IMG/VR virus record: IMGVR_UViG_3300030333_002795
Location: 1-51,430 of that record
Source: a virus
Strand: one strand, 5' to 3'
Length of the DNA: 51,430 nucleotides
The notes beneath the pieces are model-generated. The model ran no database searches, was not told where the DNA came from, and saw only the letters and a program-made list of their open reading frames with translations. A program made the translations under genes and the position numbers. Below, one piece after another: positions 1 to 51,430 of this stretch; the first letter of the stretch is position 1, and each line of letters begins with the position of its first letter.

Positions 1-1941
1 ACCGTCTTCGTTACGCTCAAGTTTTGCGTTGTCAGAGTCTATGACCTCTTGAGAAGTCATCTTTCTTACTGAAGGTTTTGCACCGTCCTGCCCTACCATG
101 ACTTCCTGAGTTACTGCTATGTTTATTTGTATAGCCTCTAACTCTGCTTTCTTTCTTTGCAACTGGTTAGCCAAATCAGCAGCAGTTGTTGTTTCGCCAT
201 CTGCTAGTGCTGCGTTAATCCTTTTGTCTAAGTCAGCAATTTGAGCCTCTGCGTCTGCTTCAAGCTCTGTCCAACCGTCAAGTGTCTGCTGCCTTCCTTC
301 AGGAGTGTCTGCTTCTAAGCCTTCAACAGTATCTGCGTAAGTCTCTTGCCAAAACTCTGACTTTGTTTTCTGGGTTGATCTTGAAATGCCAAGCGATGCC
401 TCTAACTGTTTACGCCTCTTGTCAGTTCCCATTCTGTCTACAGCTGCGGCTGCACCTGTCATTGGACCAGACATAATTACACTTAACAAAACGCCAGAAC
501 CAAAAGCCCCAGCCAAATCCATAGTTTCCCATGCAGTTGGGTCAATCTCTGCAAAGCTTCCAGTTTGAAAATATTCAGTAAATGTTTCTGTTGTGCCTTC
601 TGTTGCTATGTTTGCAAGAAACGCTGGAGTCATCTTTACAGCCGAACCACGGAGTCCAGCTCTTGAAGACTGTCTTGCAAACGCATCAGCCATGTCACCA
701 ATTAAAGCACCACGACCAGACTTAGACAAAAACTGTTTGCCACGGTTAGTCTCTGCCAACTTTGACAAACCCTTGCCAATAGCACCAAAGCCAATTAAAT
801 TGCCTAACCCCTCAAAACCTGCTTCATACAGAGCGTGTTCGTTAATTGCTTTTTCACGATCCTCTGTTGAAACTGTAAAGTTTGGTTCTAAACCATTCAA
901 TTCAAGAACAGCGTTTACTTCATGTTCGTATAAATCCATTCTTGTTTGTGCAGCACTCGCACCCATAGCCCCGCCAACAAGACCCGATAAAGTGGTTGCA
1001 CCAACTACTGCACCAACTGGACCACCAACTGCACCGCCAGCCAAAGCACCACCAATACCAGCGACCGTTGCTGGAAGAGACTGAGCAACCATTTCGGCTG
1101 TTTCGCCTACAAACCCTTCTGGTCGAATACCTGTTTGTAAACTTTCGTTTATGCCCCTAAAAGTTTCAGCCCACTCGTTAACCTGCTCTATGTCAAAACC
1201 AAGATCATCGACAAAAAATGACTTACCTAAGAAGTCATCTAAAAACCATGTTGTTAAACCAGTAGCACCTTTAAAAAAACCACTAGCTAAACCTTCTTTG
1301 AAATCGGCAACAATATCAATATTGTTTGCAGTTGCTCGTTCCATTAACTCTTCAAACTGTGGGATTATCTGAGTTTTAGCGGCAAGCATTCCTGCTCGCC
1401 TTGCGGCTTCCATTCTGTCTTGATTGTGAGCTTGACCCGCTTGCGGTTTACGCCAACCATCGCCAGTTAAATCTGTTACAGCCTGACCGCTTTCAATTTG
1501 TTGCCTGTACTTTGCTTTCTGCTCATCGGTAAGATCGTGTATCTTGTGAGAAAACTCTCTGTTGCCTTTTCTAACAATCCTGTTACCAGCCTCAATCTCA
1601 CCCAGATACATAAGGTTTGCAGTTTCATGTTCAGGAGATTTAAGCAGTTGACCAGTATCGGGACGGCGTGATGCCCAGTGACCACTAGATATGTCGTAAA
1701 GTGATTCACCAGTTTTACGCATATACTCAATAGCCGAAGCGTAATCGTAGTCTTGATCTTGACCAGACTCGATAGCCTCTCTTGCCATGCTTATAGCGTT
1801 GCCAAGCATCTCACGATAACTAGCAGCATACTCCGCTTTCCGCTTGCTTACATCTATTAAATCGTCTAAGAATCCTAGTTCGTTATCACGCTTAGAAAAA
1901 TTTTGCAAGAAGCTTGTGTCTATGGGATCGCTTTGAGCCAT
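1..1941 (-). CDS. Giant polyvalent/ejection-type protein, copy A (N-terminal part, cut by window edge)
   Basis: The frame opens with an ATG at 1941 and stays open to base 1 (647 codons) with no stop, so only the N-terminus is visible. The first ~160 residues align with the N-terminus of the 5462-residue protein at 28288-44676: both carry a GxSLYD/GALLYD box, a KxPxHET box and the invariant string IVRKGNREF. A glycine- and alanine-rich hydrophobic stretch beginning SLPATVAGIGGALAG (about residues 280-330) matches SLPATLVGIGSAV at the same place in copy B. Long hydrophilic helical and coiled-coil-like segments follow. It lies last in cassette A, 18 bases after the coiled-coil protein gene. By analogy it is probably a very long virion protein delivered with the DNA, but nothing enzymatic is visible in this fragment. 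Expected length from copy B is several thousand residues, so about 10 kb or more of this gene may lie outside the window. Confidence 0.85.
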   Translation of the reverse strand, partial: MAQSDPIDTSFLQNFSKRDNELGFLDDLIDVSKRKAEYAASYREMLGNAISMAREAIESGQDQDYDYASAIEYMRKTGESLYDISSGHWASRRPDTGQLLKSPEHETANLMYLGEIEAGNRIVRKGNREFSHKIHDLTDEQKAKYRQQIESGQAVTDLTGDGWRKPQAGQAHNQDRMEAARRAGMLAAKTQIIPQFEELMERATANNIDIVADFKEGLASGFFKGATGLTTWFLDDFLGKSFFVDDLGFDIEQVNEWAETFRGINESLQTGIRPEGFVGETAEMVAQSLPATVAGIGGALAGGAVGGPVGAVVGATTLSGLVGGAMGASAAQTRMDLYEHEVNAVLELNGLEPNFTVSTEDREKAINEHALYEAGFEGLGNLIGFGAIGKGLSKLAETNRGKQFLSKSGRGALIGDMADAFARQSSRAGLRGSAVKMTPAFLANIATEGTTETFTEYFQTGSFAEIDPTAWETMDLAGAFGSGVLLSVIMSGPMTGAAAAVDRMGTDKRRKQLEASLGISRSTQKTKSEFWQETYADTVEGLEADTPEGRQQTLDGWTELEADAEAQIADLDKRINAALADGETTTAADLANQLQRKKAELEAIQINIAVTQEVMVGQDGAKPSVRKMTSQEVIDSDNAKLERNEDG

Positions 1942-1959
1942 TGTGTAACCTTTAAATTA

Positions 1960-3729
1960 TTACTGAATTAAATCACCAAGTGCTTTAAGTTGAGACGCTA
2001 TAGATTCTGCGTTTTTATATCGCTCTTTTTCTTCATCTGTAGCATCGTCAGCTAAACCAGCCCTTAAGTAATTTCCATATGCGTCTAAAGCTGATACATA
2101 ATCATCGTCTTCTACACTGCCTTCAGCTTTAAAACCTAAAGCTTCTACTATTTTAGTAGCCTCTGATTCTGCTGTTCCAACAGGGTCGCTTGACTCTAGT
2201 ACATTTAACTGTGCTTCTAATTCAATCGCCTTATTATCAAGTTCGATGTAGCGTGAATCAGCTTCATAGCCTTTTTCCCTCATTTGGAACAACTTGTCTT
2301 TGATTTCATCCAGTTCTTTTTTCTTGTTTTCTATTTTTTCTTCGTTTGCAGATTGTGCTTCTATTGTTCTATCAATTGCACTCATAACGGCTTCGCCTCT
2401 TTGCTTAGCATGAGCACCACGAACTTGGTCTGCACGAGCAGTTTCTACAGGAGACGCTGCGTCACGCTCCCAGCTTTCAACAACGCCGTCTTTATTGCGA
2501 TCTAAAGCCATCTCTGATTTGGCTTGTTCAATATCAGCTTTAATCAAGTCTTGATTTAGTGGAAGATTAGAATCTAATTGCTTTTGCAACTCATCAACTT
2601 TTGCTTGCAGTGTTTGAATCTGAATCGCTTCCCCGTGAACATTGTAGTAACTGTTTAAAGCCGTAACAATGTCTGGTAAGTCATCCTCTGTTAAAACACC
2701 TTGCCAACCTAATGACGCAGCAACAGAGTTTAACTGTGCAAGCATGTCACCGCCTTGGCTTAAAATTGAATTGGGGTCAGCCGCTGGATGCGGGAAGTGA
2801 TACGGCGTTCCGTCTACCCCACCCATTGACAAGTATTTAATCCAAGCCTTGTACGCTTCCATTTTCATAGGACCAAGAGAACTAGGAGATAGCAACGCTT
2901 GCCTTCCAGACTTTGGACCATAGGTTGCTGCACCTATACCAGCATGGTATTTGCGTTCTGCGTGTGTCATGTTTGCAGCAGCTACATCTGGGTTTGCTTG
3001 AAGATTGTTTAATGATTGTTGGTAAACAGCGTTAGCATCAGTTAACCCCTGTTGAAGAGTCTTAGTAAAAACAGTAGACCTTTGATTAGCGTTGTTTAAC
3101 GCCTCATTCTCTAACTGCATTTGAACATCTGCCATAGCCTTTTCTTCATCCCTTCTTTTGTTCTGAAGATGCGTAACTAGCTGACTCATGGCTTTATCAG
3201 GGTCTTCTTCAAACCTTGACCTAAGCAAAGCTTGATAAGCAGGATCGTCTACTTCATCTAACGATGCGTCAAACTGGGGCTTAAGTTCGTTCTTTTTTTC
3301 ATCAAGAAGACGCTTCTCTTCTACATGCATAGCAACACGTTGCCTGTTTAATGAGCGAGCTTCTTTCATACCCATCCATTGAGCTGTTGTTACTTTATGG
3401 TGTTGCACTTGACCAAAATCATCTAAATAAATTACAATTGGCTCGCCTATGTCACTAGAGCCTAAAGTCATATGCTCTAAACCAACAGGGTTGCCTGATT
3501 TAATAGATGCCACAATTTCTGATGCAGAAAGCGGATGGGAGCCCATAACCCTAGGGTCAGCTAGTAACTCTGCTCGCCTAAGCATTTCATTTCCATTGCT
3601 TTCAGGTCGCTTTATAGTCTCAGGGATTTCCTGACCCTTGTTTACTCCTGAAGCTATACCATCTACTACTGAAGAGTCAATGCTACCTGCCTCATTTGGT
3701 GTTAAACTTTCTGGTGGTGCCATGTTCAT
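1960..3729 (-). CDS. Coiled-coil structural/internal virion protein, copy A
   Basis: A 589-residue acidic protein, rich in Ala, Asn and Gln, with long predicted coiled coils (about 110-210 and 370-520). I recognise no named domain. It is a clear paralogue of the 513-residue protein at 44676-46217: both share a block of the form GEP(I/V)I followed by DDxG(Q/R)(V/M)Q and a W-M box near residue 100, and a middle block with a histidine/alanine-rich helix followed by LSP, then a YK(A/T)W motif. It sits immediately upstream of the giant protein gene in both cassettes, so it is probably a partner of the giant protein inside the virion or ejection channel. The start ATG at 3729 overlaps the previous stop codon by one base (TAATG), suggesting coupled translation. 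ATG at 3723 is an alternative start. Confidence 0.8.
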   Translation of the reverse strand: MNMAPPESLTPNEAGSIDSSVVDGIASGVNKGQEIPETIKRPESNGNEMLRRAELLADPRVMGSHPLSASEIVASIKSGNPVGLEHMTLGSSDIGEPIVIYLDDFGQVQHHKVTTAQWMGMKEARSLNRQRVAMHVEEKRLLDEKKNELKPQFDASLDEVDDPAYQALLRSRFEEDPDKAMSQLVTHLQNKRRDEEKAMADVQMQLENEALNNANQRSTVFTKTLQQGLTDANAVYQQSLNNLQANPDVAAANMTHAERKYHAGIGAATYGPKSGRQALLSPSSLGPMKMEAYKAWIKYLSMGGVDGTPYHFPHPAADPNSILSQGGDMLAQLNSVAASLGWQGVLTEDDLPDIVTALNSYYNVHGEAIQIQTLQAKVDELQKQLDSNLPLNQDLIKADIEQAKSEMALDRNKDGVVESWERDAASPVETARADQVRGAHAKQRGEAVMSAIDRTIEAQSANEEKIENKKKELDEIKDKLFQMREKGYEADSRYIELDNKAIELEAQLNVLESSDPVGTAESEATKIVEALGFKAEGSVEDDDYVSALDAYGNYLRAGLADDATDEEKERYKNAESIASQLKALGDLIQ

Positions 3730-4148
3730 TAAAAACCTCCCAACTGCGAAATTGCACGAGCATTGTTATTTTGCTTGTTTGCCATATCTAAAACCTGTTG
3801 TACTTCAGTAGGGTAATTCATAAAAGCAGCTACCCCATCTGCTAAAACAAAGTTGTTATATCCACCAACATTTATTCCAATAGTGTCAAAGTAATCCGCT
3901 AGTTTTTGCTGGTCAGCCGCCACTGCTTCCTGCCACTGCTTAGTGAGTTGTTCATTTAAGTCTCTGATACGCTGTTGCTTTACTTCATGCTCAGCCTTTT
4001 CTTCTTGAAGCTTAGCATCCAACTCGCGTCTACGAGCATGCCGTTCAGCAGCAGCGCTCTCTTTTTCAAGACCACTCGCTTCTGGAGCGTTTGACATTGC
4101 AACTTTAGCAGCCCCTCCGACCGCGCTTGCTATTGAACTCCAATCCAT
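3729..4148 (-). CDS. Small helical protein of cassette A, unknown function
   Basis: A 139-residue protein. After an alanine/glycine-rich N-terminus comes a strongly charged helix rich in Arg, Glu and Lys (about residues 28-85), likely a coiled coil, then a less charged C-terminal half. I do not recognise a family. It occupies the position held by the 114-residue protein at 46214-46558 in cassette B, between the mini membrane protein and the large coiled-coil protein. I see no convincing similarity between the two, so this slot has either diverged beyond recognition or been replaced. The stop overlaps the start of the next gene by one base, consistent with one operon. It could be a small internal virion protein or a chaperone for the neighbouring ejection proteins. 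Confidence 0.65.
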   Translation of the reverse strand: MDWSSIASAVGGAAKVAMSNAPEASGLEKESAAAERHARRRELDAKLQEEKAEHEVKQQRIRDLNEQLTKQWQEAVAADQQKLADYFDTIGINVGGYNNFVLADGVAAFMNYPTEVQQVLDMANKQNNNARAISQLGGF

Positions 4149-4150
4149 TA

Positions 4151-4279
4151 TTAGCCCCTATTTAAAAACGCTTTTACACGGGCACTCAACCCAACTCCTG
4201 CACAGAATGAAAGAGCTGCGATAAGTGCTGTCCACCAAATTGTTCCAAAAAATCCACTAACTGATGCTAAGTATTCCAT
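4151..4279 (-). CDS. Mini membrane protein, copy A (42 aa)
   Basis: A short frame running from ATG at 4279 to TAA at 4151-4153 encodes 42 residues. It has one hydrophobic segment (about residues 4-30, containing SGFFGT and IWWTAL) and a basic C-terminus (RVKAFLNRG). A homologue of 48 residues lies at the same place in cassette B (46560-46706), with SVSGFFGTIWWTALIA identical in both. Conservation of the protein and its place in both cassettes argues that this short frame is real. An AGGAAACGAGG stretch upstream, inside the end of the lipoprotein gene, can serve as ribosome-binding site, and the start lies 2 bases from the lipoprotein stop codon. It is probably a single-pass membrane protein acting with the lipoprotein and the XhlA-like protein. 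A holin role is possible but unproven. Confidence 0.7.
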   Translation of the reverse strand: MEYLASVSGFFGTIWWTALIAALSFCAGVGLSARVKAFLNRG

Positions 4280-4280
4280 A

Positions 4281-4805
4281 TCAATAACCTCGTTTCCTTA
4301 GTTTTTTTCTTGCTGCTTCGTATGCATGATCACCACCTCTGCGTGCAGCTACTGCTTCAGATGGTGTTACTCTGTTTGTGTTTACCTTAAAGTCTAGTTC
4401 TGCTGAACGCATAGCACTCTTTGGTATAAACATTCCCATTGCCCAGAAAATACGCTTAATAAAATGACCCACACCCAGATGCCACACTAAGAATGTAACG
4501 CCCAGAATTGACGCAGCGATAAACGCTCGATCAATTAAGTTCGCCCACCAAGGAGTAGCGTCCCTAACTTTAGGCAAAGTCATTTGTATATCAGATGCGA
4601 GTTCTACTATTTCTTCTTGCTTCTCTATCGCAGACAAAGCCTCACCTTCGACCACCGAGAAGTCATTAGCTTCCATAATGACCTCAAGGTGACCAATGGT
4701 GTCCGATGCGTTACTGCGAATCACTTCGCTGTTAGCACCTATCCGCTCAACTTGTGAACATCCCACAAGAAGAGTTATGGAGAAGAATAGAGAAATTCGT
4801 TTCAT
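4281..4805 (-). CDS. Predicted lipoprotein with membrane segment, copy A
   Basis: 174 residues. A lysine-containing signal peptide ends in the lipobox LLVGC (cleavage before Cys16), so the mature protein should be lipid-anchored. A second hydrophobic stretch (about residues 95-125, FIAASILGVTFLVW and following) predicts a transmembrane or re-entrant segment, and the C-terminus is strongly basic. Its partner in cassette B (46708-47232) differs at only 7 of the 160 residues after the signal core, far fewer than any other pair in the two cassettes. It overlaps the XhlA-like gene by four bases. Candidate roles are a cell-envelope protein used in lysis (spanin-like) or in DNA entry or superinfection exclusion. 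It lacks the usual small size of an outer-membrane spanin. The function is unknown. Confidence 0.85.
   Translation of the reverse strand: MKRISLFFSITLLVGCSQVERIGANSEVIRSNASDTIGHLEVIMEANDFSVVEGEALSAIEKQEEIVELASDIQMTLPKVRDATPWWANLIDRAFIAASILGVTFLVWHLGVGHFIKRIFWAMGMFIPKSAMRSAELDFKVNTNRVTPSEAVAARRGGDHAYEAARKKLRKRGY
4677..4742 (-). repeat. 66-base tract identical to 47104-47169 (cassette A copy)
   Basis: Every base, including third codon positions, is the same as 47104-47169 inside the second lipoprotein gene, while bases just outside differ at silent sites. A shorter shared tract (4276-4319 with 46703-46746, 44 bases) covers the start of the mini protein and the end of the lipoprotein gene. This points to homologous recombination between the cassettes, or to a conserved DNA/RNA signal. 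Confidence 0.85.
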
Positions 4806-5011
4806 CCTGCCCCCTTCATGAGCAGGCTTATTAGAGTTACTGCCAACCCTGCCATCCCACCAATTACGGCAGACTTGGCTTGTAAGACCCAGACATTCTT
4901 CTCAATGTGTCTGAGCCTTGAGTTCATATCAACTAACTCGTTATCAATAGAATCTAACCTATGCAATACTAGGTTAGCATCTTTTTCCCAGCTTGTGTCT
5001 TTATCTGTCAT
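4802..5011 (-). CDS. XhlA/holin-like small membrane protein, copy A
   Basis: 69 residues from the ATG at 5011. The ORF can begin 18 bases earlier, inside the previous gene, but copy B starts right after its neighbour's stop, which favours 5011. The N-terminal two-thirds is an amphipathic coiled coil (HRLDSIDNEL, SRLRHIEKNVW) and the last third is one hydrophobic segment (GGMAGLAVTLISLLMKG). This layout, coiled coil then single C-terminal membrane helix, is that of the haemolysin XhlA family, which acts with holins in some Bacillus phages. The paralogue in cassette B is at 47229-47447. It overlaps the lipoprotein gene by four bases, so the two are probably made together. Holin or holin-helper is a reasonable reading, but no endolysin gene is visible nearby. 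Confidence 0.65.
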   Translation of the reverse strand: MTDKDTSWEKDANLVLHRLDSIDNELVDMNSRLRHIEKNVWVLQAKSAVIGGMAGLAVTLISLLMKGAG

Positions 5012-5012
5012 A

Positions 5013-5825
5013 TTAGAACCCAAATCCACCTAGTAGACTACTAGCAAAGTCTAGCCCTACACCCACGTTACGTTTTGCTAAATCAATGTGTCTGCCAGCC
5101 CACTCACTCCTGAATTGTACACCAAGTTCTTCAGCGCCCAAACGCCTTCCAGCCCAGTTACCTCTTAAGCTTGCAAGACCTTCTGCAAACTGTCCCTGTA
5201 AGCCAGACTGACCGCCTATTCTCCATTGGTCAAAGTTTGCCATATCCATACCCTGACGAGCAGTAGTAGCAGCATACCTTTGAGCGTAATCAGTTTCAAC
5301 GCCAGCTTCTGCCAAGCCTTGTTGCACCCCAATAGCACCCATCATTTGATTGCCCCAACTTGTGTTAGACAACCCTTGCATAATGTTTTGAGCACGGGTT
5401 TGTCCACGTAGCTCTTGGAACTGTTGACCAACAGCTTGCAACGAAGCTTCTTTACCAGTATCCAAGAAGCCCATCTCTTCAGCTTGGCGTAGTTGCAACT
5501 GTTCTCTGGCTTGCATTGTGCTTTGTTCAAAGAAGTCAAGCATCTCACGGTATTGTGACTGATAGTCTCCTAGTGTTTGCTCTTGCATTCCACCTTCGCC
5601 AAAGATGTCTTCCCAAGCATCTTCCCAAGGTCCCATGACATACTGCTGTTGGGCGTTAATGGCATCTTCAATATCGTCACCACCAAAAAACCCGCCAATT
5701 GAACCAAAGAACGCATATTGCATCCAAGAACCGTCACCCTCTAGCATGCTTTTAACTGCAAACAGAATAAACGCAAGACTAATTACTGGTGCAATGTGTT
5801 TAATAATCTTATGTAATTTTCCCAT
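5013..5825 (-). CDS. Internal virion / DNA-transfer-like protein, copy A
   Basis: 270 residues. An N-terminal hydrophobic segment (about 10-30, HIAPVISLAFILFAVK) is followed by a glycine-rich stretch (GSIGGFFGG), an acidic linker and a long helical region rich in Gln, Ala and Arg. The C-terminus ends LLGGFGF. The 265-residue protein at 47448-48245 has the same plan: the hydrophobic start, a YA(F/I)FG(S/A)IG motif, SIEDAIH/DIEDAIN, TTARQG(M/A) and the LLGGFGF/ILGGLGF end. Size, hydrophobic N-terminus and location directly after the nozzle gene resemble T7 gp14-type internal virion proteins that form the outer-membrane part of the ejection channel, though I cannot show sequence homology to gp14. 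Nine bases separate it from the nozzle gene. Confidence 0.7.
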   Translation of the reverse strand: MGKLHKIIKHIAPVISLAFILFAVKSMLEGDGSWMQYAFFGSIGGFFGGDDIEDAINAQQQYVMGPWEDAWEDIFGEGGMQEQTLGDYQSQYREMLDFFEQSTMQAREQLQLRQAEEMGFLDTGKEASLQAVGQQFQELRGQTRAQNIMQGLSNTSWGNQMMGAIGVQQGLAEAGVETDYAQRYAATTARQGMDMANFDQWRIGGQSGLQGQFAEGLASLRGNWAGRRLGAEELGVQFRSEWAGRHIDLAKRNVGVGLDFASSLLGGFGF

Positions 5826-5833
5826 ATCTATCC

Positions 5834-8800
5834 TTACGATGCTATCACTGAACGGTATGGACCGCCTTGTTCTAAGCTTATAGCTAAATCCTCAAGAACC
5901 CACATAGTTCCAGAAGCTGTTATTTCTACTTGGAAATCACTTTCCCTTTTTCTTACCCTAAACCTATTGTTACGCCCTCTATTCAATGTCCAACTCTGTA
6001 GTAAGCGTTTGGTTGTTGCGTCTTGTGTTGGGTCTACAATAACGGAGCTTGCTGTAAAGTTACTTGGTAGGATCTCAACAGAGTTCCAAGTTGACAATGA
6101 TAATGATGCTGTTTCTTCGTCAGCCATGTAAAGAGGAGGAGCGTTGTCTCCAGCACCAAACACTGCCCAACGCCCATCAAAGTTTGAAGACTCTGAAGCT
6201 GAAGTGTTACCGCCCATGCGAACTGTATAAGAATTAGACCGTGACCACTTCTTCATAGAGTCGCTTGATGCAGAGTCGTTTAATGTATAAGTGCCTGTTA
6301 CATCAGCGGCAGAGCCACCGTTAATAAACTGTTTCCAGTTAGCGCCTGCTTCCAATGCAAATGTTTCGTCTTGTATATCGTTGCTATCTATAGCAGTACC
6401 AGTAAGCGTCAAACCAGTAAGCAAGTCAAGACCATTCCAATTATCAGACATACGCAATACCATCTTTGCTTCAGATGAGTCAAGATACGGGTCTTCAGTT
6501 TTTATGTTAAGAAGACCTGCTTGATAATTCAAATCAATACTCTTTTTAACACCCTTCATTATTGCTAACAAATTGCCGTTTGCATCTGCACAACCTATAG
6601 AAGACGCAGTAGATGCGTTGACCCCTAAAGATGAATCAAAGGTTAGAGTTACCGCTGACGTGCCGCTTGCCAAATCATTCAATACAATTGTCTCATTGTT
6701 CAAGTTTGAGATAGAACTATCATGCAACGAGATAGTCGCTTGTATAGCTGGTCTATACTCAGTGCCAACCGCAGTAATGCTTTGACCACCTACAAAGACT
6801 GAAGGTATTGTGACTGAACTTGCTATGGTTTCTGTTATTGGTCTATTGCCTCCACGACCATCAACAGCCTGAATTATACGTAAACTCTGAGCTCCATTAG
6901 CAGCAGCTCCTGCCGCGGGGTCCACAAAAGTAAAGACGCTACTTCCCCCAGCATTGTGTCCGTTAGCGTGATTGATAGCCGCCTTAAGTTGAACCAAGTA
7001 AGTGTAAGCGTTGGACACACTTCCCGTTGTGTTTATACCAACAGCAATGCCACCAATTAACGCATGGTCAGCTGGAATAGTTCCGCTTCCGTAATCGCTA
7101 CCTTCTGCTAAGACTGTGCCTGTTGCTACACCGCCAGCGTTAGTGTCAGTTACTACATAAGTCTTTGTCACACCCGCTGTGCTTGTTATTGTTATGTATT
7201 GTAGTTCTGCTATACCGTGGTCTATTGCATCACCATCGGCAACAGTAATAACTGCATACGCCTTTGCATCTGCGTTACCCGTGTCAATGATAGCTGATGG
7301 GCTGTACGGAGACGAACTGCCCTCTTCAAGTGTTGCAACACCACCATCAATAACAAGCTCAGTCTGAGTTACCTTAATATCGCCACTAACGCCAGAAAGT
7401 ATTTGAGCCATTTCTGCACCATACAAGTTTAATGTTGGTCCAGCTGGCGTAATGCCATCAGTTGCAGTTACCTCGTTCCTGTCTAGCAAAACGTCTAATT
7501 CAGTCATAAGTAAACGTTGATTAGAAAGACCAGCGTTTATCGGTGCCCAAGCTATCCTGCTTTCAAAAGTTTCTTTCGCATCATCAGGAGAGTTGTTAGA
7601 CGCTGATTTTAATGGGCTTGTGTGAGATCCACCGTCATACGCTAAAACACCTGAATTTGGTTGAGTAGTAATTCTTCCTGACTTGCAGCCTATCCAAAGA
7701 CCTTCACGCTCACCAGATATAGGGGAGTACAAACAAGTTGTTCGCACTACGTCCATTCTGGGGTCAGACACTTTAAACGTCCACCATGATTGCGTAGCAA
7801 TATGATGCATGTAATGAACTACATTTAACGGATCAGCCTCTCTATTAACAAACAATAGAATTGTGCCACGCGGTGGGTCATAAGCCAAGTGTAAGTCAAC
7901 TTCAGAAGAGTTAACACCACTAAAGAAACCATCAAGCCTACCAGTAGTAATGCTTTGACCACGCTGAATGTTAAACTGGTTAGGCTGAATTAAATAAACG
8001 CCATCGCCACTAGCAACGTAACAACTCTTTTCTGGTCCTTGACACCACGCATCAGGTCCCATTACACCCACGCCATTGCTCATGCGTATCATTTGTGCGC
8101 CAGTAGTTACAGGGTCAGCAGTTAGATACGTCAATGTACCTTTGCTTGCCATCATCAAACCCGCTTCACCGAACGGGAATATCGCTGTAATAGGTTCACC
8201 CAACACACCAAACTCAGTAGAACTATCACCAGCCTGAGCATCGCTTGATGACAAAGCTGTTGGAGTCCAATCTTCTGCGTCACCAATCTTGGACATAAAC
8301 CAGTTGTTAGGACTAGAACTAATTCCAGCCATAACAATTCTAGCACCAAAACGTGTAATCAAATTACATTTGTTGCCATATGCATCAGTAGGCATTCCAC
8401 CTGTACCGTTGTAGTTAGTCCACTCTTCTATGACTGGTGTTGTAGCAGATAAATCTATCTTGTAATACTGACGACCTGTAACAAGGTACACAACAGTACC
8501 GTACATAGCAGCTCTAACTGTATCACTTGGGTGTATTCTGTTTTGACCAGCAGCGTATGCAGCCCCGCTAAAGTTCGTAATTGTAGCGTTGTCTAAATTA
8601 CCTGTAATATCAGTATTGCCCGTAGATGACGCAGAACCAGCATCTTCTTGAGTTATGGTAACAACAGAGCCTGACGCTGAAGCGTTTAAATGCGCATTAC
8701 CGTCTAAACAGGTTGCAAGTGCTGTGGCATGAGCATCGGTATCTGCACCAGTATTCAAAAAAGATGGAGTATCATCATCACCAGTTGTTGTGCTGCCAGT

Positions 8801-9235
8801 ATCTATAACTGTTGCAACAATAGTGTCGGGAGCACCTACATCGTTTGGAACAATGGTCAATGTTTTACCAGTTGTTGGTGTTCCTGTAAACGTCACCGTT
8901 GCAGTTGCAGCTGCTGTGCTGTAAGCAATATCATGCGTGTTACCGTCACTGTCAGCGTAAAAGACTGAACCCCCAGCAACTATAAGAACCTCTCTAAGCA
9001 GTGAAGTATCTCTGTACACTTCATACTCAAGCAAGCACTGTACGTTTAGGTCATTGTTTACACCCATATCTGCAACTGCTGCAAAGCCTTGCCTAGTTCC
9101 AATCCTTCGCCTGTGCTCAAAGTTATCCATTGGGACAACGTTCATCATAGACGTACTAAACCCATCTGCTCCGTGCTGATGATTCAAGCTGTCGGAGTAA
9201 CCGTTAATCGGGATGGGCATCTGGGCTGTTGGCAT
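5834..9235 (-). CDS. Tail-tube nozzle-like protein with inserted beta domains, copy A
   Basis: 1133 residues. The first ~58 residues match the 846-residue protein at 48248-50788 at 46 of 58 positions, including PIPINGY, NHQHGA, EHRRR and GTRQGFAA. An N-terminal INGY...NVLP...RRRxGT layout is typical of phage nozzle proteins of the T7 gp12 type, where the phrase marks the start of the beta-propeller. Further shared blocks are VGVMGPDAWCQGPEK, FNIQRGQS and a C-terminal RFRxRKRxSDFQVEITASGT. Copy A is 287 residues longer. At least two Ser/Thr/Gly/Asp-rich beta-type blocks (about residues 100-232 and 620-790) are absent from copy B, which points to domain insertion. Its start overlaps the stop of the fibre gene by one base. 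It probably forms the tail tip and so contributes to host recognition. Confidence 0.75.
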   Translation of the reverse strand: MPTAQMPIPINGYSDSLNHQHGADGFSTSMMNVVPMDNFEHRRRIGTRQGFAAVADMGVNNDLNVQCLLEYEVYRDTSLLREVLIVAGGSVFYADSDGNTHDIAYSTAAATATVTFTGTPTTGKTLTIVPNDVGAPDTIVATVIDTGSTTTGDDDTPSFLNTGADTDAHATALATCLDGNAHLNASASGSVVTITQEDAGSASSTGNTDITGNLDNATITNFSGAAYAAGQNRIHPSDTVRAAMYGTVVYLVTGRQYYKIDLSATTPVIEEWTNYNGTGGMPTDAYGNKCNLITRFGARIVMAGISSSPNNWFMSKIGDAEDWTPTALSSSDAQAGDSSTEFGVLGEPITAIFPFGEAGLMMASKGTLTYLTADPVTTGAQMIRMSNGVGVMGPDAWCQGPEKSCYVASGDGVYLIQPNQFNIQRGQSITTGRLDGFFSGVNSSEVDLHLAYDPPRGTILLFVNREADPLNVVHYMHHIATQSWWTFKVSDPRMDVVRTTCLYSPISGEREGLWIGCKSGRITTQPNSGVLAYDGGSHTSPLKSASNNSPDDAKETFESRIAWAPINAGLSNQRLLMTELDVLLDRNEVTATDGITPAGPTLNLYGAEMAQILSGVSGDIKVTQTELVIDGGVATLEEGSSSPYSPSAIIDTGNADAKAYAVITVADGDAIDHGIAELQYITITSTAGVTKTYVVTDTNAGGVATGTVLAEGSDYGSGTIPADHALIGGIAVGINTTGSVSNAYTYLVQLKAAINHANGHNAGGSSVFTFVDPAAGAAANGAQSLRIIQAVDGRGGNRPITETIASSVTIPSVFVGGQSITAVGTEYRPAIQATISLHDSSISNLNNETIVLNDLASGTSAVTLTFDSSLGVNASTASSIGCADANGNLLAIMKGVKKSIDLNYQAGLLNIKTEDPYLDSSEAKMVLRMSDNWNGLDLLTGLTLTGTAIDSNDIQDETFALEAGANWKQFINGGSAADVTGTYTLNDSASSDSMKKWSRSNSYTVRMGGNTSASESSNFDGRWAVFGAGDNAPPLYMADEETASLSLSTWNSVEILPSNFTASSVIVDPTQDATTKRLLQSWTLNRGRNNRFRVRKRESDFQVEITASGTMWVLEDLAISLEQGGPYRSVIAS

Positions 9236-10491
9236 TATTGGGTCCTCAACCCGTAAACTTCAAAGGTCCCAGTAATGTTGTAACCACCATCGTTTTCTAT
9301 TCTAAAGTTCTTAATATGATTACCGTTTTTATCTTTAATATTAATAGCATTGGTTGTAGTAAGCTCTCTGTTTACTGTTACTGAGTGAACCAAATACTCA
9401 CCTTTGTTATCGTGTTCACTACAACCTGAAATTACAACTCTGGCAGAAGACCGTTGACCAGAGCTGCCCGAACCCATTTTGGCAGCACTTATTGAAAAAA
9501 AACTACTTCCGCCAGTAGACCAGCTGGTACCTCTTTTTACGTTTAGCCTTAAAATGTCTTGATAACTATGGCTCATTAAACCAGACAACACTATTAAAAA
9601 CTCACTATAAATATCTGAAGCGTCAGAGTCACACATGGACGCAGTTGCACTTGTAGCATTAGACCAAGAACCCGAACCTAATAATTCATAACCTATGTAG
9701 TGACTGTCATCTACATACTTTTTAGTAGCTACGCCTTGATTAGTAGTCGGGTCAACAACATTGATAATCTTCTTAGTGTTCATATCCAATTCGCCATGGA
9801 TATTATGTTCAGCTGTTCCAGTCATACTAAGAACACCGCTGCCTGTGATATTAACCGCAGACACGTTTGATGTTGTCGTAATTACACCAGAAGCATCTAT
9901 GTTCGCACACTTTGCAATGTCACCATCATTGTCAACTCTAAAGGTACTGTTGTTATTATTGTAATGATGAATAACAGCGTCAGTAGCATTGGCACTACCT
10001 GATGAGCGTGTCATCAACTGACCATAATTAGTTTCGGCTTTAATTTGAACGCCTGTTGTTGTGCCCGTGTCTGCACCGATTAACACCTTCTTGCCAGCGT
10101 CTATTGTTGTGTCACCCTTGACAGCAACGTTGCCACTCTTGTCTACTGAAAAGACAAGTGTTGTTGAGTCATGTGCTTCAACGCCAAGGATTTTCGCGTT
10201 TTGTTCTTCAAGACCTTTAAGCAAGAAGGTAGTAACGTCTCCAGAACCGCCAGTGCCGCCTACAGGTTGATTTGCTGCGGAACTAGAGTTTTCAAGAATG
10301 TTTGCTACGCCAGACATTACAGGTGTTGCATGTGCAAGGTCCTTCCAAACAGAAGTGCCGTTGCCCACCTTTAAGCCTACGGTATTATTATTAGAGTCTA
10401 ATACTAACCCAATCTCGCCTTGCGCAAGTATGGGGTTTGCAAGGTTCCAGTCACCTTCTGTATCTCTTCGTACTTGTATTTGTGTTGCCAT
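9235..10491 (-). CDS. Tail fibre / receptor-binding-like protein, copy A
   Basis: 418 residues. The N-terminus (IQVRRDTEGDW, then ILAQGEIGLVLD and VKVG/LKVGNGTS) is the short module found at the start of many phage fibre or tropism-determinant proteins, used to attach the fibre to the virion. The middle is a run of beta-rich, Asn/Thr/Gly/Asp-rich segments with the recurrent pattern FxVDxxGDI (FSVDKSGNV, FRVDNDGDI), typical of trimeric fibre shafts, plus an Asn-rich turn (HHYNNNNS). The C-terminus (TFEVYGLRTQ) resembles the ends of other beta-jelly fibre tips. It lies between the adaptor and nozzle genes. A second gene of this kind runs off the window at 50788-51430, next to nozzle B. Receptor specificity cannot be read from sequence. 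Confidence 0.7.
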   Translation of the reverse strand: MATQIQVRRDTEGDWNLANPILAQGEIGLVLDSNNNTVGLKVGNGTSVWKDLAHATPVMSGVANILENSSSAANQPVGGTGGSGDVTTFLLKGLEEQNAKILGVEAHDSTTLVFSVDKSGNVAVKGDTTIDAGKKVLIGADTGTTTGVQIKAETNYGQLMTRSSGSANATDAVIHHYNNNNSTFRVDNDGDIAKCANIDASGVITTTSNVSAVNITGSGVLSMTGTAEHNIHGELDMNTKKIINVVDPTTNQGVATKKYVDDSHYIGYELLGSGSWSNATSATASMCDSDASDIYSEFLIVLSGLMSHSYQDILRLNVKRGTSWSTGGSSFFSISAAKMGSGSSGQRSSARVVISGCSEHDNKGEYLVHSVTVNRELTTTNAINIKDKNGNHIKNFRIENDGGYNITGTFEVYGLRTQ

Positions 10492-10494
10492 AGT

Positions 10495-11409
10495 TTAACT
10501 CGATGTAAATACTTCCCAATATGAATCGTATGTAGGATTTTGCTCGTTTCCACTTGCACCGTTTACGCTTACACAAATGTAAGAGTTACCAGTTTCTGTG
10601 TAATGAACTAAATCGTCTTTAGCGTAAGTAGTAGAAGCAGACCATGTGCCTTTCCAAAGAATGTTGCTTGTAGCAGGTGCGTCAACTGTTCCCGCTGCGT
10701 AAGTCTGTCCTGTTGATCTAACCCCAGCGGCAGGCAATGGACCATAGTCTGGAACCATTGTGCCGTCTTTACGAAGGGCTCGGTCTAAGATTACTCCCGT
10801 GTCAATAACAGCAATCCTTTGCTGTGTTGTTCCATCCTCGCCACCCTCAGCAAACGCTCTTAAGTATTCCATGTACAACGGCTCAACATACGCAGCAATA
10901 GAGAGTGTCGTGTTAGGTGTTGTAGAACCGTCCATGTTCTCAGCCGTTAGCTCAGTCCAATCAGAACGATAGCGAACATAAAAACTGTTCGATGTATTTA
11001 TTGGTGGTGAAGGATAGACATCTAGTCTTGGCGTTGAACCACTAAACACTAGTGTCACAATGTAACTCATCTCTGGCTCAATACCAGTTGACGATAGCCT
11101 CTGGAATGTTGCAGGATCAACAAAGCTTAACGATGTTGACCAAGAGTTTGCTGGTTCAAATGAAATGATCTCGCCACAGTCTGTTGGCAAGTCAATGTAA
11201 GCCCCAGTGTTCTCGGCTGACTCAATAGTTAAGCCTGACGCTGTACGCTCTCTAAACCTCCACGCTCTATTGAACAAGTGTTCGCCAGCGTGGTTTGCTA
11301 TCTGTGCAATACGATCATTAACAGTCGCTGTGCCACCTCCAACTGTTGAAGGATCGCCGCCAACTGCAAGTCTTATCGCATCTCTAATTTGACCGTAGGT
11401 AAGTGTCAT
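10495..11409 (-). CDS. Head-tail adaptor (T7 gp11-like) with C-terminal carbohydrate-binding-like module
   Basis: 304 residues. The N-terminal ~210 residues look like a podoviral adaptor / tail tubular protein A. They start with YGQIRDAIRLAVG, followed by a helix with NHAGEHLFNRAWRFRE, the DLPTDCGEI strand, the YPSPP motif and an AYxEPLYMEYLRAFAEG helix. The C-terminal ~50 residues form a separate small module (WKGTWSASTTYAKDDLV, then a Tyr, Cys and a YWEVF end) that matches the plan of chitin-binding type 3 / CBM5/12 folds, which have paired Trp/Tyr and the W-x-TTYxxGDxV phrase. Fusion of a sugar-binding-like module to an adaptor suggests decoration at the neck or adsorption to glycans. It follows a strong hairpin at 11435-11458, and its stop is 3 bases from the fibre gene. 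Confidence 0.7.
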   Translation of the reverse strand: MTLTYGQIRDAIRLAVGGDPSTVGGGTATVNDRIAQIANHAGEHLFNRAWRFRERTASGLTIESAENTGAYIDLPTDCGEIISFEPANSWSTSLSFVDPATFQRLSSTGIEPEMSYIVTLVFSGSTPRLDVYPSPPINTSNSFYVRYRSDWTELTAENMDGSTTPNTTLSIAAYVEPLYMEYLRAFAEGGEDGTTQQRIAVIDTGVILDRALRKDGTMVPDYGPLPAAGVRSTGQTYAAGTVDAPATSNILWKGTWSASTTYAKDDLVHYTETGNSYICVSVNGASGNEQNPTYDSYWEVFTSS

Positions 11410-11434
11410 AGTATTCCCTCAATGGTTGCGAGTA

Positions 11435-11458
11435 GGAGGCTCTCCGAAGAAAGCCTCC
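11435..11458 (-). terminator. UUCG-tetraloop hairpin between decoration and adaptor genes
   Basis: On the transcribed (minus) strand, GGAGGCTTTC and GAGAGCCTCC flank a TTCG loop. That makes a 10-bp stem with one G-U wobble closed by C(UUCG)G, the classic extra-stable tetraloop. There is no T-run after it, so it may act as a weak or factor-dependent terminator, or as an mRNA-stabilising or processing hairpin. It lies in the 72-base gap after the decoration protein gene, so it could lower expression of tail genes relative to capsid genes. Confidence 0.6.
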
Positions 11459-11481
11459 CGTTCGGAACCAGTAGGTTCAGT

Positions 11482-11922
11482 TTAATCAGGAGTTTGGTCC
11501 TGAGCAGTAATTGCTTGCCATCCGTCAAACAAGACAGTGCCTAAATTATTAGCACTAAGAGTGTCAACTGCAATGCCACAACAAACATTGTTGTTTCCTG
11601 TGCCAGAGTGTTCAACAGCTTTACCAGTAGCGTTTGGCATAAAGCGAACACCAGCGGCAACATCACCACCGCCCAATACTTCTACTTTGCCGCTAAGAGC
11701 ACATAGTCCTGTTTCGCCTGACGCGATGTCTTCTAGAGCAACAGCATAAATACCGAATGAATCCGCATTTGAAAGCGAAACTTCTTGGTCACCATCAGGT
11801 TCAAGTGCAGTGAGTGTACACTCTACAATATTCCCCTTACTGATAGCCTCAGTCGCTTTGCCAACAAATGTTTCTGTTGCCCAACTAATTCCTTGCATTC
11901 CTGCTGTAGGTGAAAGTTTCAT
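11482..11922 (-). CDS. Capsid decoration-type protein (DUF2190-like)
   Basis: 146 residues, mostly beta, with a pattern like DUF2190-type head decoration proteins. There is an early AxEAIxKGxxVE(C)T strand, an FGIYAVALEDIASGETGLCALSGKV middle and glycine loops (VLGGGDVAAGV). In that family, 'the compound is switched to a valid state, then becomes a gene cluster neighbour of the capsid', which here means location directly downstream of the major capsid gene. It ends 18 bases before the next structure-bearing gap. Three cysteines are unusual for such a protein. It probably binds the outer capsid surface and stabilises the head. The next gene is separated by a strong hairpin, so it probably shares an expression level with the capsid protein. 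The call rests on size, fold pattern and position. Confidence 0.55.
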   Translation of the reverse strand: MKLSPTAGMQGISWATETFVGKATEAISKGNIVECTLTALEPDGDQEVSLSNADSFGIYAVALEDIASGETGLCALSGKVEVLGGGDVAAGVRFMPNATGKAVEHSGTGNNNVCCGIAVDTLSANNLGTVLFDGWQAITAQDQTPD

Positions 11923-11940
11923 AATAATATCCCTTTCTTA

Positions 11941-13248
11941 TTAGCTAGTTTCACGAGGGGAAACAATACCGTGTCTCATACGAGAGCTAGGTAGCAAGTT
12001 CCACCAAGTGTCAGTTGGTTGAATGTTAGTGAATGGTTGATTCGGATGTCGCATGACATCGTGCTTAACCATGTAACGGCGTGCGTGAATGAATGGTGTC
12101 ATGTACTCACCATTGATCCAGTAGTAACGAGCACCTTTGTCGATTGTTGCATCAGCAAATTCTGTGCCACCAGTGCTGTCGATAACGACATCCACCGATG
12201 TTTGGTTACGACCATTATAATCGTCAGCTGGAGCAGTACCCGTACTCTTGTTGTACAAAGCTGCTTCATCTAGTTGTGACGCATAAGTCAGTGGAATACC
12301 ACTGTATGCAGGTGCTGAGTATGCAGCGTCTTGCATTGATACTAGACGGTCATTTGAATCACGAAGTGCACGCTTATACTCGTTGATGCCTCGTCTTGAA
12401 CAAACAATTTTCTGTTGGTTCATTGAAGCATTTTCAAAGTATTCTGCATTAGATGAAGGTGGTCGGAAATCAAGTTTCAAGAACATTTCATCAAACGCTG
12501 TGATCAAACCATACACATTGTGGTATGTGTCTGATGATTCATCAATGTGATACTCTTCAAATTGCTTGCGTTCCGCTACTGCGTTTGCAGTTTTACCTTT
12601 GTCATAAAATACAATTTGGTTACCCCAAACAGATTGATCGTCAGGGTCAATACCAGCAACTGTTGTCCAGTCACCAGAAGCTTTTGCAGGAACATATCCT
12701 ACCCAGTTGCCACCAAGTGATTTACCGTTTTCGGTAATAAAGCATGGAATTGAGTAAGGTGTTTTACCTGAACTTGATTCCATTTCACCTGATTGTCCCC
12801 AAGGGCTTGCCCATAGAGATTCTTCCAAACCGTTCACGAGTGATGTAACCATTCGTTGTTCTTTAGCTCGTTTGAGTCTTTTGTATGCAGCTTTCATTGC
12901 TTCAGATGAAAGACCGTCACCAGCGTTTAGTTCAACTTCATGATCAGTCCATGCTAAGTGATCGACAGCAAATCGCCAGTCAGCGGATACTGTGTCAAGA
13001 ACTTGAGGATTGGACCAAGTGAATGTTTCATTTGGTTGATAGTATTGGAAAGTTGCACCGTCACTAGTCATCAAAGTTTCACGAACTTCCGTTCCACCTT
13101 GAATTGCTCGTTCTTTCCCTTTAACGAGATCGCCCCATAAGTAGCGTCTTTTGACGGCTTCGTTGATGATAGTATCAGCACCTGTTAAGTATGCAGGTCC
13201 TGTTACTTCCATAAAATCACGGAATTTATCCGCAGGAGTGCCAGCCAT
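11941..13248 (-). CDS. Major capsid protein
   Basis: 435 residues with no signal or membrane segment. It starts MAGTPADKFRDFM and has a Trp- and Tyr-rich middle (WSNPQVLDTVSADWRFAVDH, with E-rich helices at 110-140 containing AKEQRMV). The C-terminal half includes a YHNVYGLITAFDEMFLKL region and CSRRGINEYKRALRDSNDR. I recognise it as the major capsid protein from length and gene order (portal - FmdB-like - scaffold - this - decoration - adaptor) and from its similarity in style to HK97-fold capsid proteins of podoviruses and marine phages. I cannot name a specific family. There is a good ribosome-binding site (GGGGAA) seven bases before the ATG. No protease gene is visible, so assembly probably uses the separate scaffold. 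A structure prediction should show an HK97 fold. Confidence 0.8.
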   Translation of the reverse strand: MAGTPADKFRDFMEVTGPAYLTGADTIINEAVKRRYLWGDLVKGKERAIQGGTEVRETLMTSDGATFQYYQPNETFTWSNPQVLDTVSADWRFAVDHLAWTDHEVELNAGDGLSSEAMKAAYKRLKRAKEQRMVTSLVNGLEESLWASPWGQSGEMESSSGKTPYSIPCFITENGKSLGGNWVGYVPAKASGDWTTVAGIDPDDQSVWGNQIVFYDKGKTANAVAERKQFEEYHIDESSDTYHNVYGLITAFDEMFLKLDFRPPSSNAEYFENASMNQQKIVCSRRGINEYKRALRDSNDRLVSMQDAAYSAPAYSGIPLTYASQLDEAALYNKSTGTAPADDYNGRNQTSVDVVIDSTGGTEFADATIDKGARYYWINGEYMTPFIHARRYMVKHDVMRHPNQPFTNIQPTDTWWNLLPSSRMRHGIVSPRETS

Positions 13249-13274
13249 GACAATTCCCCTTTACAGTCAAATAG

Positions 13275-14210
13275 TTAACGCATTGCTGCCTTAGCCTGAT
13301 CGACTGTACCCCCGCCAAGAAGTATATCCAAAGCAGCGTCTTCAGCTTCTTCTTTAGTCGCTGTACGCTCTATCTTTGCACTTCTCTTTGGTGGGCTAGG
13401 AGTTGCAGAACGCTTCGTTACCGAAGGCTCCCCAAGCACCTGCTTCGCCGCCACATGCATCAGGTCATCAATGCTAGTAAAAGTCCTTGGTTGTGCCTTC
13501 CCTAGTTCGCTCATGCGTTCAATGACTTTAGACTTCTTGTCCGCAGTAACATTGCCCCATTTCGCTAGAACTCTCGGTGCCGCTTGCTCCACTGCTTGCT
13601 GCACCTCAGACATAACCACACGGCGATTCGCTTCATCAAGTTGTGCACGGAGTTCGGTTAACTCTTGTTGCATTTGTCGAATTGGCTCAATCGCTTCCTC
13701 ACCGACTTCATCGGCAAGTGCATCCAACGGAGTGGTTCCCTCGGTGGACTCTTCTTCAGCATCTGTAGGTTCAGATACATCCGACTCGTTTGTTGCAGCA
13801 ACTCCTTCGAGTTCCCGCATCTTTTCAGTATAAGCATCAACATCTGACTGTCGCTTCATAGCCTTGGTTGCCCACTCAGCCAACAGTTCAGGGTCTTTGC
13901 TTATCTGATCAATAACAGTTTGAGGCACGCCGTCTCGTCTCAATGCTCTAAGCATCTCGTCATCAGGCTCAGCAACCTCTTCACTATCGTTTACTATTAT
14001 TTCTTCAACAGACTCTATTTCCTTAGCCTCTGTCTTTTCTACTTCCTCACCTGCAAGTATTGCATCAAGGATTGCGTCTTCATCGTAAGCGTCAGCAGGT
14101 GACGATACCTCTGCACCAGAAGGAGTAGACGGTGCATTGGCTGCTTCAGTAACCACATTGTCATTCTCGTCTACCTGCTCCACGCTTACATTGTTTTCTA
14201 TTTCACTCAT
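13275..14210 (-). CDS. Capsid scaffolding protein
   Basis: 311 residues, very acidic: the first ~100 residues are Glu/Asp/Val-rich and low in complexity. A predicted coiled coil follows around residues 175-215, and the C-terminal ~40 residues are basic (PPKRSAKIERTATK and a final helix ending QAKAAMR). An acidic, Ala-rich helical protein with a basic C-terminal capsid-binding helix directly before the major capsid gene is the usual scaffold layout. I chose the ATG at 14210, which has GGGA upstream and lies two bases after the preceding stop. A TTG two codons upstream would overlap that stop. No protease signature is visible, so it is probably a reusable internal scaffold. Confidence 0.75.
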   Translation of the reverse strand: MSEIENNVSVEQVDENDNVVTEAANAPSTPSGAEVSSPADAYDEDAILDAILAGEEVEKTEAKEIESVEEIIVNDSEEVAEPDDEMLRALRRDGVPQTVIDQISKDPELLAEWATKAMKRQSDVDAYTEKMRELEGVAATNESDVSEPTDAEEESTEGTTPLDALADEVGEEAIEPIRQMQQELTELRAQLDEANRRVVMSEVQQAVEQAAPRVLAKWGNVTADKKSKVIERMSELGKAQPRTFTSIDDLMHVAAKQVLGEPSVTKRSATPSPPKRSAKIERTATKEEAEDAALDILLGGGTVDQAKAAMR

Positions 14211-14212
14211 GG

Positions 14213-14512
14213 TCAATCCCTTTCATAGCCATGCCTGCTCATAATTTCACGCTCTTGGTTTCGTGATGTTATGATCGGCTTGCCTTGCCTTGTTGTATCA
14301 CAGCCCTTCAAGTTTCGTGGCAATGAACTTGATACATACGGATAACCGTGCACCTTTGCTTCCATGCCAGCGTCTACCTGAAAGTTTACGACTCTTCGCC
14401 ACTGTGCCCCAGAGTGTTCTACTATTTCACCAATACAAGGAGCGTTGTCCATTCTGTAAAAGAAGTCACGCTTATCCCCTGTATCTACATTTACAAATTC
14501 ATACATCGGCAT
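14213..14512 (-). CDS. FmdB-like small phage protein without the zinc-ribbon cysteines
   Basis: 99 residues starting MPMYEFVNVDTGDKRD, the start phrase of FmdB-type small proteins (MPTYEFRC...). Phage relatives often sit between portal and scaffold genes. Family members normally carry two CxxC pairs of a zinc ribbon; here only scattered single cysteines (26 and about 71) are present, so the metal site seems lost. The C-terminus (YPYVSSSLPRNLKGCDTTRQGKPIITSR...) is basic and probably disordered. Its start overlaps the portal stop by one base (TAATG). The function in phages is not established; it may help head assembly. The family assignment rests on the N-terminal phrase and position. Confidence 0.55.
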   Translation of the reverse strand: MPMYEFVNVDTGDKRDFFYRMDNAPCIGEIVEHSGAQWRRVVNFQVDAGMEAKVHGYPYVSSSLPRNLKGCDTTRQGKPIITSRNQEREIMSRHGYERD

Positions 14513-16257
14513 TAGATAGCCCTCCCACTAGGACTTCCTGCTCCAACGCCTCTCATTGCACCAGACAATGCGTCACCAACTGACGCTGATGGGCTTACTG
14601 CCTCTCCCCCAGCTGGTGCTGGCGGTTGCATCATCTGTTGCTGTGCTTTCTTTAAGTTGATTATGCTGTCAAGATCAGGCATGTTCAATGAATCGCCTAC
14701 CGTCTCTAACAACTTACCCCAGTCAACGAACGGCATAGCAGGAGCCATTTGACCGATTTGCATAACGAGTTGAATCAACTCAACAACACGCTTCTGTTGC
14801 AATGCTTCATCTACACGCTGCATTGAGTGTGCTTGGACTCTCAATGACATGGCAGCGTAAGTGTCTTTACGACCACCCTTCCACTTGACAGGTGATCCAG
14901 CCACCTTGATACCTTCTTTACCCAGTGGCATCTCAAGTTCTTTGTCGTGCCATAGATACCAGCCCACATTCCACAACACTTCTGACACACACTCAGCAAA
15001 CTGCTGTTGCAACCAACTGACTCTAATACCAGCCGATGTTGCAGCAGTTGTAACTTCCGTTGCAGTTGTGTCTCCATGGATGTTACCCCGCATAACTTCA
15101 GACAACCCAGTCAAACGGTCTAACCTGTTCTGTGTTAGTTCCGTGTAACCAATCTGTTGCTGAGTGACTCCACCCATTTCAAGTTGCACCACTTTATCTT
15201 TATCCAAGTTATCCACTGGTACTACCATGAGGTCAGGCTTATTTGCAATGTCTTGTGCGAACTTGGTTGCGGTAGAGTCAACAGCGACCATGCGTCTGTA
15301 AGCAGATGCAGATGTTCCCATTGAACGCAAGTGTGTATTCAACTCTTGAATGAGTTGATCTGCGGCGGTTAGCGGTCCAAGTGGGAACTGATCGCTTGGT
15401 ACGCAGTACGCACCAAACATAGTGTATGGTCCAGTCGGTGGACCGAAGTATGGTCTAGGCTCTGCAATGATTTCAACATCACCTTCAGAACCTTCACCGA
15501 TTATGTAGATTGTGCCATTGTGCTTGCCATCTTTAGGATGGTCATCAAGCTCATGTTCAGGAACCCATATCTCTGTGCAGATGATTTGATCCCTGTCTGG
15601 TATGTCTCTTCTCTCACCGTATTTAAACTTGTAGTCACCTGATGAACCACCAGTAGTCAGCTTCTTAACTGCTTCAAGATCGTAGTATTCATCGTCTTCT
15701 GCTTTTTTAATCAGGTCATCGTGATCAACTGCATAACTGTGACCCATGAACCGTGCTTCCTCAAACGAGTCAGCGGCAGGGTCAAGTATGAAATGCTCAG
15801 GAGATATTCTGTAAACCCTTGGCGATGTGCCCATGTGATGCGGGTCAATCCTACGCATGCTCTCTACTGGTTCACGAGTAACCATCGCAACGCCCCACAT
15901 AAAGAGCATGTCAGTTGCAACACGCTGTAATGATCTACGAAGACTAGAACGCATGCACCATCTGTTCATAGCAGACTCAAGCAGTTCAGCTGTCATGCCA
16001 TCTACGATTGGATCGTCAGCCTCAATCTCTACTCTTGGCACATCATAAGCAAGTTTAGGTAGAACAAGACCAATATAAGAATACGCAAAGTTCTCTGGGT
16101 CAGCTGCTGGACTCATGCCAGCACCCGTGTACGAGTCTTTGTACGATGATCCTGAGAACCTGTTCACTTGATCTGACCAACTAGCCAAGTGCTTGTCACG
16201 CCACGCTCTAGCCGCAGTAATCTCGTTTCTTAATTGCTCTTTGTCTAGCTTAAGCAT
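14512..16257 (-). CDS. Portal protein
   Basis: 581 residues from the ATG at 16257, whose first base overlaps the stop of the lectin-like gene (TAATG). A GTG 15 bases upstream is possible but lies inside that gene. Portal features include an N-terminal helical part, a PENFAYSYIGLVLPKLAYDVPRVEIEADD stretch followed by RxxLxRVATDMLFMWGVAM (a wing helix), PHHMGTSPRVYRISPEHFILDPAAD (the typical 'xxP.dfxxDP' portal phrase), ICTEIWVPE, and a long stem-helix region ending in a Gln- and Pro-rich tail (QQQMMQPPAPAGG). It would form the dodecameric ring through which terminase packages DNA. Neighbours TerL, scaffold and capsid agree. Confidence 0.85.
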   Translation of the reverse strand: MLKLDKEQLRNEITAARAWRDKHLASWSDQVNRFSGSSYKDSYTGAGMSPAADPENFAYSYIGLVLPKLAYDVPRVEIEADDPIVDGMTAELLESAMNRWCMRSSLRRSLQRVATDMLFMWGVAMVTREPVESMRRIDPHHMGTSPRVYRISPEHFILDPAADSFEEARFMGHSYAVDHDDLIKKAEDDEYYDLEAVKKLTTGGSSGDYKFKYGERRDIPDRDQIICTEIWVPEHELDDHPKDGKHNGTIYIIGEGSEGDVEIIAEPRPYFGPPTGPYTMFGAYCVPSDQFPLGPLTAADQLIQELNTHLRSMGTSASAYRRMVAVDSTATKFAQDIANKPDLMVVPVDNLDKDKVVQLEMGGVTQQQIGYTELTQNRLDRLTGLSEVMRGNIHGDTTATEVTTAATSAGIRVSWLQQQFAECVSEVLWNVGWYLWHDKELEMPLGKEGIKVAGSPVKWKGGRKDTYAAMSLRVQAHSMQRVDEALQQKRVVELIQLVMQIGQMAPAMPFVDWGKLLETVGDSLNMPDLDSIINLKKAQQQMMQPPAPAGGEAVSPSASVGDALSGAMRGVGAGSPSGRAI

Positions 16258-17096
16258 TATGAGCAGTCCCACTTATCTTGTAGATAATTCAAAGTTTGTG
16301 TTCTCTCAGCAGCAGTGTGAGCACCCGACCACACAAGTACCTCGGCAATCTCGCCATACCACACATCAGCCTCATCAACATCAGTGCCTAAAGTAAGTGT
16401 AATTGTTTCGCCTAATGAGTCAAACATTGTGTCAGGGTCAACTGAGTATTGTGTACCCACACCAGTGTCATCCCAATCACATGCTACGCCACCAATCCAC
16501 TGCTCAAAAGTCATGTCTGAACCAACATCAGTGCAGACATTAAACGATGTGACCGCTGTGCCTTGCGTAAAATCAATTTGTGATGTGTCAAAATGGTTAG
16601 CGTTACCGTTGATTCTAAACGCAGCACCCTGATTGTGTCTCATCAGAAATACCTTGTCGTTCTGACCACCACTGCCATTAAGCACGAAATACTTCTCAGT
16701 GCCATCAGAATTTGATGTTTCATTTAACACCATGGCGATTGTCCATTCAGGGTCTATTGCCGCTGAACCACCACTACCAAATATATTAGAAAAATCAATG
16801 TCTGTGTTATTAACATAGGTAGGTGTATTATTAGACTTGCCGCCATCGTGAGTTAACTTCATTACCTTCTTGCCAGCAAATTGACCTGCGGTCACACCAA
16901 ACGATGGCATTTTATCTACCGTAGTCATCACCAAGTGATTACCCTTACCTGAACGGTCGTACAGTTTCACTTGTAGAGCACTGTCCTCAAAGAAGTCATT
17001 ATGCGTAGTACACCACAACTGTAAGTCATTCATCCTTGGAGGAAGAACTACAGAGTCAACAACATTGTTATTGTTATTTAGCGTGTTATTATTCAA
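16257..17096 (-). CDS. LamG/concanavalin A-like lectin domain protein
   Basis: 279 residues if translation begins at the TTG at 17096, which overlaps the previous stop (TTGA). An internal ATG at 17033 (Met22) is the alternative; it has AAGG just upstream, and the first 21 residues are an Asn-rich tail. The rest is one jelly-roll: LQLWCTTHNDFF and LYDRSGKGNH at the start, WTIAMVLNE, a central RINGNANHFDT and a C-terminal GEIAEVLVWSG...AAERTQTLNYLQDKW. The latter closely follows the LamG/ConA-like lectin ending '(I)AEvLvY...l..aeR..ie.YL..KW'. It lies between small head proteins and the portal, so it is probably a capsid-surface decoration protein that binds glycans. No ligand can be inferred. 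Confidence 0.75.
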   Translation of the reverse strand: MNNNTLNNNNNVVDSVVLPPRMNDLQLWCTTHNDFFEDSALQVKLYDRSGKGNHLVMTTVDKMPSFGVTAGQFAGKKVMKLTHDGGKSNNTPTYVNNTDIDFSNIFGSGGSAAIDPEWTIAMVLNETSNSDGTEKYFVLNGSGGQNDKVFLMRHNQGAAFRINGNANHFDTSQIDFTQGTAVTSFNVCTDVGSDMTFEQWIGGVACDWDDTGVGTQYSVDPDTMFDSLGETITLTLGTDVDEADVWYGEIAEVLVWSGAHTAAERTQTLNYLQDKWDCS

Positions 17097-17200
17097 TAAC
17101 CGCCCCGCCTGACCTTCTTACCAGTCTTCTTAGCAGCCTTCTTTGCTGCTGCCTTGCCCTTTTTAGTGTAAGGATATTTCTTCTTTCCTACCTTTGGCAT
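17093..17200 (-). CDS. Tiny basic phage protein (35 aa)
   Basis: 35 residues with an ATG at 17200 and a TGA at 17093-17095. It begins MPKVGKKKYPYTKKGKAAAKKAAKKTGKK and ends VRRGGY: 17 Lys/Arg in 35, no acidic residue. Short basic proteins of this type, starting MPxVGKKKxPYT, are common next to phage portal genes, and I recognise the phrase. GGGGGCA lies before the start. The stop codon overlaps the TTG start of the lectin gene. The charge suggests nucleic-acid binding or DNA condensation in the capsid. Amino-acid composition alone could also mean a minor capsid component. Confidence 0.7.
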   Translation of the reverse strand: MPKVGKKKYPYTKKGKAAAKKAAKKTGKKVRRGGY

Positions 17201-17216
17201 AGTGCCCCCCTTGTGT

Positions 17217-17510
17217 TTATGTGGCTACCCACGATATATCGTCATTGTTTTGTGCTGCAATAGCGTAAATCAAACTTGGTGAGCCTGCTGAAATTGTTAT
17301 CTGCTGACCTGCTCTTAACTCAAACCCTGTTGATGTAGACACTGACGAGTCGCCAATGTACACTGATCCTGCATTCGCTACCATTGCTTTAATCGTAACT
17401 TCTGACATTACAAGGTCTTGCGAATCGCCTATTACAGTAGTTGATGAACTTGACAAGTTAGTTTGGCCAGAGTAAATGGCTGTTGGTTTTATTCTTTCAA
17501 ATGATGGCAT
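17217..17510 (-). CDS. Small beta-rich head-associated protein
   Basis: 97 residues, Ser/Thr/Ala/Gly-rich. I see no Cys, no charged cluster and no membrane segment. The pattern of alternating hydrophobic and polar residues (VTIKAMVANAGSVYIGDSSV, ITISAGSPSLIYAIAA) predicts a single beta-sandwich. Proteins of this size with the 'VYIGDSSVS' phrase and 'GFELRAGQ(Q)I' occur in phage head gene clusters and are thought to be fibre-like or capsomer-binding accessory proteins. It sits between TerL and the tiny basic protein, 52 bases after TerL. The 52-base gap holds a possible promoter and a small inverted repeat. The specific role is unknown. Confidence 0.5.
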   Translation of the reverse strand: MPSFERIKPTAIYSGQTNLSSSSTTVIGDSQDLVMSEVTIKAMVANAGSVYIGDSSVSTSTGFELRAGQQITISAGSPSLIYAIAAQNNDDISWVAT

Positions 17511-17524
17511 ATGCCCTCCCTACG

Positions 17525-17558
17525 GTTTGTATCGACAAACTACCTAACAAAATACTAA
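17525..17558 (-). promoter_or_regulatory. Possible late promoter and small inverted repeat after TerL
   Basis: On the minus strand, just after the TerL stop codon, there is a perfect sigma70-type -35 (TTGACA, + strand 17553-17558) followed 17-18 bases later by a weak -10 candidate (GTAGTT/TAGTTT). Immediately after is GTTTGT-CGAT-ACAAAC, a 6-bp stem. It would let the head genes be read independently of terminase. The -10 is poor, and no T-run follows the stem. Confidence 0.25.
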
Positions 17559-17562
17559 TTTG

Positions 17563-19287
17563 TCAACTCATATTCGGTAAAATGTCGTCCATTTTAAATA
17601 TTGTTTTAGCCTGAAAGTCAGGCAAGCCTGTCTCTGGCTCAACCCTGTCAGCATTACCACACGCCCTTTCAGCCATGCGTAGTGCCAAGGCAATAGCGAC
17701 AACTCTGTCACCGTGTGCCTCAACAGCCCCACTAGAACTATCAAGTTCAAGTCTAGCAGGACCTATCCCGCCATTGTCGTACACAACTGTAGTTTCCATC
17801 TCATCTAGTATTTCAGAGTCAGGAATAGTTATTGTGTCATCAGCTATAGCCCTTGCTAAGTCACCAAACAATGTTCGCTTCTCTTGCCTAGATGATGTCC
17901 AACCTGGCTTGCCACGCTTCTCACGATAAATAGCAGGATACTTTAAACGCTCAAGGTCATGATGCATTGCAGCACCTGGACCATTGACTTCCCATCCAAT
18001 TAGCATGTCCGAGCGACCTCTCGCCCAACTTCTACCAGCAACAACCATCTCTCTTGCTAAATCGTATGGTGAGCAGTGTGGGTCTACATATACAGCAACG
18101 ACCTCTCGCCTCTCTACATCTAGCATTACCGCAGCAGCATTGTGTCTACCAGTGCCATAAGCAGGGTCTGCTCCAATCACTAACTTACTGGCTCTTGTTG
18201 GCTCTCTGAACACACGCCATCGACCCGATGGTGAGTCAACTAGATGTCCTTCAACGACCTCGCACCGCCTTGGTTCTGACACTGCCTGCCTGCACCTAAC
18301 AATGTGAGCCAATGAAAAGAAGCCCTTACCTGCGGTTGAAGGCAATGCAAGCACGTTCTCTCTAATGTCTACAAGGTCACGCCTTGACAGTTGCCTCTCG
18401 AACCATGGTGACCAGTAGTATTTTCTTCCTGGCTCACCAGTCACTGTGCCATCTATGTCAGTACGCCACTCGCCTCCTTTGGATTTAGCAGGATGACCCT
18501 CATATGTCGTGAGCACTGGGACAGGGTCACCCAATGACTCTGCTGTTGGCCACAGCGTTCTAGTGAAGTAACTGCCTGTTAAATGTGTACTTACAGCAAT
18601 CCTGCATGATGTTGTATCCGCTGCTGAACGCCACGCTGCTTCTAGTTTGTCTTGTGCTGCTGCCTCATCAAACACTACAAATGTACGCCTACCACCACGA
18701 CCAATGTGTTCAGTCGTTGATTGACCGACAATTGAGTGACCATCGGGATGAGTGAGCACCATGTGCCTTCTGTTCTTTCCACCTGGCATCAGAACGCTAC
18801 GATCACATGGTAGTAAACAGGAAGGCAACTTCTCAACCATCGAGTCTATTCGAGGGAAGAGGGAGTCTAAGTCGCCCGACCTGTCTACCAAATCCTCAGT
18901 CCGTGAACATATGAGCACAGACCAGCCATGATATAGCCATCCCCACAAGGCAATAGACAGCATGAGCCATGAAGCACCCATCTCCCTACTCTTTGCCCAG
19001 ACCACATCATTGCCATCCCTTATGTTGTTTACTACACCCCTAATCACACCCTGCTGGCTCTCCCATGGTATGAATGGCTGCGTTGATGTTTCAGCAGGTC
19101 GCTCAGTGCCATCATCAGTGACCTCTTTAATGACCTTTGTCCAACCACCAGCCATTAAGAACGCAACTGCATCCTGCTCAACGACCGCCCTAACAACAGC
19201 CTGCTCTTCAGGTGTGCCTGCGGTCATAGCCCTCAACTCAAGGGCAAACTCCAATGTGTCATCACTGTGCAGTTGTTGGTTCGTCAT
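17563..19287 (-). CDS. terL: Terminase large subunit
   Basis: 574 residues. The ATPase domain has a Walker A-like loop SREMGAS (about 100-106), an FVVFDEAA Walker B at 203-210 and the coupling motif around STHLTGS (233-239). The nuclease domain has an RNase H-like motif I IGADPAYG (Asp374), motif II IGWEVNGPG (Glu433) and motif III with GDRVVAIALAL (Asp527). These give the three acidic metal ligands of the headful/cos cutting nuclease. Length is normal. The start overlaps the small subunit gene by 26 bases. It packages DNA through the portal with TerS, and is the strongest single anchor for calling this a tailed phage. Confidence 0.95.
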   Translation of the reverse strand: MTNQQLHSDDTLEFALELRAMTAGTPEEQAVVRAVVEQDAVAFLMAGGWTKVIKEVTDDGTERPAETSTQPFIPWESQQGVIRGVVNNIRDGNDVVWAKSREMGASWLMLSIALWGWLYHGWSVLICSRTEDLVDRSGDLDSLFPRIDSMVEKLPSCLLPCDRSVLMPGGKNRRHMVLTHPDGHSIVGQSTTEHIGRGGRRTFVVFDEAAAQDKLEAAWRSAADTTSCRIAVSTHLTGSYFTRTLWPTAESLGDPVPVLTTYEGHPAKSKGGEWRTDIDGTVTGEPGRKYYWSPWFERQLSRRDLVDIRENVLALPSTAGKGFFSLAHIVRCRQAVSEPRRCEVVEGHLVDSPSGRWRVFREPTRASKLVIGADPAYGTGRHNAAAVMLDVERREVVAVYVDPHCSPYDLAREMVVAGRSWARGRSDMLIGWEVNGPGAAMHHDLERLKYPAIYREKRGKPGWTSSRQEKRTLFGDLARAIADDTITIPDSEILDEMETTVVYDNGGIGPARLELDSSSGAVEAHGDRVVAIALALRMAERACGNADRVEPETGLPDFQAKTIFKMDDILPNMS

Positions 19288-19702
19288 CAGTTCCGCCTGG
19301 TAGTGCCCTCATTCTTTGTTCTATTTGCTTCACAGCCTCACGGACCAACTCTTCATCAACTCTTGCAATTTGCAGTGGACCACCACCAGGACCTGTGATT
19401 TGCGTGTGTGTTTGAGGTTGATACTTCTGTCTATTTGCTTGCAGTACAAGACGTGCAGCATTGACTTGGACAGCAGAGCCTTCTTCATGACCTAGAGCTA
19501 TATCTTCGAGAGCCTGCTCAACACGGTCAACTCGCTCTCCCAAAGCCTGATCTTCCTCTAGACGGAATCCCTCCGAGGATTGTCTCAAGCGATATATGTG
19601 GGTCATCGACAAGCCAGCCTTGTTTGCTGCTGCGCACTTCCCCAAAGTTGGCAGCAGTCTTAGATACTCCGCCTTTGCTACTTCTGTCTTTGATTTGCTC
19701 AT
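19262..19702 (-). CDS. terS: Terminase small subunit
   Basis: 146 residues from the ATG at 19702, chosen because it has GAGG six bases upstream; the frame extends 22 codons further but overlaps the Cys-rich gene. The N-terminal SKTEVAKAEYLRLLPTLGKCAAANKAG-L-SMTHIYRLRQ is a helix-turn-helix of the DNA-binding small terminase type, followed by coiled-coil-like helices (DRVEQALEDIALG), an oligomerisation segment and a polar tail. It lies directly upstream of TerL with 26 bases of overlap. It should bind the packaging start site and stimulate TerL. Part of its N-terminal coding region is also covered, in another frame, by the end of the preceding gene. Confidence 0.8.
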   Translation of the reverse strand: MSKSKTEVAKAEYLRLLPTLGKCAAANKAGLSMTHIYRLRQSSEGFRLEEDQALGERVDRVEQALEDIALGHEEGSAVQVNAARLVLQANRQKYQPQTHTQITGPGGGPLQIARVDEELVREAVKQIEQRMRALPGGTDDEPTTAQ

Positions 19703-19823
19703 CGCACCTCTCGCCTGTACAGCATGGCCCAATATTAACACCACAACGCACACACTGCATGTGTCCATGCACGATCACTACTTTTTTACTTAAATTACAA
19801 TAAGGACAACGTCTCATAGACAA
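19527..19823 (-). CDS. Cys-rich zinc-ribbon-like small protein
   Basis: 98 residues (ATG at 19823; a second ATG at 19817). The first half has CPYC, then CVRC, CC and ERC: four or more pairs of cysteine ligands with HGHMQC between, a pattern I recognise from small phage zinc-ribbon proteins. The second half (about residues 45-98) is not recognisable and lies in a different frame over the first 59 codons of TerS, 176 bases of overlap. That is unusual. The protein may end functionally after the zinc part, or the overlap may be genuine. It is the first gene of the leftward late unit and lies beside the divergent control region. Confidence 0.6.
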   Translation of the reverse strand: MSMRRCPYCNLSKKVVIVHGHMQCVRCGVNIGPCCTGERCDEQIKDRSSKGGVSKTAANFGEVRSSKQGWLVDDPHISLETILGGIPSRGRSGFGRAS

Positions 19824-19829
19824 AAGTAT

Positions 19830-19862
19830 ATAGCAAAACTATAGCATTGCCATAGCAAAGCC
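19830..19862 (+). repeat. Three 11-bp-phased ATAGCA repeats
   Basis: ATAGCA begins at 19830, 19841 and 19852, exactly 11 bases apart; the rest of each unit is variable (AAACT, TTGCC, AAGCC). A related ATAAGCA lies at 19874-19880. Even spacing of about one helical turn suggests cooperative protein binding on one face of the DNA, as in operator or iteron arrays. They lie just before the start of the leftward late unit. Confidence 0.55.
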
Positions 19863-19890
19863 ATGAATTTGTCATAAGCAAATGGATAGA

Positions 19891-19920
19891 CATCACCTTC
19901 ACCATCACCTTCACCATTAC
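19891..19920 (+). repeat. 12-bp tandem repeat, CATCACCTTCAC x2.5
   Basis: CATCACCTTCAC at 19891-19902 is repeated exactly at 19903-19914, and CATTAC (19915-19920) starts a third imperfect copy. It is non-coding. It could be a binding site for a phage replication or regulatory protein. The complementary strand reads as purine-rich GTGAAGGTGATG, a bend-prone or strand-biased stretch. Confidence 0.5.
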
Positions 19921-20053
19921 CTATACAAATACAGTCAATAATTACTACACAATTAGACATCTTTTGATTGGGTTTTCATCTATTTGATATTTTTTTTCAA
20001 GATTAGTCACATATTGATAAAGTTTTCTGTTACCCTCTTCCGATAGATAGGTA

Positions 20054-20107
20054 GCAGGAGGCGGGGTCGTATTCAACTACTCCTTCACGGCCCCGCACCT
20101 GCTTTTT
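20054..20107 (+). terminator. GC-rich leader hairpin with T-run before early operon
   Basis: GCAGG-AG-GCGGGG (20054-20066) can pair with CCCCGC-A-CCTGC (20091-20102) in two GC-rich arms of six and five base pairs, with a 24-base loop, followed by TTTTT (20103-20107). This is the shape of a rho-independent terminator or attenuator. It lies 13 bases before the first plus-strand gene (RBS AAGGAG, 20108-20113), so it may terminate or attenuate read-through into the early genes. Confidence 0.6.
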
Positions 20108-20120
20108 AAGGAGCAAACTA

Positions 20121-20273
20121 ATGACTAAGCAAACAAGAACTGAGATGCACCATGTCAACATCCAGAGCCACAACACACGGTTCGGTCAGAAAGCTGGCAT
20201 GACCAAGACCAAGAAGTCAAACACTAGAACTGTAAGTGTAAAAGCCTCATACAAGAAACGAGGTCGCAAGTGA
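20121..20273 (+). CDS. Small basic protein, first gene of the early operon (50 aa)
   Basis: 50 residues with an ATG at 20121 and a strong RBS (AAGGAG). It is rich in Lys, Arg, Thr and His with a weakly repeated basic pattern (TKTKKSNTRT, KASYKKRGRK) and no recognisable domain. It ends TGA with a GTGA overlap into the next gene. Placed directly behind the hairpin, it may be an early nucleic-acid-binding or host-take-over peptide. The evidence for it being a real gene is start quality, overlap and position; nothing in the sequence shows function. Confidence 0.55.
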   Translation: MTKQTRTEMHHVNIQSHNTRFGQKAGMTKTKKSNTRTVSVKASYKKRGRK

Positions 20274-20926
20274 GTAGACTAATACCTAAAAACACAGTGT
20301 TTTGGCACGAGCATTTGTCTGGCAACCAGATGGGTGTCAACTTTAACAACAAGTTGTACAAGCTGAATAAGATTATGGCTTTGGGTCAGATGCCCTACTA
20401 CATATTGGTTAACAAAGTAGTAGATCAGCGTTGGGATTACAGGGCAGAGAAGTTTGTAGGCAGAAGCCATTGGAACATACTTATCAAAAAGTGGGTAACA
20501 CCCAAGGAGCACTTACGTTGGGGAGAGTGCAAGAGTACGCCAAAGCAGTCTACTTTGTGGACTAAATACGAACCAAAAAGCAGCGTAAGTGTATCTGATT
20601 TGTATGGTGTTTACCTAACCAAAGAATACCACGACAAAATCAAAGACATCGAAGAGTTTAACAAGTCAAGGATTAAGTGGCTCAAGGGTCTTAAACTTGC
20701 CACATGGAAACTCAAGAAAAGGCGTGATCTTTACAGTATAGTGGACGGTCTTATCAGAGAAGCAAGCGTAGACACGGCTAGATTGCCTAAAGCACACATG
20801 TGGAAGGATGGCAGTAGATGGACTCCAGTTACATTTGATGGAGACCCTGCGATATTCTTTGACACACTGGAAGAAGCACAAAACTACATTAACACTAAAA
20901 AGAGTGAAAAGGAGTTATCACTATGA
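20270..20926 (+). CDS. Uncharacterised early protein (218 aa)
   Basis: 218 residues starting with GTG at 20270, overlapping the previous stop by four bases. It is rich in Lys, Trp, Tyr and Asn: several Trp (at least 8) and long basic helices (LKLATWKLKKRRDLYS), plus a C-terminal FDTLEEAQNYINTKK. I recognise no family; no catalytic or nucleotide-binding motif is evident. Basic charge and position in the recombination operon suggest DNA contact. It is followed by the RecE-like gene with a four-base overlap (ATGA). Confidence 0.6.
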   Translation: MSRLIPKNTVFWHEHLSGNQMGVNFNNKLYKLNKIMALGQMPYYILVNKVVDQRWDYRAEKFVGRSHWNILIKKWVTPKEHLRWGECKSTPKQSTLWTKYEPKSSVSVSDLYGVYLTKEYHDKIKDIEEFNKSRIKWLKGLKLATWKLKKRRDLYSIVDGLIREASVDTARLPKAHMWKDGSRWTPVTFDGDPAIFFDTLEEAQNYINTKKSEKELSL

Positions 20927-21756
20927 AAACAGTTGAACACAACCCAGTTAATATACTTAGGGCAACCTACTTCGAGAACAAGGCGGTTAATCAGTCGCTA
21001 CTCAAGCAGGTCTTGAAGTCACCACTTCATGCATGGCACTACATGAACACCCCAAATGAGCCAACACCAGCAATGGCACTAGGCACAGCAATACACACAA
21101 AGTTACTTGAATACGACCTATTTGAAGAAAAGATTGCTGTTCTGCCAGAGATAAACCGCAGGACCAAAGAGGGCAAAGAGCAATACAACAGGTTTGTTGC
21201 GTCAGCAAAAGGCAAGACCATAATTACACAAGAACAGAACAAGAGGTGTGATGCTGCCTTTGCCATGGTTTGCAAAAACGACAAATTTTGCAACATCCTT
21301 GATGATGTGAACTACGAACATGAGTTGGCATTGGGGTGGGAAGACAAGAAGCACAAGATGAACTGCAAGGCATGCCTAGACCTTATCAACTTTGAAACCA
21401 AAGAAATCATTGATCTCAAGACAACTTCTGATGCAAGTTACTCAGGTTTTAGCAGGTCTAGTGCAAACTTCATGTATCACCTGCAAGCAGCATTCTATCT
21501 AAGAGCCGCTACAGGTCTTAGTGGCGTTGAGGCGATGAAAGATGGTTGGACATATAAGATTATGGCTGTTGAGTCAGTTCAACCGCACGGCTGCGCAATG
21601 TTTGAGTTTGACAAAAACGCTATCGCAGAGGGCGACAGACTTGTTGAGAGAGCAATGACTGCATGGGCAAATGCACTCGTCTGGTCAGAGTTTGACGGAT
21701 ACACACAAGAGACACAGAAACTATCACTTCCAGTTTGGGCCATTTCAGAAGAGTAA
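20923..21756 (+). CDS. RecE-like PD-(D/E)XK exonuclease
   Basis: 277 residues. The motifs are NQSLLKQVLKSPLHAW at the start, LGTAIHTKLLE with His58, CKACLDLI with Asp153, IIDLKTT with Asp164 and Lys166 (D-x-K), and the helix HLQAAFYL with Gln188. Together these make the RecE/YqaJ-type nuclease fold that degrades one strand at double-strand ends to leave a 3' overhang. It is followed by an annealing protein, an SSB-like protein and a resolvase, forming a recombination set. The start overlaps the previous gene by four bases. Product specificity (5'-3') is inferred from the family. Confidence 0.85.
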   Translation: MKTVEHNPVNILRATYFENKAVNQSLLKQVLKSPLHAWHYMNTPNEPTPAMALGTAIHTKLLEYDLFEEKIAVLPEINRRTKEGKEQYNRFVASAKGKTIITQEQNKRCDAAFAMVCKNDKFCNILDDVNYEHELALGWEDKKHKMNCKACLDLINFETKEIIDLKTTSDASYSGFSRSSANFMYHLQAAFYLRAATGLSGVEAMKDGWTYKIMAVESVQPHGCAMFEFDKNAIAEGDRLVERAMTAWANALVWSEFDGYTQETQKLSLPVWAISEE

Positions 21757-21767
21757 AGGAGGCTACT

Positions 21768-22427
21768 ATGACTACCAAGAAGACTACTAAAAAAACAACA
21801 CAGAAGGACATATGGAACACGCTATCCAAGATAAACGTCAACCAGTATTTACAACAGAAGGGTAAATACCCATACCTACCCTGGGGTGATGCTTGGAAAA
21901 TTATGATGGAAAACTACCCCGATGTCACATTCGAGAACGAGTACAACGATGATGGCTACCCAGTCTTTTATGACCCACAAGGTCGTGGGATGGTTAGGGT
22001 TTCAGTCATGGTCTGCGGCTTTACGCACACAGAGGACTATATGATCACGAATTATAGCAATCAGTGTGTTGAGAACCCGAATCCCGCACTTGTAAACAAC
22101 TGTCTAAAAAGGGCTTTGGTGAAGTGCATGGCATACTTCGGCTTAGGTTCTTACCTCTACAACCAGGAAGACATGGCAGAAGTTGAAGAAGAGGTCGTTG
22201 AAGAAGTCACCCCAGAGTATCAGACAGAGGGAAAGGCGACAAAAGAGCAAATTTCTATCATTGAGGGGCATTTTGTCTTTAGCGACAACGAAGACCTTGA
22301 AAAGCAAACTTTAGCGTGGGCGAGTAATAAAACTGGGATAGAATGCAAGACAGTCAGCGACCTGCCAGAGTCCATTGCAGCAACATTAGTTAGCAAGTAC
22401 GCTGTTGTGAAAACAGAGGAGCAGTAA
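21768..22427 (+). CDS. DUF1071-type single-strand annealing protein
   Basis: 219 residues from the ATG at 21768, with AAAGGAGG upstream; a longer frame opens earlier but lies over the previous gene. After a Lys/Thr-rich N-terminus comes the phrase WNTLSKINVNQYLQQKGKYPYLPWGDAW, which is the signature of DUF1071 (Sak3-type) single-strand annealing proteins. It continues with RVSVMVCGFTHTEDYMI and the ALVNNCLKRALVKCMAYFGLG helix. The C-terminal third is acidic and flexible. Its RecE-like neighbour, SSB-like protein and resolvase support a role in annealing complementary strands after end resection. Confidence 0.75.
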   Translation: MTTKKTTKKTTQKDIWNTLSKINVNQYLQQKGKYPYLPWGDAWKIMMENYPDVTFENEYNDDGYPVFYDPQGRGMVRVSVMVCGFTHTEDYMITNYSNQCVENPNPALVNNCLKRALVKCMAYFGLGSYLYNQEDMAEVEEEVVEEVTPEYQTEGKATKEQISIIEGHFVFSDNEDLEKQTLAWASNKTGIECKTVSDLPESIAATLVSKYAVVKTEEQ

Positions 22428-22429
22428 GG

Positions 22430-22714
22430 ATGCCGAGGGAAATGGGATATGAGATTCGCATTGAGGGAAGTGAAGATGGCTGGGAAGACCTTGCCAAGAG
22501 ATTAGGCGAAGTCCGTTCTCTTGGTGGTCTACCAGCTATGCAGGAAGAGTTGGATAGGCAGCCAACATTAATTTTAGAGATTCTCTACCACATATCTCTT
22601 AATGCCTCTGTACTGACTGGAATTGAAGAAGAAGACTTAGTGATTGCTGTTGAGTTAGCAGCATTGATACAACCCTTACTAGTAGAAAGGAAAGAACAAG
22701 ATGAACAAGGATGA
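22430..22714 (+). CDS. Small acidic protein, unknown
   Basis: 94 residues, Glu/Leu-rich, largely helical, beginning MPREMGYEIRIEGSEDGWEDLAKRLGEVRSLGG. It starts two bases after the annealing protein's stop and overlaps the next gene by 14 bases, so it is translated with the recombination genes. I recognise no family; there is no metal or nucleotide motif. It may be an accessory factor of the annealing protein or of the SSB. Confidence 0.5.
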   Translation: MPREMGYEIRIEGSEDGWEDLAKRLGEVRSLGGLPAMQEELDRQPTLILEILYHISLNASVLTGIEEEDLVIAVELAALIQPLLVERKEQDEQG

Positions 22715-23141
22715 AAAGGTTTTTGAAGGGACAATTGTTTCAATCGCCTACCGCAAGGCGGGTGATGGTGCAAACGACCCAAACCACGAGGCGATGCAGG
22801 TCTCAGTGAGACTTAATGAGCCTGTGGAGTTTGGTAGCAAAAAGATGTACCAAATTACAGATTGGTTAAAAGTAGACACTGAGCACGACTTTAGTTTTAC
22901 ACGTTGGACATCTCTAGCAGGAGTGACTGACGGAGATCAGGCCAAGCAGTTTATGATGTCTAAGAATGTGTTTGATTTGATTGGCTTGCGGGTCAAAGTT
23001 GGCTGTGAAGAGAAGGGGACATTTAACGACATGCCATCTTTTAGCGTAAGGCGAGTCCTTAACCAGCCTAGCGAAAGCGCAGCACCAACTAACACACAGC
23101 AAACTATAGCGAGTGCCCCAGATGACGACATACCATTCTGA
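22701..23141 (+). CDS. SSB-like single-stranded DNA-binding protein
   Basis: 146 residues. The C-terminus ends in DDDIPF, the acidic tip by which bacterial and phage SSB proteins recruit other DNA-repair and replication proteins. The preceding ~50 residues are low-complexity (Ser, Ala, Thr, Gln), like an SSB linker, and the first ~90 residues (EGTIVSIAYRKAG, VSVRLNE, YQITDWL, FDLIGLRVKV) give a beta-rich pattern compatible with an OB fold. Its RecE-like and annealing neighbours fit. The fold call is moderate; the tail is clear. Confidence 0.75.
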   Translation: MNKDEKVFEGTIVSIAYRKAGDGANDPNHEAMQVSVRLNEPVEFGSKKMYQITDWLKVDTEHDFSFTRWTSLAGVTDGDQAKQFMMSKNVFDLIGLRVKVGCEEKGTFNDMPSFSVRRVLNQPSESAAPTNTQQTIASAPDDDIPF

Positions 23142-23160
23142 TATTGGACAAGATGTTTTA

Positions 23161-23328
23161 ATGACAGTCGATGAAGTCAGGAGACACTTTAGGTTAAAGT
23201 CGTATCAGACTATCTACAACTGGATAAAGACTGAAGGCTTTCCGCCACCTATGAAACTTGGGGGGTCAAGCAGGTGGAAACTGTCTCAGGTCGTGGAGTG
23301 GTCGAACTCAAGACACAGCAAGGAGTAA
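23161..23328 (+). CDS. AlpA/HTH_17-type small DNA-binding protein
   Basis: 55 residues from the ATG at 23161. ATG at 23122 or GTG at 23113 would add 13-16 residues but overlap the SSB tail. The TVDEVRRHFRL, QTIYNWIKTEGFPPPMKLGGSSRWKLSQV pattern is the AlpA/MerR-like winged helix-turn-helix of the excisionase/AlpA family, with the characteristic G-F/R-FPxP-KLGG wing. Such proteins act as DNA-bending regulators or excisionases. No integrase is visible, so a regulatory role is the safer guess. It is followed by another small HTH gene. Confidence 0.7.
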   Translation: MTVDEVRRHFRLKSYQTIYNWIKTEGFPPPMKLGGSSRWKLSQVVEWSNSRHSKE

Positions 23329-23330
23329 TT

Positions 23331-23660
23331 ATGAAGTCAGCAAAAGAAGCAATACGTCTTAAAAGTTTACAAATGGTGGGCTGTAGGTCTAGGGAGAGTG
23401 ATCCTGAGACATCAAAGATAGCAGCAGAGTCTCACAAGCCAAAGTCTAACACAAACGCCTTCAAGGTCTTGGAGACCGTGGAGTCAAGTGACGAGTATCT
23501 GACTGGCGGGGAGATAGCAGTCCGATGCGGTCTCGAGCACATTGAGGCAGCAAGAAGACTGAGTGACTTGTGCAAGGCAGGATTAATTACTAAACAAGAA
23601 GTAAGAAAATGTAGCGTCAAGGGAACTAAGATGTTGACATGGGGAGCAGGTCTGCAATGA
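23331..23660 (+). CDS. Winged-helix small protein
   Basis: 109 residues from the ATG at 23331, with AAGGAG seven bases upstream. After a basic N-terminal stretch that includes ESDPETSKIAAESHK, the C-terminal part (VLETVESSDEYLTGGEIAVRCGLEHIEAARRLSDLCKAGLI) is a winged-helix pattern: helix, turn, recognition helix with AARRLSDL, then a KxTKMLTW wing. Phage relatives with a 'DPxTSxxAA' phrase and this winged helix are common. It overlaps the YdaU-like gene by four bases, suggesting a role in regulation of replication. Confidence 0.6.
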   Translation: MKSAKEAIRLKSLQMVGCRSRESDPETSKIAAESHKPKSNTNAFKVLETVESSDEYLTGGEIAVRCGLEHIEAARRLSDLCKAGLITKQEVRKCSVKGTKMLTWGAGLQ

Positions 23661-24343
23661 GCGATGTTTCTACATGGATGCCTTTATATGGCGGTGATTT
23701 TCTTGTTGCTACGATTGGATGGCCCGCAGACGCTGTTGGTCATTACATAAAGATACTACTGCTTCAGTGGGACAGGGGTGGACTCCCTAAAGACATATCT
23801 GAATGGGAGTCCCTGTCGCCTGGTGTAAGTCAGCACGAGTCGTTGCTGTTGCCAAAGTTCCCAATAGGGGCAGATGGCAAGAGATACAACCACAGACTTG
23901 AAGATGAAAAGCACAAGGCAGTTAAACTGCGTACTCAAAGAGCAGAGGCAGGAAGGAAGGGCGCAGCAAAGCGATGGGAGAACGACAATGTCCTACCACC
24001 AAAGACTGCTGTCTCTACACCCTCATCAATACACCGAGGTTCTAAGGAGGCAAACTTGGCTTGGGAGTTTGTTCCCACCCTTAGAAAAACTGGAAAGCGT
24101 AAGTTCTTAAATCTCTGGGAAACACTTGTGCTGCGTCAGGGTCTTGATCACGAAAAGGTAATTAAGTCGTTTGAAGACTACTACAACTCGCCAAAAGGTA
24201 AAGGTGAGTACGCACGTGGACCGATACGTTTATTGGAGGAAGCCGTTTGGGAGGACGACCCTAAGAGTTGGGGGGAAAACAACACGGAAAGCATAAGTCA
24301 CTTAGACGCTATATATGCGGAGCAACAAAATGGAGAATTATAA
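23657..24343 (+). CDS. YdaU/DUF1376-like replication protein
   Basis: 228 residues from the ATG at 23657, which overlaps the preceding stop by four bases. It starts MPLYGGDFLVATIGWPADAVGHYIKILLLQWDRGGLPKDISE, close to the DUF1376 (YdaU) phrase 'yP.y.gD.l..t..l...e.GaY..Ll...w..ggl..d'. A basic helix (AEAGRKGAAKRWEN) and a second globular part (about residues 130-220) follow. YdaU-type proteins lie in phage replication operons and are often treated as primosome or initiation factors. The gene ends TAA, whose last base is the A of the ATG of the overlapping +1 frame at 24343. Confidence 0.7.
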   Translation: MSDVSTWMPLYGGDFLVATIGWPADAVGHYIKILLLQWDRGGLPKDISEWESLSPGVSQHESLLLPKFPIGADGKRYNHRLEDEKHKAVKLRTQRAEAGRKGAAKRWENDNVLPPKTAVSTPSSIHRGSKEANLAWEFVPTLRKTGKRKFLNLWETLVLRQGLDHEKVIKSFEDYYNSPKGKGEYARGPIRLLEEAVWEDDPKSWGENNTESISHLDAIYAEQQNGEL

Positions 24344-24986
24344 TGTGGATACTACCCAAATCAATCATGTCTCACTATGTGCAGGATATGGAGGAATCGA
24401 CCTCGGAATTAGAAGAGTTCTGCCAACAGTGCGAACAATCGCTTTTGTGGAGATCGAAGCCTTCTGTGCAGCGAACTTGGTTGAAAAGATGCAAGACGGT
24501 TTTCTGGATGAAGCACCTATCTGGACAAACCTTAAAACCTTCCCAGGAAAAGATTTTCTCGGTCGAGTGGACATCCTCAGCGGAGGTTTTCCTTGCCAAC
24601 CGTTCAGCTCAGCAGGACTCAGAAAAGGTACTGAAGATTCTAGACACCTGTGGCCATTTATCGAAGAAATTATTTCCGACTGCGAACCAAGACTCCTCTT
24701 CTTCGAGAATGTCTCAGGGATTGTTTCATCAAAACTTGCAGGAGAGCCAGACACATCGGTTCTCAAACATGTCTTGGAGCGAATGGAAGAAATGGGTTAC
24801 AGAGCAGAAGCAGGACTATTCAGTGCGGAAGAATGCGGCTATCCACATAGGCGACAGCGAGTCTTTATCGCAGGTGTTCGCAACACCAACAACAACTGCA
24901 AATCAACTGTCACCATCCATGATGAAACACCCAGACTGTCGGAACATAGTGGGGAGTTGGCCAACACCAATGGCATCGGACACTGA
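24330..24986 (+). CDS. Cytosine-C5 DNA methyltransferase, N-terminal part (motifs I-VIII)
   Basis: 218 residues. I chose the ATG at 24330 for its GGAG ribosome-binding site at 24319; 24315 is also possible. It carries motif I VSLCAGYGGIDLG (14-26), motif IV GGFPCQPFS with the catalytic Cys89, motif VI FENVSG (125-130) and motif VIII HRRQRVFI (173-180). The frame then stops at 24984. Motifs IX-X, needed for target recognition and fold closure, are missing here and reappear in the same frame at 25275-25970 after about 250 bases of stops. A second, fully open frame covers the whole region. The gene either needs a frameshift or read-through to be whole, or encodes the larger subunit of a split enzyme. 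The target is probably a short C-containing sequence; GGCC is worth testing. Confidence 0.75.
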   Translation: MENYNVDTTQINHVSLCAGYGGIDLGIRRVLPTVRTIAFVEIEAFCAANLVEKMQDGFLDEAPIWTNLKTFPGKDFLGRVDILSGGFPCQPFSSAGLRKGTEDSRHLWPFIEEIISDCEPRLLFFENVSGIVSSKLAGEPDTSVLKHVLERMEEMGYRAEAGLFSAEECGYPHRRQRVFIAGVRNTNNNCKSTVTIHDETPRLSEHSGELANTNGIGH

Positions 24987-25902
24987 AGGAGGCGTAGTCT
25001 ACGATGTACAACTTAGTAACGGATGTTTTTACAGAGTTAACAAGAAGGGTGAGCGTTGGAGCGTCAAGTTAAGAGACGCTGTTAATTGGCCAACGCCATC
25101 GGTTCACCATGTTGTAATGGGGAACAACGAAGAGCCGATAGAGAATTACGAAAAGCGTGTAAAAGATTATGAAGATGGAAAGACAAAGGGCAAGCCAGGC
25201 AAGAGTTTAGGCGTAGCGGTAAGAATGAATAACTGGCCAACGCCAGATGCAACAAATGTAGGAGACGGTGTACCATGGGAAAAGACAAAGAAACAACTAG
25301 ACGAGAGAAGGGCGAGGGTAAAAGAGGATGTGAAGAAGGGCAAGACCAAGCAGGGCAGCGGGAGGTCTCCCAACCTTGCGATGACGGTGCAGAAGCCAGA
25401 GAACTGGGCGACACCACAAGCAAGCGATCACATAGAGGGAGCGAGGACGGATGTGAACAGCAACCAGAAATGTTTGGGTCGAGACCTGAATCAACTAGAG
25501 AACTGGGCGACACCAAACACGATGGATCATCTGCCAGCGGGAATAAGTCAGTCGTACAAGGAAAGTGTGGGCGAGAGTCCATTGAGGGGCAGAAAGAAAT
25601 CATCGAACCTGAGAGAGCAAGTGAATTGGCCAACTCCTCTTGCGAGGGACTACAGGGGAGCGTTACCCCCGAATCAACTGACGAGGAAGGATGGGAAGAG
25701 CAGGATGGACCAACTGCCCAATGCTGTTGCCCATACCCCGCAAGACCAGGCGAACCACAAAGATGGTGGGAAGCCCCAAGAACAATCTCAAAAGACGAAA
25801 CAAGTATTATCACCCCTGTGGGTTGCCCAGATTATGGGGTTGAACCCTCTATGGTGCTTAATCAGAGAACCGAATCACTCAGAGCACTCGGAAACGGAGT
25901 AG
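24343..25902 (+). CDS. Long +1-frame ORF overlapping the methyltransferase gene (WPTP-repeat protein)
   Basis: 519 residues in the +1 frame, open throughout. The start ATG at 24343 overlaps the YdaU-like stop by one base (TAATG), with GGAG upstream, which is a good coupled start. The first ~210 residues (MWILPKSIMSHY, LLWRSKPS, LSGQTLKPSQEKIF) lie over the methyltransferase part; the rest has six W(P/A)TP units at 24956-25630 (GSWPTPMASD, NWPTPSVHH, NWPTPDATN, NWATPQASD, NWATPNTMD, NWPTPLARD) and a C-terminal LSPLWVAQIMGLNPLW. The C-terminal phrase resembles 'LNPxWVExLMGFPxGW' seen near the end of some Dcm-type enzymes. I recall phage proteins of this general kind. It may be a real second product, or the frame into which the methyltransferase is recoded; I cannot tell which. 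Confidence 0.45.
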   Translation: MWILPKSIMSHYVQDMEESTSELEEFCQQCEQSLLWRSKPSVQRTWLKRCKTVFWMKHLSGQTLKPSQEKIFSVEWTSSAEVFLANRSAQQDSEKVLKILDTCGHLSKKLFPTANQDSSSSRMSQGLFHQNLQESQTHRFSNMSWSEWKKWVTEQKQDYSVRKNAAIHIGDSESLSQVFATPTTTANQLSPSMMKHPDCRNIVGSWPTPMASDTEGGVVYDVQLSNGCFYRVNKKGERWSVKLRDAVNWPTPSVHHVVMGNNEEPIENYEKRVKDYEDGKTKGKPGKSLGVAVRMNNWPTPDATNVGDGVPWEKTKKQLDERRARVKEDVKKGKTKQGSGRSPNLAMTVQKPENWATPQASDHIEGARTDVNSNQKCLGRDLNQLENWATPNTMDHLPAGISQSYKESVGESPLRGRKKSSNLREQVNWPTPLARDYRGALPPNQLTRKDGKSRMDQLPNAVAHTPQDQANHKDGGKPQEQSQKTKQVLSPLWVAQIMGLNPLWCLIREPNHSEHSETE

Positions 25903-25970
25903 TGCCCTCAACCGCAGAGAGAGCCTTTATTATTCTTATGGGCAGATTAGGAGCGCAGCATGACAAATGA
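25275..25970 (+). CDS. Methyltransferase C-terminal part (motifs IX/X region), frame 0
   Basis: 231 residues from the ATG at 25275, with a weak GGAG ten bases upstream. It is in the same frame as the N-terminal part but separated by several stops between 24984 and 25237. Its last 36 residues carry RTESLRALGNGVVPSTAERAF, the motif X phrase (ALGNxVVPxxA) that closes the methyltransferase fold; upstream is the hydrophilic variable part with ELGDT, ELGDTKHDGSS and ELANSS units, the usual filler between motif VIII and the target-recognition part of phage C5 enzymes. It may be a separate small subunit, the 3' end of a recoded gene, or a decaying remnant. The following gene overlaps it by 11 bases. 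Confidence 0.5.
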   Translation: MGKDKETTRREKGEGKRGCEEGQDQAGQREVSQPCDDGAEARELGDTTSKRSHRGSEDGCEQQPEMFGSRPESTRELGDTKHDGSSASGNKSVVQGKCGRESIEGQKEIIEPERASELANSSCEGLQGSVTPESTDEEGWEEQDGPTAQCCCPYPARPGEPQRWWEAPRTISKDETSIITPVGCPDYGVEPSMVLNQRTESLRALGNGVVPSTAERAFIILMGRLGAQHDK

Positions 25971-26430
25971 TGAATATAGAACGTTTTGGGAAAGACTACT
26001 CGGTAGATACCCAAACTTTGCACCGACAATGGAGCAAACAAAAGATTGGCAAAGGGAACTACAGACAAAAGACTTTCACTTGGTAGAAGCAGCAGTTGCT
26101 ACAGTTGTTAGCAAGTATTCTTCTGAAATACCCAAGTTGCCTTGGATTTTAGACAACTACAGGAAGATTAAGGAGCAAAGGGCTAGGGATAAAGTTAGCA
26201 ACCAAGTACCTATTGCCCAAGAGCAAGACCTAGAGTACGAGAAGATTAAACAAGAGAAGGCGAAAAATCTAGAACAACTAAAGCGAACTCCTCTAGAAAC
26301 ACTTAAAGAGGAAGTTGTGAAAGCTGTTAATAGATATCCACACCACTTGTCTATGCCAACTAGCAAAGAGGTAGAAGATTGGTCACCATGGTTGAGGGCG
26401 GTCGTGTACTGCAGCATCTATGGGAGATAA
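25960..26430 (+). CDS. Helicase-loader/replication-accessory-like protein
   Basis: 156 residues with an ATG at 25960. It begins MTNDEYRTFWERLLGRYPNFAPTMEQTKDWQRELQTKDF, then a helix with AVATVVSKYSSEIPKLPWILDNYRKIKEQR and a charged linker; the C-terminus has PTSKEVEDW...WLRAVVYCSIYGR. The phrase with T(x)EQTxDWxRxL, VxxxVxxYSSxIPKLPWILxxYR and a charged tail is what I associate with small replication factors and helicase-loader-like proteins in phage operons, next to RusA and YdaU genes. No Walker motif is present, so it is not an ATPase. The function is inferred. Confidence 0.5.
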   Translation: MTNDEYRTFWERLLGRYPNFAPTMEQTKDWQRELQTKDFHLVEAAVATVVSKYSSEIPKLPWILDNYRKIKEQRARDKVSNQVPIAQEQDLEYEKIKQEKAKNLEQLKRTPLETLKEEVVKAVNRYPHHLSMPTSKEVEDWSPWLRAVVYCSIYGR

Positions 26431-26794
26431 AATAGTCATAGTTACAAAAATACCTTCCGCTGCTTTGTCCGCTAACAGTCGAAAACACTGGAGAGTTAAA
26501 CACAAAGCCTCTAAATCTATCAAGGAATCTACGGCTAAAATTGTTGAAAGAGAAATAGAAATACAGAAACCAAAAGGCCTACGGTGGCATGCTATTGTGC
26601 TTGAGGCAATTTATTATCATCATGTCAACAGACGTAGAGACCCTGACAATTTAGTTGCCTTACTGAAATATCCAATAGATGGTTTAGTTCTTGGAGGTCT
26701 ACTTTTAGACGATGACTTAATTACCTTGAAACCTGTCGTTAAAAGAATAGACAAGGAAAACCCAAGACTTGAGTTGCATATAGAACCTCATTAG
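26420..26794 (+). CDS. RusA-like Holliday-junction resolvase
   Basis: 124 residues. Pattern: NSRKHWRVKHKASK near the start, then RRRDPDNLVALLKYPIDGLVLGGLLLDDDLI. The D-x-DN pair (Asp74, Asp76, Asn77), Lys83 and the acidic cluster at 97-99 are the RusA active-site residues that bind the metal and cleave four-way junctions. It overlaps the preceding gene by 11 bases and closes the recombination operon; the next gene, on the opposite strand, starts 70 bases further on. Length is normal for RusA. Confidence 0.85.
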   Translation: MGDKIVIVTKIPSAALSANSRKHWRVKHKASKSIKESTAKIVEREIEIQKPKGLRWHAIVLEAIYYHHVNRRRDPDNLVALLKYPIDGLVLGGLLLDDDLITLKPVVKRIDKENPRLELHIEPH

Positions 26795-26864
26795 CAAACT
26801 GCTACATACACCACATCATAAATTACATAGAACCTATCCCAAAACAGTTGGTTAAATGTGACTA
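26795..26864. other. Convergent gap between early operon and minus-strand accessory genes
   Basis: 70 bases where the plus-strand RusA gene and the minus-strand PEP-CTERM-like gene end facing each other. It is AT-rich. The only inverted repeat I see is a weak 4-bp one (CCAA/TTGG), so no clear terminator is present for either strand. Confidence 0.5.
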
Positions 26865-27248
26865 TCATCTTCTTCTCCTTGTTGGCATTAGAAGCGGCAA
26901 GCCGAAGACCGCAATTGCACTTGGTGATGGAAGTACAGAGACTCCCCAATACCCTATTGAATCATCAGTATTGTACTTCAATTGCTCATCCGTCATACCG
27001 ATAGAGTTGTCTATAGATTGTTTAACTTTGTCATACGCTTGGAAGTATTCAACAATTTTGTCAATTGTCTCCTTGCCCATGAGCGTACCCCCCACAGCAA
27101 TAGCAATGGTTGCAGCCATTAACTTTTTTTTCAAAAGGTTTATCTCGTTTGATTTACGCTTGCTGTTCTCTTGACACTTCTTTAATTCAGACTCAGCGTT
27201 CTTCTTGTGGCAATCGCAATTGCATGAATTATTCATTTGTTTCAACAC
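26865..27248 (-). CDS. Cys-rich membrane protein with PEP-CTERM-like C-terminal tail
   Basis: 127 residues (ATG at 27248; Met5 at 27236 is an alternative). The start has CNCDCHKK (a C-C-C-H cluster), then a highly charged coiled coil, one hydrophobic segment (about 43-57) and a polar, Asp/Tyr-rich part. The last 21 residues are PSPS (107-110), a hydrophobic stretch (111-121) and RRRR (124-127). That order - Pro-containing motif, membrane stretch, Arg cluster at the very C-terminus - is the PEP-CTERM tail recognised by exosortase/archaeosortase-like systems. The phage seems to borrow a host envelope-sorting signal. The frame overlaps the preceding gene by 20 bases. Function unknown. Confidence 0.65.
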   Translation of the reverse strand: MLKQMNNSCNCDCHKKNAESELKKCQENSKRKSNEINLLKKKLMAATIAIAVGGTLMGKETIDKIVEYFQAYDKVKQSIDNSIGMTDEQLKYNTDDSIGYWGVSVLPSPSAIAVFGLPLLMPTRRRR

Positions 27249-27486
27249 CTATACTAGCAACAGGTTCAATTATAGTTATTACAGACCTTGGTATGCAATT
27301 GACATCTCCTATTTGCCCATCGTCTCCAAGAGAACTTGCAATTGTAATTTGATCATCTTTTGTATCTACGAGCCAACCAACTGTTTCAATAACGGCAGGC
27401 TGAAGAGTTTTTAAATCTTCAGCAAACATCCATGTTTCTGTAGGTCTAATGATATCCTTCCAAACAACTCTTACCATTTTGTACAT
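27229..27486 (-). CDS. Small hypothetical phage protein
   Basis: 85 residues with ATG at 27486 (AGGGGTG upstream; Met4 at 27477 also possible). It starts MYKMVRVVWKDI...ETWM and then has an alternating beta-like pattern with GWLVDTKDDQITIASSLGDDGQIGDVNCIPRSVI. Short proteins beginning with VVWKDI and having 'GxLVxxxxDxIxIA' are common in phage accessory regions, and I recognise the style but not a function. It lies 9 bases after the metallophosphoesterase gene and overlaps the PEP-CTERM-like gene by 20 bases, so the three form a small co-transcribed unit. Confidence 0.5.
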   Translation of the reverse strand: MYKMVRVVWKDIIRPTETWMFAEDLKTLQPAVIETVGWLVDTKDDQITIASSLGDDGQIGDVNCIPRSVITIIEPVASIGVETNE

Positions 27487-27495
27487 GATTCACCC

Positions 27496-28284
27496 CTAAT
27501 CTAGATCATACAAGACTGCGTCCCAAGACCTACCTTCTTTCCACCCAGTTAACGCTGCTTCCGCAACAACACAACCTCGACCCCAATCAGCAGTCGATTT
27601 ACGTTCCATGTACATAGGCATTTCGTCAAACGCTGTGTTACCAACATTGCAAACATGCCAAGGTAATTTAATTCTAGTTGACTTTCGCACTTGAGTTATA
27701 TCAAGCGGTCTGTGTGTGTGACCTCGAACTAACAGTCTATGTGCGTACCCTCCCGCTAACATAGCCATTTGTATCCCTTCGTTTTGGTCTGAGTTTGCCC
27801 CACAACTAAACCCATGGTAAAAAATCAATGGCCCAACCTCATACAAGCAATCACGGTTATTTCGGTAAGGCAGTTGTTTCCACGCCCTAAACTCGTCAGA
27901 AACATGTGGCACTTTGTTCCAATCTACAAGGTCTCTTAAGTCAGCAGGTATCCTTTTAGGGTTTCTTTGTTTAATGTTGTCATCGTGGTTACCCAAGCAC
28001 CAAACAAGTTTGCAATCTCTTGGCAAAACAAGTCTGATTTCTTTTAGCACCTTGGCTGCTTCATGGTACTCATCAAGCAAAGTGTGCCCTGGATGATCTG
28101 TAGAATCATGAACGCTAGCAGCTTGTGCATCTAGCAAATCGCCACAGTGGACAAAGTGAGTTAAAGGTTTTTCATCATTAACCGTGGCTAACAATTGCAA
28201 CAACGTTTCCATGCAATGTTCATTTTGAAAAGGAACATGTGTGCAACTTATTGCTGCTACCCTTGCTGTCTTACCCCTTGGCAT
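27496..28284 (-). CDS. Calcineurin-like metallophosphoesterase
   Basis: 262 residues. It has the metallophosphoesterase motifs HCGDLLD (Asp49), CLGNHDD (Asn99, His100), YHG with His157 and RGHTHRP (188-193). The first motif reads SCTH (Cys14-Thr-His16) where the canonical site has Asp-x-His, so the metal-binding aspartate is replaced by cysteine; the histidine is kept. Activity may be altered or use a different metal arrangement. It directly follows the giant protein gene with three bases between, so they are probably co-transcribed, and it may process nucleotides or RNA during infection. I cannot name the substrate. Confidence 0.85.
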   Translation of the reverse strand: MPRGKTARVAAISCTHVPFQNEHCMETLLQLLATVNDEKPLTHFVHCGDLLDAQAASVHDSTDHPGHTLLDEYHEAAKVLKEIRLVLPRDCKLVWCLGNHDDNIKQRNPKRIPADLRDLVDWNKVPHVSDEFRAWKQLPYRNNRDCLYEVGPLIFYHGFSCGANSDQNEGIQMAMLAGGYAHRLLVRGHTHRPLDITQVRKSTRIKLPWHVCNVGNTAFDEMPMYMERKSTADWGRGCVVAEAALTGWKEGRSWDAVLYDLD

Positions 28285-28287
28285 ATA

Positions 28288-31200
28288 CTAGTCTTCCTCT
28301 ATAGACTTGTAGTAATCTCGGATAGTTTCCCAAGCCCATGTTTCTTCTTCAGTCAACTCACGGAGTCTTCTGATTTTTCTAACTGCCTTCTCAGTCTCTT
28401 CTAGTTGTGGGTTAGCAAGACCAGATATTTTTCTACCAAGTCTTTGTGGGGCTACAGTTGGATCACCAACTACTTGCCTGCCAGTTTCTGTCAACCTTTG
28501 AAGAGCGTCAAATATAACATCAGGGTCTACCTCTTCTTTTTCTGTCTCAGAATACAACCTTGCTATTTGTCTAAATGAATCTTCAGTTGGGTCTGCCCAA
28601 AGTTGTGGCAAGCCAACTTCATACCCACGACCTATTGACAAGAGCCAAGAGATGGCAATGCCAGGATAACCAAGTTTACTTAAAGACTCTTCTAAAAGTT
28701 TCCACTTTGCTGCTTCTTCGGTGGAGATTTTCTGAGCCTCTTCAACGAAGTATTGCATTTGCTCTTCAATGCTACCTTCGACATCGGGTTCATCGTCAGC
28801 AAACATTCTAGCAACCAAGGACATCATAGTGCCCCATCCCAAAGACCAACCAGCACCACCTATCACTACCGAATTTATAGCACCAGAAAGTTTCCTTGCC
28901 TTCTGTTTAGCATTTCCGTACCGAATGGCTCTCCATATTGTGTTACCTGTAGTGGCGGGGTCGCTAGAGAACGGAAACCAAAGTCTAGTCCTAGTACCAG
29001 TAGATGCGTCATTAGCATCGGTGACTGTGGCATCCAGTGCCGAGGATGTGTTCTGAGTAGTCCTTATAACACGCTCAGTTTCCTTCCCTGCCATTTCAAT
29101 CAACTTTCTGCCCGAAACCCCCATTCTTTCCAACTTGCTCTTACAGGCAACATATGCGACTGTAGCGACTATGTTGTCAAAATACTGTAGAGCATGGACA
29201 TTGTCGGGTGCACTCTGAAGAATACGCCAAGCCTCTTTACCCAATCTCATCGTCTCGGCCATGTTTCCTTCAGAAGTTGCCTTACTAATTAAAGCCAGCG
29301 TCTTAAGCATTTGCTCCATAGACTTGACGAACTTGTCTTTGTCGGCAATCTTTGTCCCACGCTGCTCTTCAGACTGCAACTGCCTTCGCATTGCACCTGA
29401 GTTGGCTCGTGCCCACAAGTATCCATTTTGGTGTGCCTCTTCAATTATTGTCTGCATGTCTTGCAATGAAAGCATACCTATCAACACTTGGCTTATTGGA
29501 AGTTCTATAGTGAGGTTTGCCAAACCGCCAAATAAAACCCGACCATATGTCCCTGGGTTTAATGTTAGGTAGGCACTACCTAGTGATCCACTGACAGTTT
29601 CTCCAAGTCCACCTTTTGTAATACGCCTAGTCATTCCAGAGCCATGCATGATTCTGTTTGACAGTGCTTTTTGGAACTCTGCACCTAGGTGTTTGTTAAT
29701 CGCTTCTCTAACGTCAGGGTGTTCTATGATTGCCACGGCATCTCTAACTGGAATAGCCATGTGTGTTAGTTTTAACGATGCATCTGCGTTGTTGATAAAG
29801 TCTTCAACAAAGCCACCTAGGATAACTTCGCCACCGCCTTCAGTTCTCTCTTTAGTAAACCCTGCCATGTCTAAGAAGTTCTTAGTCATTGCACTCAATT
29901 CTAAGTTCATCTCTTTAGTTTGAACAGAAACTTGTCTAGACCTAGGCTCATAACCCTCTACAAACTTTGGCTCATATCCATGGATGTAATAAAACGATGC
30001 AAACGCTTGAGGTCTAAGCACGGTCTCTCTGTACTCTTTAGCACTGTCGATAAAGTTTCGGAGAGAAGCAGGCAGTTTGCTCAAAGCACGACTTACCTCT
30101 TCTCGTGTAACACCTTTTATGGATTCAGCCATTCTGCCATCGTGTAGTTTAAGTCCCACACCCTCACGAACAACTTCTCCCATTGAATTAACTTCATCAA
30201 CTACTCGGTCTATTGTTTCTTGATCAAAGGCATACAACTTCATAAGTTGGTCAAGAGTTATTTCAATCTCTGAACCGCCAAGAACCACATTAAACACTTC
30301 TGTAGAAACACTGATTCCAGATATACCAGTTGCATCAACAAGATTGTCTAGGTCTTTGTAGCCTGCATCTTTGGCAAGGTTTTCTAAAAGGGTAAATGTT
30401 TCTTTAAGACCAAGCATTGCTGCTGATTCTGCATCACATAATGCGTGGTGTAAAACTTCAGCAACTTCATTTACATCATCTGGACTTTCAGCTTTTGACA
30501 TCAAATCTGAAATCAAAGTCAGTGTCTGTTTAGAGCCAAACCAAGTGCTACCAATTCTTGAAGGTCTATCTTTAAACTCATCACCAGGTCTTGGTTTCAT
30601 TTTAGATAACGCAAGAATAATTTTAGACGAGGTGCTTGCTAGTCTTTCGGCTCTTTCCCCTCTTGCTGTTCTCCAATCTTCCTTAGCCAACTTAACAAGC
30701 GACTTAGCCTCATTCATGGCTTCAGCAATCACACGTGCTTTAGTCACTAAATCAGTAACAGATAGTACGTTTTGCTTAAACATTCTCTTTGTGCCTGGTT
30801 GATACGCAGTTGTTTCAGCAACATTAAGAAGAGGTTCTAACTCTTTAGTCCTAGTGTCATGTGACATTTTCATTTTACGAAGACGCTTTGCTTGTTTACG
30901 CATAGCTCTGACAGATTCTCTGTACTCGTTTTCAGACGCTATTCGCACAACTAACTCTGCTATTTCTTGCAACCTGTGAAGAGTTTTGGCTCGAGCTAGC
31001 CTTGTAGCAAGACGACCTCTCAATCTTTGAGGTAGGGCATTTACTAGTTTAATAGCCTGCTCTCTAACTTCCTCTCTATTTGCTGCTGCTAACTTAAGTC
31101 TTTCAATCCTGTTCTCTAGTTGTTCTCGCAGTTTAGCAAGGCGTTCTCGACCTCTGGCTTTTTCTAACTCTCTTGCTTCACGCTTTGCTTCTTGCAACTC

Positions 31201-34200
31201 TCGGTTACTAGGCTTGCGTGAGTCTAAAACTCCTAGCATCCTTGTGTAAGGTCTGTCTGTTGGGAAACGAACTAAACCTTCTTGGTCTGAAACACCAAAA
31301 TAACTAACAAGTTTAGAGTTTTCAATAACACTTTGGTTTGCAGGCAATTCTTTTCGTGAAAACAATACCGAGTCTTCTAATTCATCAAGGGCAAATCTTA
31401 AAGATATGTCATCGCCTTTTTGATACTGCCTTACTAAAACGCCTTTTGATTCAAGTTTCTTTATAAGATCAGGGCTAGTTTCATAAGGCACAACAGCAGC
31501 CATCAAACCACCCTCTCCAAAAGGAAAGGCTTTAATAGGCTTTGCCTCTGTGTACGGCTGAGGTCTTGCACTTTCTTTAGCCAACACATCTAAAATTTCA
31601 TAAAGAGGTGCTGTATCAAAACCTTCTTCGCCAACAGTCTCTACGAAAGACTCACGAACACTAGGTGTATTTAAGTGGTCAAACACGCTCACGCCTCTTG
31701 GCGGTTCGTTCGATAATCCCCATTTAACTATTGAATCTAAAATCCCTTCGGCATGCTTTTCTCTAAGATTTCTTTCGTCTAACAGTCTGTATATGTCAGC
31801 TCTTTCAGTGTTTACCCAACGGTCTTTTTGCATTGGGTCATTTTCTAAGTACAAGCCTATAAGACCATTGACTCTTTGTATTGGCTCGTGCCTGCTCCAA
31901 TCTCGTGGCAAGCCCATTGAATCTGGCTCTGTTTGTTTAGCAACAACATCTTCTAATTGCTGCATGTCGTATATACGATTTGAAAACACCGAAGTCAAAG
32001 CATAGAAATCTGCTGAAGCCATAGGGTAGTTGTATGGTGCTTCTGCACCCCTTAAAAGAGGGCGGCCCTCAGCATCTACATCTGCCTGTCGAATCATTTC
32101 TTTTAACAAGGCTTCGCTATTTGCGGATTCTGTCCAGTGGCGTGAGTGCCAGTCATCGGGAATCCTAGGACTAAACATATCTCTGTCATAGAAATTGTTA
32201 CCTAGTTCATCTTTAACAACTTGCGGATCCCACACCAATGCAATGTCGCCAAAATAATCATATGACTCTCGTATAGCAAACTCTTGTTTATCAAAGACAG
32301 ATATTGAAGGCATAACATAAGCATCTGATTCAACTAAAAGTTCTAAAAGATACTCTTGCGTTTTAGTAACAGCAATCTTCCTCTTACTGCCATCAGTCCT
32401 CTTACGAGATTCTAATGTGTTCATGTCTTCTTCAAAAATTTCAGCAAGGGTTCGCTTTTTAGCGGCTTCACGTATTAATGGGAACATGAAAGATTTAGTT
32501 TCATTTGCAATCCAAGCGTCAACTCCGTTTTTAGAGCCAGGGTTGTTTAAATCTAATCCTTCTAAAGTCTTAACAACCTTGTTTCCTGTTGGAGAAGTAA
32601 AGTAAATCTTTGCATTTGACTTTGTATTGTTAGGGCGTTGTCGAACAGCAAAGCCAATAATTTCATCTTTGTGCATTCCCTTTAAAGGGTCTTTGTATTT
32701 CAAAATGTACAAACACTTATTGCCTTTTGTCAGGTCGTATCTGTCCCCATTACCAACAACAGTTTTGTGTATTAATTTAGATATGCTTTCTTGTAGACCT
32801 TCGTCAGACCTGTTGCCTACGGCTTCTTGAATAGCAGCCAGTGGAACTTTACCCCTAGTACCCCAACCTTTCTTCTTTCTAACAGTGTTAGTAAACGCAC
32901 GTTTAGTCACAACAGGTGTCTGTGCTTCCTCAATGCTAGGCATTACTTCTGATTCAGGTTTAGCACCAGTGCCTTTCAATGGGAATCCGCCCCACCTAAG
33001 CATGGCAATTTTTTGCGGATGCGAAAGGTCGTCAACATAAACTCTAGGATTGTGTTTAGATGCGTAGTTAGGACCAGGCATATTAGAAAACGCACCGCCA
33101 TACAAAGCATCTTGTCCTTCTGACCGATCTTGTACGCTAAAGTAATAATCCGCATCTGCTTCAGAAACTTCTGCATAACTAGTGTCTTTAAACGCTTCTG
33201 GAGTAAAAGGACTTCCCCAAGCAGCCATAATTGGATTTATCATTTGTGAAGTTAACCACTCGGCTGAACTAGACCTTTTCATCACATCATTTATAGGCGT
33301 ATCAGCATAAGACTGCAAAGCACCCCAAACTTTGCGGTTAACATCTTTAAACCCTTTATGAAATGACAGGCCTTCTCCTCGCAGCATGCCATGCATAGTA
33401 TGTTCGCTTTCCACAAACGCAGTTAGCAATCCATAGCCACTCCAAACTTTATTGTTCGTCTCATTTTTCTTAATAGAGTTCCGAAGACTATTTGTCGCTT
33501 TATGCAACACAAGTTTTTGCCTTGCTCTTGTGGCCATCATTTCATTATCATATGGTCCGTAGGAAGCAACAGGTTCGCCCTCAACATAATCAGCGTTGTA
33601 AACATCTACCCACCAGTTGTTGAGTCTACCGTCAGGTCTTTCTACAACTATCTTAATGTTCTCAATATTTTCTAAACCATGATCAGCACTAAGAATCAGT
33701 GCAGTTGATATGTCTTCTAATAAAACTTCTGCTTCTATTGGTTCATTTATAATTGAATCTAGCAGTTTTTCAAAAACAGCTTTTGTATCTGGGAGGTTCG
33801 TATCAACACCACTAAACAGATATGATTCGTTCCATGAGTCAGTAAGTGCATCAAAAATGCCTTCTGCTCTTGTAAAGTCTTGAAGGTATAGGTTTTCTCC
33901 AAGTTGATGGACTGCTTTTGCAAGGCGCAGCAAAGATTCAGAGACTGTCATTTTGTTGCCACCAGGCAATAATTCATCTAACAAATCTGTAACAAGGTCA
34001 TAGTTTGTCGGTTTAATATCATCTGTTGGTTGGTCTGGAATTACAGTTTGCTCTCCAGTTGGGCCTTGTATTTTAGTTCCACCCAACTCTCTTTTGGTTT
34101 GCTCTAATTCAAAAGCCAAATCTCCATAAGCCATTACCACATCTTTGAAATGGGGAATTAACACTTCTTCAAAATAAGCACGGTATGCACCCACTGAATT

Positions 34201-37200
34201 GTTTAATAAGAAATCGTCATGCGGGAAATTCTCAAGAATGCCTGTGATTACTCGAACTGCCTGTGCAGCTTGTGCGTAACCTGGCGTACCACCCTCTTCT
34301 TTCTCTTGCTCATATGCAGTATCACCAACAATCATTAGTTTGACCTGCAATTCTTGCATATCTTGAACCACACTCTTTCTAGATTCAAGTGCATTCTTGT
34401 TCCAAAGTGGAACACCTTTAGTCATGCCATCTATCATTTTCTGCGTAATTGTCAGACCAAGCATAAACTGTTTGTTTTCTGACGAATGTAGTGATTCATT
34501 TGCTGCTTCTGCTTTTGCAGCAATAGAATTTATATCGCCTAAAGAATGTGTTTCAAAGTCGCCAAACGCTTCTCGTAAAATTCTGAAATGACGGTTCATT
34601 TCGTTAACGCCTACTCTATGCGTGTCTGTAACATCTCTTTCAAATTGACCAAATATTTCTTCATTCCAATGTTCAACAGCCATGCCATCATTAATATCAA
34701 TGTGAGGCCTAGGGTTTACTATTAATGCATGCAAGCCTTCAGGTTTATTCTTAGACAGTGTTTTAAATATGTTATAGCCGCTTTGTTGTAGCAACATTCC
34801 GCTGCGCGTTATACCTTCGTCTGTATAATTATAATCAACAAGAGAAGACACGGACACTTTGGTGTTTTGCAAATCACTAGGATTAGGTGCAAGTGCACTA
34901 ATATATTGCAAGACGTTGTTTGTAAGATAAAGTTCGTTTAAATTACTTTTTAAGACGTAATCTAATTTATCAAGCGGATGCATGAGGTCAGCCATTGCCT
35001 CAGCAACATCACGCAGGTATCTTTGTACATCATCAAAACTAAACGGATCATCTCCATGTTCTGCTAGGTTTAACTCACCCCATTGGTATGAAAGTTTACG
35101 AAGAGACCATGTATTCATTATTTCTTGTTTAACAAAATCTGACCAATTATGACGTCTTAAAGCCTTGTCTAAAATTGCAGAAGTAATATTAAGATTATCA
35201 CGGTCACCTTCTTCAAGTTCGTATTGCGAAGGGTCTGCATTACTTAACCATTGTTGTTGAGCAGGATTTCTCCACGCATCTCCAAAGAAACTAATAACAC
35301 TGTCATCTAAAACATCTCTGTTGCCTTGTTTTTTCAACAACTTCTTAATGGCTTTTCTTACTTCTCTTAAACCTTCTTTAGAAACCATGTCTGCGTCTTC
35401 ATAACTAGTGTCAACTACATCTGCTGCATTATCAAACATAGTCCACCAGGCTTGTAGCATCTCTTCTTGACTGTAGTTTTCTAATTGAAGGGATTTAAGT
35501 GTGTTTCTAAATACATTAACATCATCTCTTGGTAAAGTTAATGAAGAGAGAGCCTTTCCTTCTTTTAAAAGTTTATTAACAGTGTCTCTTAGTTCAAACG
35601 CATCTGTAAGCATAAGAACGCTTAATACAGATTTTTCTAAAACATCAGACAAAGTCATCTCTGTCATTGAGTCTGAAACATCAACTACTTCCAGTGTAAG
35701 TGACGGACTGTCCATTCTTATCTTTGGTATCTTTCCATCAACCAAAACACTTGGGTCTAACTTTTTGGCAATGTTTGTGTACACCTTTTCTATTGTTTTG
35801 TAGACACTACTGTTTCCAATGTTTTGATATTGGTTCATTAACTCTGTGTCTGGGAACAACAACATGGTCTGATCATTGTTTATAGCGTGAATTAACCTTT
35901 GTTTTGCAACAAGACCTATCCACTCATCAGACTGCTTACCAGTAGGCTTGGTAACAAATGGACCACCTACCAACCCTTGTGTTGAAAAATGTTCTCGCCT
36001 AGGTTCATAAACGGCTACATTTGTCTGCCACCCTGCTGCGGTGTTAACCATTTCTTCTATTATTGGTAATATTTGATATGTAACATTTGCATCAAGATTC
36101 ATTCCTCGCTCGTTTGTAACATTAAAATTATCTAGTTCCATATTAGGATGGAGACCTTCTTGAACTTCTTCCCACACTGTTAGTGGTGCATCGTAGTCAT
36201 CAGGGTCATAAGCATTGACACTACTACTTGCTTCATCATCAACCATGTTTACGGTTTCTTTTATTAGAGCCGCTAAATAGTCAAGAGGTTGTTCTTGAGC
36301 TGCTTTATAATCTTTGTACAAAGTCGAACTCTTGTCAGTTGCATGGGCAAGCCCTATTTGTGCAACAAGAAGTTTTTCGGCTAAAGTTAATCCAGTTTCT
36401 TTTTCCGCAATGTCAGATTCCTCTGAGTCAACATTTGAGAAATCAGCAACATCAGGTTTAGCACCGTAAACTAAACGTGCTCTGTCTGCATCATCAAGTC
36501 TAGCCATCATCATATCATGAGCCGAACTAAACAGTGCATATGGATTTTTAGTAAATGGAGCATTAAAAGGCTTAATAACATAAATATTAGACGGCAATTC
36601 CGATGGGAAACTTTGCACTATCAAATTACTTGTGTCGTTTTTATCTGCTGATACCCTACCTTTGCCATCTGTTAGTAATAAATTGCCACCTCCAAGTGAA
36701 ATTTCTAATCCTTTAAAAGAAAGAAGGTCTTGAAGAGTTAGTGGTGGTGCTCCTTCTGCGGAAAAAAGCAAATCAGACACAGAAAGAATGTCAGTTATGT
36801 CCTGACTTTGTCTAAGTTCGTATTCTGTTGTGTCATACCATTGTTGAACTTCCTCTTCAGTTGGTATTTGAACAAATTCTCCTATAGGCGTAACATATAG
36901 TTGAGTTTCAGGATCATAGACAGATGTCATTTCAACGTTTTCAGTGGTATTGTTCCGAGCCTCGCCCAAGTTAATTGTATAATTTGTCGATGCAACAGGG
37001 TAATAGGAGGCCAATTCCTCTTGTATACCTACAAGTTTTTTATAAAGTTCAGCGTCTCCTTGATTATCAAATGTTGCATTGAAAAATTCGGCAGCAGCAT
37101 AAGGCACATCAGTTGTGTGCCCAGTTGGCGTATACACTGGATCAAGCAACTCGTTGAAATAATAGGTCTCCCAATTAAAAAGTATATTGGCAAACTCTAG

Positions 37201-40200
37201 AAGTTCTTCATCGGTAGGCGATATACTACGCCACATGCTAGGATCTAAATTTTCAAAATGCAATCTTAAATCATTAGCAAGACTTTCATAGTTTGGAGTA
37301 ACCGCTGTTACTTCACCATTTGCTATTGCCTCGTCAAGTTGTGGGTGTTCATCTATTTGATTTTGAAGTTCGGCTAAAACTGAATCAATACGCTCTTGGT
37401 AAAACTGCGGTTCAGTTTGCAATCTTGCAAGAAGAGATTCGTAGGCCTCGCCCTGCCTACTTCTTGTTTGACTTTCAGCCAATTGTTCTAAAGTAACACT
37501 TTCATAATCGGCATCTGCGTCTTTTGCTTCAATTAAAGTCCTGTAAAAGACCCATGCTAAACGATTTGGGTCTGTCTTAGTATTAGATATTCGAGATTTA
37601 AATCCAGCAAGTATTGAAAGAACGCCTGTGCCAACATTAACGTAATTATCTTCTTGCACTTCAGAATCTGTCAAACTAGATATAAGTTTAAGATTAGATG
37701 CGTCTTCGGTAAGAGGGCCGAATGCAGTCATGTATCTCATACCGTTTTCTATTTCACCCTGGTTTATTGTCAACAATTCCCAGTTATTTCGACCACGATC
37801 ATGTACAAACTTCTTTCGTAAACTAGTTGTTTCAGCACGAGGCTTTGTTTGTATACGATTCATTAAAGTATCAAAAGACATTTCTTCTTGTCTTTTAATA
37901 TATGGAGTTCGTGGAATTAAATTAGGGTTTTGCAAAAATGATTTAAGAGCATCTCTTACTTCTGTAGAAAATGCTTTGCCTGGAACAACATTAACTCTAT
38001 GCTCTTGTGAGAATGCATTTAAAATTGGCAAATCGTTCCAAGTACCGTAGAGTGCCATATGTTCAAATGCACTTGCCTCTATAGCATCTACAACTTTGTC
38101 TATATTTTCTGGTTTAATAGCATGGTTGTAGTATTCTTTTATTGCATCAAAATAATTTATATGGGACTGAGACATCAGGTCGTCAGGGCGATAATTCAGG
38201 TTACTAAGGATGTGATGTAACGTTTGTTCAACAAGCAAATAATCTGACCACGCTGGGCTTTTGTGTTTCCAAGGCTCAACCCAACCCGCAGGCGTAACGC
38301 TATTTAGCGGCTGAACAGATTGTCCAAGGGTAATTGGACCTATGTTTGGCAAACCAGGCAGAAACGACACCTTTTCTAAAAGGATTGTGTTGTAATTAAT
38401 GAAATCCAAACTTCCGCCTAGAGTTTTTGATGCCAATCCAAAGTCTACAATTTCTTTAAGTTCTGTATCAGATAAATCTTTTAGCCAATTGTTATAATCA
38501 GACACATGCTCCGCATATTCTCTAAATGCATCTTCATAAGATTGAGTTTCTGAAAATTTTACTGGTCCCTCTCTACCGATTATTTTAGCCCAGTCTGATT
38601 GCCACTCCCAAATGGCATACGCTGTTTCTTGTGGATTTAACGGATGAGGAATAACAAAATCACGGCCATGTGCAAGTTGATTTGCTCCTTGACTTCTAAA
38701 GTGCGACCTTTCAAAATGTCCCGCCCCAGTTTGAGGGTTGTAAGCACCCTCCTTAACCCACTGCATAACCCACTGTAAATGACCAATGTCAGAAGTAGGT
38801 TTAGCAGGATAATTTAAATACTTGGGAGAAACCGATGCAGCCCCTGTTCTTGGATTCATGTATTCGTGTTCTGAAGGCGGAATGTTTCTCTCTGCTACTC
38901 TAACGTTTTGAACTGCATTTATAGCAAGGTCAACTTCAAAAGCACCGTCACCTTGATTATTTAAAAACTCTTGCAATCCTGACCAGAAGACTTCTTCTTT
39001 GCTAACGGCATTCTTTTCTAAATATTTAAGCAACTCCTTAGCCGTCATCTTCTTTTGAGTTGCCTCTTTTAATACAGGAACTATTTTACTAAAGAGATTT
39101 CCGTCTAGCACCAAGTCTACATCTCTGACTTTGTATTCGTCTCTGTTAAGTTTTCTAGACTCTAACACATTAGTTTGTGCCCATTTGCTAGAAGGCATGC
39201 CCTCTATTTTCATGTCTTCGACTTTAGACAATCTGTTTGACATTACCGCAGCAGCAGTTGCTTTGTTGTCTTCGTTTATTTGGGCATAATTGTAAAGTTG
39301 CCACCCTGTACTTTTTGCGAGTGAAAGTGCGAGTCGCCCTTGTTCAGCTTCTGATAGTTTCCTAATTTCGCTAACAAATTTGCTGGGCGTTCGGAGGAGT
39401 TGCTCACGCTTTGGTTTTGTTGGGGCGATCTTGTCAACGACATCTCGTCCTTTTTGGGTGAGGTCTTGGGCATACCACTTGCTTGATTTCTTGGCATCTT
39501 CTTTTACCTTTTTGTTTCTAAGGCTTTTCGCCTTTTCGTTTGCATTAGATACATTTGTTATTTGCAGGTCTTGGTCTTTAATTAGGGGTTTAAGTTTCAA
39601 CTCGCCTAACGCCCTGTGTATAGTTGTTATAGCACTGTCAGTAATTCCATCGCTACTAGTTGGAATAATAGTAATTGATGTTCCTGTAGCCAGTGGTTTT
39701 GACTGTATGTTTAAGTTGTGCTTTCCTGCTTCTTCAGCAATAACAGATATATCAGACAGTCGTAATTCTTGTGTTGGGAAAAACAACTCTATTGAGGCAG
39801 TTCCTTGACCGACAGGGACTTCATGCACTAGTTGTGCATTGTCTAAACCTATCATTGAAGCAGCGTAAACAAGTACATCGTTCTGTTCTTCTTTACTCAG
39901 GTTGCCTAAGAACATGGTTGTAGTAGGTTGTATAATTCCACCGTTAGTAGAGAACATCCCATGTATTGCATCTTCTCGTTTAGCAGACTTGCCATATCTA
40001 CTTATCCCCATGACATCGCCTGCTAGAATCTCTTTAACTGACGCTGTAGCATTAAAAGTCTTGTTAGCAATAATTGCCAAACTCTTATCAAAAACATAAT
40101 GCGATTGGGTAGTGTTTCTCTTAGGACCTGTTTCTACCATCTCCAACCCGAATAACTCTCTTAGGATATTCTTGTTAGTTGGATAGGTTTGCTTACTCAT

Positions 40201-43200
40201 TATTGTTTGCAAATACGATTGTTGAGCCGAGCGCAGCGTGTCAACTACTTTTAGAACTTGTCGTCTAGTAGCAAGCGGAATATCTCTAGACAAAGCAAGA
40301 GCCATCGGAGAACTAAGTTTTACTACCTGTTTATTAAGCAGTGGTACAGTTGGTGCAAACCTAGGAGTTCGCCTCATTTTAGAAGCAATCTGTGTAACGC
40401 CAGAAACATCCATTTCAGCCGTCAAGTCTTTAATGTTGACGTAAAGTGTTCCATCTGAACTTTCTTTAACTGGCAACCCTGCGTCTTTCCACTCTTCAAA
40501 TACCAACTCTAACTCGTCAGAGAACGTGCCTGTGTTGTCTTGTCTGTTTGACCACAAAACTGCTTGCAGTTGCCATGGTGTCCAAGGCGTTGTTACAAGG
40601 TCTTTCTCAGAATCTGACATGCCCCGCTTGTCTACATTACTCATTGATTTGTTAACCATGCTGGCTAATTCAACATGAAATCTCGAAACCATTTCGTACA
40701 CTAACGGATTAGAGTATGACTCTGCCTTCATCCCATAAATGCCAGCCATAATTACATCGTTGGTTGACATTGGAACTTTTGACTCTAAACCCATTGTCAA
40801 CAAGAATGTGTCGGCAAATGATCCAGTCTTAAATCTAGAGCCTTCGTCTACTTTGCCTTCAAAAGCCTTTTGGATGCCAACCATTTTAGATTGACCTATA
40901 GCAACGGCCGAAGGTACGCCTAATTTGTAATCAATAAATACTGAAACTGCTTGACGCAAGTTGTCTGGAACTTTAGTCCTTGGAGATGTTGCACTAATTA
41001 GGTTGGCAAACAATACAGCGTCTTCTTCGGTAGCACCTCTAAACCTGTTTCTAAAATCATTGCCTAATGTTTCATACCAAAACCTAACAGACGATGGCAT
41101 GTTAAGCGAGTCGTTTAAGAACGATGCGTTAAGATTTAGACTGTCTGCATTCGACAAATCTAAGGCACGGTTAAACCTTGAGTCGCCCATTGCTTTTTGA
41201 GTGTTTTTAACTGCAAGGTCTATGTCTGCTTGAGTAAATTCAGGATATGCCACTGTTGATGGGGCTTCGTCTGACAACTTGTTATAAGAGCGACCTTTAG
41301 TTGATTTTGCTATTTTGCCTGGCTTGTATGGTAACTCTACTCCCCCCGAAAGTTCCTCTTGTGTAAATTGTGAACGTATGTCTTCTGTGTCTACATTAGA
41401 CAACACCTTCTTGTATCGTGAGTCTTTTTTGCCCCGCTCACCTGTGTCTTTGCGACTATCAAGTGCATCTAATCTTGATCTCATTGCTTGTGTTATTTCA
41501 TCGCCTAAACTAAACCCTCTGTCTGCAAATAACTCTTCTACAACATCAAAAAATTCTGTAGGATTAATACCCTCTAAACGCTCTAACATAGATGAAAAGT
41601 CTTCTGGACCTTCAGCATATGGCATAAAAATGCTAGGTCCGTGCTCATCAATTTCTTGATAATACGTTACTGTAGCAAGAGCTTCTTTTGTAGTAAATTC
41701 GTTTTCTAAAACATACGTTCTAGCGTCATTTACTAAAACGTCAAGATCCTCTTGATCCTGTGCGTAATCAGTTAATTCAAAGTAATCTTTTGCTAACTGT
41801 TCGTCAAATTCAGGTCTGCTGTCTGGCAACCCAAGTTGTTCTCTTCGTGAGTCTAGCGACTTGCCTTTTTTAACACCTTCAATTCGCTGCCGTTTTACTC
41901 TTTCGTATGCAGGAGTGCCCTTCTTAACTTTAACCGTCTTCCCTTTTACAAAAGTTGAAGACATTGCAAGACTTGCAGTATCAGCCTTAGATTTTACAAG
42001 TGCGTCATAAAGTGCGACTGCTGCCCTAGCGTTGCGACCTCCAAGACCTAATCTTGAGACAGTTCTCATAAATGAAGACTGTGTCATTGCAACGCCTTTT
42101 TCGACAGCAACAGCCATGCCTTCTAACTCAGCCCATATCAACACATCTTTCTTTTGTTCATTTGTTAATTCGACTTCTTTGCCAGCAGCATCTGTAAACA
42201 CGAAGTTTTCTGTTGTGCCACCTTGCTGTATATGCTGTGCAAACTGAACTAGAATCGCATCCTTGCCAGTAAGTGTGCCATCTTTTGCACCTCTTAATGC
42301 ATACTCAGCGGCTGAGAACAATATCTCCGCATCTCCGACAATGTCCTTTAATTCAGCGTAAACATCTGGATTAGTAAACTGAATAAAGTGTGTGGCTTCA
42401 TGCATGCCTGTTGCAACTAAATATGTGCTACTCGCATCTCCGTCAGCTTCAAGATAAATTATGCCTGGCGTTAGGGGATCATAGAAACCGTCTGGATTAT
42501 TTTCAGAACTCTCATACCAAACAACTTGTAAGCCTAAAGCATTTAGTGCTTTCTCTGCACTGCTCTGTGCTTCATTACGATTGCCTGCTGGGGTTAAATC
42601 TTCATCAACACCTTTGTTCTTAAGAGCAACATCGTAAGTATATGACTTTTGTTCAATCTCAACTCCACCTTCAGTTTCTGACCTAATTTCAACAGCCATG
42701 TCTGAAGCCAAACTAAGTTGTATTTCAAGATTGTTAAGTTGAAGTTTAACTTCTGCTGCTTTAGCAGTAAGTATATCTGCACCCTTGTCATCACCGTTAG
42801 ATTTTGCTGTTCTTGCATCTACAATTAAAGAGTGATATTTATACTGAGTTGCAGCATATTCAGATTGCCATTTGGCTATTGCCTCTTGTCTCTCAACATC
42901 CGACATTTTTTCAATTGATGCCGCAAGTTCAGGTGCGTGTTCTTTAAGGGCTTTAATCGGGTCGTATGTCGCCTCTTTCCAAATACCCTTTCCTCGTATA
43001 GCACGTTCAAAGTCGACCTGCGACAACTTCGATGAAGCCGCACCAACAGCCATACCAGGACCACCAAGGAAGATGCCCAAAGTAGCACCTTTAATACCCG
43101 CATCAATTAAGTCGGCCTCTCTTTCAGGATCTAGTTCTTTAATAGCAGCAGTTTGGAAATACTCAGCACCGATTTCTGAAACAGCTTCGCCAGATAAATC

Positions 43201-44676
43201 TGCACCAACAGCAAGAGGTATTCTCTTTGCTGCTAGTTTAAACTTTTGCGTTAATGCTGCTTTAGTAGCACTTTTAAGGGGCTCTTTAACACCTGTCTTA
43301 AACAGAGGCGCAGCAACCCACTTACCAAGTCCAAACGAGAAAACGTTTCCTACACCTTCCGATATTGACTCTGCAACACCGTACTGTCTAGATATTCTGT
43401 TTCGCACTTCGTCAGATATTTTGTAAGGCATGAAATTGCCTTCTGATTGAAGTAGAAGATTTTGCTCTAATTCAATTAGGTCTATTTCAGCGTCACCACT
43501 AGCAGCACCGTATAAAAAACCACCGCCTAAACCGCCAGCAACAAAAGCAGTTAAGGGCATGCCTGGTAAAGCAACGGCAGAGCCAATGCCTACGAGGGTA
43601 GCAGGAAGAGAGCCTCCTACCATTAGACCTGTTTCTTCCCACCATCCCTCTGGCTTCTGCTCTGAGAGAATGCCTGATACATAGCCACTAGTCTCAGCAG
43701 CAAGAAGGTCTAGTTTTTCTAAAGCCTCTTTGTCTGAATCGCTACCAAAGGCATCGTTAAAATACAAATACAAACCTCTAAACTTATCGTCTTTAACTAC
43801 ATCACTTGCCACAGACATTTGGGCAGATTTAAACCCCTGACCTAAACGATTCCAAAAGCCTGTTTTTTCTGCGAACTCTTTAGCAGTAGTGGCTCTTGCG
43901 TCTTCATAAGCCCTCATTCGCTCTTCAAACGTCTCGTCATTTGGGAAATACCAATCTGATGAAAAATCAGCAGGAGTCACATCAGGGTCAAATGGGTCTA
44001 AGTTACGGTCTTCTCTTGGTATGTTTCTGCGTCTCTGTGAGTCACGGTCGTGCTCCCAACTCTTAAATGGCTGATCCCATTCTTCTTTGGTCAAACCAGT
44101 TACAGAGCCTGTTTCAGGATTAATCTCCTGTGGTTCAATTGCCTCGTCTGAGACCTTTACTGAAAACTCCCTGTTACCTTTTCTGACTATCTGATATCCA
44201 GCCTCATTCTCACCTCGAACCATTTCCTCGTAAGTTTCGTGCCCAGGTGCTTTAAGCAGCATGCCTTCGTTTTGCCCTCGTGGAACTCTAGACGAAAAAT
44301 GCTTTGATTCTTTGTCATACAGCAACGCCCCAGTTTCTTCCATTGCATCTGCTGCGGATTCATAATCATAATCTGGTTTTGCTTTTGGAGCAGGTCGTCC
44401 TCCGAGCCGAGTCAAATCTTCAACTGTAGACAGAGGTGTTGGAGTTAGACCGCTAACAATGTCCGAAGACTTATATGCTTCGGCTTCTTGACGTGCTATA
44501 CCTATAGCATCTACCAAGTTAGCCCGATATTCTTCTATTTGCTTTGCTAACTCTTCCTCTTTAGCATTAGCAGCAGCCTCTTGCTCTTGGGCAAGTTTCT
44601 CGTATTTAGCCTTAAGTGCCTCTATTCGTTCGTCTATAGAGCCAGAAGTTAAATCAATGTCGGTAGGTGAAGCCAT
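28288..44676 (-). CDS. Giant polyvalent-type protein, copy B (5462 aa)
   Basis: An uninterrupted 5462-codon frame. From the N-terminus it has a coiled coil (12-55); the GALLYD...IVRKGNREF block shared with copy A (110-165); a Gly/Ala hydrophobic segment (355-392); a zincin-type metallopeptidase with HEATH (HExxH, about 757-761) after a GFYDPxTPGIIYL strand; an LISATSPRT block (about 1229); an EEVFWSGLQEFL phrase followed by a YAIWEWQSDWAKIIGREG block (about 2025); and an MPSISVFD...FGDIALVWDP block (about 4130). A basic coiled coil (4490-4530) and a hydrophobic segment near 5270 follow. These blocks recur in phage 'polyvalent' giant proteins that are delivered with the DNA. No RNA polymerase motif is visible. 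Seven L/F-(D/E/-)-SR-(K/R) sites lie between domains. It is last in cassette B, followed by a metallophosphoesterase gene. Confidence 0.85.
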   Translation of the reverse strand: MASPTDIDLTSGSIDERIEALKAKYEKLAQEQEAAANAKEEELAKQIEEYRANLVDAIGIARQEAEAYKSSDIVSGLTPTPLSTVEDLTRLGGRPAPKAKPDYDYESAADAMEETGALLYDKESKHFSSRVPRGQNEGMLLKAPGHETYEEMVRGENEAGYQIVRKGNREFSVKVSDEAIEPQEINPETGSVTGLTKEEWDQPFKSWEHDRDSQRRRNIPREDRNLDPFDPDVTPADFSSDWYFPNDETFEERMRAYEDARATTAKEFAEKTGFWNRLGQGFKSAQMSVASDVVKDDKFRGLYLYFNDAFGSDSDKEALEKLDLLAAETSGYVSGILSEQKPEGWWEETGLMVGGSLPATLVGIGSAVALPGMPLTAFVAGGLGGGFLYGAASGDAEIDLIELEQNLLLQSEGNFMPYKISDEVRNRISRQYGVAESISEGVGNVFSFGLGKWVAAPLFKTGVKEPLKSATKAALTQKFKLAAKRIPLAVGADLSGEAVSEIGAEYFQTAAIKELDPEREADLIDAGIKGATLGIFLGGPGMAVGAASSKLSQVDFERAIRGKGIWKEATYDPIKALKEHAPELAASIEKMSDVERQEAIAKWQSEYAATQYKYHSLIVDARTAKSNGDDKGADILTAKAAEVKLQLNNLEIQLSLASDMAVEIRSETEGGVEIEQKSYTYDVALKNKGVDEDLTPAGNRNEAQSSAEKALNALGLQVVWYESSENNPDGFYDPLTPGIIYLEADGDASSTYLVATGMHEATHFIQFTNPDVYAELKDIVGDAEILFSAAEYALRGAKDGTLTGKDAILVQFAQHIQQGGTTENFVFTDAAGKEVELTNEQKKDVLIWAELEGMAVAVEKGVAMTQSSFMRTVSRLGLGGRNARAAVALYDALVKSKADTASLAMSSTFVKGKTVKVKKGTPAYERVKRQRIEGVKKGKSLDSRREQLGLPDSRPEFDEQLAKDYFELTDYAQDQEDLDVLVNDARTYVLENEFTTKEALATVTYYQEIDEHGPSIFMPYAEGPEDFSSMLERLEGINPTEFFDVVEELFADRGFSLGDEITQAMRSRLDALDSRKDTGERGKKDSRYKKVLSNVDTEDIRSQFTQEELSGGVELPYKPGKIAKSTKGRSYNKLSDEAPSTVAYPEFTQADIDLAVKNTQKAMGDSRFNRALDLSNADSLNLNASFLNDSLNMPSSVRFWYETLGNDFRNRFRGATEEDAVLFANLISATSPRTKVPDNLRQAVSVFIDYKLGVPSAVAIGQSKMVGIQKAFEGKVDEGSRFKTGSFADTFLLTMGLESKVPMSTNDVIMAGIYGMKAESYSNPLVYEMVSRFHVELASMVNKSMSNVDKRGMSDSEKDLVTTPWTPWQLQAVLWSNRQDNTGTFSDELELVFEEWKDAGLPVKESSDGTLYVNIKDLTAEMDVSGVTQIASKMRRTPRFAPTVPLLNKQVVKLSSPMALALSRDIPLATRRQVLKVVDTLRSAQQSYLQTIMSKQTYPTNKNILRELFGLEMVETGPKRNTTQSHYVFDKSLAIIANKTFNATASVKEILAGDVMGISRYGKSAKREDAIHGMFSTNGGIIQPTTTMFLGNLSKEEQNDVLVYAASMIGLDNAQLVHEVPVGQGTASIELFFPTQELRLSDISVIAEEAGKHNLNIQSKPLATGTSITIIPTSSDGITDSAITTIHRALGELKLKPLIKDQDLQITNVSNANEKAKSLRNKKVKEDAKKSSKWYAQDLTQKGRDVVDKIAPTKPKREQLLRTPSKFVSEIRKLSEAEQGRLALSLAKSTGWQLYNYAQINEDNKATAAAVMSNRLSKVEDMKIEGMPSSKWAQTNVLESRKLNRDEYKVRDVDLVLDGNLFSKIVPVLKEATQKKMTAKELLKYLEKNAVSKEEVFWSGLQEFLNNQGDGAFEVDLAINAVQNVRVAERNIPPSEHEYMNPRTGAASVSPKYLNYPAKPTSDIGHLQWVMQWVKEGAYNPQTGAGHFERSHFRSQGANQLAHGRDFVIPHPLNPQETAYAIWEWQSDWAKIIGREGPVKFSETQSYEDAFREYAEHVSDYNNWLKDLSDTELKEIVDFGLASKTLGGSLDFINYNTILLEKVSFLPGLPNIGPITLGQSVQPLNSVTPAGWVEPWKHKSPAWSDYLLVEQTLHHILSNLNYRPDDLMSQSHINYFDAIKEYYNHAIKPENIDKVVDAIEASAFEHMALYGTWNDLPILNAFSQEHRVNVVPGKAFSTEVRDALKSFLQNPNLIPRTPYIKRQEEMSFDTLMNRIQTKPRAETTSLRKKFVHDRGRNNWELLTINQGEIENGMRYMTAFGPLTEDASNLKLISSLTDSEVQEDNYVNVGTGVLSILAGFKSRISNTKTDPNRLAWVFYRTLIEAKDADADYESVTLEQLAESQTRSRQGEAYESLLARLQTEPQFYQERIDSVLAELQNQIDEHPQLDEAIANGEVTAVTPNYESLANDLRLHFENLDPSMWRSISPTDEELLEFANILFNWETYYFNELLDPVYTPTGHTTDVPYAAAEFFNATFDNQGDAELYKKLVGIQEELASYYPVASTNYTINLGEARNNTTENVEMTSVYDPETQLYVTPIGEFVQIPTEEEVQQWYDTTEYELRQSQDITDILSVSDLLFSAEGAPPLTLQDLLSFKGLEISLGGGNLLLTDGKGRVSADKNDTSNLIVQSFPSELPSNIYVIKPFNAPFTKNPYALFSSAHDMMMARLDDADRARLVYGAKPDVADFSNVDSEESDIAEKETGLTLAEKLLVAQIGLAHATDKSSTLYKDYKAAQEQPLDYLAALIKETVNMVDDEASSSVNAYDPDDYDAPLTVWEEVQEGLHPNMELDNFNVTNERGMNLDANVTYQILPIIEEMVNTAAGWQTNVAVYEPRREHFSTQGLVGGPFVTKPTGKQSDEWIGLVAKQRLIHAINNDQTMLLFPDTELMNQYQNIGNSSVYKTIEKVYTNIAKKLDPSVLVDGKIPKIRMDSPSLTLEVVDVSDSMTEMTLSDVLEKSVLSVLMLTDAFELRDTVNKLLKEGKALSSLTLPRDDVNVFRNTLKSLQLENYSQEEMLQAWWTMFDNAADVVDTSYEDADMVSKEGLREVRKAIKKLLKKQGNRDVLDDSVISFFGDAWRNPAQQQWLSNADPSQYELEEGDRDNLNITSAILDKALRRHNWSDFVKQEIMNTWSLRKLSYQWGELNLAEHGDDPFSFDDVQRYLRDVAEAMADLMHPLDKLDYVLKSNLNELYLTNNVLQYISALAPNPSDLQNTKVSVSSLVDYNYTDEGITRSGMLLQQSGYNIFKTLSKNKPEGLHALIVNPRPHIDINDGMAVEHWNEEIFGQFERDVTDTHRVGVNEMNRHFRILREAFGDFETHSLGDINSIAAKAEAANESLHSSENKQFMLGLTITQKMIDGMTKGVPLWNKNALESRKSVVQDMQELQVKLMIVGDTAYEQEKEEGGTPGYAQAAQAVRVITGILENFPHDDFLLNNSVGAYRAYFEEVLIPHFKDVVMAYGDLAFELEQTKRELGGTKIQGPTGEQTVIPDQPTDDIKPTNYDLVTDLLDELLPGGNKMTVSESLLRLAKAVHQLGENLYLQDFTRAEGIFDALTDSWNESYLFSGVDTNLPDTKAVFEKLLDSIINEPIEAEVLLEDISTALILSADHGLENIENIKIVVERPDGRLNNWWVDVYNADYVEGEPVASYGPYDNEMMATRARQKLVLHKATNSLRNSIKKNETNNKVWSGYGLLTAFVESEHTMHGMLRGEGLSFHKGFKDVNRKVWGALQSYADTPINDVMKRSSSAEWLTSQMINPIMAAWGSPFTPEAFKDTSYAEVSEADADYYFSVQDRSEGQDALYGGAFSNMPGPNYASKHNPRVYVDDLSHPQKIAMLRWGGFPLKGTGAKPESEVMPSIEEAQTPVVTKRAFTNTVRKKKGWGTRGKVPLAAIQEAVGNRSDEGLQESISKLIHKTVVGNGDRYDLTKGNKCLYILKYKDPLKGMHKDEIIGFAVRQRPNNTKSNAKIYFTSPTGNKVVKTLEGLDLNNPGSKNGVDAWIANETKSFMFPLIREAAKKRTLAEIFEEDMNTLESRKRTDGSKRKIAVTKTQEYLLELLVESDAYVMPSISVFDKQEFAIRESYDYFGDIALVWDPQVVKDELGNNFYDRDMFSPRIPDDWHSRHWTESANSEALLKEMIRQADVDAEGRPLLRGAEAPYNYPMASADFYALTSVFSNRIYDMQQLEDVVAKQTEPDSMGLPRDWSRHEPIQRVNGLIGLYLENDPMQKDRWVNTERADIYRLLDERNLREKHAEGILDSIVKWGLSNEPPRGVSVFDHLNTPSVRESFVETVGEEGFDTAPLYEILDVLAKESARPQPYTEAKPIKAFPFGEGGLMAAVVPYETSPDLIKKLESKGVLVRQYQKGDDISLRFALDELEDSVLFSRKELPANQSVIENSKLVSYFGVSDQEGLVRFPTDRPYTRMLGVLDSRKPSNRELQEAKREARELEKARGRERLAKLREQLENRIERLKLAAANREEVREQAIKLVNALPQRLRGRLATRLARAKTLHRLQEIAELVVRIASENEYRESVRAMRKQAKRLRKMKMSHDTRTKELEPLLNVAETTAYQPGTKRMFKQNVLSVTDLVTKARVIAEAMNEAKSLVKLAKEDWRTARGERAERLASTSSKIILALSKMKPRPGDEFKDRPSRIGSTWFGSKQTLTLISDLMSKAESPDDVNEVAEVLHHALCDAESAAMLGLKETFTLLENLAKDAGYKDLDNLVDATGISGISVSTEVFNVVLGGSEIEITLDQLMKLYAFDQETIDRVVDEVNSMGEVVREGVGLKLHDGRMAESIKGVTREEVSRALSKLPASLRNFIDSAKEYRETVLRPQAFASFYYIHGYEPKFVEGYEPRSRQVSVQTKEMNLELSAMTKNFLDMAGFTKERTEGGGEVILGGFVEDFINNADASLKLTHMAIPVRDAVAIIEHPDVREAINKHLGAEFQKALSNRIMHGSGMTRRITKGGLGETVSGSLGSAYLTLNPGTYGRVLFGGLANLTIELPISQVLIGMLSLQDMQTIIEEAHQNGYLWARANSGAMRRQLQSEEQRGTKIADKDKFVKSMEQMLKTLALISKATSEGNMAETMRLGKEAWRILQSAPDNVHALQYFDNIVATVAYVACKSKLERMGVSGRKLIEMAGKETERVIRTTQNTSSALDATVTDANDASTGTRTRLWFPFSSDPATTGNTIWRAIRYGNAKQKARKLSGAINSVVIGGAGWSLGWGTMMSLVARMFADDEPDVEGSIEEQMQYFVEEAQKISTEEAAKWKLLEESLSKLGYPGIAISWLLSIGRGYEVGLPQLWADPTEDSFRQIARLYSETEKEEVDPDVIFDALQRLTETGRQVVGDPTVAPQRLGRKISGLANPQLEETEKAVRKIRRLRELTEEETWAWETIRDYYKSIEED

Positions 44677-46217
44677 TATTTATCCAATTCCCTTAAGTGT
44701 TTGTCAAGAATTTCCATAATAGAAATTTTAAGTTCCTCAAGTTTTGTTGCGTCACCGCCTCTTAACTCTTCTAGTCCATCTAATATAGTTTTAATGTCTT
44801 CTAGTGGATTTTTAGACTTTTCTAACATCTGTTGAATTTCTAAAACTTTTTGTTCATTAGATAGAGTAGTGCTTTGAAGATCTGCCCTAACGGTGTCCAT
44901 ATTCAAAGCTCTTTCCTCAGCAGCTGTTCTCGCTATTGCTTCACCTGCTGTTTTTCTTTCGACATCAACAGCAGTGTCAGGCGTAATACCGCCTTGGTCT
45001 GCATATGGTGCTACACTCAATATGTGCTTGCCATCTGGGCTAGTAGACATAGTTACCTTTTGAGTTTCGTCTTCTTGTGTAGTAGGGTCATCTTCAACTA
45101 CAGTATGTTCTTGACCTTCAGTTGCAACTTGTAAATTCTTGTTGCCAACATGCTCTTTAAACGCCTGTTGAATTGCCACCATGTCTAACTCAATAGGTGC
45201 TTGCCATCCAAACTGAGAAGAAAGCCACTGTAAGTGTTGCATTACATTTGCTGCGTTTGCCTCCCATGAGTTGTCTGAATCTCTGTCTGTAATAGACATT
45301 TGAACAGGAGATTGGCCAACTTGCGGAACACCTAACTCTAGTAATTGAAGCCAGGTTTTGTAACACTCTTTAGCCATGTAGGGGTTGCCTAGAGCCACTC
45401 CTGGAGACAAACTCATGTCCATGCCCTGATGTGGTTTAAACGATGCTGCTCTTGATGCCAAGTCAGCATGAGCCATCAAATGTCTTTTTGCGTTTGAATG
45501 AACTCTGTTATCAGCGTTAGGGTCTGTGCTTAACTGACTTTCATAAAACTCTAGTTGCTTTTTGTAATGCGTTGACCATGAGTCTATTGTTTGCTGTGCA
45601 ACTTGGGCAGAACGTTGGTAGGCGTTGTCATTTCCAATTTTCCATTTAATTTGGGCAGCACGTTCTGAATCTCTGTCTTCGAGTCTCTGCAAGTCATACA
45701 TCATTTTTAATGTATTAATAGGGTCTTTCTGATAAGCGTCTTTTAATGCCGCTGAAAACATTGGGTTTGAACCATCATCTAGATTTTGCAAGCCATATTC
45801 AAACGCACCTTGGTTTTCGGTAATAGCATCAGTAAGTTCTTGTTGTTCTTTTTCATACTGCCTTACCTTGGCATTGTTTTCTTCTTGTGCCTGCTTAATA
45901 GCCATCCACTTTTCATCTGTAACAGTAAGAAACTGCATACGACCTTGGTCGTCTTCAGTCATAATTACAGGCTCATTGTGCCTACCTGTGCCAAGTCTCC
46001 ACTGACCAATACCTGCTGGGTCGCCAGTATTTAAAGACTCTACCTTTTCAGCCATAGTCCTAGGATATCTACCCCAATCAATAGCCACCTCACTTTTTGT
46101 TGTTGGTGGGTCTGTTGTTGGTAGGGCAGCATCCTGATTAAGATTTTCAGTTTGATCTACGACTTCTGTTTCAGAGCCAGAACTTAAACCATTTTGTATA
46201 TCGTTTGCTAATGTCAT
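44676..46217 (-). CDS. Coiled-coil structural/internal virion protein, copy B
   Basis: 513 residues, Gln-, Asp- and Ala-rich, with several coiled-coil segments (about 95-230 and 390-510). It pairs with the 589-residue protein at 1960-3729: the GTGRHNEPVIMTEDDQG block matches GEPIVIYLDDFGQ, the W-M box (EKWMAIKQAQ) matches TAQWMGMKEA, and the ALGNPYMAKECYKTWLQLLELG helix matches MKMEAYKAWIKYLSMGG. I can name no domain. Its stop overlaps the giant protein's start by one base (TAATG), so it is probably made in a fixed ratio to it. The likely role is an internal virion partner of the giant protein. Confidence 0.8.
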   Translation of the reverse strand: MTLANDIQNGLSSGSETEVVDQTENLNQDAALPTTDPPTTKSEVAIDWGRYPRTMAEKVESLNTGDPAGIGQWRLGTGRHNEPVIMTEDDQGRMQFLTVTDEKWMAIKQAQEENNAKVRQYEKEQQELTDAITENQGAFEYGLQNLDDGSNPMFSAALKDAYQKDPINTLKMMYDLQRLEDRDSERAAQIKWKIGNDNAYQRSAQVAQQTIDSWSTHYKKQLEFYESQLSTDPNADNRVHSNAKRHLMAHADLASRAASFKPHQGMDMSLSPGVALGNPYMAKECYKTWLQLLELGVPQVGQSPVQMSITDRDSDNSWEANAANVMQHLQWLSSQFGWQAPIELDMVAIQQAFKEHVGNKNLQVATEGQEHTVVEDDPTTQEDETQKVTMSTSPDGKHILSVAPYADQGGITPDTAVDVERKTAGEAIARTAAEERALNMDTVRADLQSTTLSNEQKVLEIQQMLEKSKNPLEDIKTILDGLEELRGGDATKLEELKISIMEILDKHLRELDK

Positions 46218-46558
46218 CCTTGCCGCCTTGTTGGGTTGTTGAAGCCAAAGAACGAACTAATTATGTGTTTCACTGTGCCTGGAACGTCTTCTTTAATGTC
46301 GTAGTTCTTCATAAACTCTTGATCACGAATCGCTTCCATAGTTTTAATATCGTCTTTTCTCATAGCTTCTTGCATCTTACGGTCGTGAAGTGCGTCTAGG
46401 CCACCAGAAAAAGTGTTCCCTGTAATGCCCTCAAGCCCACTTTTAATACCAGACAAAATGCCAGACATCATCTGACTACTACCACCTTTTGCTGACATCC
46501 TGCCTGCAAATGTTTTAGGTTGCTCTATGTTTGCTAATTCTTCGCTTCTATCAATCAT
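46214..46558 (-). CDS. Small protein of cassette B, unknown function
   Basis: 114 residues. The frame could begin eight codons earlier, but the ATG at 46558 has AGAGG upstream and lies one base after the mini membrane protein's stop, so I prefer it. It starts MIDRSEELANIEQPKTFAGRMSAKGG and has a Gly/Ser-rich middle (SGILSGIKSGLEGITG) and a charged helix with DRKMQEAMRKDDIKTMEAIRD. It has no recognised domain. It stands where cassette A has the 139-residue helical protein but shows no clear similarity. Possible small internal protein or chaperone. Confidence 0.6.
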   Translation of the reverse strand: MIDRSEELANIEQPKTFAGRMSAKGGSSQMMSGILSGIKSGLEGITGNTFSGGLDALHDRKMQEAMRKDDIKTMEAIRDQEFMKNYDIKEDVPGTVKHIISSFFGFNNPTRRQG

Positions 46559-46559
46559 T

Positions 46560-46706
46560 TTAACCTCTGTCGCAGTCCCCACATCTGAGGAAAGACTTTA
46601 CTCGTGAACTCATTGCAATGCCTGCACAGAATGACACTGATGCAATAAGTGCTGTCCACCAAATTGTTCCAAAAAATCCACTAACTGATGCTAATAAGTA
46701 ACCCAT
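46560..46706 (-). CDS. Mini membrane protein, copy B (48 aa)
   Basis: A short frame from ATG at 46706 to TAA at 46560-46562. It has one hydrophobic segment (residues 3-30) identical in the core SVSGFFGTIWWTALIA to copy A, then a short basic and Cys-containing tail (RCGDCDRG, with two cysteines that copy A lacks). Conservation across two diverged cassettes supports the gene. It starts two bases from the lipoprotein stop. Probable single-pass membrane protein; the Cys pair may form a disulfide or metal site unique to this copy. Confidence 0.7.
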   Translation of the reverse strand: MGYLLASVSGFFGTIWWTALIASVSFCAGIAMSSRVKSFLRCGDCDRG

Positions 46707-46707
46707 A

Positions 46708-47232
46708 TCAATAACCTCGTTTCCTTAGTTTTTTTCTTGCTGCTTCATATGCATGATCACCACCCCTGCGAGCAGCAACTGCTTCGGATGGTGTTACTTT
46801 ATTTGTGTTTACCTTAAAGTCTAACTCTGCTGAACGCATAGCACTCTTTGGTATAAACAATCCCATAGCCCAGAAAATACGCTTAATTAAATGCCCCACA
46901 CCTAGATGCCACACTAAAAATGTAACACCTAATATTGACGCAGCAATAAATGCCCTGTCAATTAAATTTGCCCACCAAGGAGTAGCATCCCTAACTTTGG
47001 GCAAAGTCATTTGAATATCAGATGCAAGTTCTACAATCTCTTCTTGCTTGTCCATAGCAGACAAAGCCTCACCTTCAATCACCGAGAAGTCATTCGCTTC
47101 CAAAATGACCTCAAGGTGACCAATGGTGTCCGATGCGTTACTGCGAATCACTTCGCTGTTAGCACCTATTCTTTCCACTTGTGAGCATCCACCCACTAAG
47201 AGGAATAAAGAAAAGAAAAGAGACCTATTCAC
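46708..47232 (-). CDS. Predicted lipoprotein with membrane segment, copy B
   Basis: 174 residues: signal peptide, lipobox VGGC (cleavage before Cys16), mature domain, hydrophobic segment (about 95-125) and basic C-terminus, as in copy A (4281-4805). Only seven of the 160 residues after the signal differ between the copies, all conservative. By contrast the signal peptides differ in nearly half of their positions and the neighbours are strongly diverged. Some stretches are identical even at silent sites (66 bases at 47104-47169 match 4677-4742). So part of the gene has either been homogenised by recombination or is under unusual DNA-level constraint. Overlaps the XhlA-like gene by four bases. 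Confidence 0.85.
   Translation of the reverse strand: MNRSLFFSLFLLVGGCSQVERIGANSEVIRSNASDTIGHLEVILEANDFSVIEGEALSAMDKQEEIVELASDIQMTLPKVRDATPWWANLIDRAFIAASILGVTFLVWHLGVGHLIKRIFWAMGLFIPKSAMRSAELDFKVNTNKVTPSEAVAARRGGDHAYEAARKKLRKRGY
47104..47169 (-). repeat. 66-base tract identical to 4677-4742 (cassette B copy)
   Basis: The partner of the identical tract in cassette A, about 42.4 kb away in direct orientation. A recombination between the two would delete or duplicate the whole segment between them, including terminase, capsid and early genes, so the tract is a potential deletion hot spot for the genome. Confidence 0.85.
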
Positions 47233-47447
47233 ATTCCCCCCTTTATAAATAAACTTACCAGTGCAGAAGCCATTCCTGCTATTGCACCAATAACTGCTGA
47301 TTTAGCCTGTAGTACCCATACACTTTTCTCAATGTGCCTTAACCTAGAGTCTATATTTTTAAGTTCACTGTCAATGGTGTCAAGGCGATGCAACACTAAG
47401 TTTGCATCTTTTTCCCAAGATTCGCTTTGATTCCTATTATTAGCCAT
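47229..47447 (-). CDS. XhlA/holin-like small membrane protein, copy B
   Basis: 72 residues. Coiled coil (HRLDTIDSELKNIDSRLRHIEKSVW) followed by one hydrophobic segment (GAIAGMASALVSLFIKG). It is a paralogue of 4802-5011. The N-terminus here (MANNRNQSESWEKD) differs from copy A's, while the coil and membrane parts align without gaps. The start is directly adjacent to the previous stop (47448). The XhlA-like layout suggests a membrane-disrupting partner for lysis or DNA delivery. Confidence 0.65.
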   Translation of the reverse strand: MANNRNQSESWEKDANLVLHRLDTIDSELKNIDSRLRHIEKSVWVLQAKSAVIGAIAGMASALVSLFIKGGM

Positions 47448-48245
47448 TTAGAACCCCAATCCGCCTAGGATTCCACCTACAATATTTTGGCCCATTGACA
47501 TATTGTTTTGCTCGTTACCAATAATTTGATTACCAAAATTCTGCCTGTAACCTGCCAAAGTTCCCTCAGCACCCATTATTTGACCCATCCAACTTTGTGA
47601 AAGTGCAGATTGACCAGCAATATTCATTCTTCCAAGTTCTGTCAGACCTGTCGCACTCCACTGATCAAAACCAGACAACTCAGCCCCTTGTCTTGCTGTA
47701 GTTTGAGCCAATCGCTCATTGTATGCTGCCTCTAGTTGTGCAGATGACTCGCCTACCTGGGTGTCTATTGCACCTAACATTCCCTGCCCAAATGTAGTGT
47801 GTGCTAACCCTGATTGAATGTTACGACCTAATGTTTGACCTTTCCGCCTTTCTCCAGCTTGACGAAGTTGTTGTAATGCGTCTTCTCTACCAGTTTGTAA
47901 ATAGCCTAATTCTGCCGCATGCGACTCTGTTAAAGATGCCCTAGCAGACGCTGAGAGGTCTCTGAATTGGCTCTCAAGGTTTGCAAACCCCGAAGACCAT
48001 CTTTCCCTGTCTCTGTCATACTCGTTCCACAGGCGGTCTAGGGCATTCTGATAAGGTCCAGTTACTGCACTTGACTGTCCATGTATTGCGTCCTCAATTG
48101 AGCCGCCTCCCAAAAGGTCGCCAATCGCACCAAATATAGCGTAATTCATTAAATCGTCTCCAGAACCATACAACATGTTGTATATCGCTAGAGATGCGAG
48201 TGCTACGATTGGGACTAACTTTCTTAATAAACTACGTGTTTTCAT
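47448..48245 (-). CDS. Internal virion / DNA-transfer-like protein, copy B
   Basis: 265 residues: hydrophobic N-terminal segment (LVPIVALASLAIYNML), glycine-rich stretch (GAIGDLLGGGSIEDAI), long Arg/Gln/Ala-rich helices and a GGILGGLGF C-terminus. Pairs with 5013-5825 over the full length, but much less similar than the lipoprotein pair. It begins two bases after the nozzle gene's stop. The plan resembles T7 gp14-like ejection proteins, inferred from layout only. Confidence 0.7.
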   Translation of the reverse strand: MKTRSLLRKLVPIVALASLAIYNMLYGSGDDLMNYAIFGAIGDLLGGGSIEDAIHGQSSAVTGPYQNALDRLWNEYDRDRERWSSGFANLESQFRDLSASARASLTESHAAELGYLQTGREDALQQLRQAGERRKGQTLGRNIQSGLAHTTFGQGMLGAIDTQVGESSAQLEAAYNERLAQTTARQGAELSGFDQWSATGLTELGRMNIAGQSALSQSWMGQIMGAEGTLAGYRQNFGNQIIGNEQNNMSMGQNIVGGILGGLGF

Positions 48246-48247
48246 AT

Positions 48248-50788
48248 TTAACTCACTGATTTGTATTTACCGCCTGATTGGAGGTCGACCGATATGTCTT
48301 CTAAAACCCACGATGTGCCTGATGCTGTTATTTCAACTTGGAAATCACTGCTTCGTTTTCTTAATCTAAACCTTTTGTTCCTGCCCTTAGACAAACTGAA
48401 TGTCTCTAGCAATTCCTTAAGCGTGTCATCTTGGGTCGAATCTAAAACAACCGTGCTTGCAGTGTAACCGCTTGGCAGGATTTCAGTTGAAGTTAACGTG
48501 GATTCAGGCGGGACTTCTGTCTGAGCACTAGCAATGTATTTAGGCTTAGTGCCACTTGGCTCAAACAAACCCCAATAACCTTCATATTGACCAATATCTG
48601 GGCTAACACCACTAAGGCGTAATTTGTAAGCGTTGCCTATCGTCCATGTTCTCTCTGATTGATTTGCCGATGGATCGTCTAGAGTAAGTGTTCCACTCAG
48701 TGTGCTTGAAGCACCGCCATCTATAAATTCGACTTTGTTAATCGCAGCCCACGCCTCACCAGAAAAATCGTCTTCACTTATCGCAGTTCCAGCAACAGTT
48801 GTACCACTACCGCTGTCGTCCATAATAATTACTAGCGAGGTGTCTCCTGGCTCTTTACACGTCATGCTTAATAGACCTGCATCTTTAAATTGATCAAGGC
48901 AAAGTTTAACTGCTTTAAGAATAGCCTTTTTTGAACCTGCTGTGTCTGAAATGCCAACTGTTCCCGCAGTAGCAGAAGTAGGGGCCGAAGATGCCACGTT
49001 AATGTCTTTGTCAAATGTTAAAGTTACTGTGCGTGGACTGCTAGCGTTATCCACAAAAATTAGCGTGTCTTCGTCAAAGTCTGTTGTTGCTGTTTTTTCG
49101 CACACCAACTCAAGTCTTGCCCTTGTCTCATATTCCTGTGCTACGCTGCCGTCTCCTGTAGCACCACTGTGAGTTCCGCCTGATATAGCCGTTTCACTTT
49201 GAGAACCTGTAGCAGCACCGCCTGTAATAGCAAGCCTAGTTTCAGTTATACCGATTGAGCCACTAACACCAGATAGCACTTGAGCCATGTCTGCACCATA
49301 CAAATTTAAAGTAGGCCCAGTTTGTGTTATTCCATCAAGAGTTGGAAACTCGTGGTTATCTAGCAAGACAACCATTTCAGTCATTAACAGTCGCTCGTTG
49401 GGAACAGTTGCGTTTAACGGAGACCATGCAAGTCTACTTTGAAACGCTGCGCCATTGCCATCGTTAGGTGAGTTGTTACTAGACGATTTAAGAGCACTGC
49501 CCGAAGCAGCACCGTCAGTAATTAAAACACCACTTGGAGACATCATAGATATACGACCTGATTTAAACCCAAGCCACAAGCCGTCTCTCTGACCTGAGGA
49601 AGGTCTGTAAAGACAGTGAGATTTAAGCGAATCCATCCGTGTGTCTGTAATCTTGATTGGCCACCAAGACTGCGTGTTTAAATGGTGAACATAATGAACT
49701 ATCCCTGTAGGGTCTGCCTGCCTGTTGACAAACATAATAACCAAAAGCCTACTAGGATCAAACGCCAAGTGTATATCTACCCTCGAAGGACTGACAGAGG
49801 CAAAGAAGTTGTCAAGCCTACCAGCAGTTAAACTCTGTCCTCGCTGAATGTTAAACATGTTTGGCTCTAGCCTGTACACGCCATCTGCACTAGCAATGAA
49901 ACAAGTTTTTTCTGGCCCTTGACACCATGCATCTGGTCCCATTACCCCAACGCCATTGCTCATCTTTACAAACTGGGCATCGGGCATCGCAGGGTCGTTA
50001 GTCATGTAAGTAAGTGTGTTCCTGCCTGCGACCATAAGACCAGAGTCGCCAAAGGGGAACAGTGCGACAATCGGCTCACCTAACTTGCCAAATCGAGTTG
50101 CCGAACCACCCGCTATAGCAGTAGCACCAGTTGTGTCACTAGCATCATAAGTCCAGTCTTCGACATCGCCAATTGTGCACATAAACCAGTTTGTGTTTGT
50201 AGTAGCAATACCAGCTAGCACAATACGACCGCCAAACCGAGTAATTAAAGTTGCCTTGTTTGTGCCTGCTGCTGGCAGACCTATATCTCCACCATCTGCT
50301 ACTTTTCGCCATGTTTGTACTACAGGCGTTGTGGCAGACAGGTCTATCATGTAGTAATACCTGCCATTAACTAAGTAGACATAGTTGCCAAACTGTATGC
50401 CTCTCACTTTGTCAGATGGTTGGATTTTGTCTGCATTAGCAACCTGAAATTCAGATACCGAATGACTTTGGTCGTATGCAATTGAATGAGTGTTTCCATT
50501 AGCATCTGCGTAGTACACAAGACCGTAGGCAACGATTAAGACTTCTTGAACTAAAGTTGTATCTCTGTAGACCTCATATGTAAGAAGTAGTTGTATGTTC
50601 TGATCATCATTAACGCCCATGTCAGCCATTGCTGCAAAGCCCTGCCTAGTTCCTACACGCCTTCGATGCTCCCAGTTGTCCATTGGGAGTATGTTCATTG
50701 CTGACGTAGTAAAACCCTCCGCACCGTGCTGATGATTCATGCTGTCGGTGTAGCCGTTAATCGGAATGGGGAGTTGAGTCGTTGGCAT
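48248..50788 (-). CDS. Tail-tube nozzle-like protein, copy B
   Basis: 846 residues. The first 58 match copy A at 46 positions, and later blocks (VGVMGPDAWCQGPEK, FNIQRGQS, RFRLRKRSSDFQVEITASGT) are shared. It lacks the extra beta blocks found in copy A and so is 287 residues shorter, which suggests that it is nearer to the ancestral form. Nozzle-type phrases at the start (PIPINGY, RRRVGTRQGF) support the tail-tip role by analogy to T7 gp12. The start overlaps the fibre gene stop by one base. Confidence 0.75.
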   Translation of the reverse strand: MPTTQLPIPINGYTDSMNHQHGAEGFTTSAMNILPMDNWEHRRRVGTRQGFAAMADMGVNDDQNIQLLLTYEVYRDTTLVQEVLIVAYGLVYYADANGNTHSIAYDQSHSVSEFQVANADKIQPSDKVRGIQFGNYVYLVNGRYYYMIDLSATTPVVQTWRKVADGGDIGLPAAGTNKATLITRFGGRIVLAGIATTNTNWFMCTIGDVEDWTYDASDTTGATAIAGGSATRFGKLGEPIVALFPFGDSGLMVAGRNTLTYMTNDPAMPDAQFVKMSNGVGVMGPDAWCQGPEKTCFIASADGVYRLEPNMFNIQRGQSLTAGRLDNFFASVSPSRVDIHLAFDPSRLLVIMFVNRQADPTGIVHYVHHLNTQSWWPIKITDTRMDSLKSHCLYRPSSGQRDGLWLGFKSGRISMMSPSGVLITDGAASGSALKSSSNNSPNDGNGAAFQSRLAWSPLNATVPNERLLMTEMVVLLDNHEFPTLDGITQTGPTLNLYGADMAQVLSGVSGSIGITETRLAITGGAATGSQSETAISGGTHSGATGDGSVAQEYETRARLELVCEKTATTDFDEDTLIFVDNASSPRTVTLTFDKDINVASSAPTSATAGTVGISDTAGSKKAILKAVKLCLDQFKDAGLLSMTCKEPGDTSLVIIMDDSGSGTTVAGTAISEDDFSGEAWAAINKVEFIDGGASSTLSGTLTLDDPSANQSERTWTIGNAYKLRLSGVSPDIGQYEGYWGLFEPSGTKPKYIASAQTEVPPESTLTSTEILPSGYTASTVVLDSTQDDTLKELLETFSLSKGRNKRFRLRKRSSDFQVEITASGTSWVLEDISVDLQSGGKYKSVS

Positions 50789-51430
50789 TAACTAAGCCTC
50801 AAACAAAATCCAAAACAAGTATGTTCATTATTATCTAAAAAAGTTAATACTGTTTCGTTGCCACTACCATCGTACACAAAATAAGCACTCTTAGAAGATA
50901 TACATCGTTGGATATTGCCACTGTTATTTAACGCCCAACCCACAACTAAATATGTACCTGCCCCAGTGAAACCTATGTCATTTACTTTTACAGTTTCGTC
51001 CGTGCCCATACTATCAATGTGCCAAGATCTCATCTTGCCGACACCCATAGAACCTGACTCATCAACACCTGAAAAAATGCCTCCTAAATTATGAGGTGTA
51101 CCAGCAGTTGTTAAACCACCGTCATTTTCAACCTCAAATGTAACAGTGGTACTACCGTCACTTTCTCGCTTTTTGTGTTGAATTACTGGGTCACTACCAG
51201 AAGAACCTGTTGTTGAACTTAAAAGTATACGACCATGATCAGTGCTGTCTTCTATTCTTACACCTGAATCACTAGTATCAGTAGCCCAAGTTCCAACTTC
51301 TATTTTTTTCCCAGCAGCCGCAACAATATTGTCAGATGCAGTAACGCCATTGCATTCAACATCACCGTTAGCCTCTACAGTGAACTTAGCATCAGAGCCT
51401 TTGTGAACAATGATGCAATCGTCAGTATCG
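50788..51430 (-). CDS. Tail fibre / receptor-binding-like protein, copy B (C-terminal part, cut by window edge)
   Basis: The frame is open from the right edge (codons in register from 51429) to the stop at 50788-50790, so the N-terminus lies outside the window. About 213 residues are visible. The visible part repeats the pattern FTVEANGDVECNG and FEVENDGG, matching the FxVDxxGDI units of the fibre at 9235-10491, and has beta-rich Gly/Ser/Asp segments. The C-terminus (CFGFCLRLS) differs from copy A's. It sits before nozzle B exactly as fibre A sits before nozzle A. Different tips on two fibres would allow two receptor specificities. Confidence 0.7.
   Translation of the reverse strand, partial: DTDDCIIVHKGSDAKFTVEANGDVECNGVTASDNIVAAAGKKIEVGTWATDTSDSGVRIEDSTDHGRILLSSTTGSSGSDPVIQHKKRESDGSTTVTFEVENDGGLTTAGTPHNLGGIFSGVDESGSMGVGKMRSWHIDSMGTDETVKVNDIGFTGAGTYLVVGWALNNSGNIQRCISSKSAYFVYDGSGNETVLTFLDNNEHTCFGFCLRLS

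What the first reader, a model, noticed from the sequence alone, without database searches (positions are those of the whole stretch)
24330..25970. Overprinted or recoded C5-methyltransferase locus
Motifs I, IV, VI and VIII are in frame 0 (24330-24986), then frame 0 has many stops until 25237, then motif X reappears in the same frame (ALGNGVVP near 25900). Over the same DNA the +1 frame is open for 519 codons, starts with a coupled TAATG and GGAG, and ends with an LSPLWVAQIMG phrase like the one expected near motif IX-X. A +1 slip after motif VIII and a -1 slip before motif X would give one full enzyme. Alternatives are a naturally split enzyme (as M.AquI or M.EcoHK31I) or a real second protein printed over the enzyme.
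Basis: partly seen in the sequence, partly recalled or inferred. Interest (0 to 1): 0.85.

Follow-up and report, generated by a model that had tools for sequence, protein, structure and literature searches.

The report
DNA methylase split across overlapping frames
This phage encodes one DNA-methylating enzyme as separate pieces read from the same stretch of DNA in two overlapping reading frames, and relatives built the same way turn up across many phages and bacteria, where the second half is easily missed by gene annotation.

Summary
Frame 0 carries C5-methyltransferase motifs I-VIII (24330-24986), then eight stops, then motif X. The +1 frame is open for 519 codons. It is neither an error nor, most likely, a double frameshift. 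It is a split C5-methyltransferase: subunit alpha (frame 0) has motifs I-VIII and X; subunit beta (+1) has the target-recognition region and motif IX.

In 69 of 71 phage relatives with a continuous alpha, beta's frame has no stop across the gene (2 stops seen, 366 expected). Substitution patterns flip frame along the gene: alpha over I-VIII, beta over the recognition region and IX, alpha again at X. A motif-IX search found the same nesting in 212 of 223 classifiable loci in bacteria and viruses. Most close relatives start both frames at ATGTG.

The window is a rarer variant. Alpha's linker has stops at the neutral rate, and X sits on a third ORF (25275-25970) with its own AGGAG site; four other phage loci do the same. 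Beta's recognition region is a string of W-x-T-P modules shuffled between phages.

The kind is known (M.EcoHK31I, M.AquI). The three-ORF form, dual start, module array and breadth appear unreported in the held literature.

The parts
24330..24986 (+). alpha1: C5-methyltransferase catalytic part, motifs I-VIII (frame 0). Start ATG 24330; alternatives GTG 24345 (the ATGTG dual start used by relatives) and ATG 24315.
   Evidence: PF00145 E 5e-38, profile 2-171/324; phmmer hits M.HhaI 12-188; starts
24343..25902 (+). beta: +1-frame subunit, 519 aa, target-recognition region plus motif IX
   Evidence: phrog_1008 'DNA methyltransferase' E 5e-23; 30-47 homologues aligned; frame-of-selection test on relatives
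24332..24335 (+). GGAG, Shine-Dalgarno-like site 7 nt before beta ATG 24343; the ATG overlaps the TAA of the upstream gene
   Evidence: sequence; upstream contexts
24343..24347 (+). ATGTG dual start: ATG opens beta (MWILPK), GTG at 24345 is in frame with alpha (VDTT). In the window alpha also has ATG 24330.
   Evidence: 58 of 66 loci have ATGTG; in 41 the GTG is the only alpha ATG/GTG within -60..+30
24984..25232 (+). closed stretch of alpha frame: eight stop codons between motif VIII and alpha2
   Evidence: 8 observed vs 7.2 expected, neutral
24958..25806 (+). beta array of six W-[PA]-T-P modules (starts 24958, 25087, 25234, 25405, 25504, 25627), proposed target-recognition modules
   Evidence: module 4 is 79-85% identical to modules in L262, L335, L077, L038
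25807..25854 (+). motif IX in beta (LSPLWVAQIMGLNPLW; family consensus LNPxWVExLMGLPxGW)
   Evidence: hhalign to fused single-frame enzymes E 4e-7
25260..25264 (+). AGGAG, Shine-Dalgarno site 10 nt before ATG 25275 (alpha2)
   Evidence: background for ATGs in this region 4.7%
25275..25970 (+). alpha2: frame-0 ORF, 231 aa, carries motif X at its C-terminus; nested in beta
   Evidence: 0 alpha-frame stops vs 9.4 expected given beta's codons, p < 0.001; weak phrog_1008/phrog_363 motif-X matches
25872..25940 (+). motif X (ESLRALGNGVVPSTAERAFIILM) in frame 0

Best explanation
The locus encodes one C5-cytosine DNA methyltransferase as separate chains from two overlapping frames. Alpha1 (frame 0) supplies the AdoMet-binding and catalytic part (motifs I-VIII). 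Beta (+1) supplies the target-recognition region and motif IX. A third ORF, alpha2 (frame 0 again), supplies motif X. In most relatives alpha1 and alpha2 are one continuous chain, because alpha's frame is kept open straight through the DNA that codes for beta's recognition region. In the window that linker has been lost and X is started from its own ribosome-binding site. The chains assemble into one enzyme, presumably a phage modification methylase that protects its DNA from host restriction; no restriction nuclease was recognised among the neighbours scanned. Shown from sequence: frame usage by region, openness, conserved dual start, ribosome-binding sites. Inferred: translation, assembly, methylation, anti-restriction role.
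For: (1) +1 frame open over the alpha-defined region in 69/71 relatives, 2 stops vs 366 expected; no control ORF of 250 aa or more has an open +1 frame. (2) Substitution share by alpha codon position, 80-90% identity bin: head 28/17/55, recognition region 60/16/24, pre-X 68/11/21, X 25/6/69, neighbour genes 19/10/71: constraint flips to beta and back. (3) When X moves into the beta frame (5 loci), alpha's linker fills with stops at the neutral rate (43 vs 47 expected). (4) 212 of 223 motif-IX hits with a methyltransferase head have alpha open and IX in +1. (5) Single-frame fused relatives carry the same TP modules and IX between VIII and X, and a model of one matches M.HhaI along its length. 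(6) In window, L078, L081, L095/L096 and L097 the first ATG after the last alpha stop has a Shine-Dalgarno site vs 4.7% of ATGs in comparable DNA; the following alpha frame is stop-free (p <0.001, 0.013, 0.057, 0.020, 0.010).
Against: No expression or activity data. The AlphaFold2 model of beta is mostly low confidence (mean pLDDT 52) and has no fold match, so its target-recognition role rests on homology to fused enzymes, which is significant only around motif IX. The window's beta motif IX is degenerate at its end (LNPLW where relatives have LPxGWT). The interrupted-alpha loci other than the window are related to each other, so they are not fully independent. Alpha2 in the window starts 205 residues before X, longer than in the others (52-103).
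Confidence: 0.8

Rival explanations
1. Double programmed frameshift: ribosomes slip +1 after motif VIII and -1 before X, making one fused enzyme.
For: The order of functional segments (frame 0, +1, frame 0) is what such slips would join. Fused single-frame enzymes exist.
Against: Beta has a conserved own start and is open upstream of the supposed slip site across the whole catalytic region. Continuous alpha frames through the linker in 69/71 relatives would be unnecessary. X has its own ribosome-binding site where alpha is interrupted. No obvious slippery heptamer seen between IX and X in the window.
Confidence: 0.06
2. Two-chain enzyme as in relatives; alpha's linker was lost recently in the window, X is untranslated and decaying, and the enzyme works without X or is dying.
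For: No close relative of the window was found to show that the state is old. Alpha2's 205-residue stretch before X is long and repetitive.
Against: 0 alpha-frame stops vs 9.4 expected after 25275, with AGGAG before the ATG; X sequence intact. The same layout in L078, L081, L095-L097, whose betas differ by about half (L078 vs L081 47% identical), with X conserved.
Confidence: 0.1
3. Beta is an unrelated protein overprinted on the methylase (for example a regulator or anti-restriction protein), not the target-recognition half.
For: Beta's N-terminal part has no match in Pfam and no PDB sequence match. Low-confidence model.
Against: Beta's C-terminus matches motif IX of fused enzymes; beta is the constrained frame exactly where alpha is not; X can be fused to either chain; annotated split genes in Mycobacterium phage Achebe have the same division.
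Confidence: 0.06
4. Chance open frame or sequencing error.
For: Purine-rich codon bias lowers +1 stops: only 3.2 were expected over alpha1 in the window.
Against: Family-wide openness and the frame flip; eight stops in the closed stretch; window beta modules are up to about 85% identical to modules elsewhere.
Confidence: 0.01

Closest known systems
M.EcoHK31I (two-polypeptide C5 methyltransferase)
   Same: Larger subunit has motifs I-VIII and X, the smaller has motif IX; both needed (PMC3404938; Lee et al. 1995 cited there). From memory, the small subunit is encoded inside the large one's gene in another frame, as here.
   Different: PMC3404938 places M.EcoHK31I's predicted target-recognition domain in the large subunit; here selection places it in beta. 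In the window the large subunit is itself cut, X being on a third ORF.
M.AquI (split C5 methyltransferase)
   Same: Alpha with motifs I-VIII, C-terminal part on a second chain (PMC3404938). Five census loci, Gordonia phage GordTnk2 and Mycobacterium phage Achebe have this division with overlapping frames.
   Different: In M.AquI motif X is on the small subunit together with IX; in the window X is in frame 0.
Single-chain actinophage C5 methylases (e.g. Mycobacterium phage Rita gp76)
   Same: Same parts in order: I-VIII, several L-P-T-P modules, APAFSEWMMGWPAGW (IX), GNGVVP (X)
   Different: All in one frame
Multispecific Bacillus phage C5 methylases (M.SPRI, M.phi3TI; from memory)
   Same: Several consecutive recognition modules in the variable region of a phage methylase
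   Different: W-x-T-P modules here are of a different type by eye, lie on a separate subunit and are shuffled between phages; specificity untested

Membership tests
C5-cytosine DNA methyltransferase (PF00145 / TIGR00675) | motifs I, IV (PCQ), VI (ENV), VIII in order | tested here: met
   (PF00145 2-171)
C5-cytosine DNA methyltransferase (PF00145 / TIGR00675) | target-recognition region and motif IX | tested here: met
   on beta, +1 frame; hhalign to fused enzymes E 4e-7 at IX. Comparison with one canonical enzyme aligns IX to IX but is not significant
C5-cytosine DNA methyltransferase (PF00145 / TIGR00675) | motif X | tested here: met
   25872-25940, frame 0, on alpha2
C5-cytosine DNA methyltransferase (PF00145 / TIGR00675) | methylates cytosine C5 | not testable with these tools
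   needs enzyme assay
M.EcoHK31I type | two chains, I-VIII + X on alpha, IX on beta | tested here: inconclusive
   met in relatives; in the window X is on a separate ORF
M.EcoHK31I type | beta nested in alpha's gene in another frame | tested here: met
   window and relatives; that M.EcoHK31I itself is nested is from memory (the 1995 paper is not held)
M.EcoHK31I type | sequence homology to M.EcoHK31I chains | not testable with these tools
   no labelled M.EcoHK31I sequence found in the collections used
M.AquI type | X on the same chain as IX | tested here: not met
   window X is in frame 0, IX in +1
Programmed frameshift fusion | slippery site between segments, only downstream frame constrained | tested here: not met
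   by-eye inspection of the IX-X stretch only; +1 open also upstream of VIII

The most novel reading that the evidence does not exclude
A naturally three-ORF C5 methyltransferase: catalytic part, recognition part and motif X on separate chains from mutually nested genes in alternating frames, with the recognition chain carrying a shuffled array of exchangeable modules that makes it multispecific. It is the far end of a widespread family of nested alpha/beta methylases.
Probability: 0.45. Interest if true: 0.82.

Novelty: new variant of a known kind. Interest (0 to 1): 0.74.

Why it matters
Fully nested same-strand genes that both code for parts of one enzyme are generally regarded as rare. Here they appear to be the normal layout of a whole branch of C5 methylases in phages and bacteria (212 of 223 classifiable hits of one motif-IX pattern). 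Annotation often keeps one frame: in the E. coli relative only one CDS is annotated, and two phage records annotate only the beta frame. A methylase annotated from alpha alone would be missing its recognition half. The window shows what happens when dual coding is relaxed: stops return at the neutral rate and the last motif gets its own start. Beta's module arrays offer a direct way to test how phages change methylation specificity.

Tried and rejected
Close relatives of beta by peptide patterns: none, because the module array varies. Solved-structure search with beta: nothing meaningful. Fold of beta: low confidence, no Foldseek match. Beta profile against one canonical Streptococcus phage methylase: IX aligned to IX but not significant. 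Double frameshift considered and set aside (see rivals). First openness test was partly circular because the region was bounded by beta's own stops; it was redone on alpha-defined regions. First classification of the census by a strict motif pattern left 83 loci unassigned; redone with a profile of alpha heads. L116's single alpha stop is left as possible error or pseudogene. The 1995 M.EcoHK31I paper is not held. Paper searches found no report of the widespread nesting in the held library; subscription papers and REBASE were not searchable. The GeneTack survey of prokaryotic frame transitions does not mention cytosine methylases in its main text. The out-of-frame HNH insertion in ShiLan-type methylases (PMC11855218) is a different thing.

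Full report
OBSERVATION. The window is an IMG/VR virus record. Frame 0 from 24330 to 24986 matches PF00145 over its first half, the part with motifs I-VIII. The +1 frame is open from ATG 24343 to 25902. Frame 0 has eight stops between 24984 and 25232 and is then open to 25970, ending with motif X. ATG 24343 overlaps the TAA of the upstream gene, with GGAG seven bases before it.

RELATIVES. A search with the frame-0 protein gave 80 viral loci. Of these, 71 have a complete alpha (motif I to X in one frame). Over the alpha-defined region the +1 frame has no stop in 69 of the 71; in all 71 there are 2 stops, against 366 expected when synonymous codons are shuffled within each gene, and 1279 in the third frame. 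Among other ORFs of 250 aa or more in the same loci, none has an open +1 frame; those with an open +2 frame are the betas themselves. Annotated phages show the same. Paenibacillus phage Bloom has both nested genes annotated as cytosine methyltransferase. Synechococcus phage Ssp-JY39 and Acidovorax phage Alfacinha1 have only the beta frame annotated. The E. coli PT62 relative has a single CDS annotated.

WHICH FRAME IS SELECTED WHERE. In pairs of related loci aligned at DNA level, the share of substitutions at alpha codon positions 1/2/3 (80-90% identity bin) is 19/10/71 in neighbouring genes, 28/17/55 over motifs I-VIII, 60/16/24 over the recognition region, 68/11/21 just before X and 25/6/69 at X. 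Alpha position 1 is beta's third position. So alpha is the constrained protein at I-VIII and X, and beta is the constrained protein over the recognition region and IX. For the window's own beta modules against their best relatives, substitution rates at beta positions 1/2/3 are 0.33/0.27/0.61.

DUAL START. In 58 of 66 loci where beta's start could be placed, the start is ATGTG: ATG opens beta (M-W-I-L-P-K) and the GTG two bases on opens alpha (V-D-T-T-K). In 41 of them that GTG is the only ATG or GTG available to alpha between -60 and +30. In the window alpha has an additional upstream ATG (24330). Enterobacterial and Pseudomonas relatives use an overlapping ATGAATG instead. In many other nested loci the first beta ATG with a ribosome-binding site lies inside alpha.

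BREADTH. Of 223 hits with a methyltransferase head upstream, 212 have alpha open throughout and IX in +1, with beta's ORF overlapping the head; 5 have X in the beta frame; 2 are fused in one frame; 4 are irregular. In the five with X on beta, alpha's linker carries 43 stops against 47 expected, i.e. alpha is no longer held open there. The need to reach X thus explains why alpha is kept open elsewhere. The pattern was written from nested members, so the proportion is not a census of all C5 methylases.

FUSED AND SPLIT FORMS. Mycobacterium phage Rita has I-VIII, L-P-T-P modules, IX and X in a single frame. The beta profile matches a profile of such enzymes at IX with E 4e-7. A model of one fused enzyme (pTM 0.73) matches M.HhaI over its length, which puts the modules and IX in the recognition-domain position; the modules themselves are modelled with low confidence. 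Mycobacterium phage Achebe has two annotated overlapping methylase genes, gp75 and gp74.

THE WINDOW'S VARIANT. In the window the linker has 8 alpha-frame stops against 7.2 expected, but after 25275 there are 0 against 9.4 (p < 0.001). ATG 25275 is preceded by AGGAG at 10 bases. L078, L081, L095 (same as L096) and L097 share the layout, and in each the first ATG after the last stop has its own site (GAGAGGAG, AAGGAG, GAGGAGG, AAGGAG at 7-10 bases). In alpha-continuous loci 26 of 551 ATGs (4.7%) in the corresponding region have one, and 1 of 70 in alpha's frame. The most economical reading is a third ORF, alpha2, that delivers X. The four others are related to one another, so they count as fewer than four independent cases.

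MODULES. Between VIII and IX beta is a string of modules, mostly 28-60 residues, each starting W-x-T-P. Clustering gives recurring types in different orders: L009 C P D G, L033 C T N D P E G, L037 C N I K B G, L031 D F D B G. The window has six; its fourth is 79-85% identical to modules in L262, L335, L077 and L038, which lie in different arrays. This resembles the consecutive recognition modules of multispecific Bacillus phage methylases (from memory); specificity is untested.

FUNCTION. The neighbours are early phage genes: exonuclease VIII, Sak-like annealing protein, primosomal protein, RusA-like resolvase. No restriction nuclease was recognised among the neighbours scanned. A role in protecting phage DNA from restriction is inferred from this setting.

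LIMITS. Everything here is sequence evidence. Translation of beta and alpha2, assembly and methylation are not shown. M.EcoHK31I's sequence was not at hand, and its nested gene arrangement is cited from memory; its motif distribution is from PMC3404938, which places the predicted recognition domain in the large subunit, unlike here.

Noticed in passing
window 9235-10491 (-): Protein with a Pfam Mtd_N domain (major tropism determinant N-terminal domain, E 7e-10); whether a diversity-generating retroelement is present was not checked.
   Followed up: no
window 28288-44676 (-): One ORF of 5,462 codons; its C-terminal 2,570 residues have no Pfam match.
   Followed up: no
L061, L045 (beta frames): Beta frame runs well past alpha (627-642 aa) with further TP modules; L061 carries a second motif-IX-like copy (VNPRWVEVLMGLPVGWT), possibly a duplicated recognition array.
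   Followed up: no
L085 (Gordonia phage Baddon) and L315: The frame switch between catalytic part, TP modules and motif IX lies at other points than in the main family, suggesting that frame assignment of the modules is evolutionarily labile.
   Followed up: partly
L116 (Thiotrichales MAG): Nested pair with a single stop in alpha just before motif VIII; sequencing error or pseudogene.
   Followed up: partly
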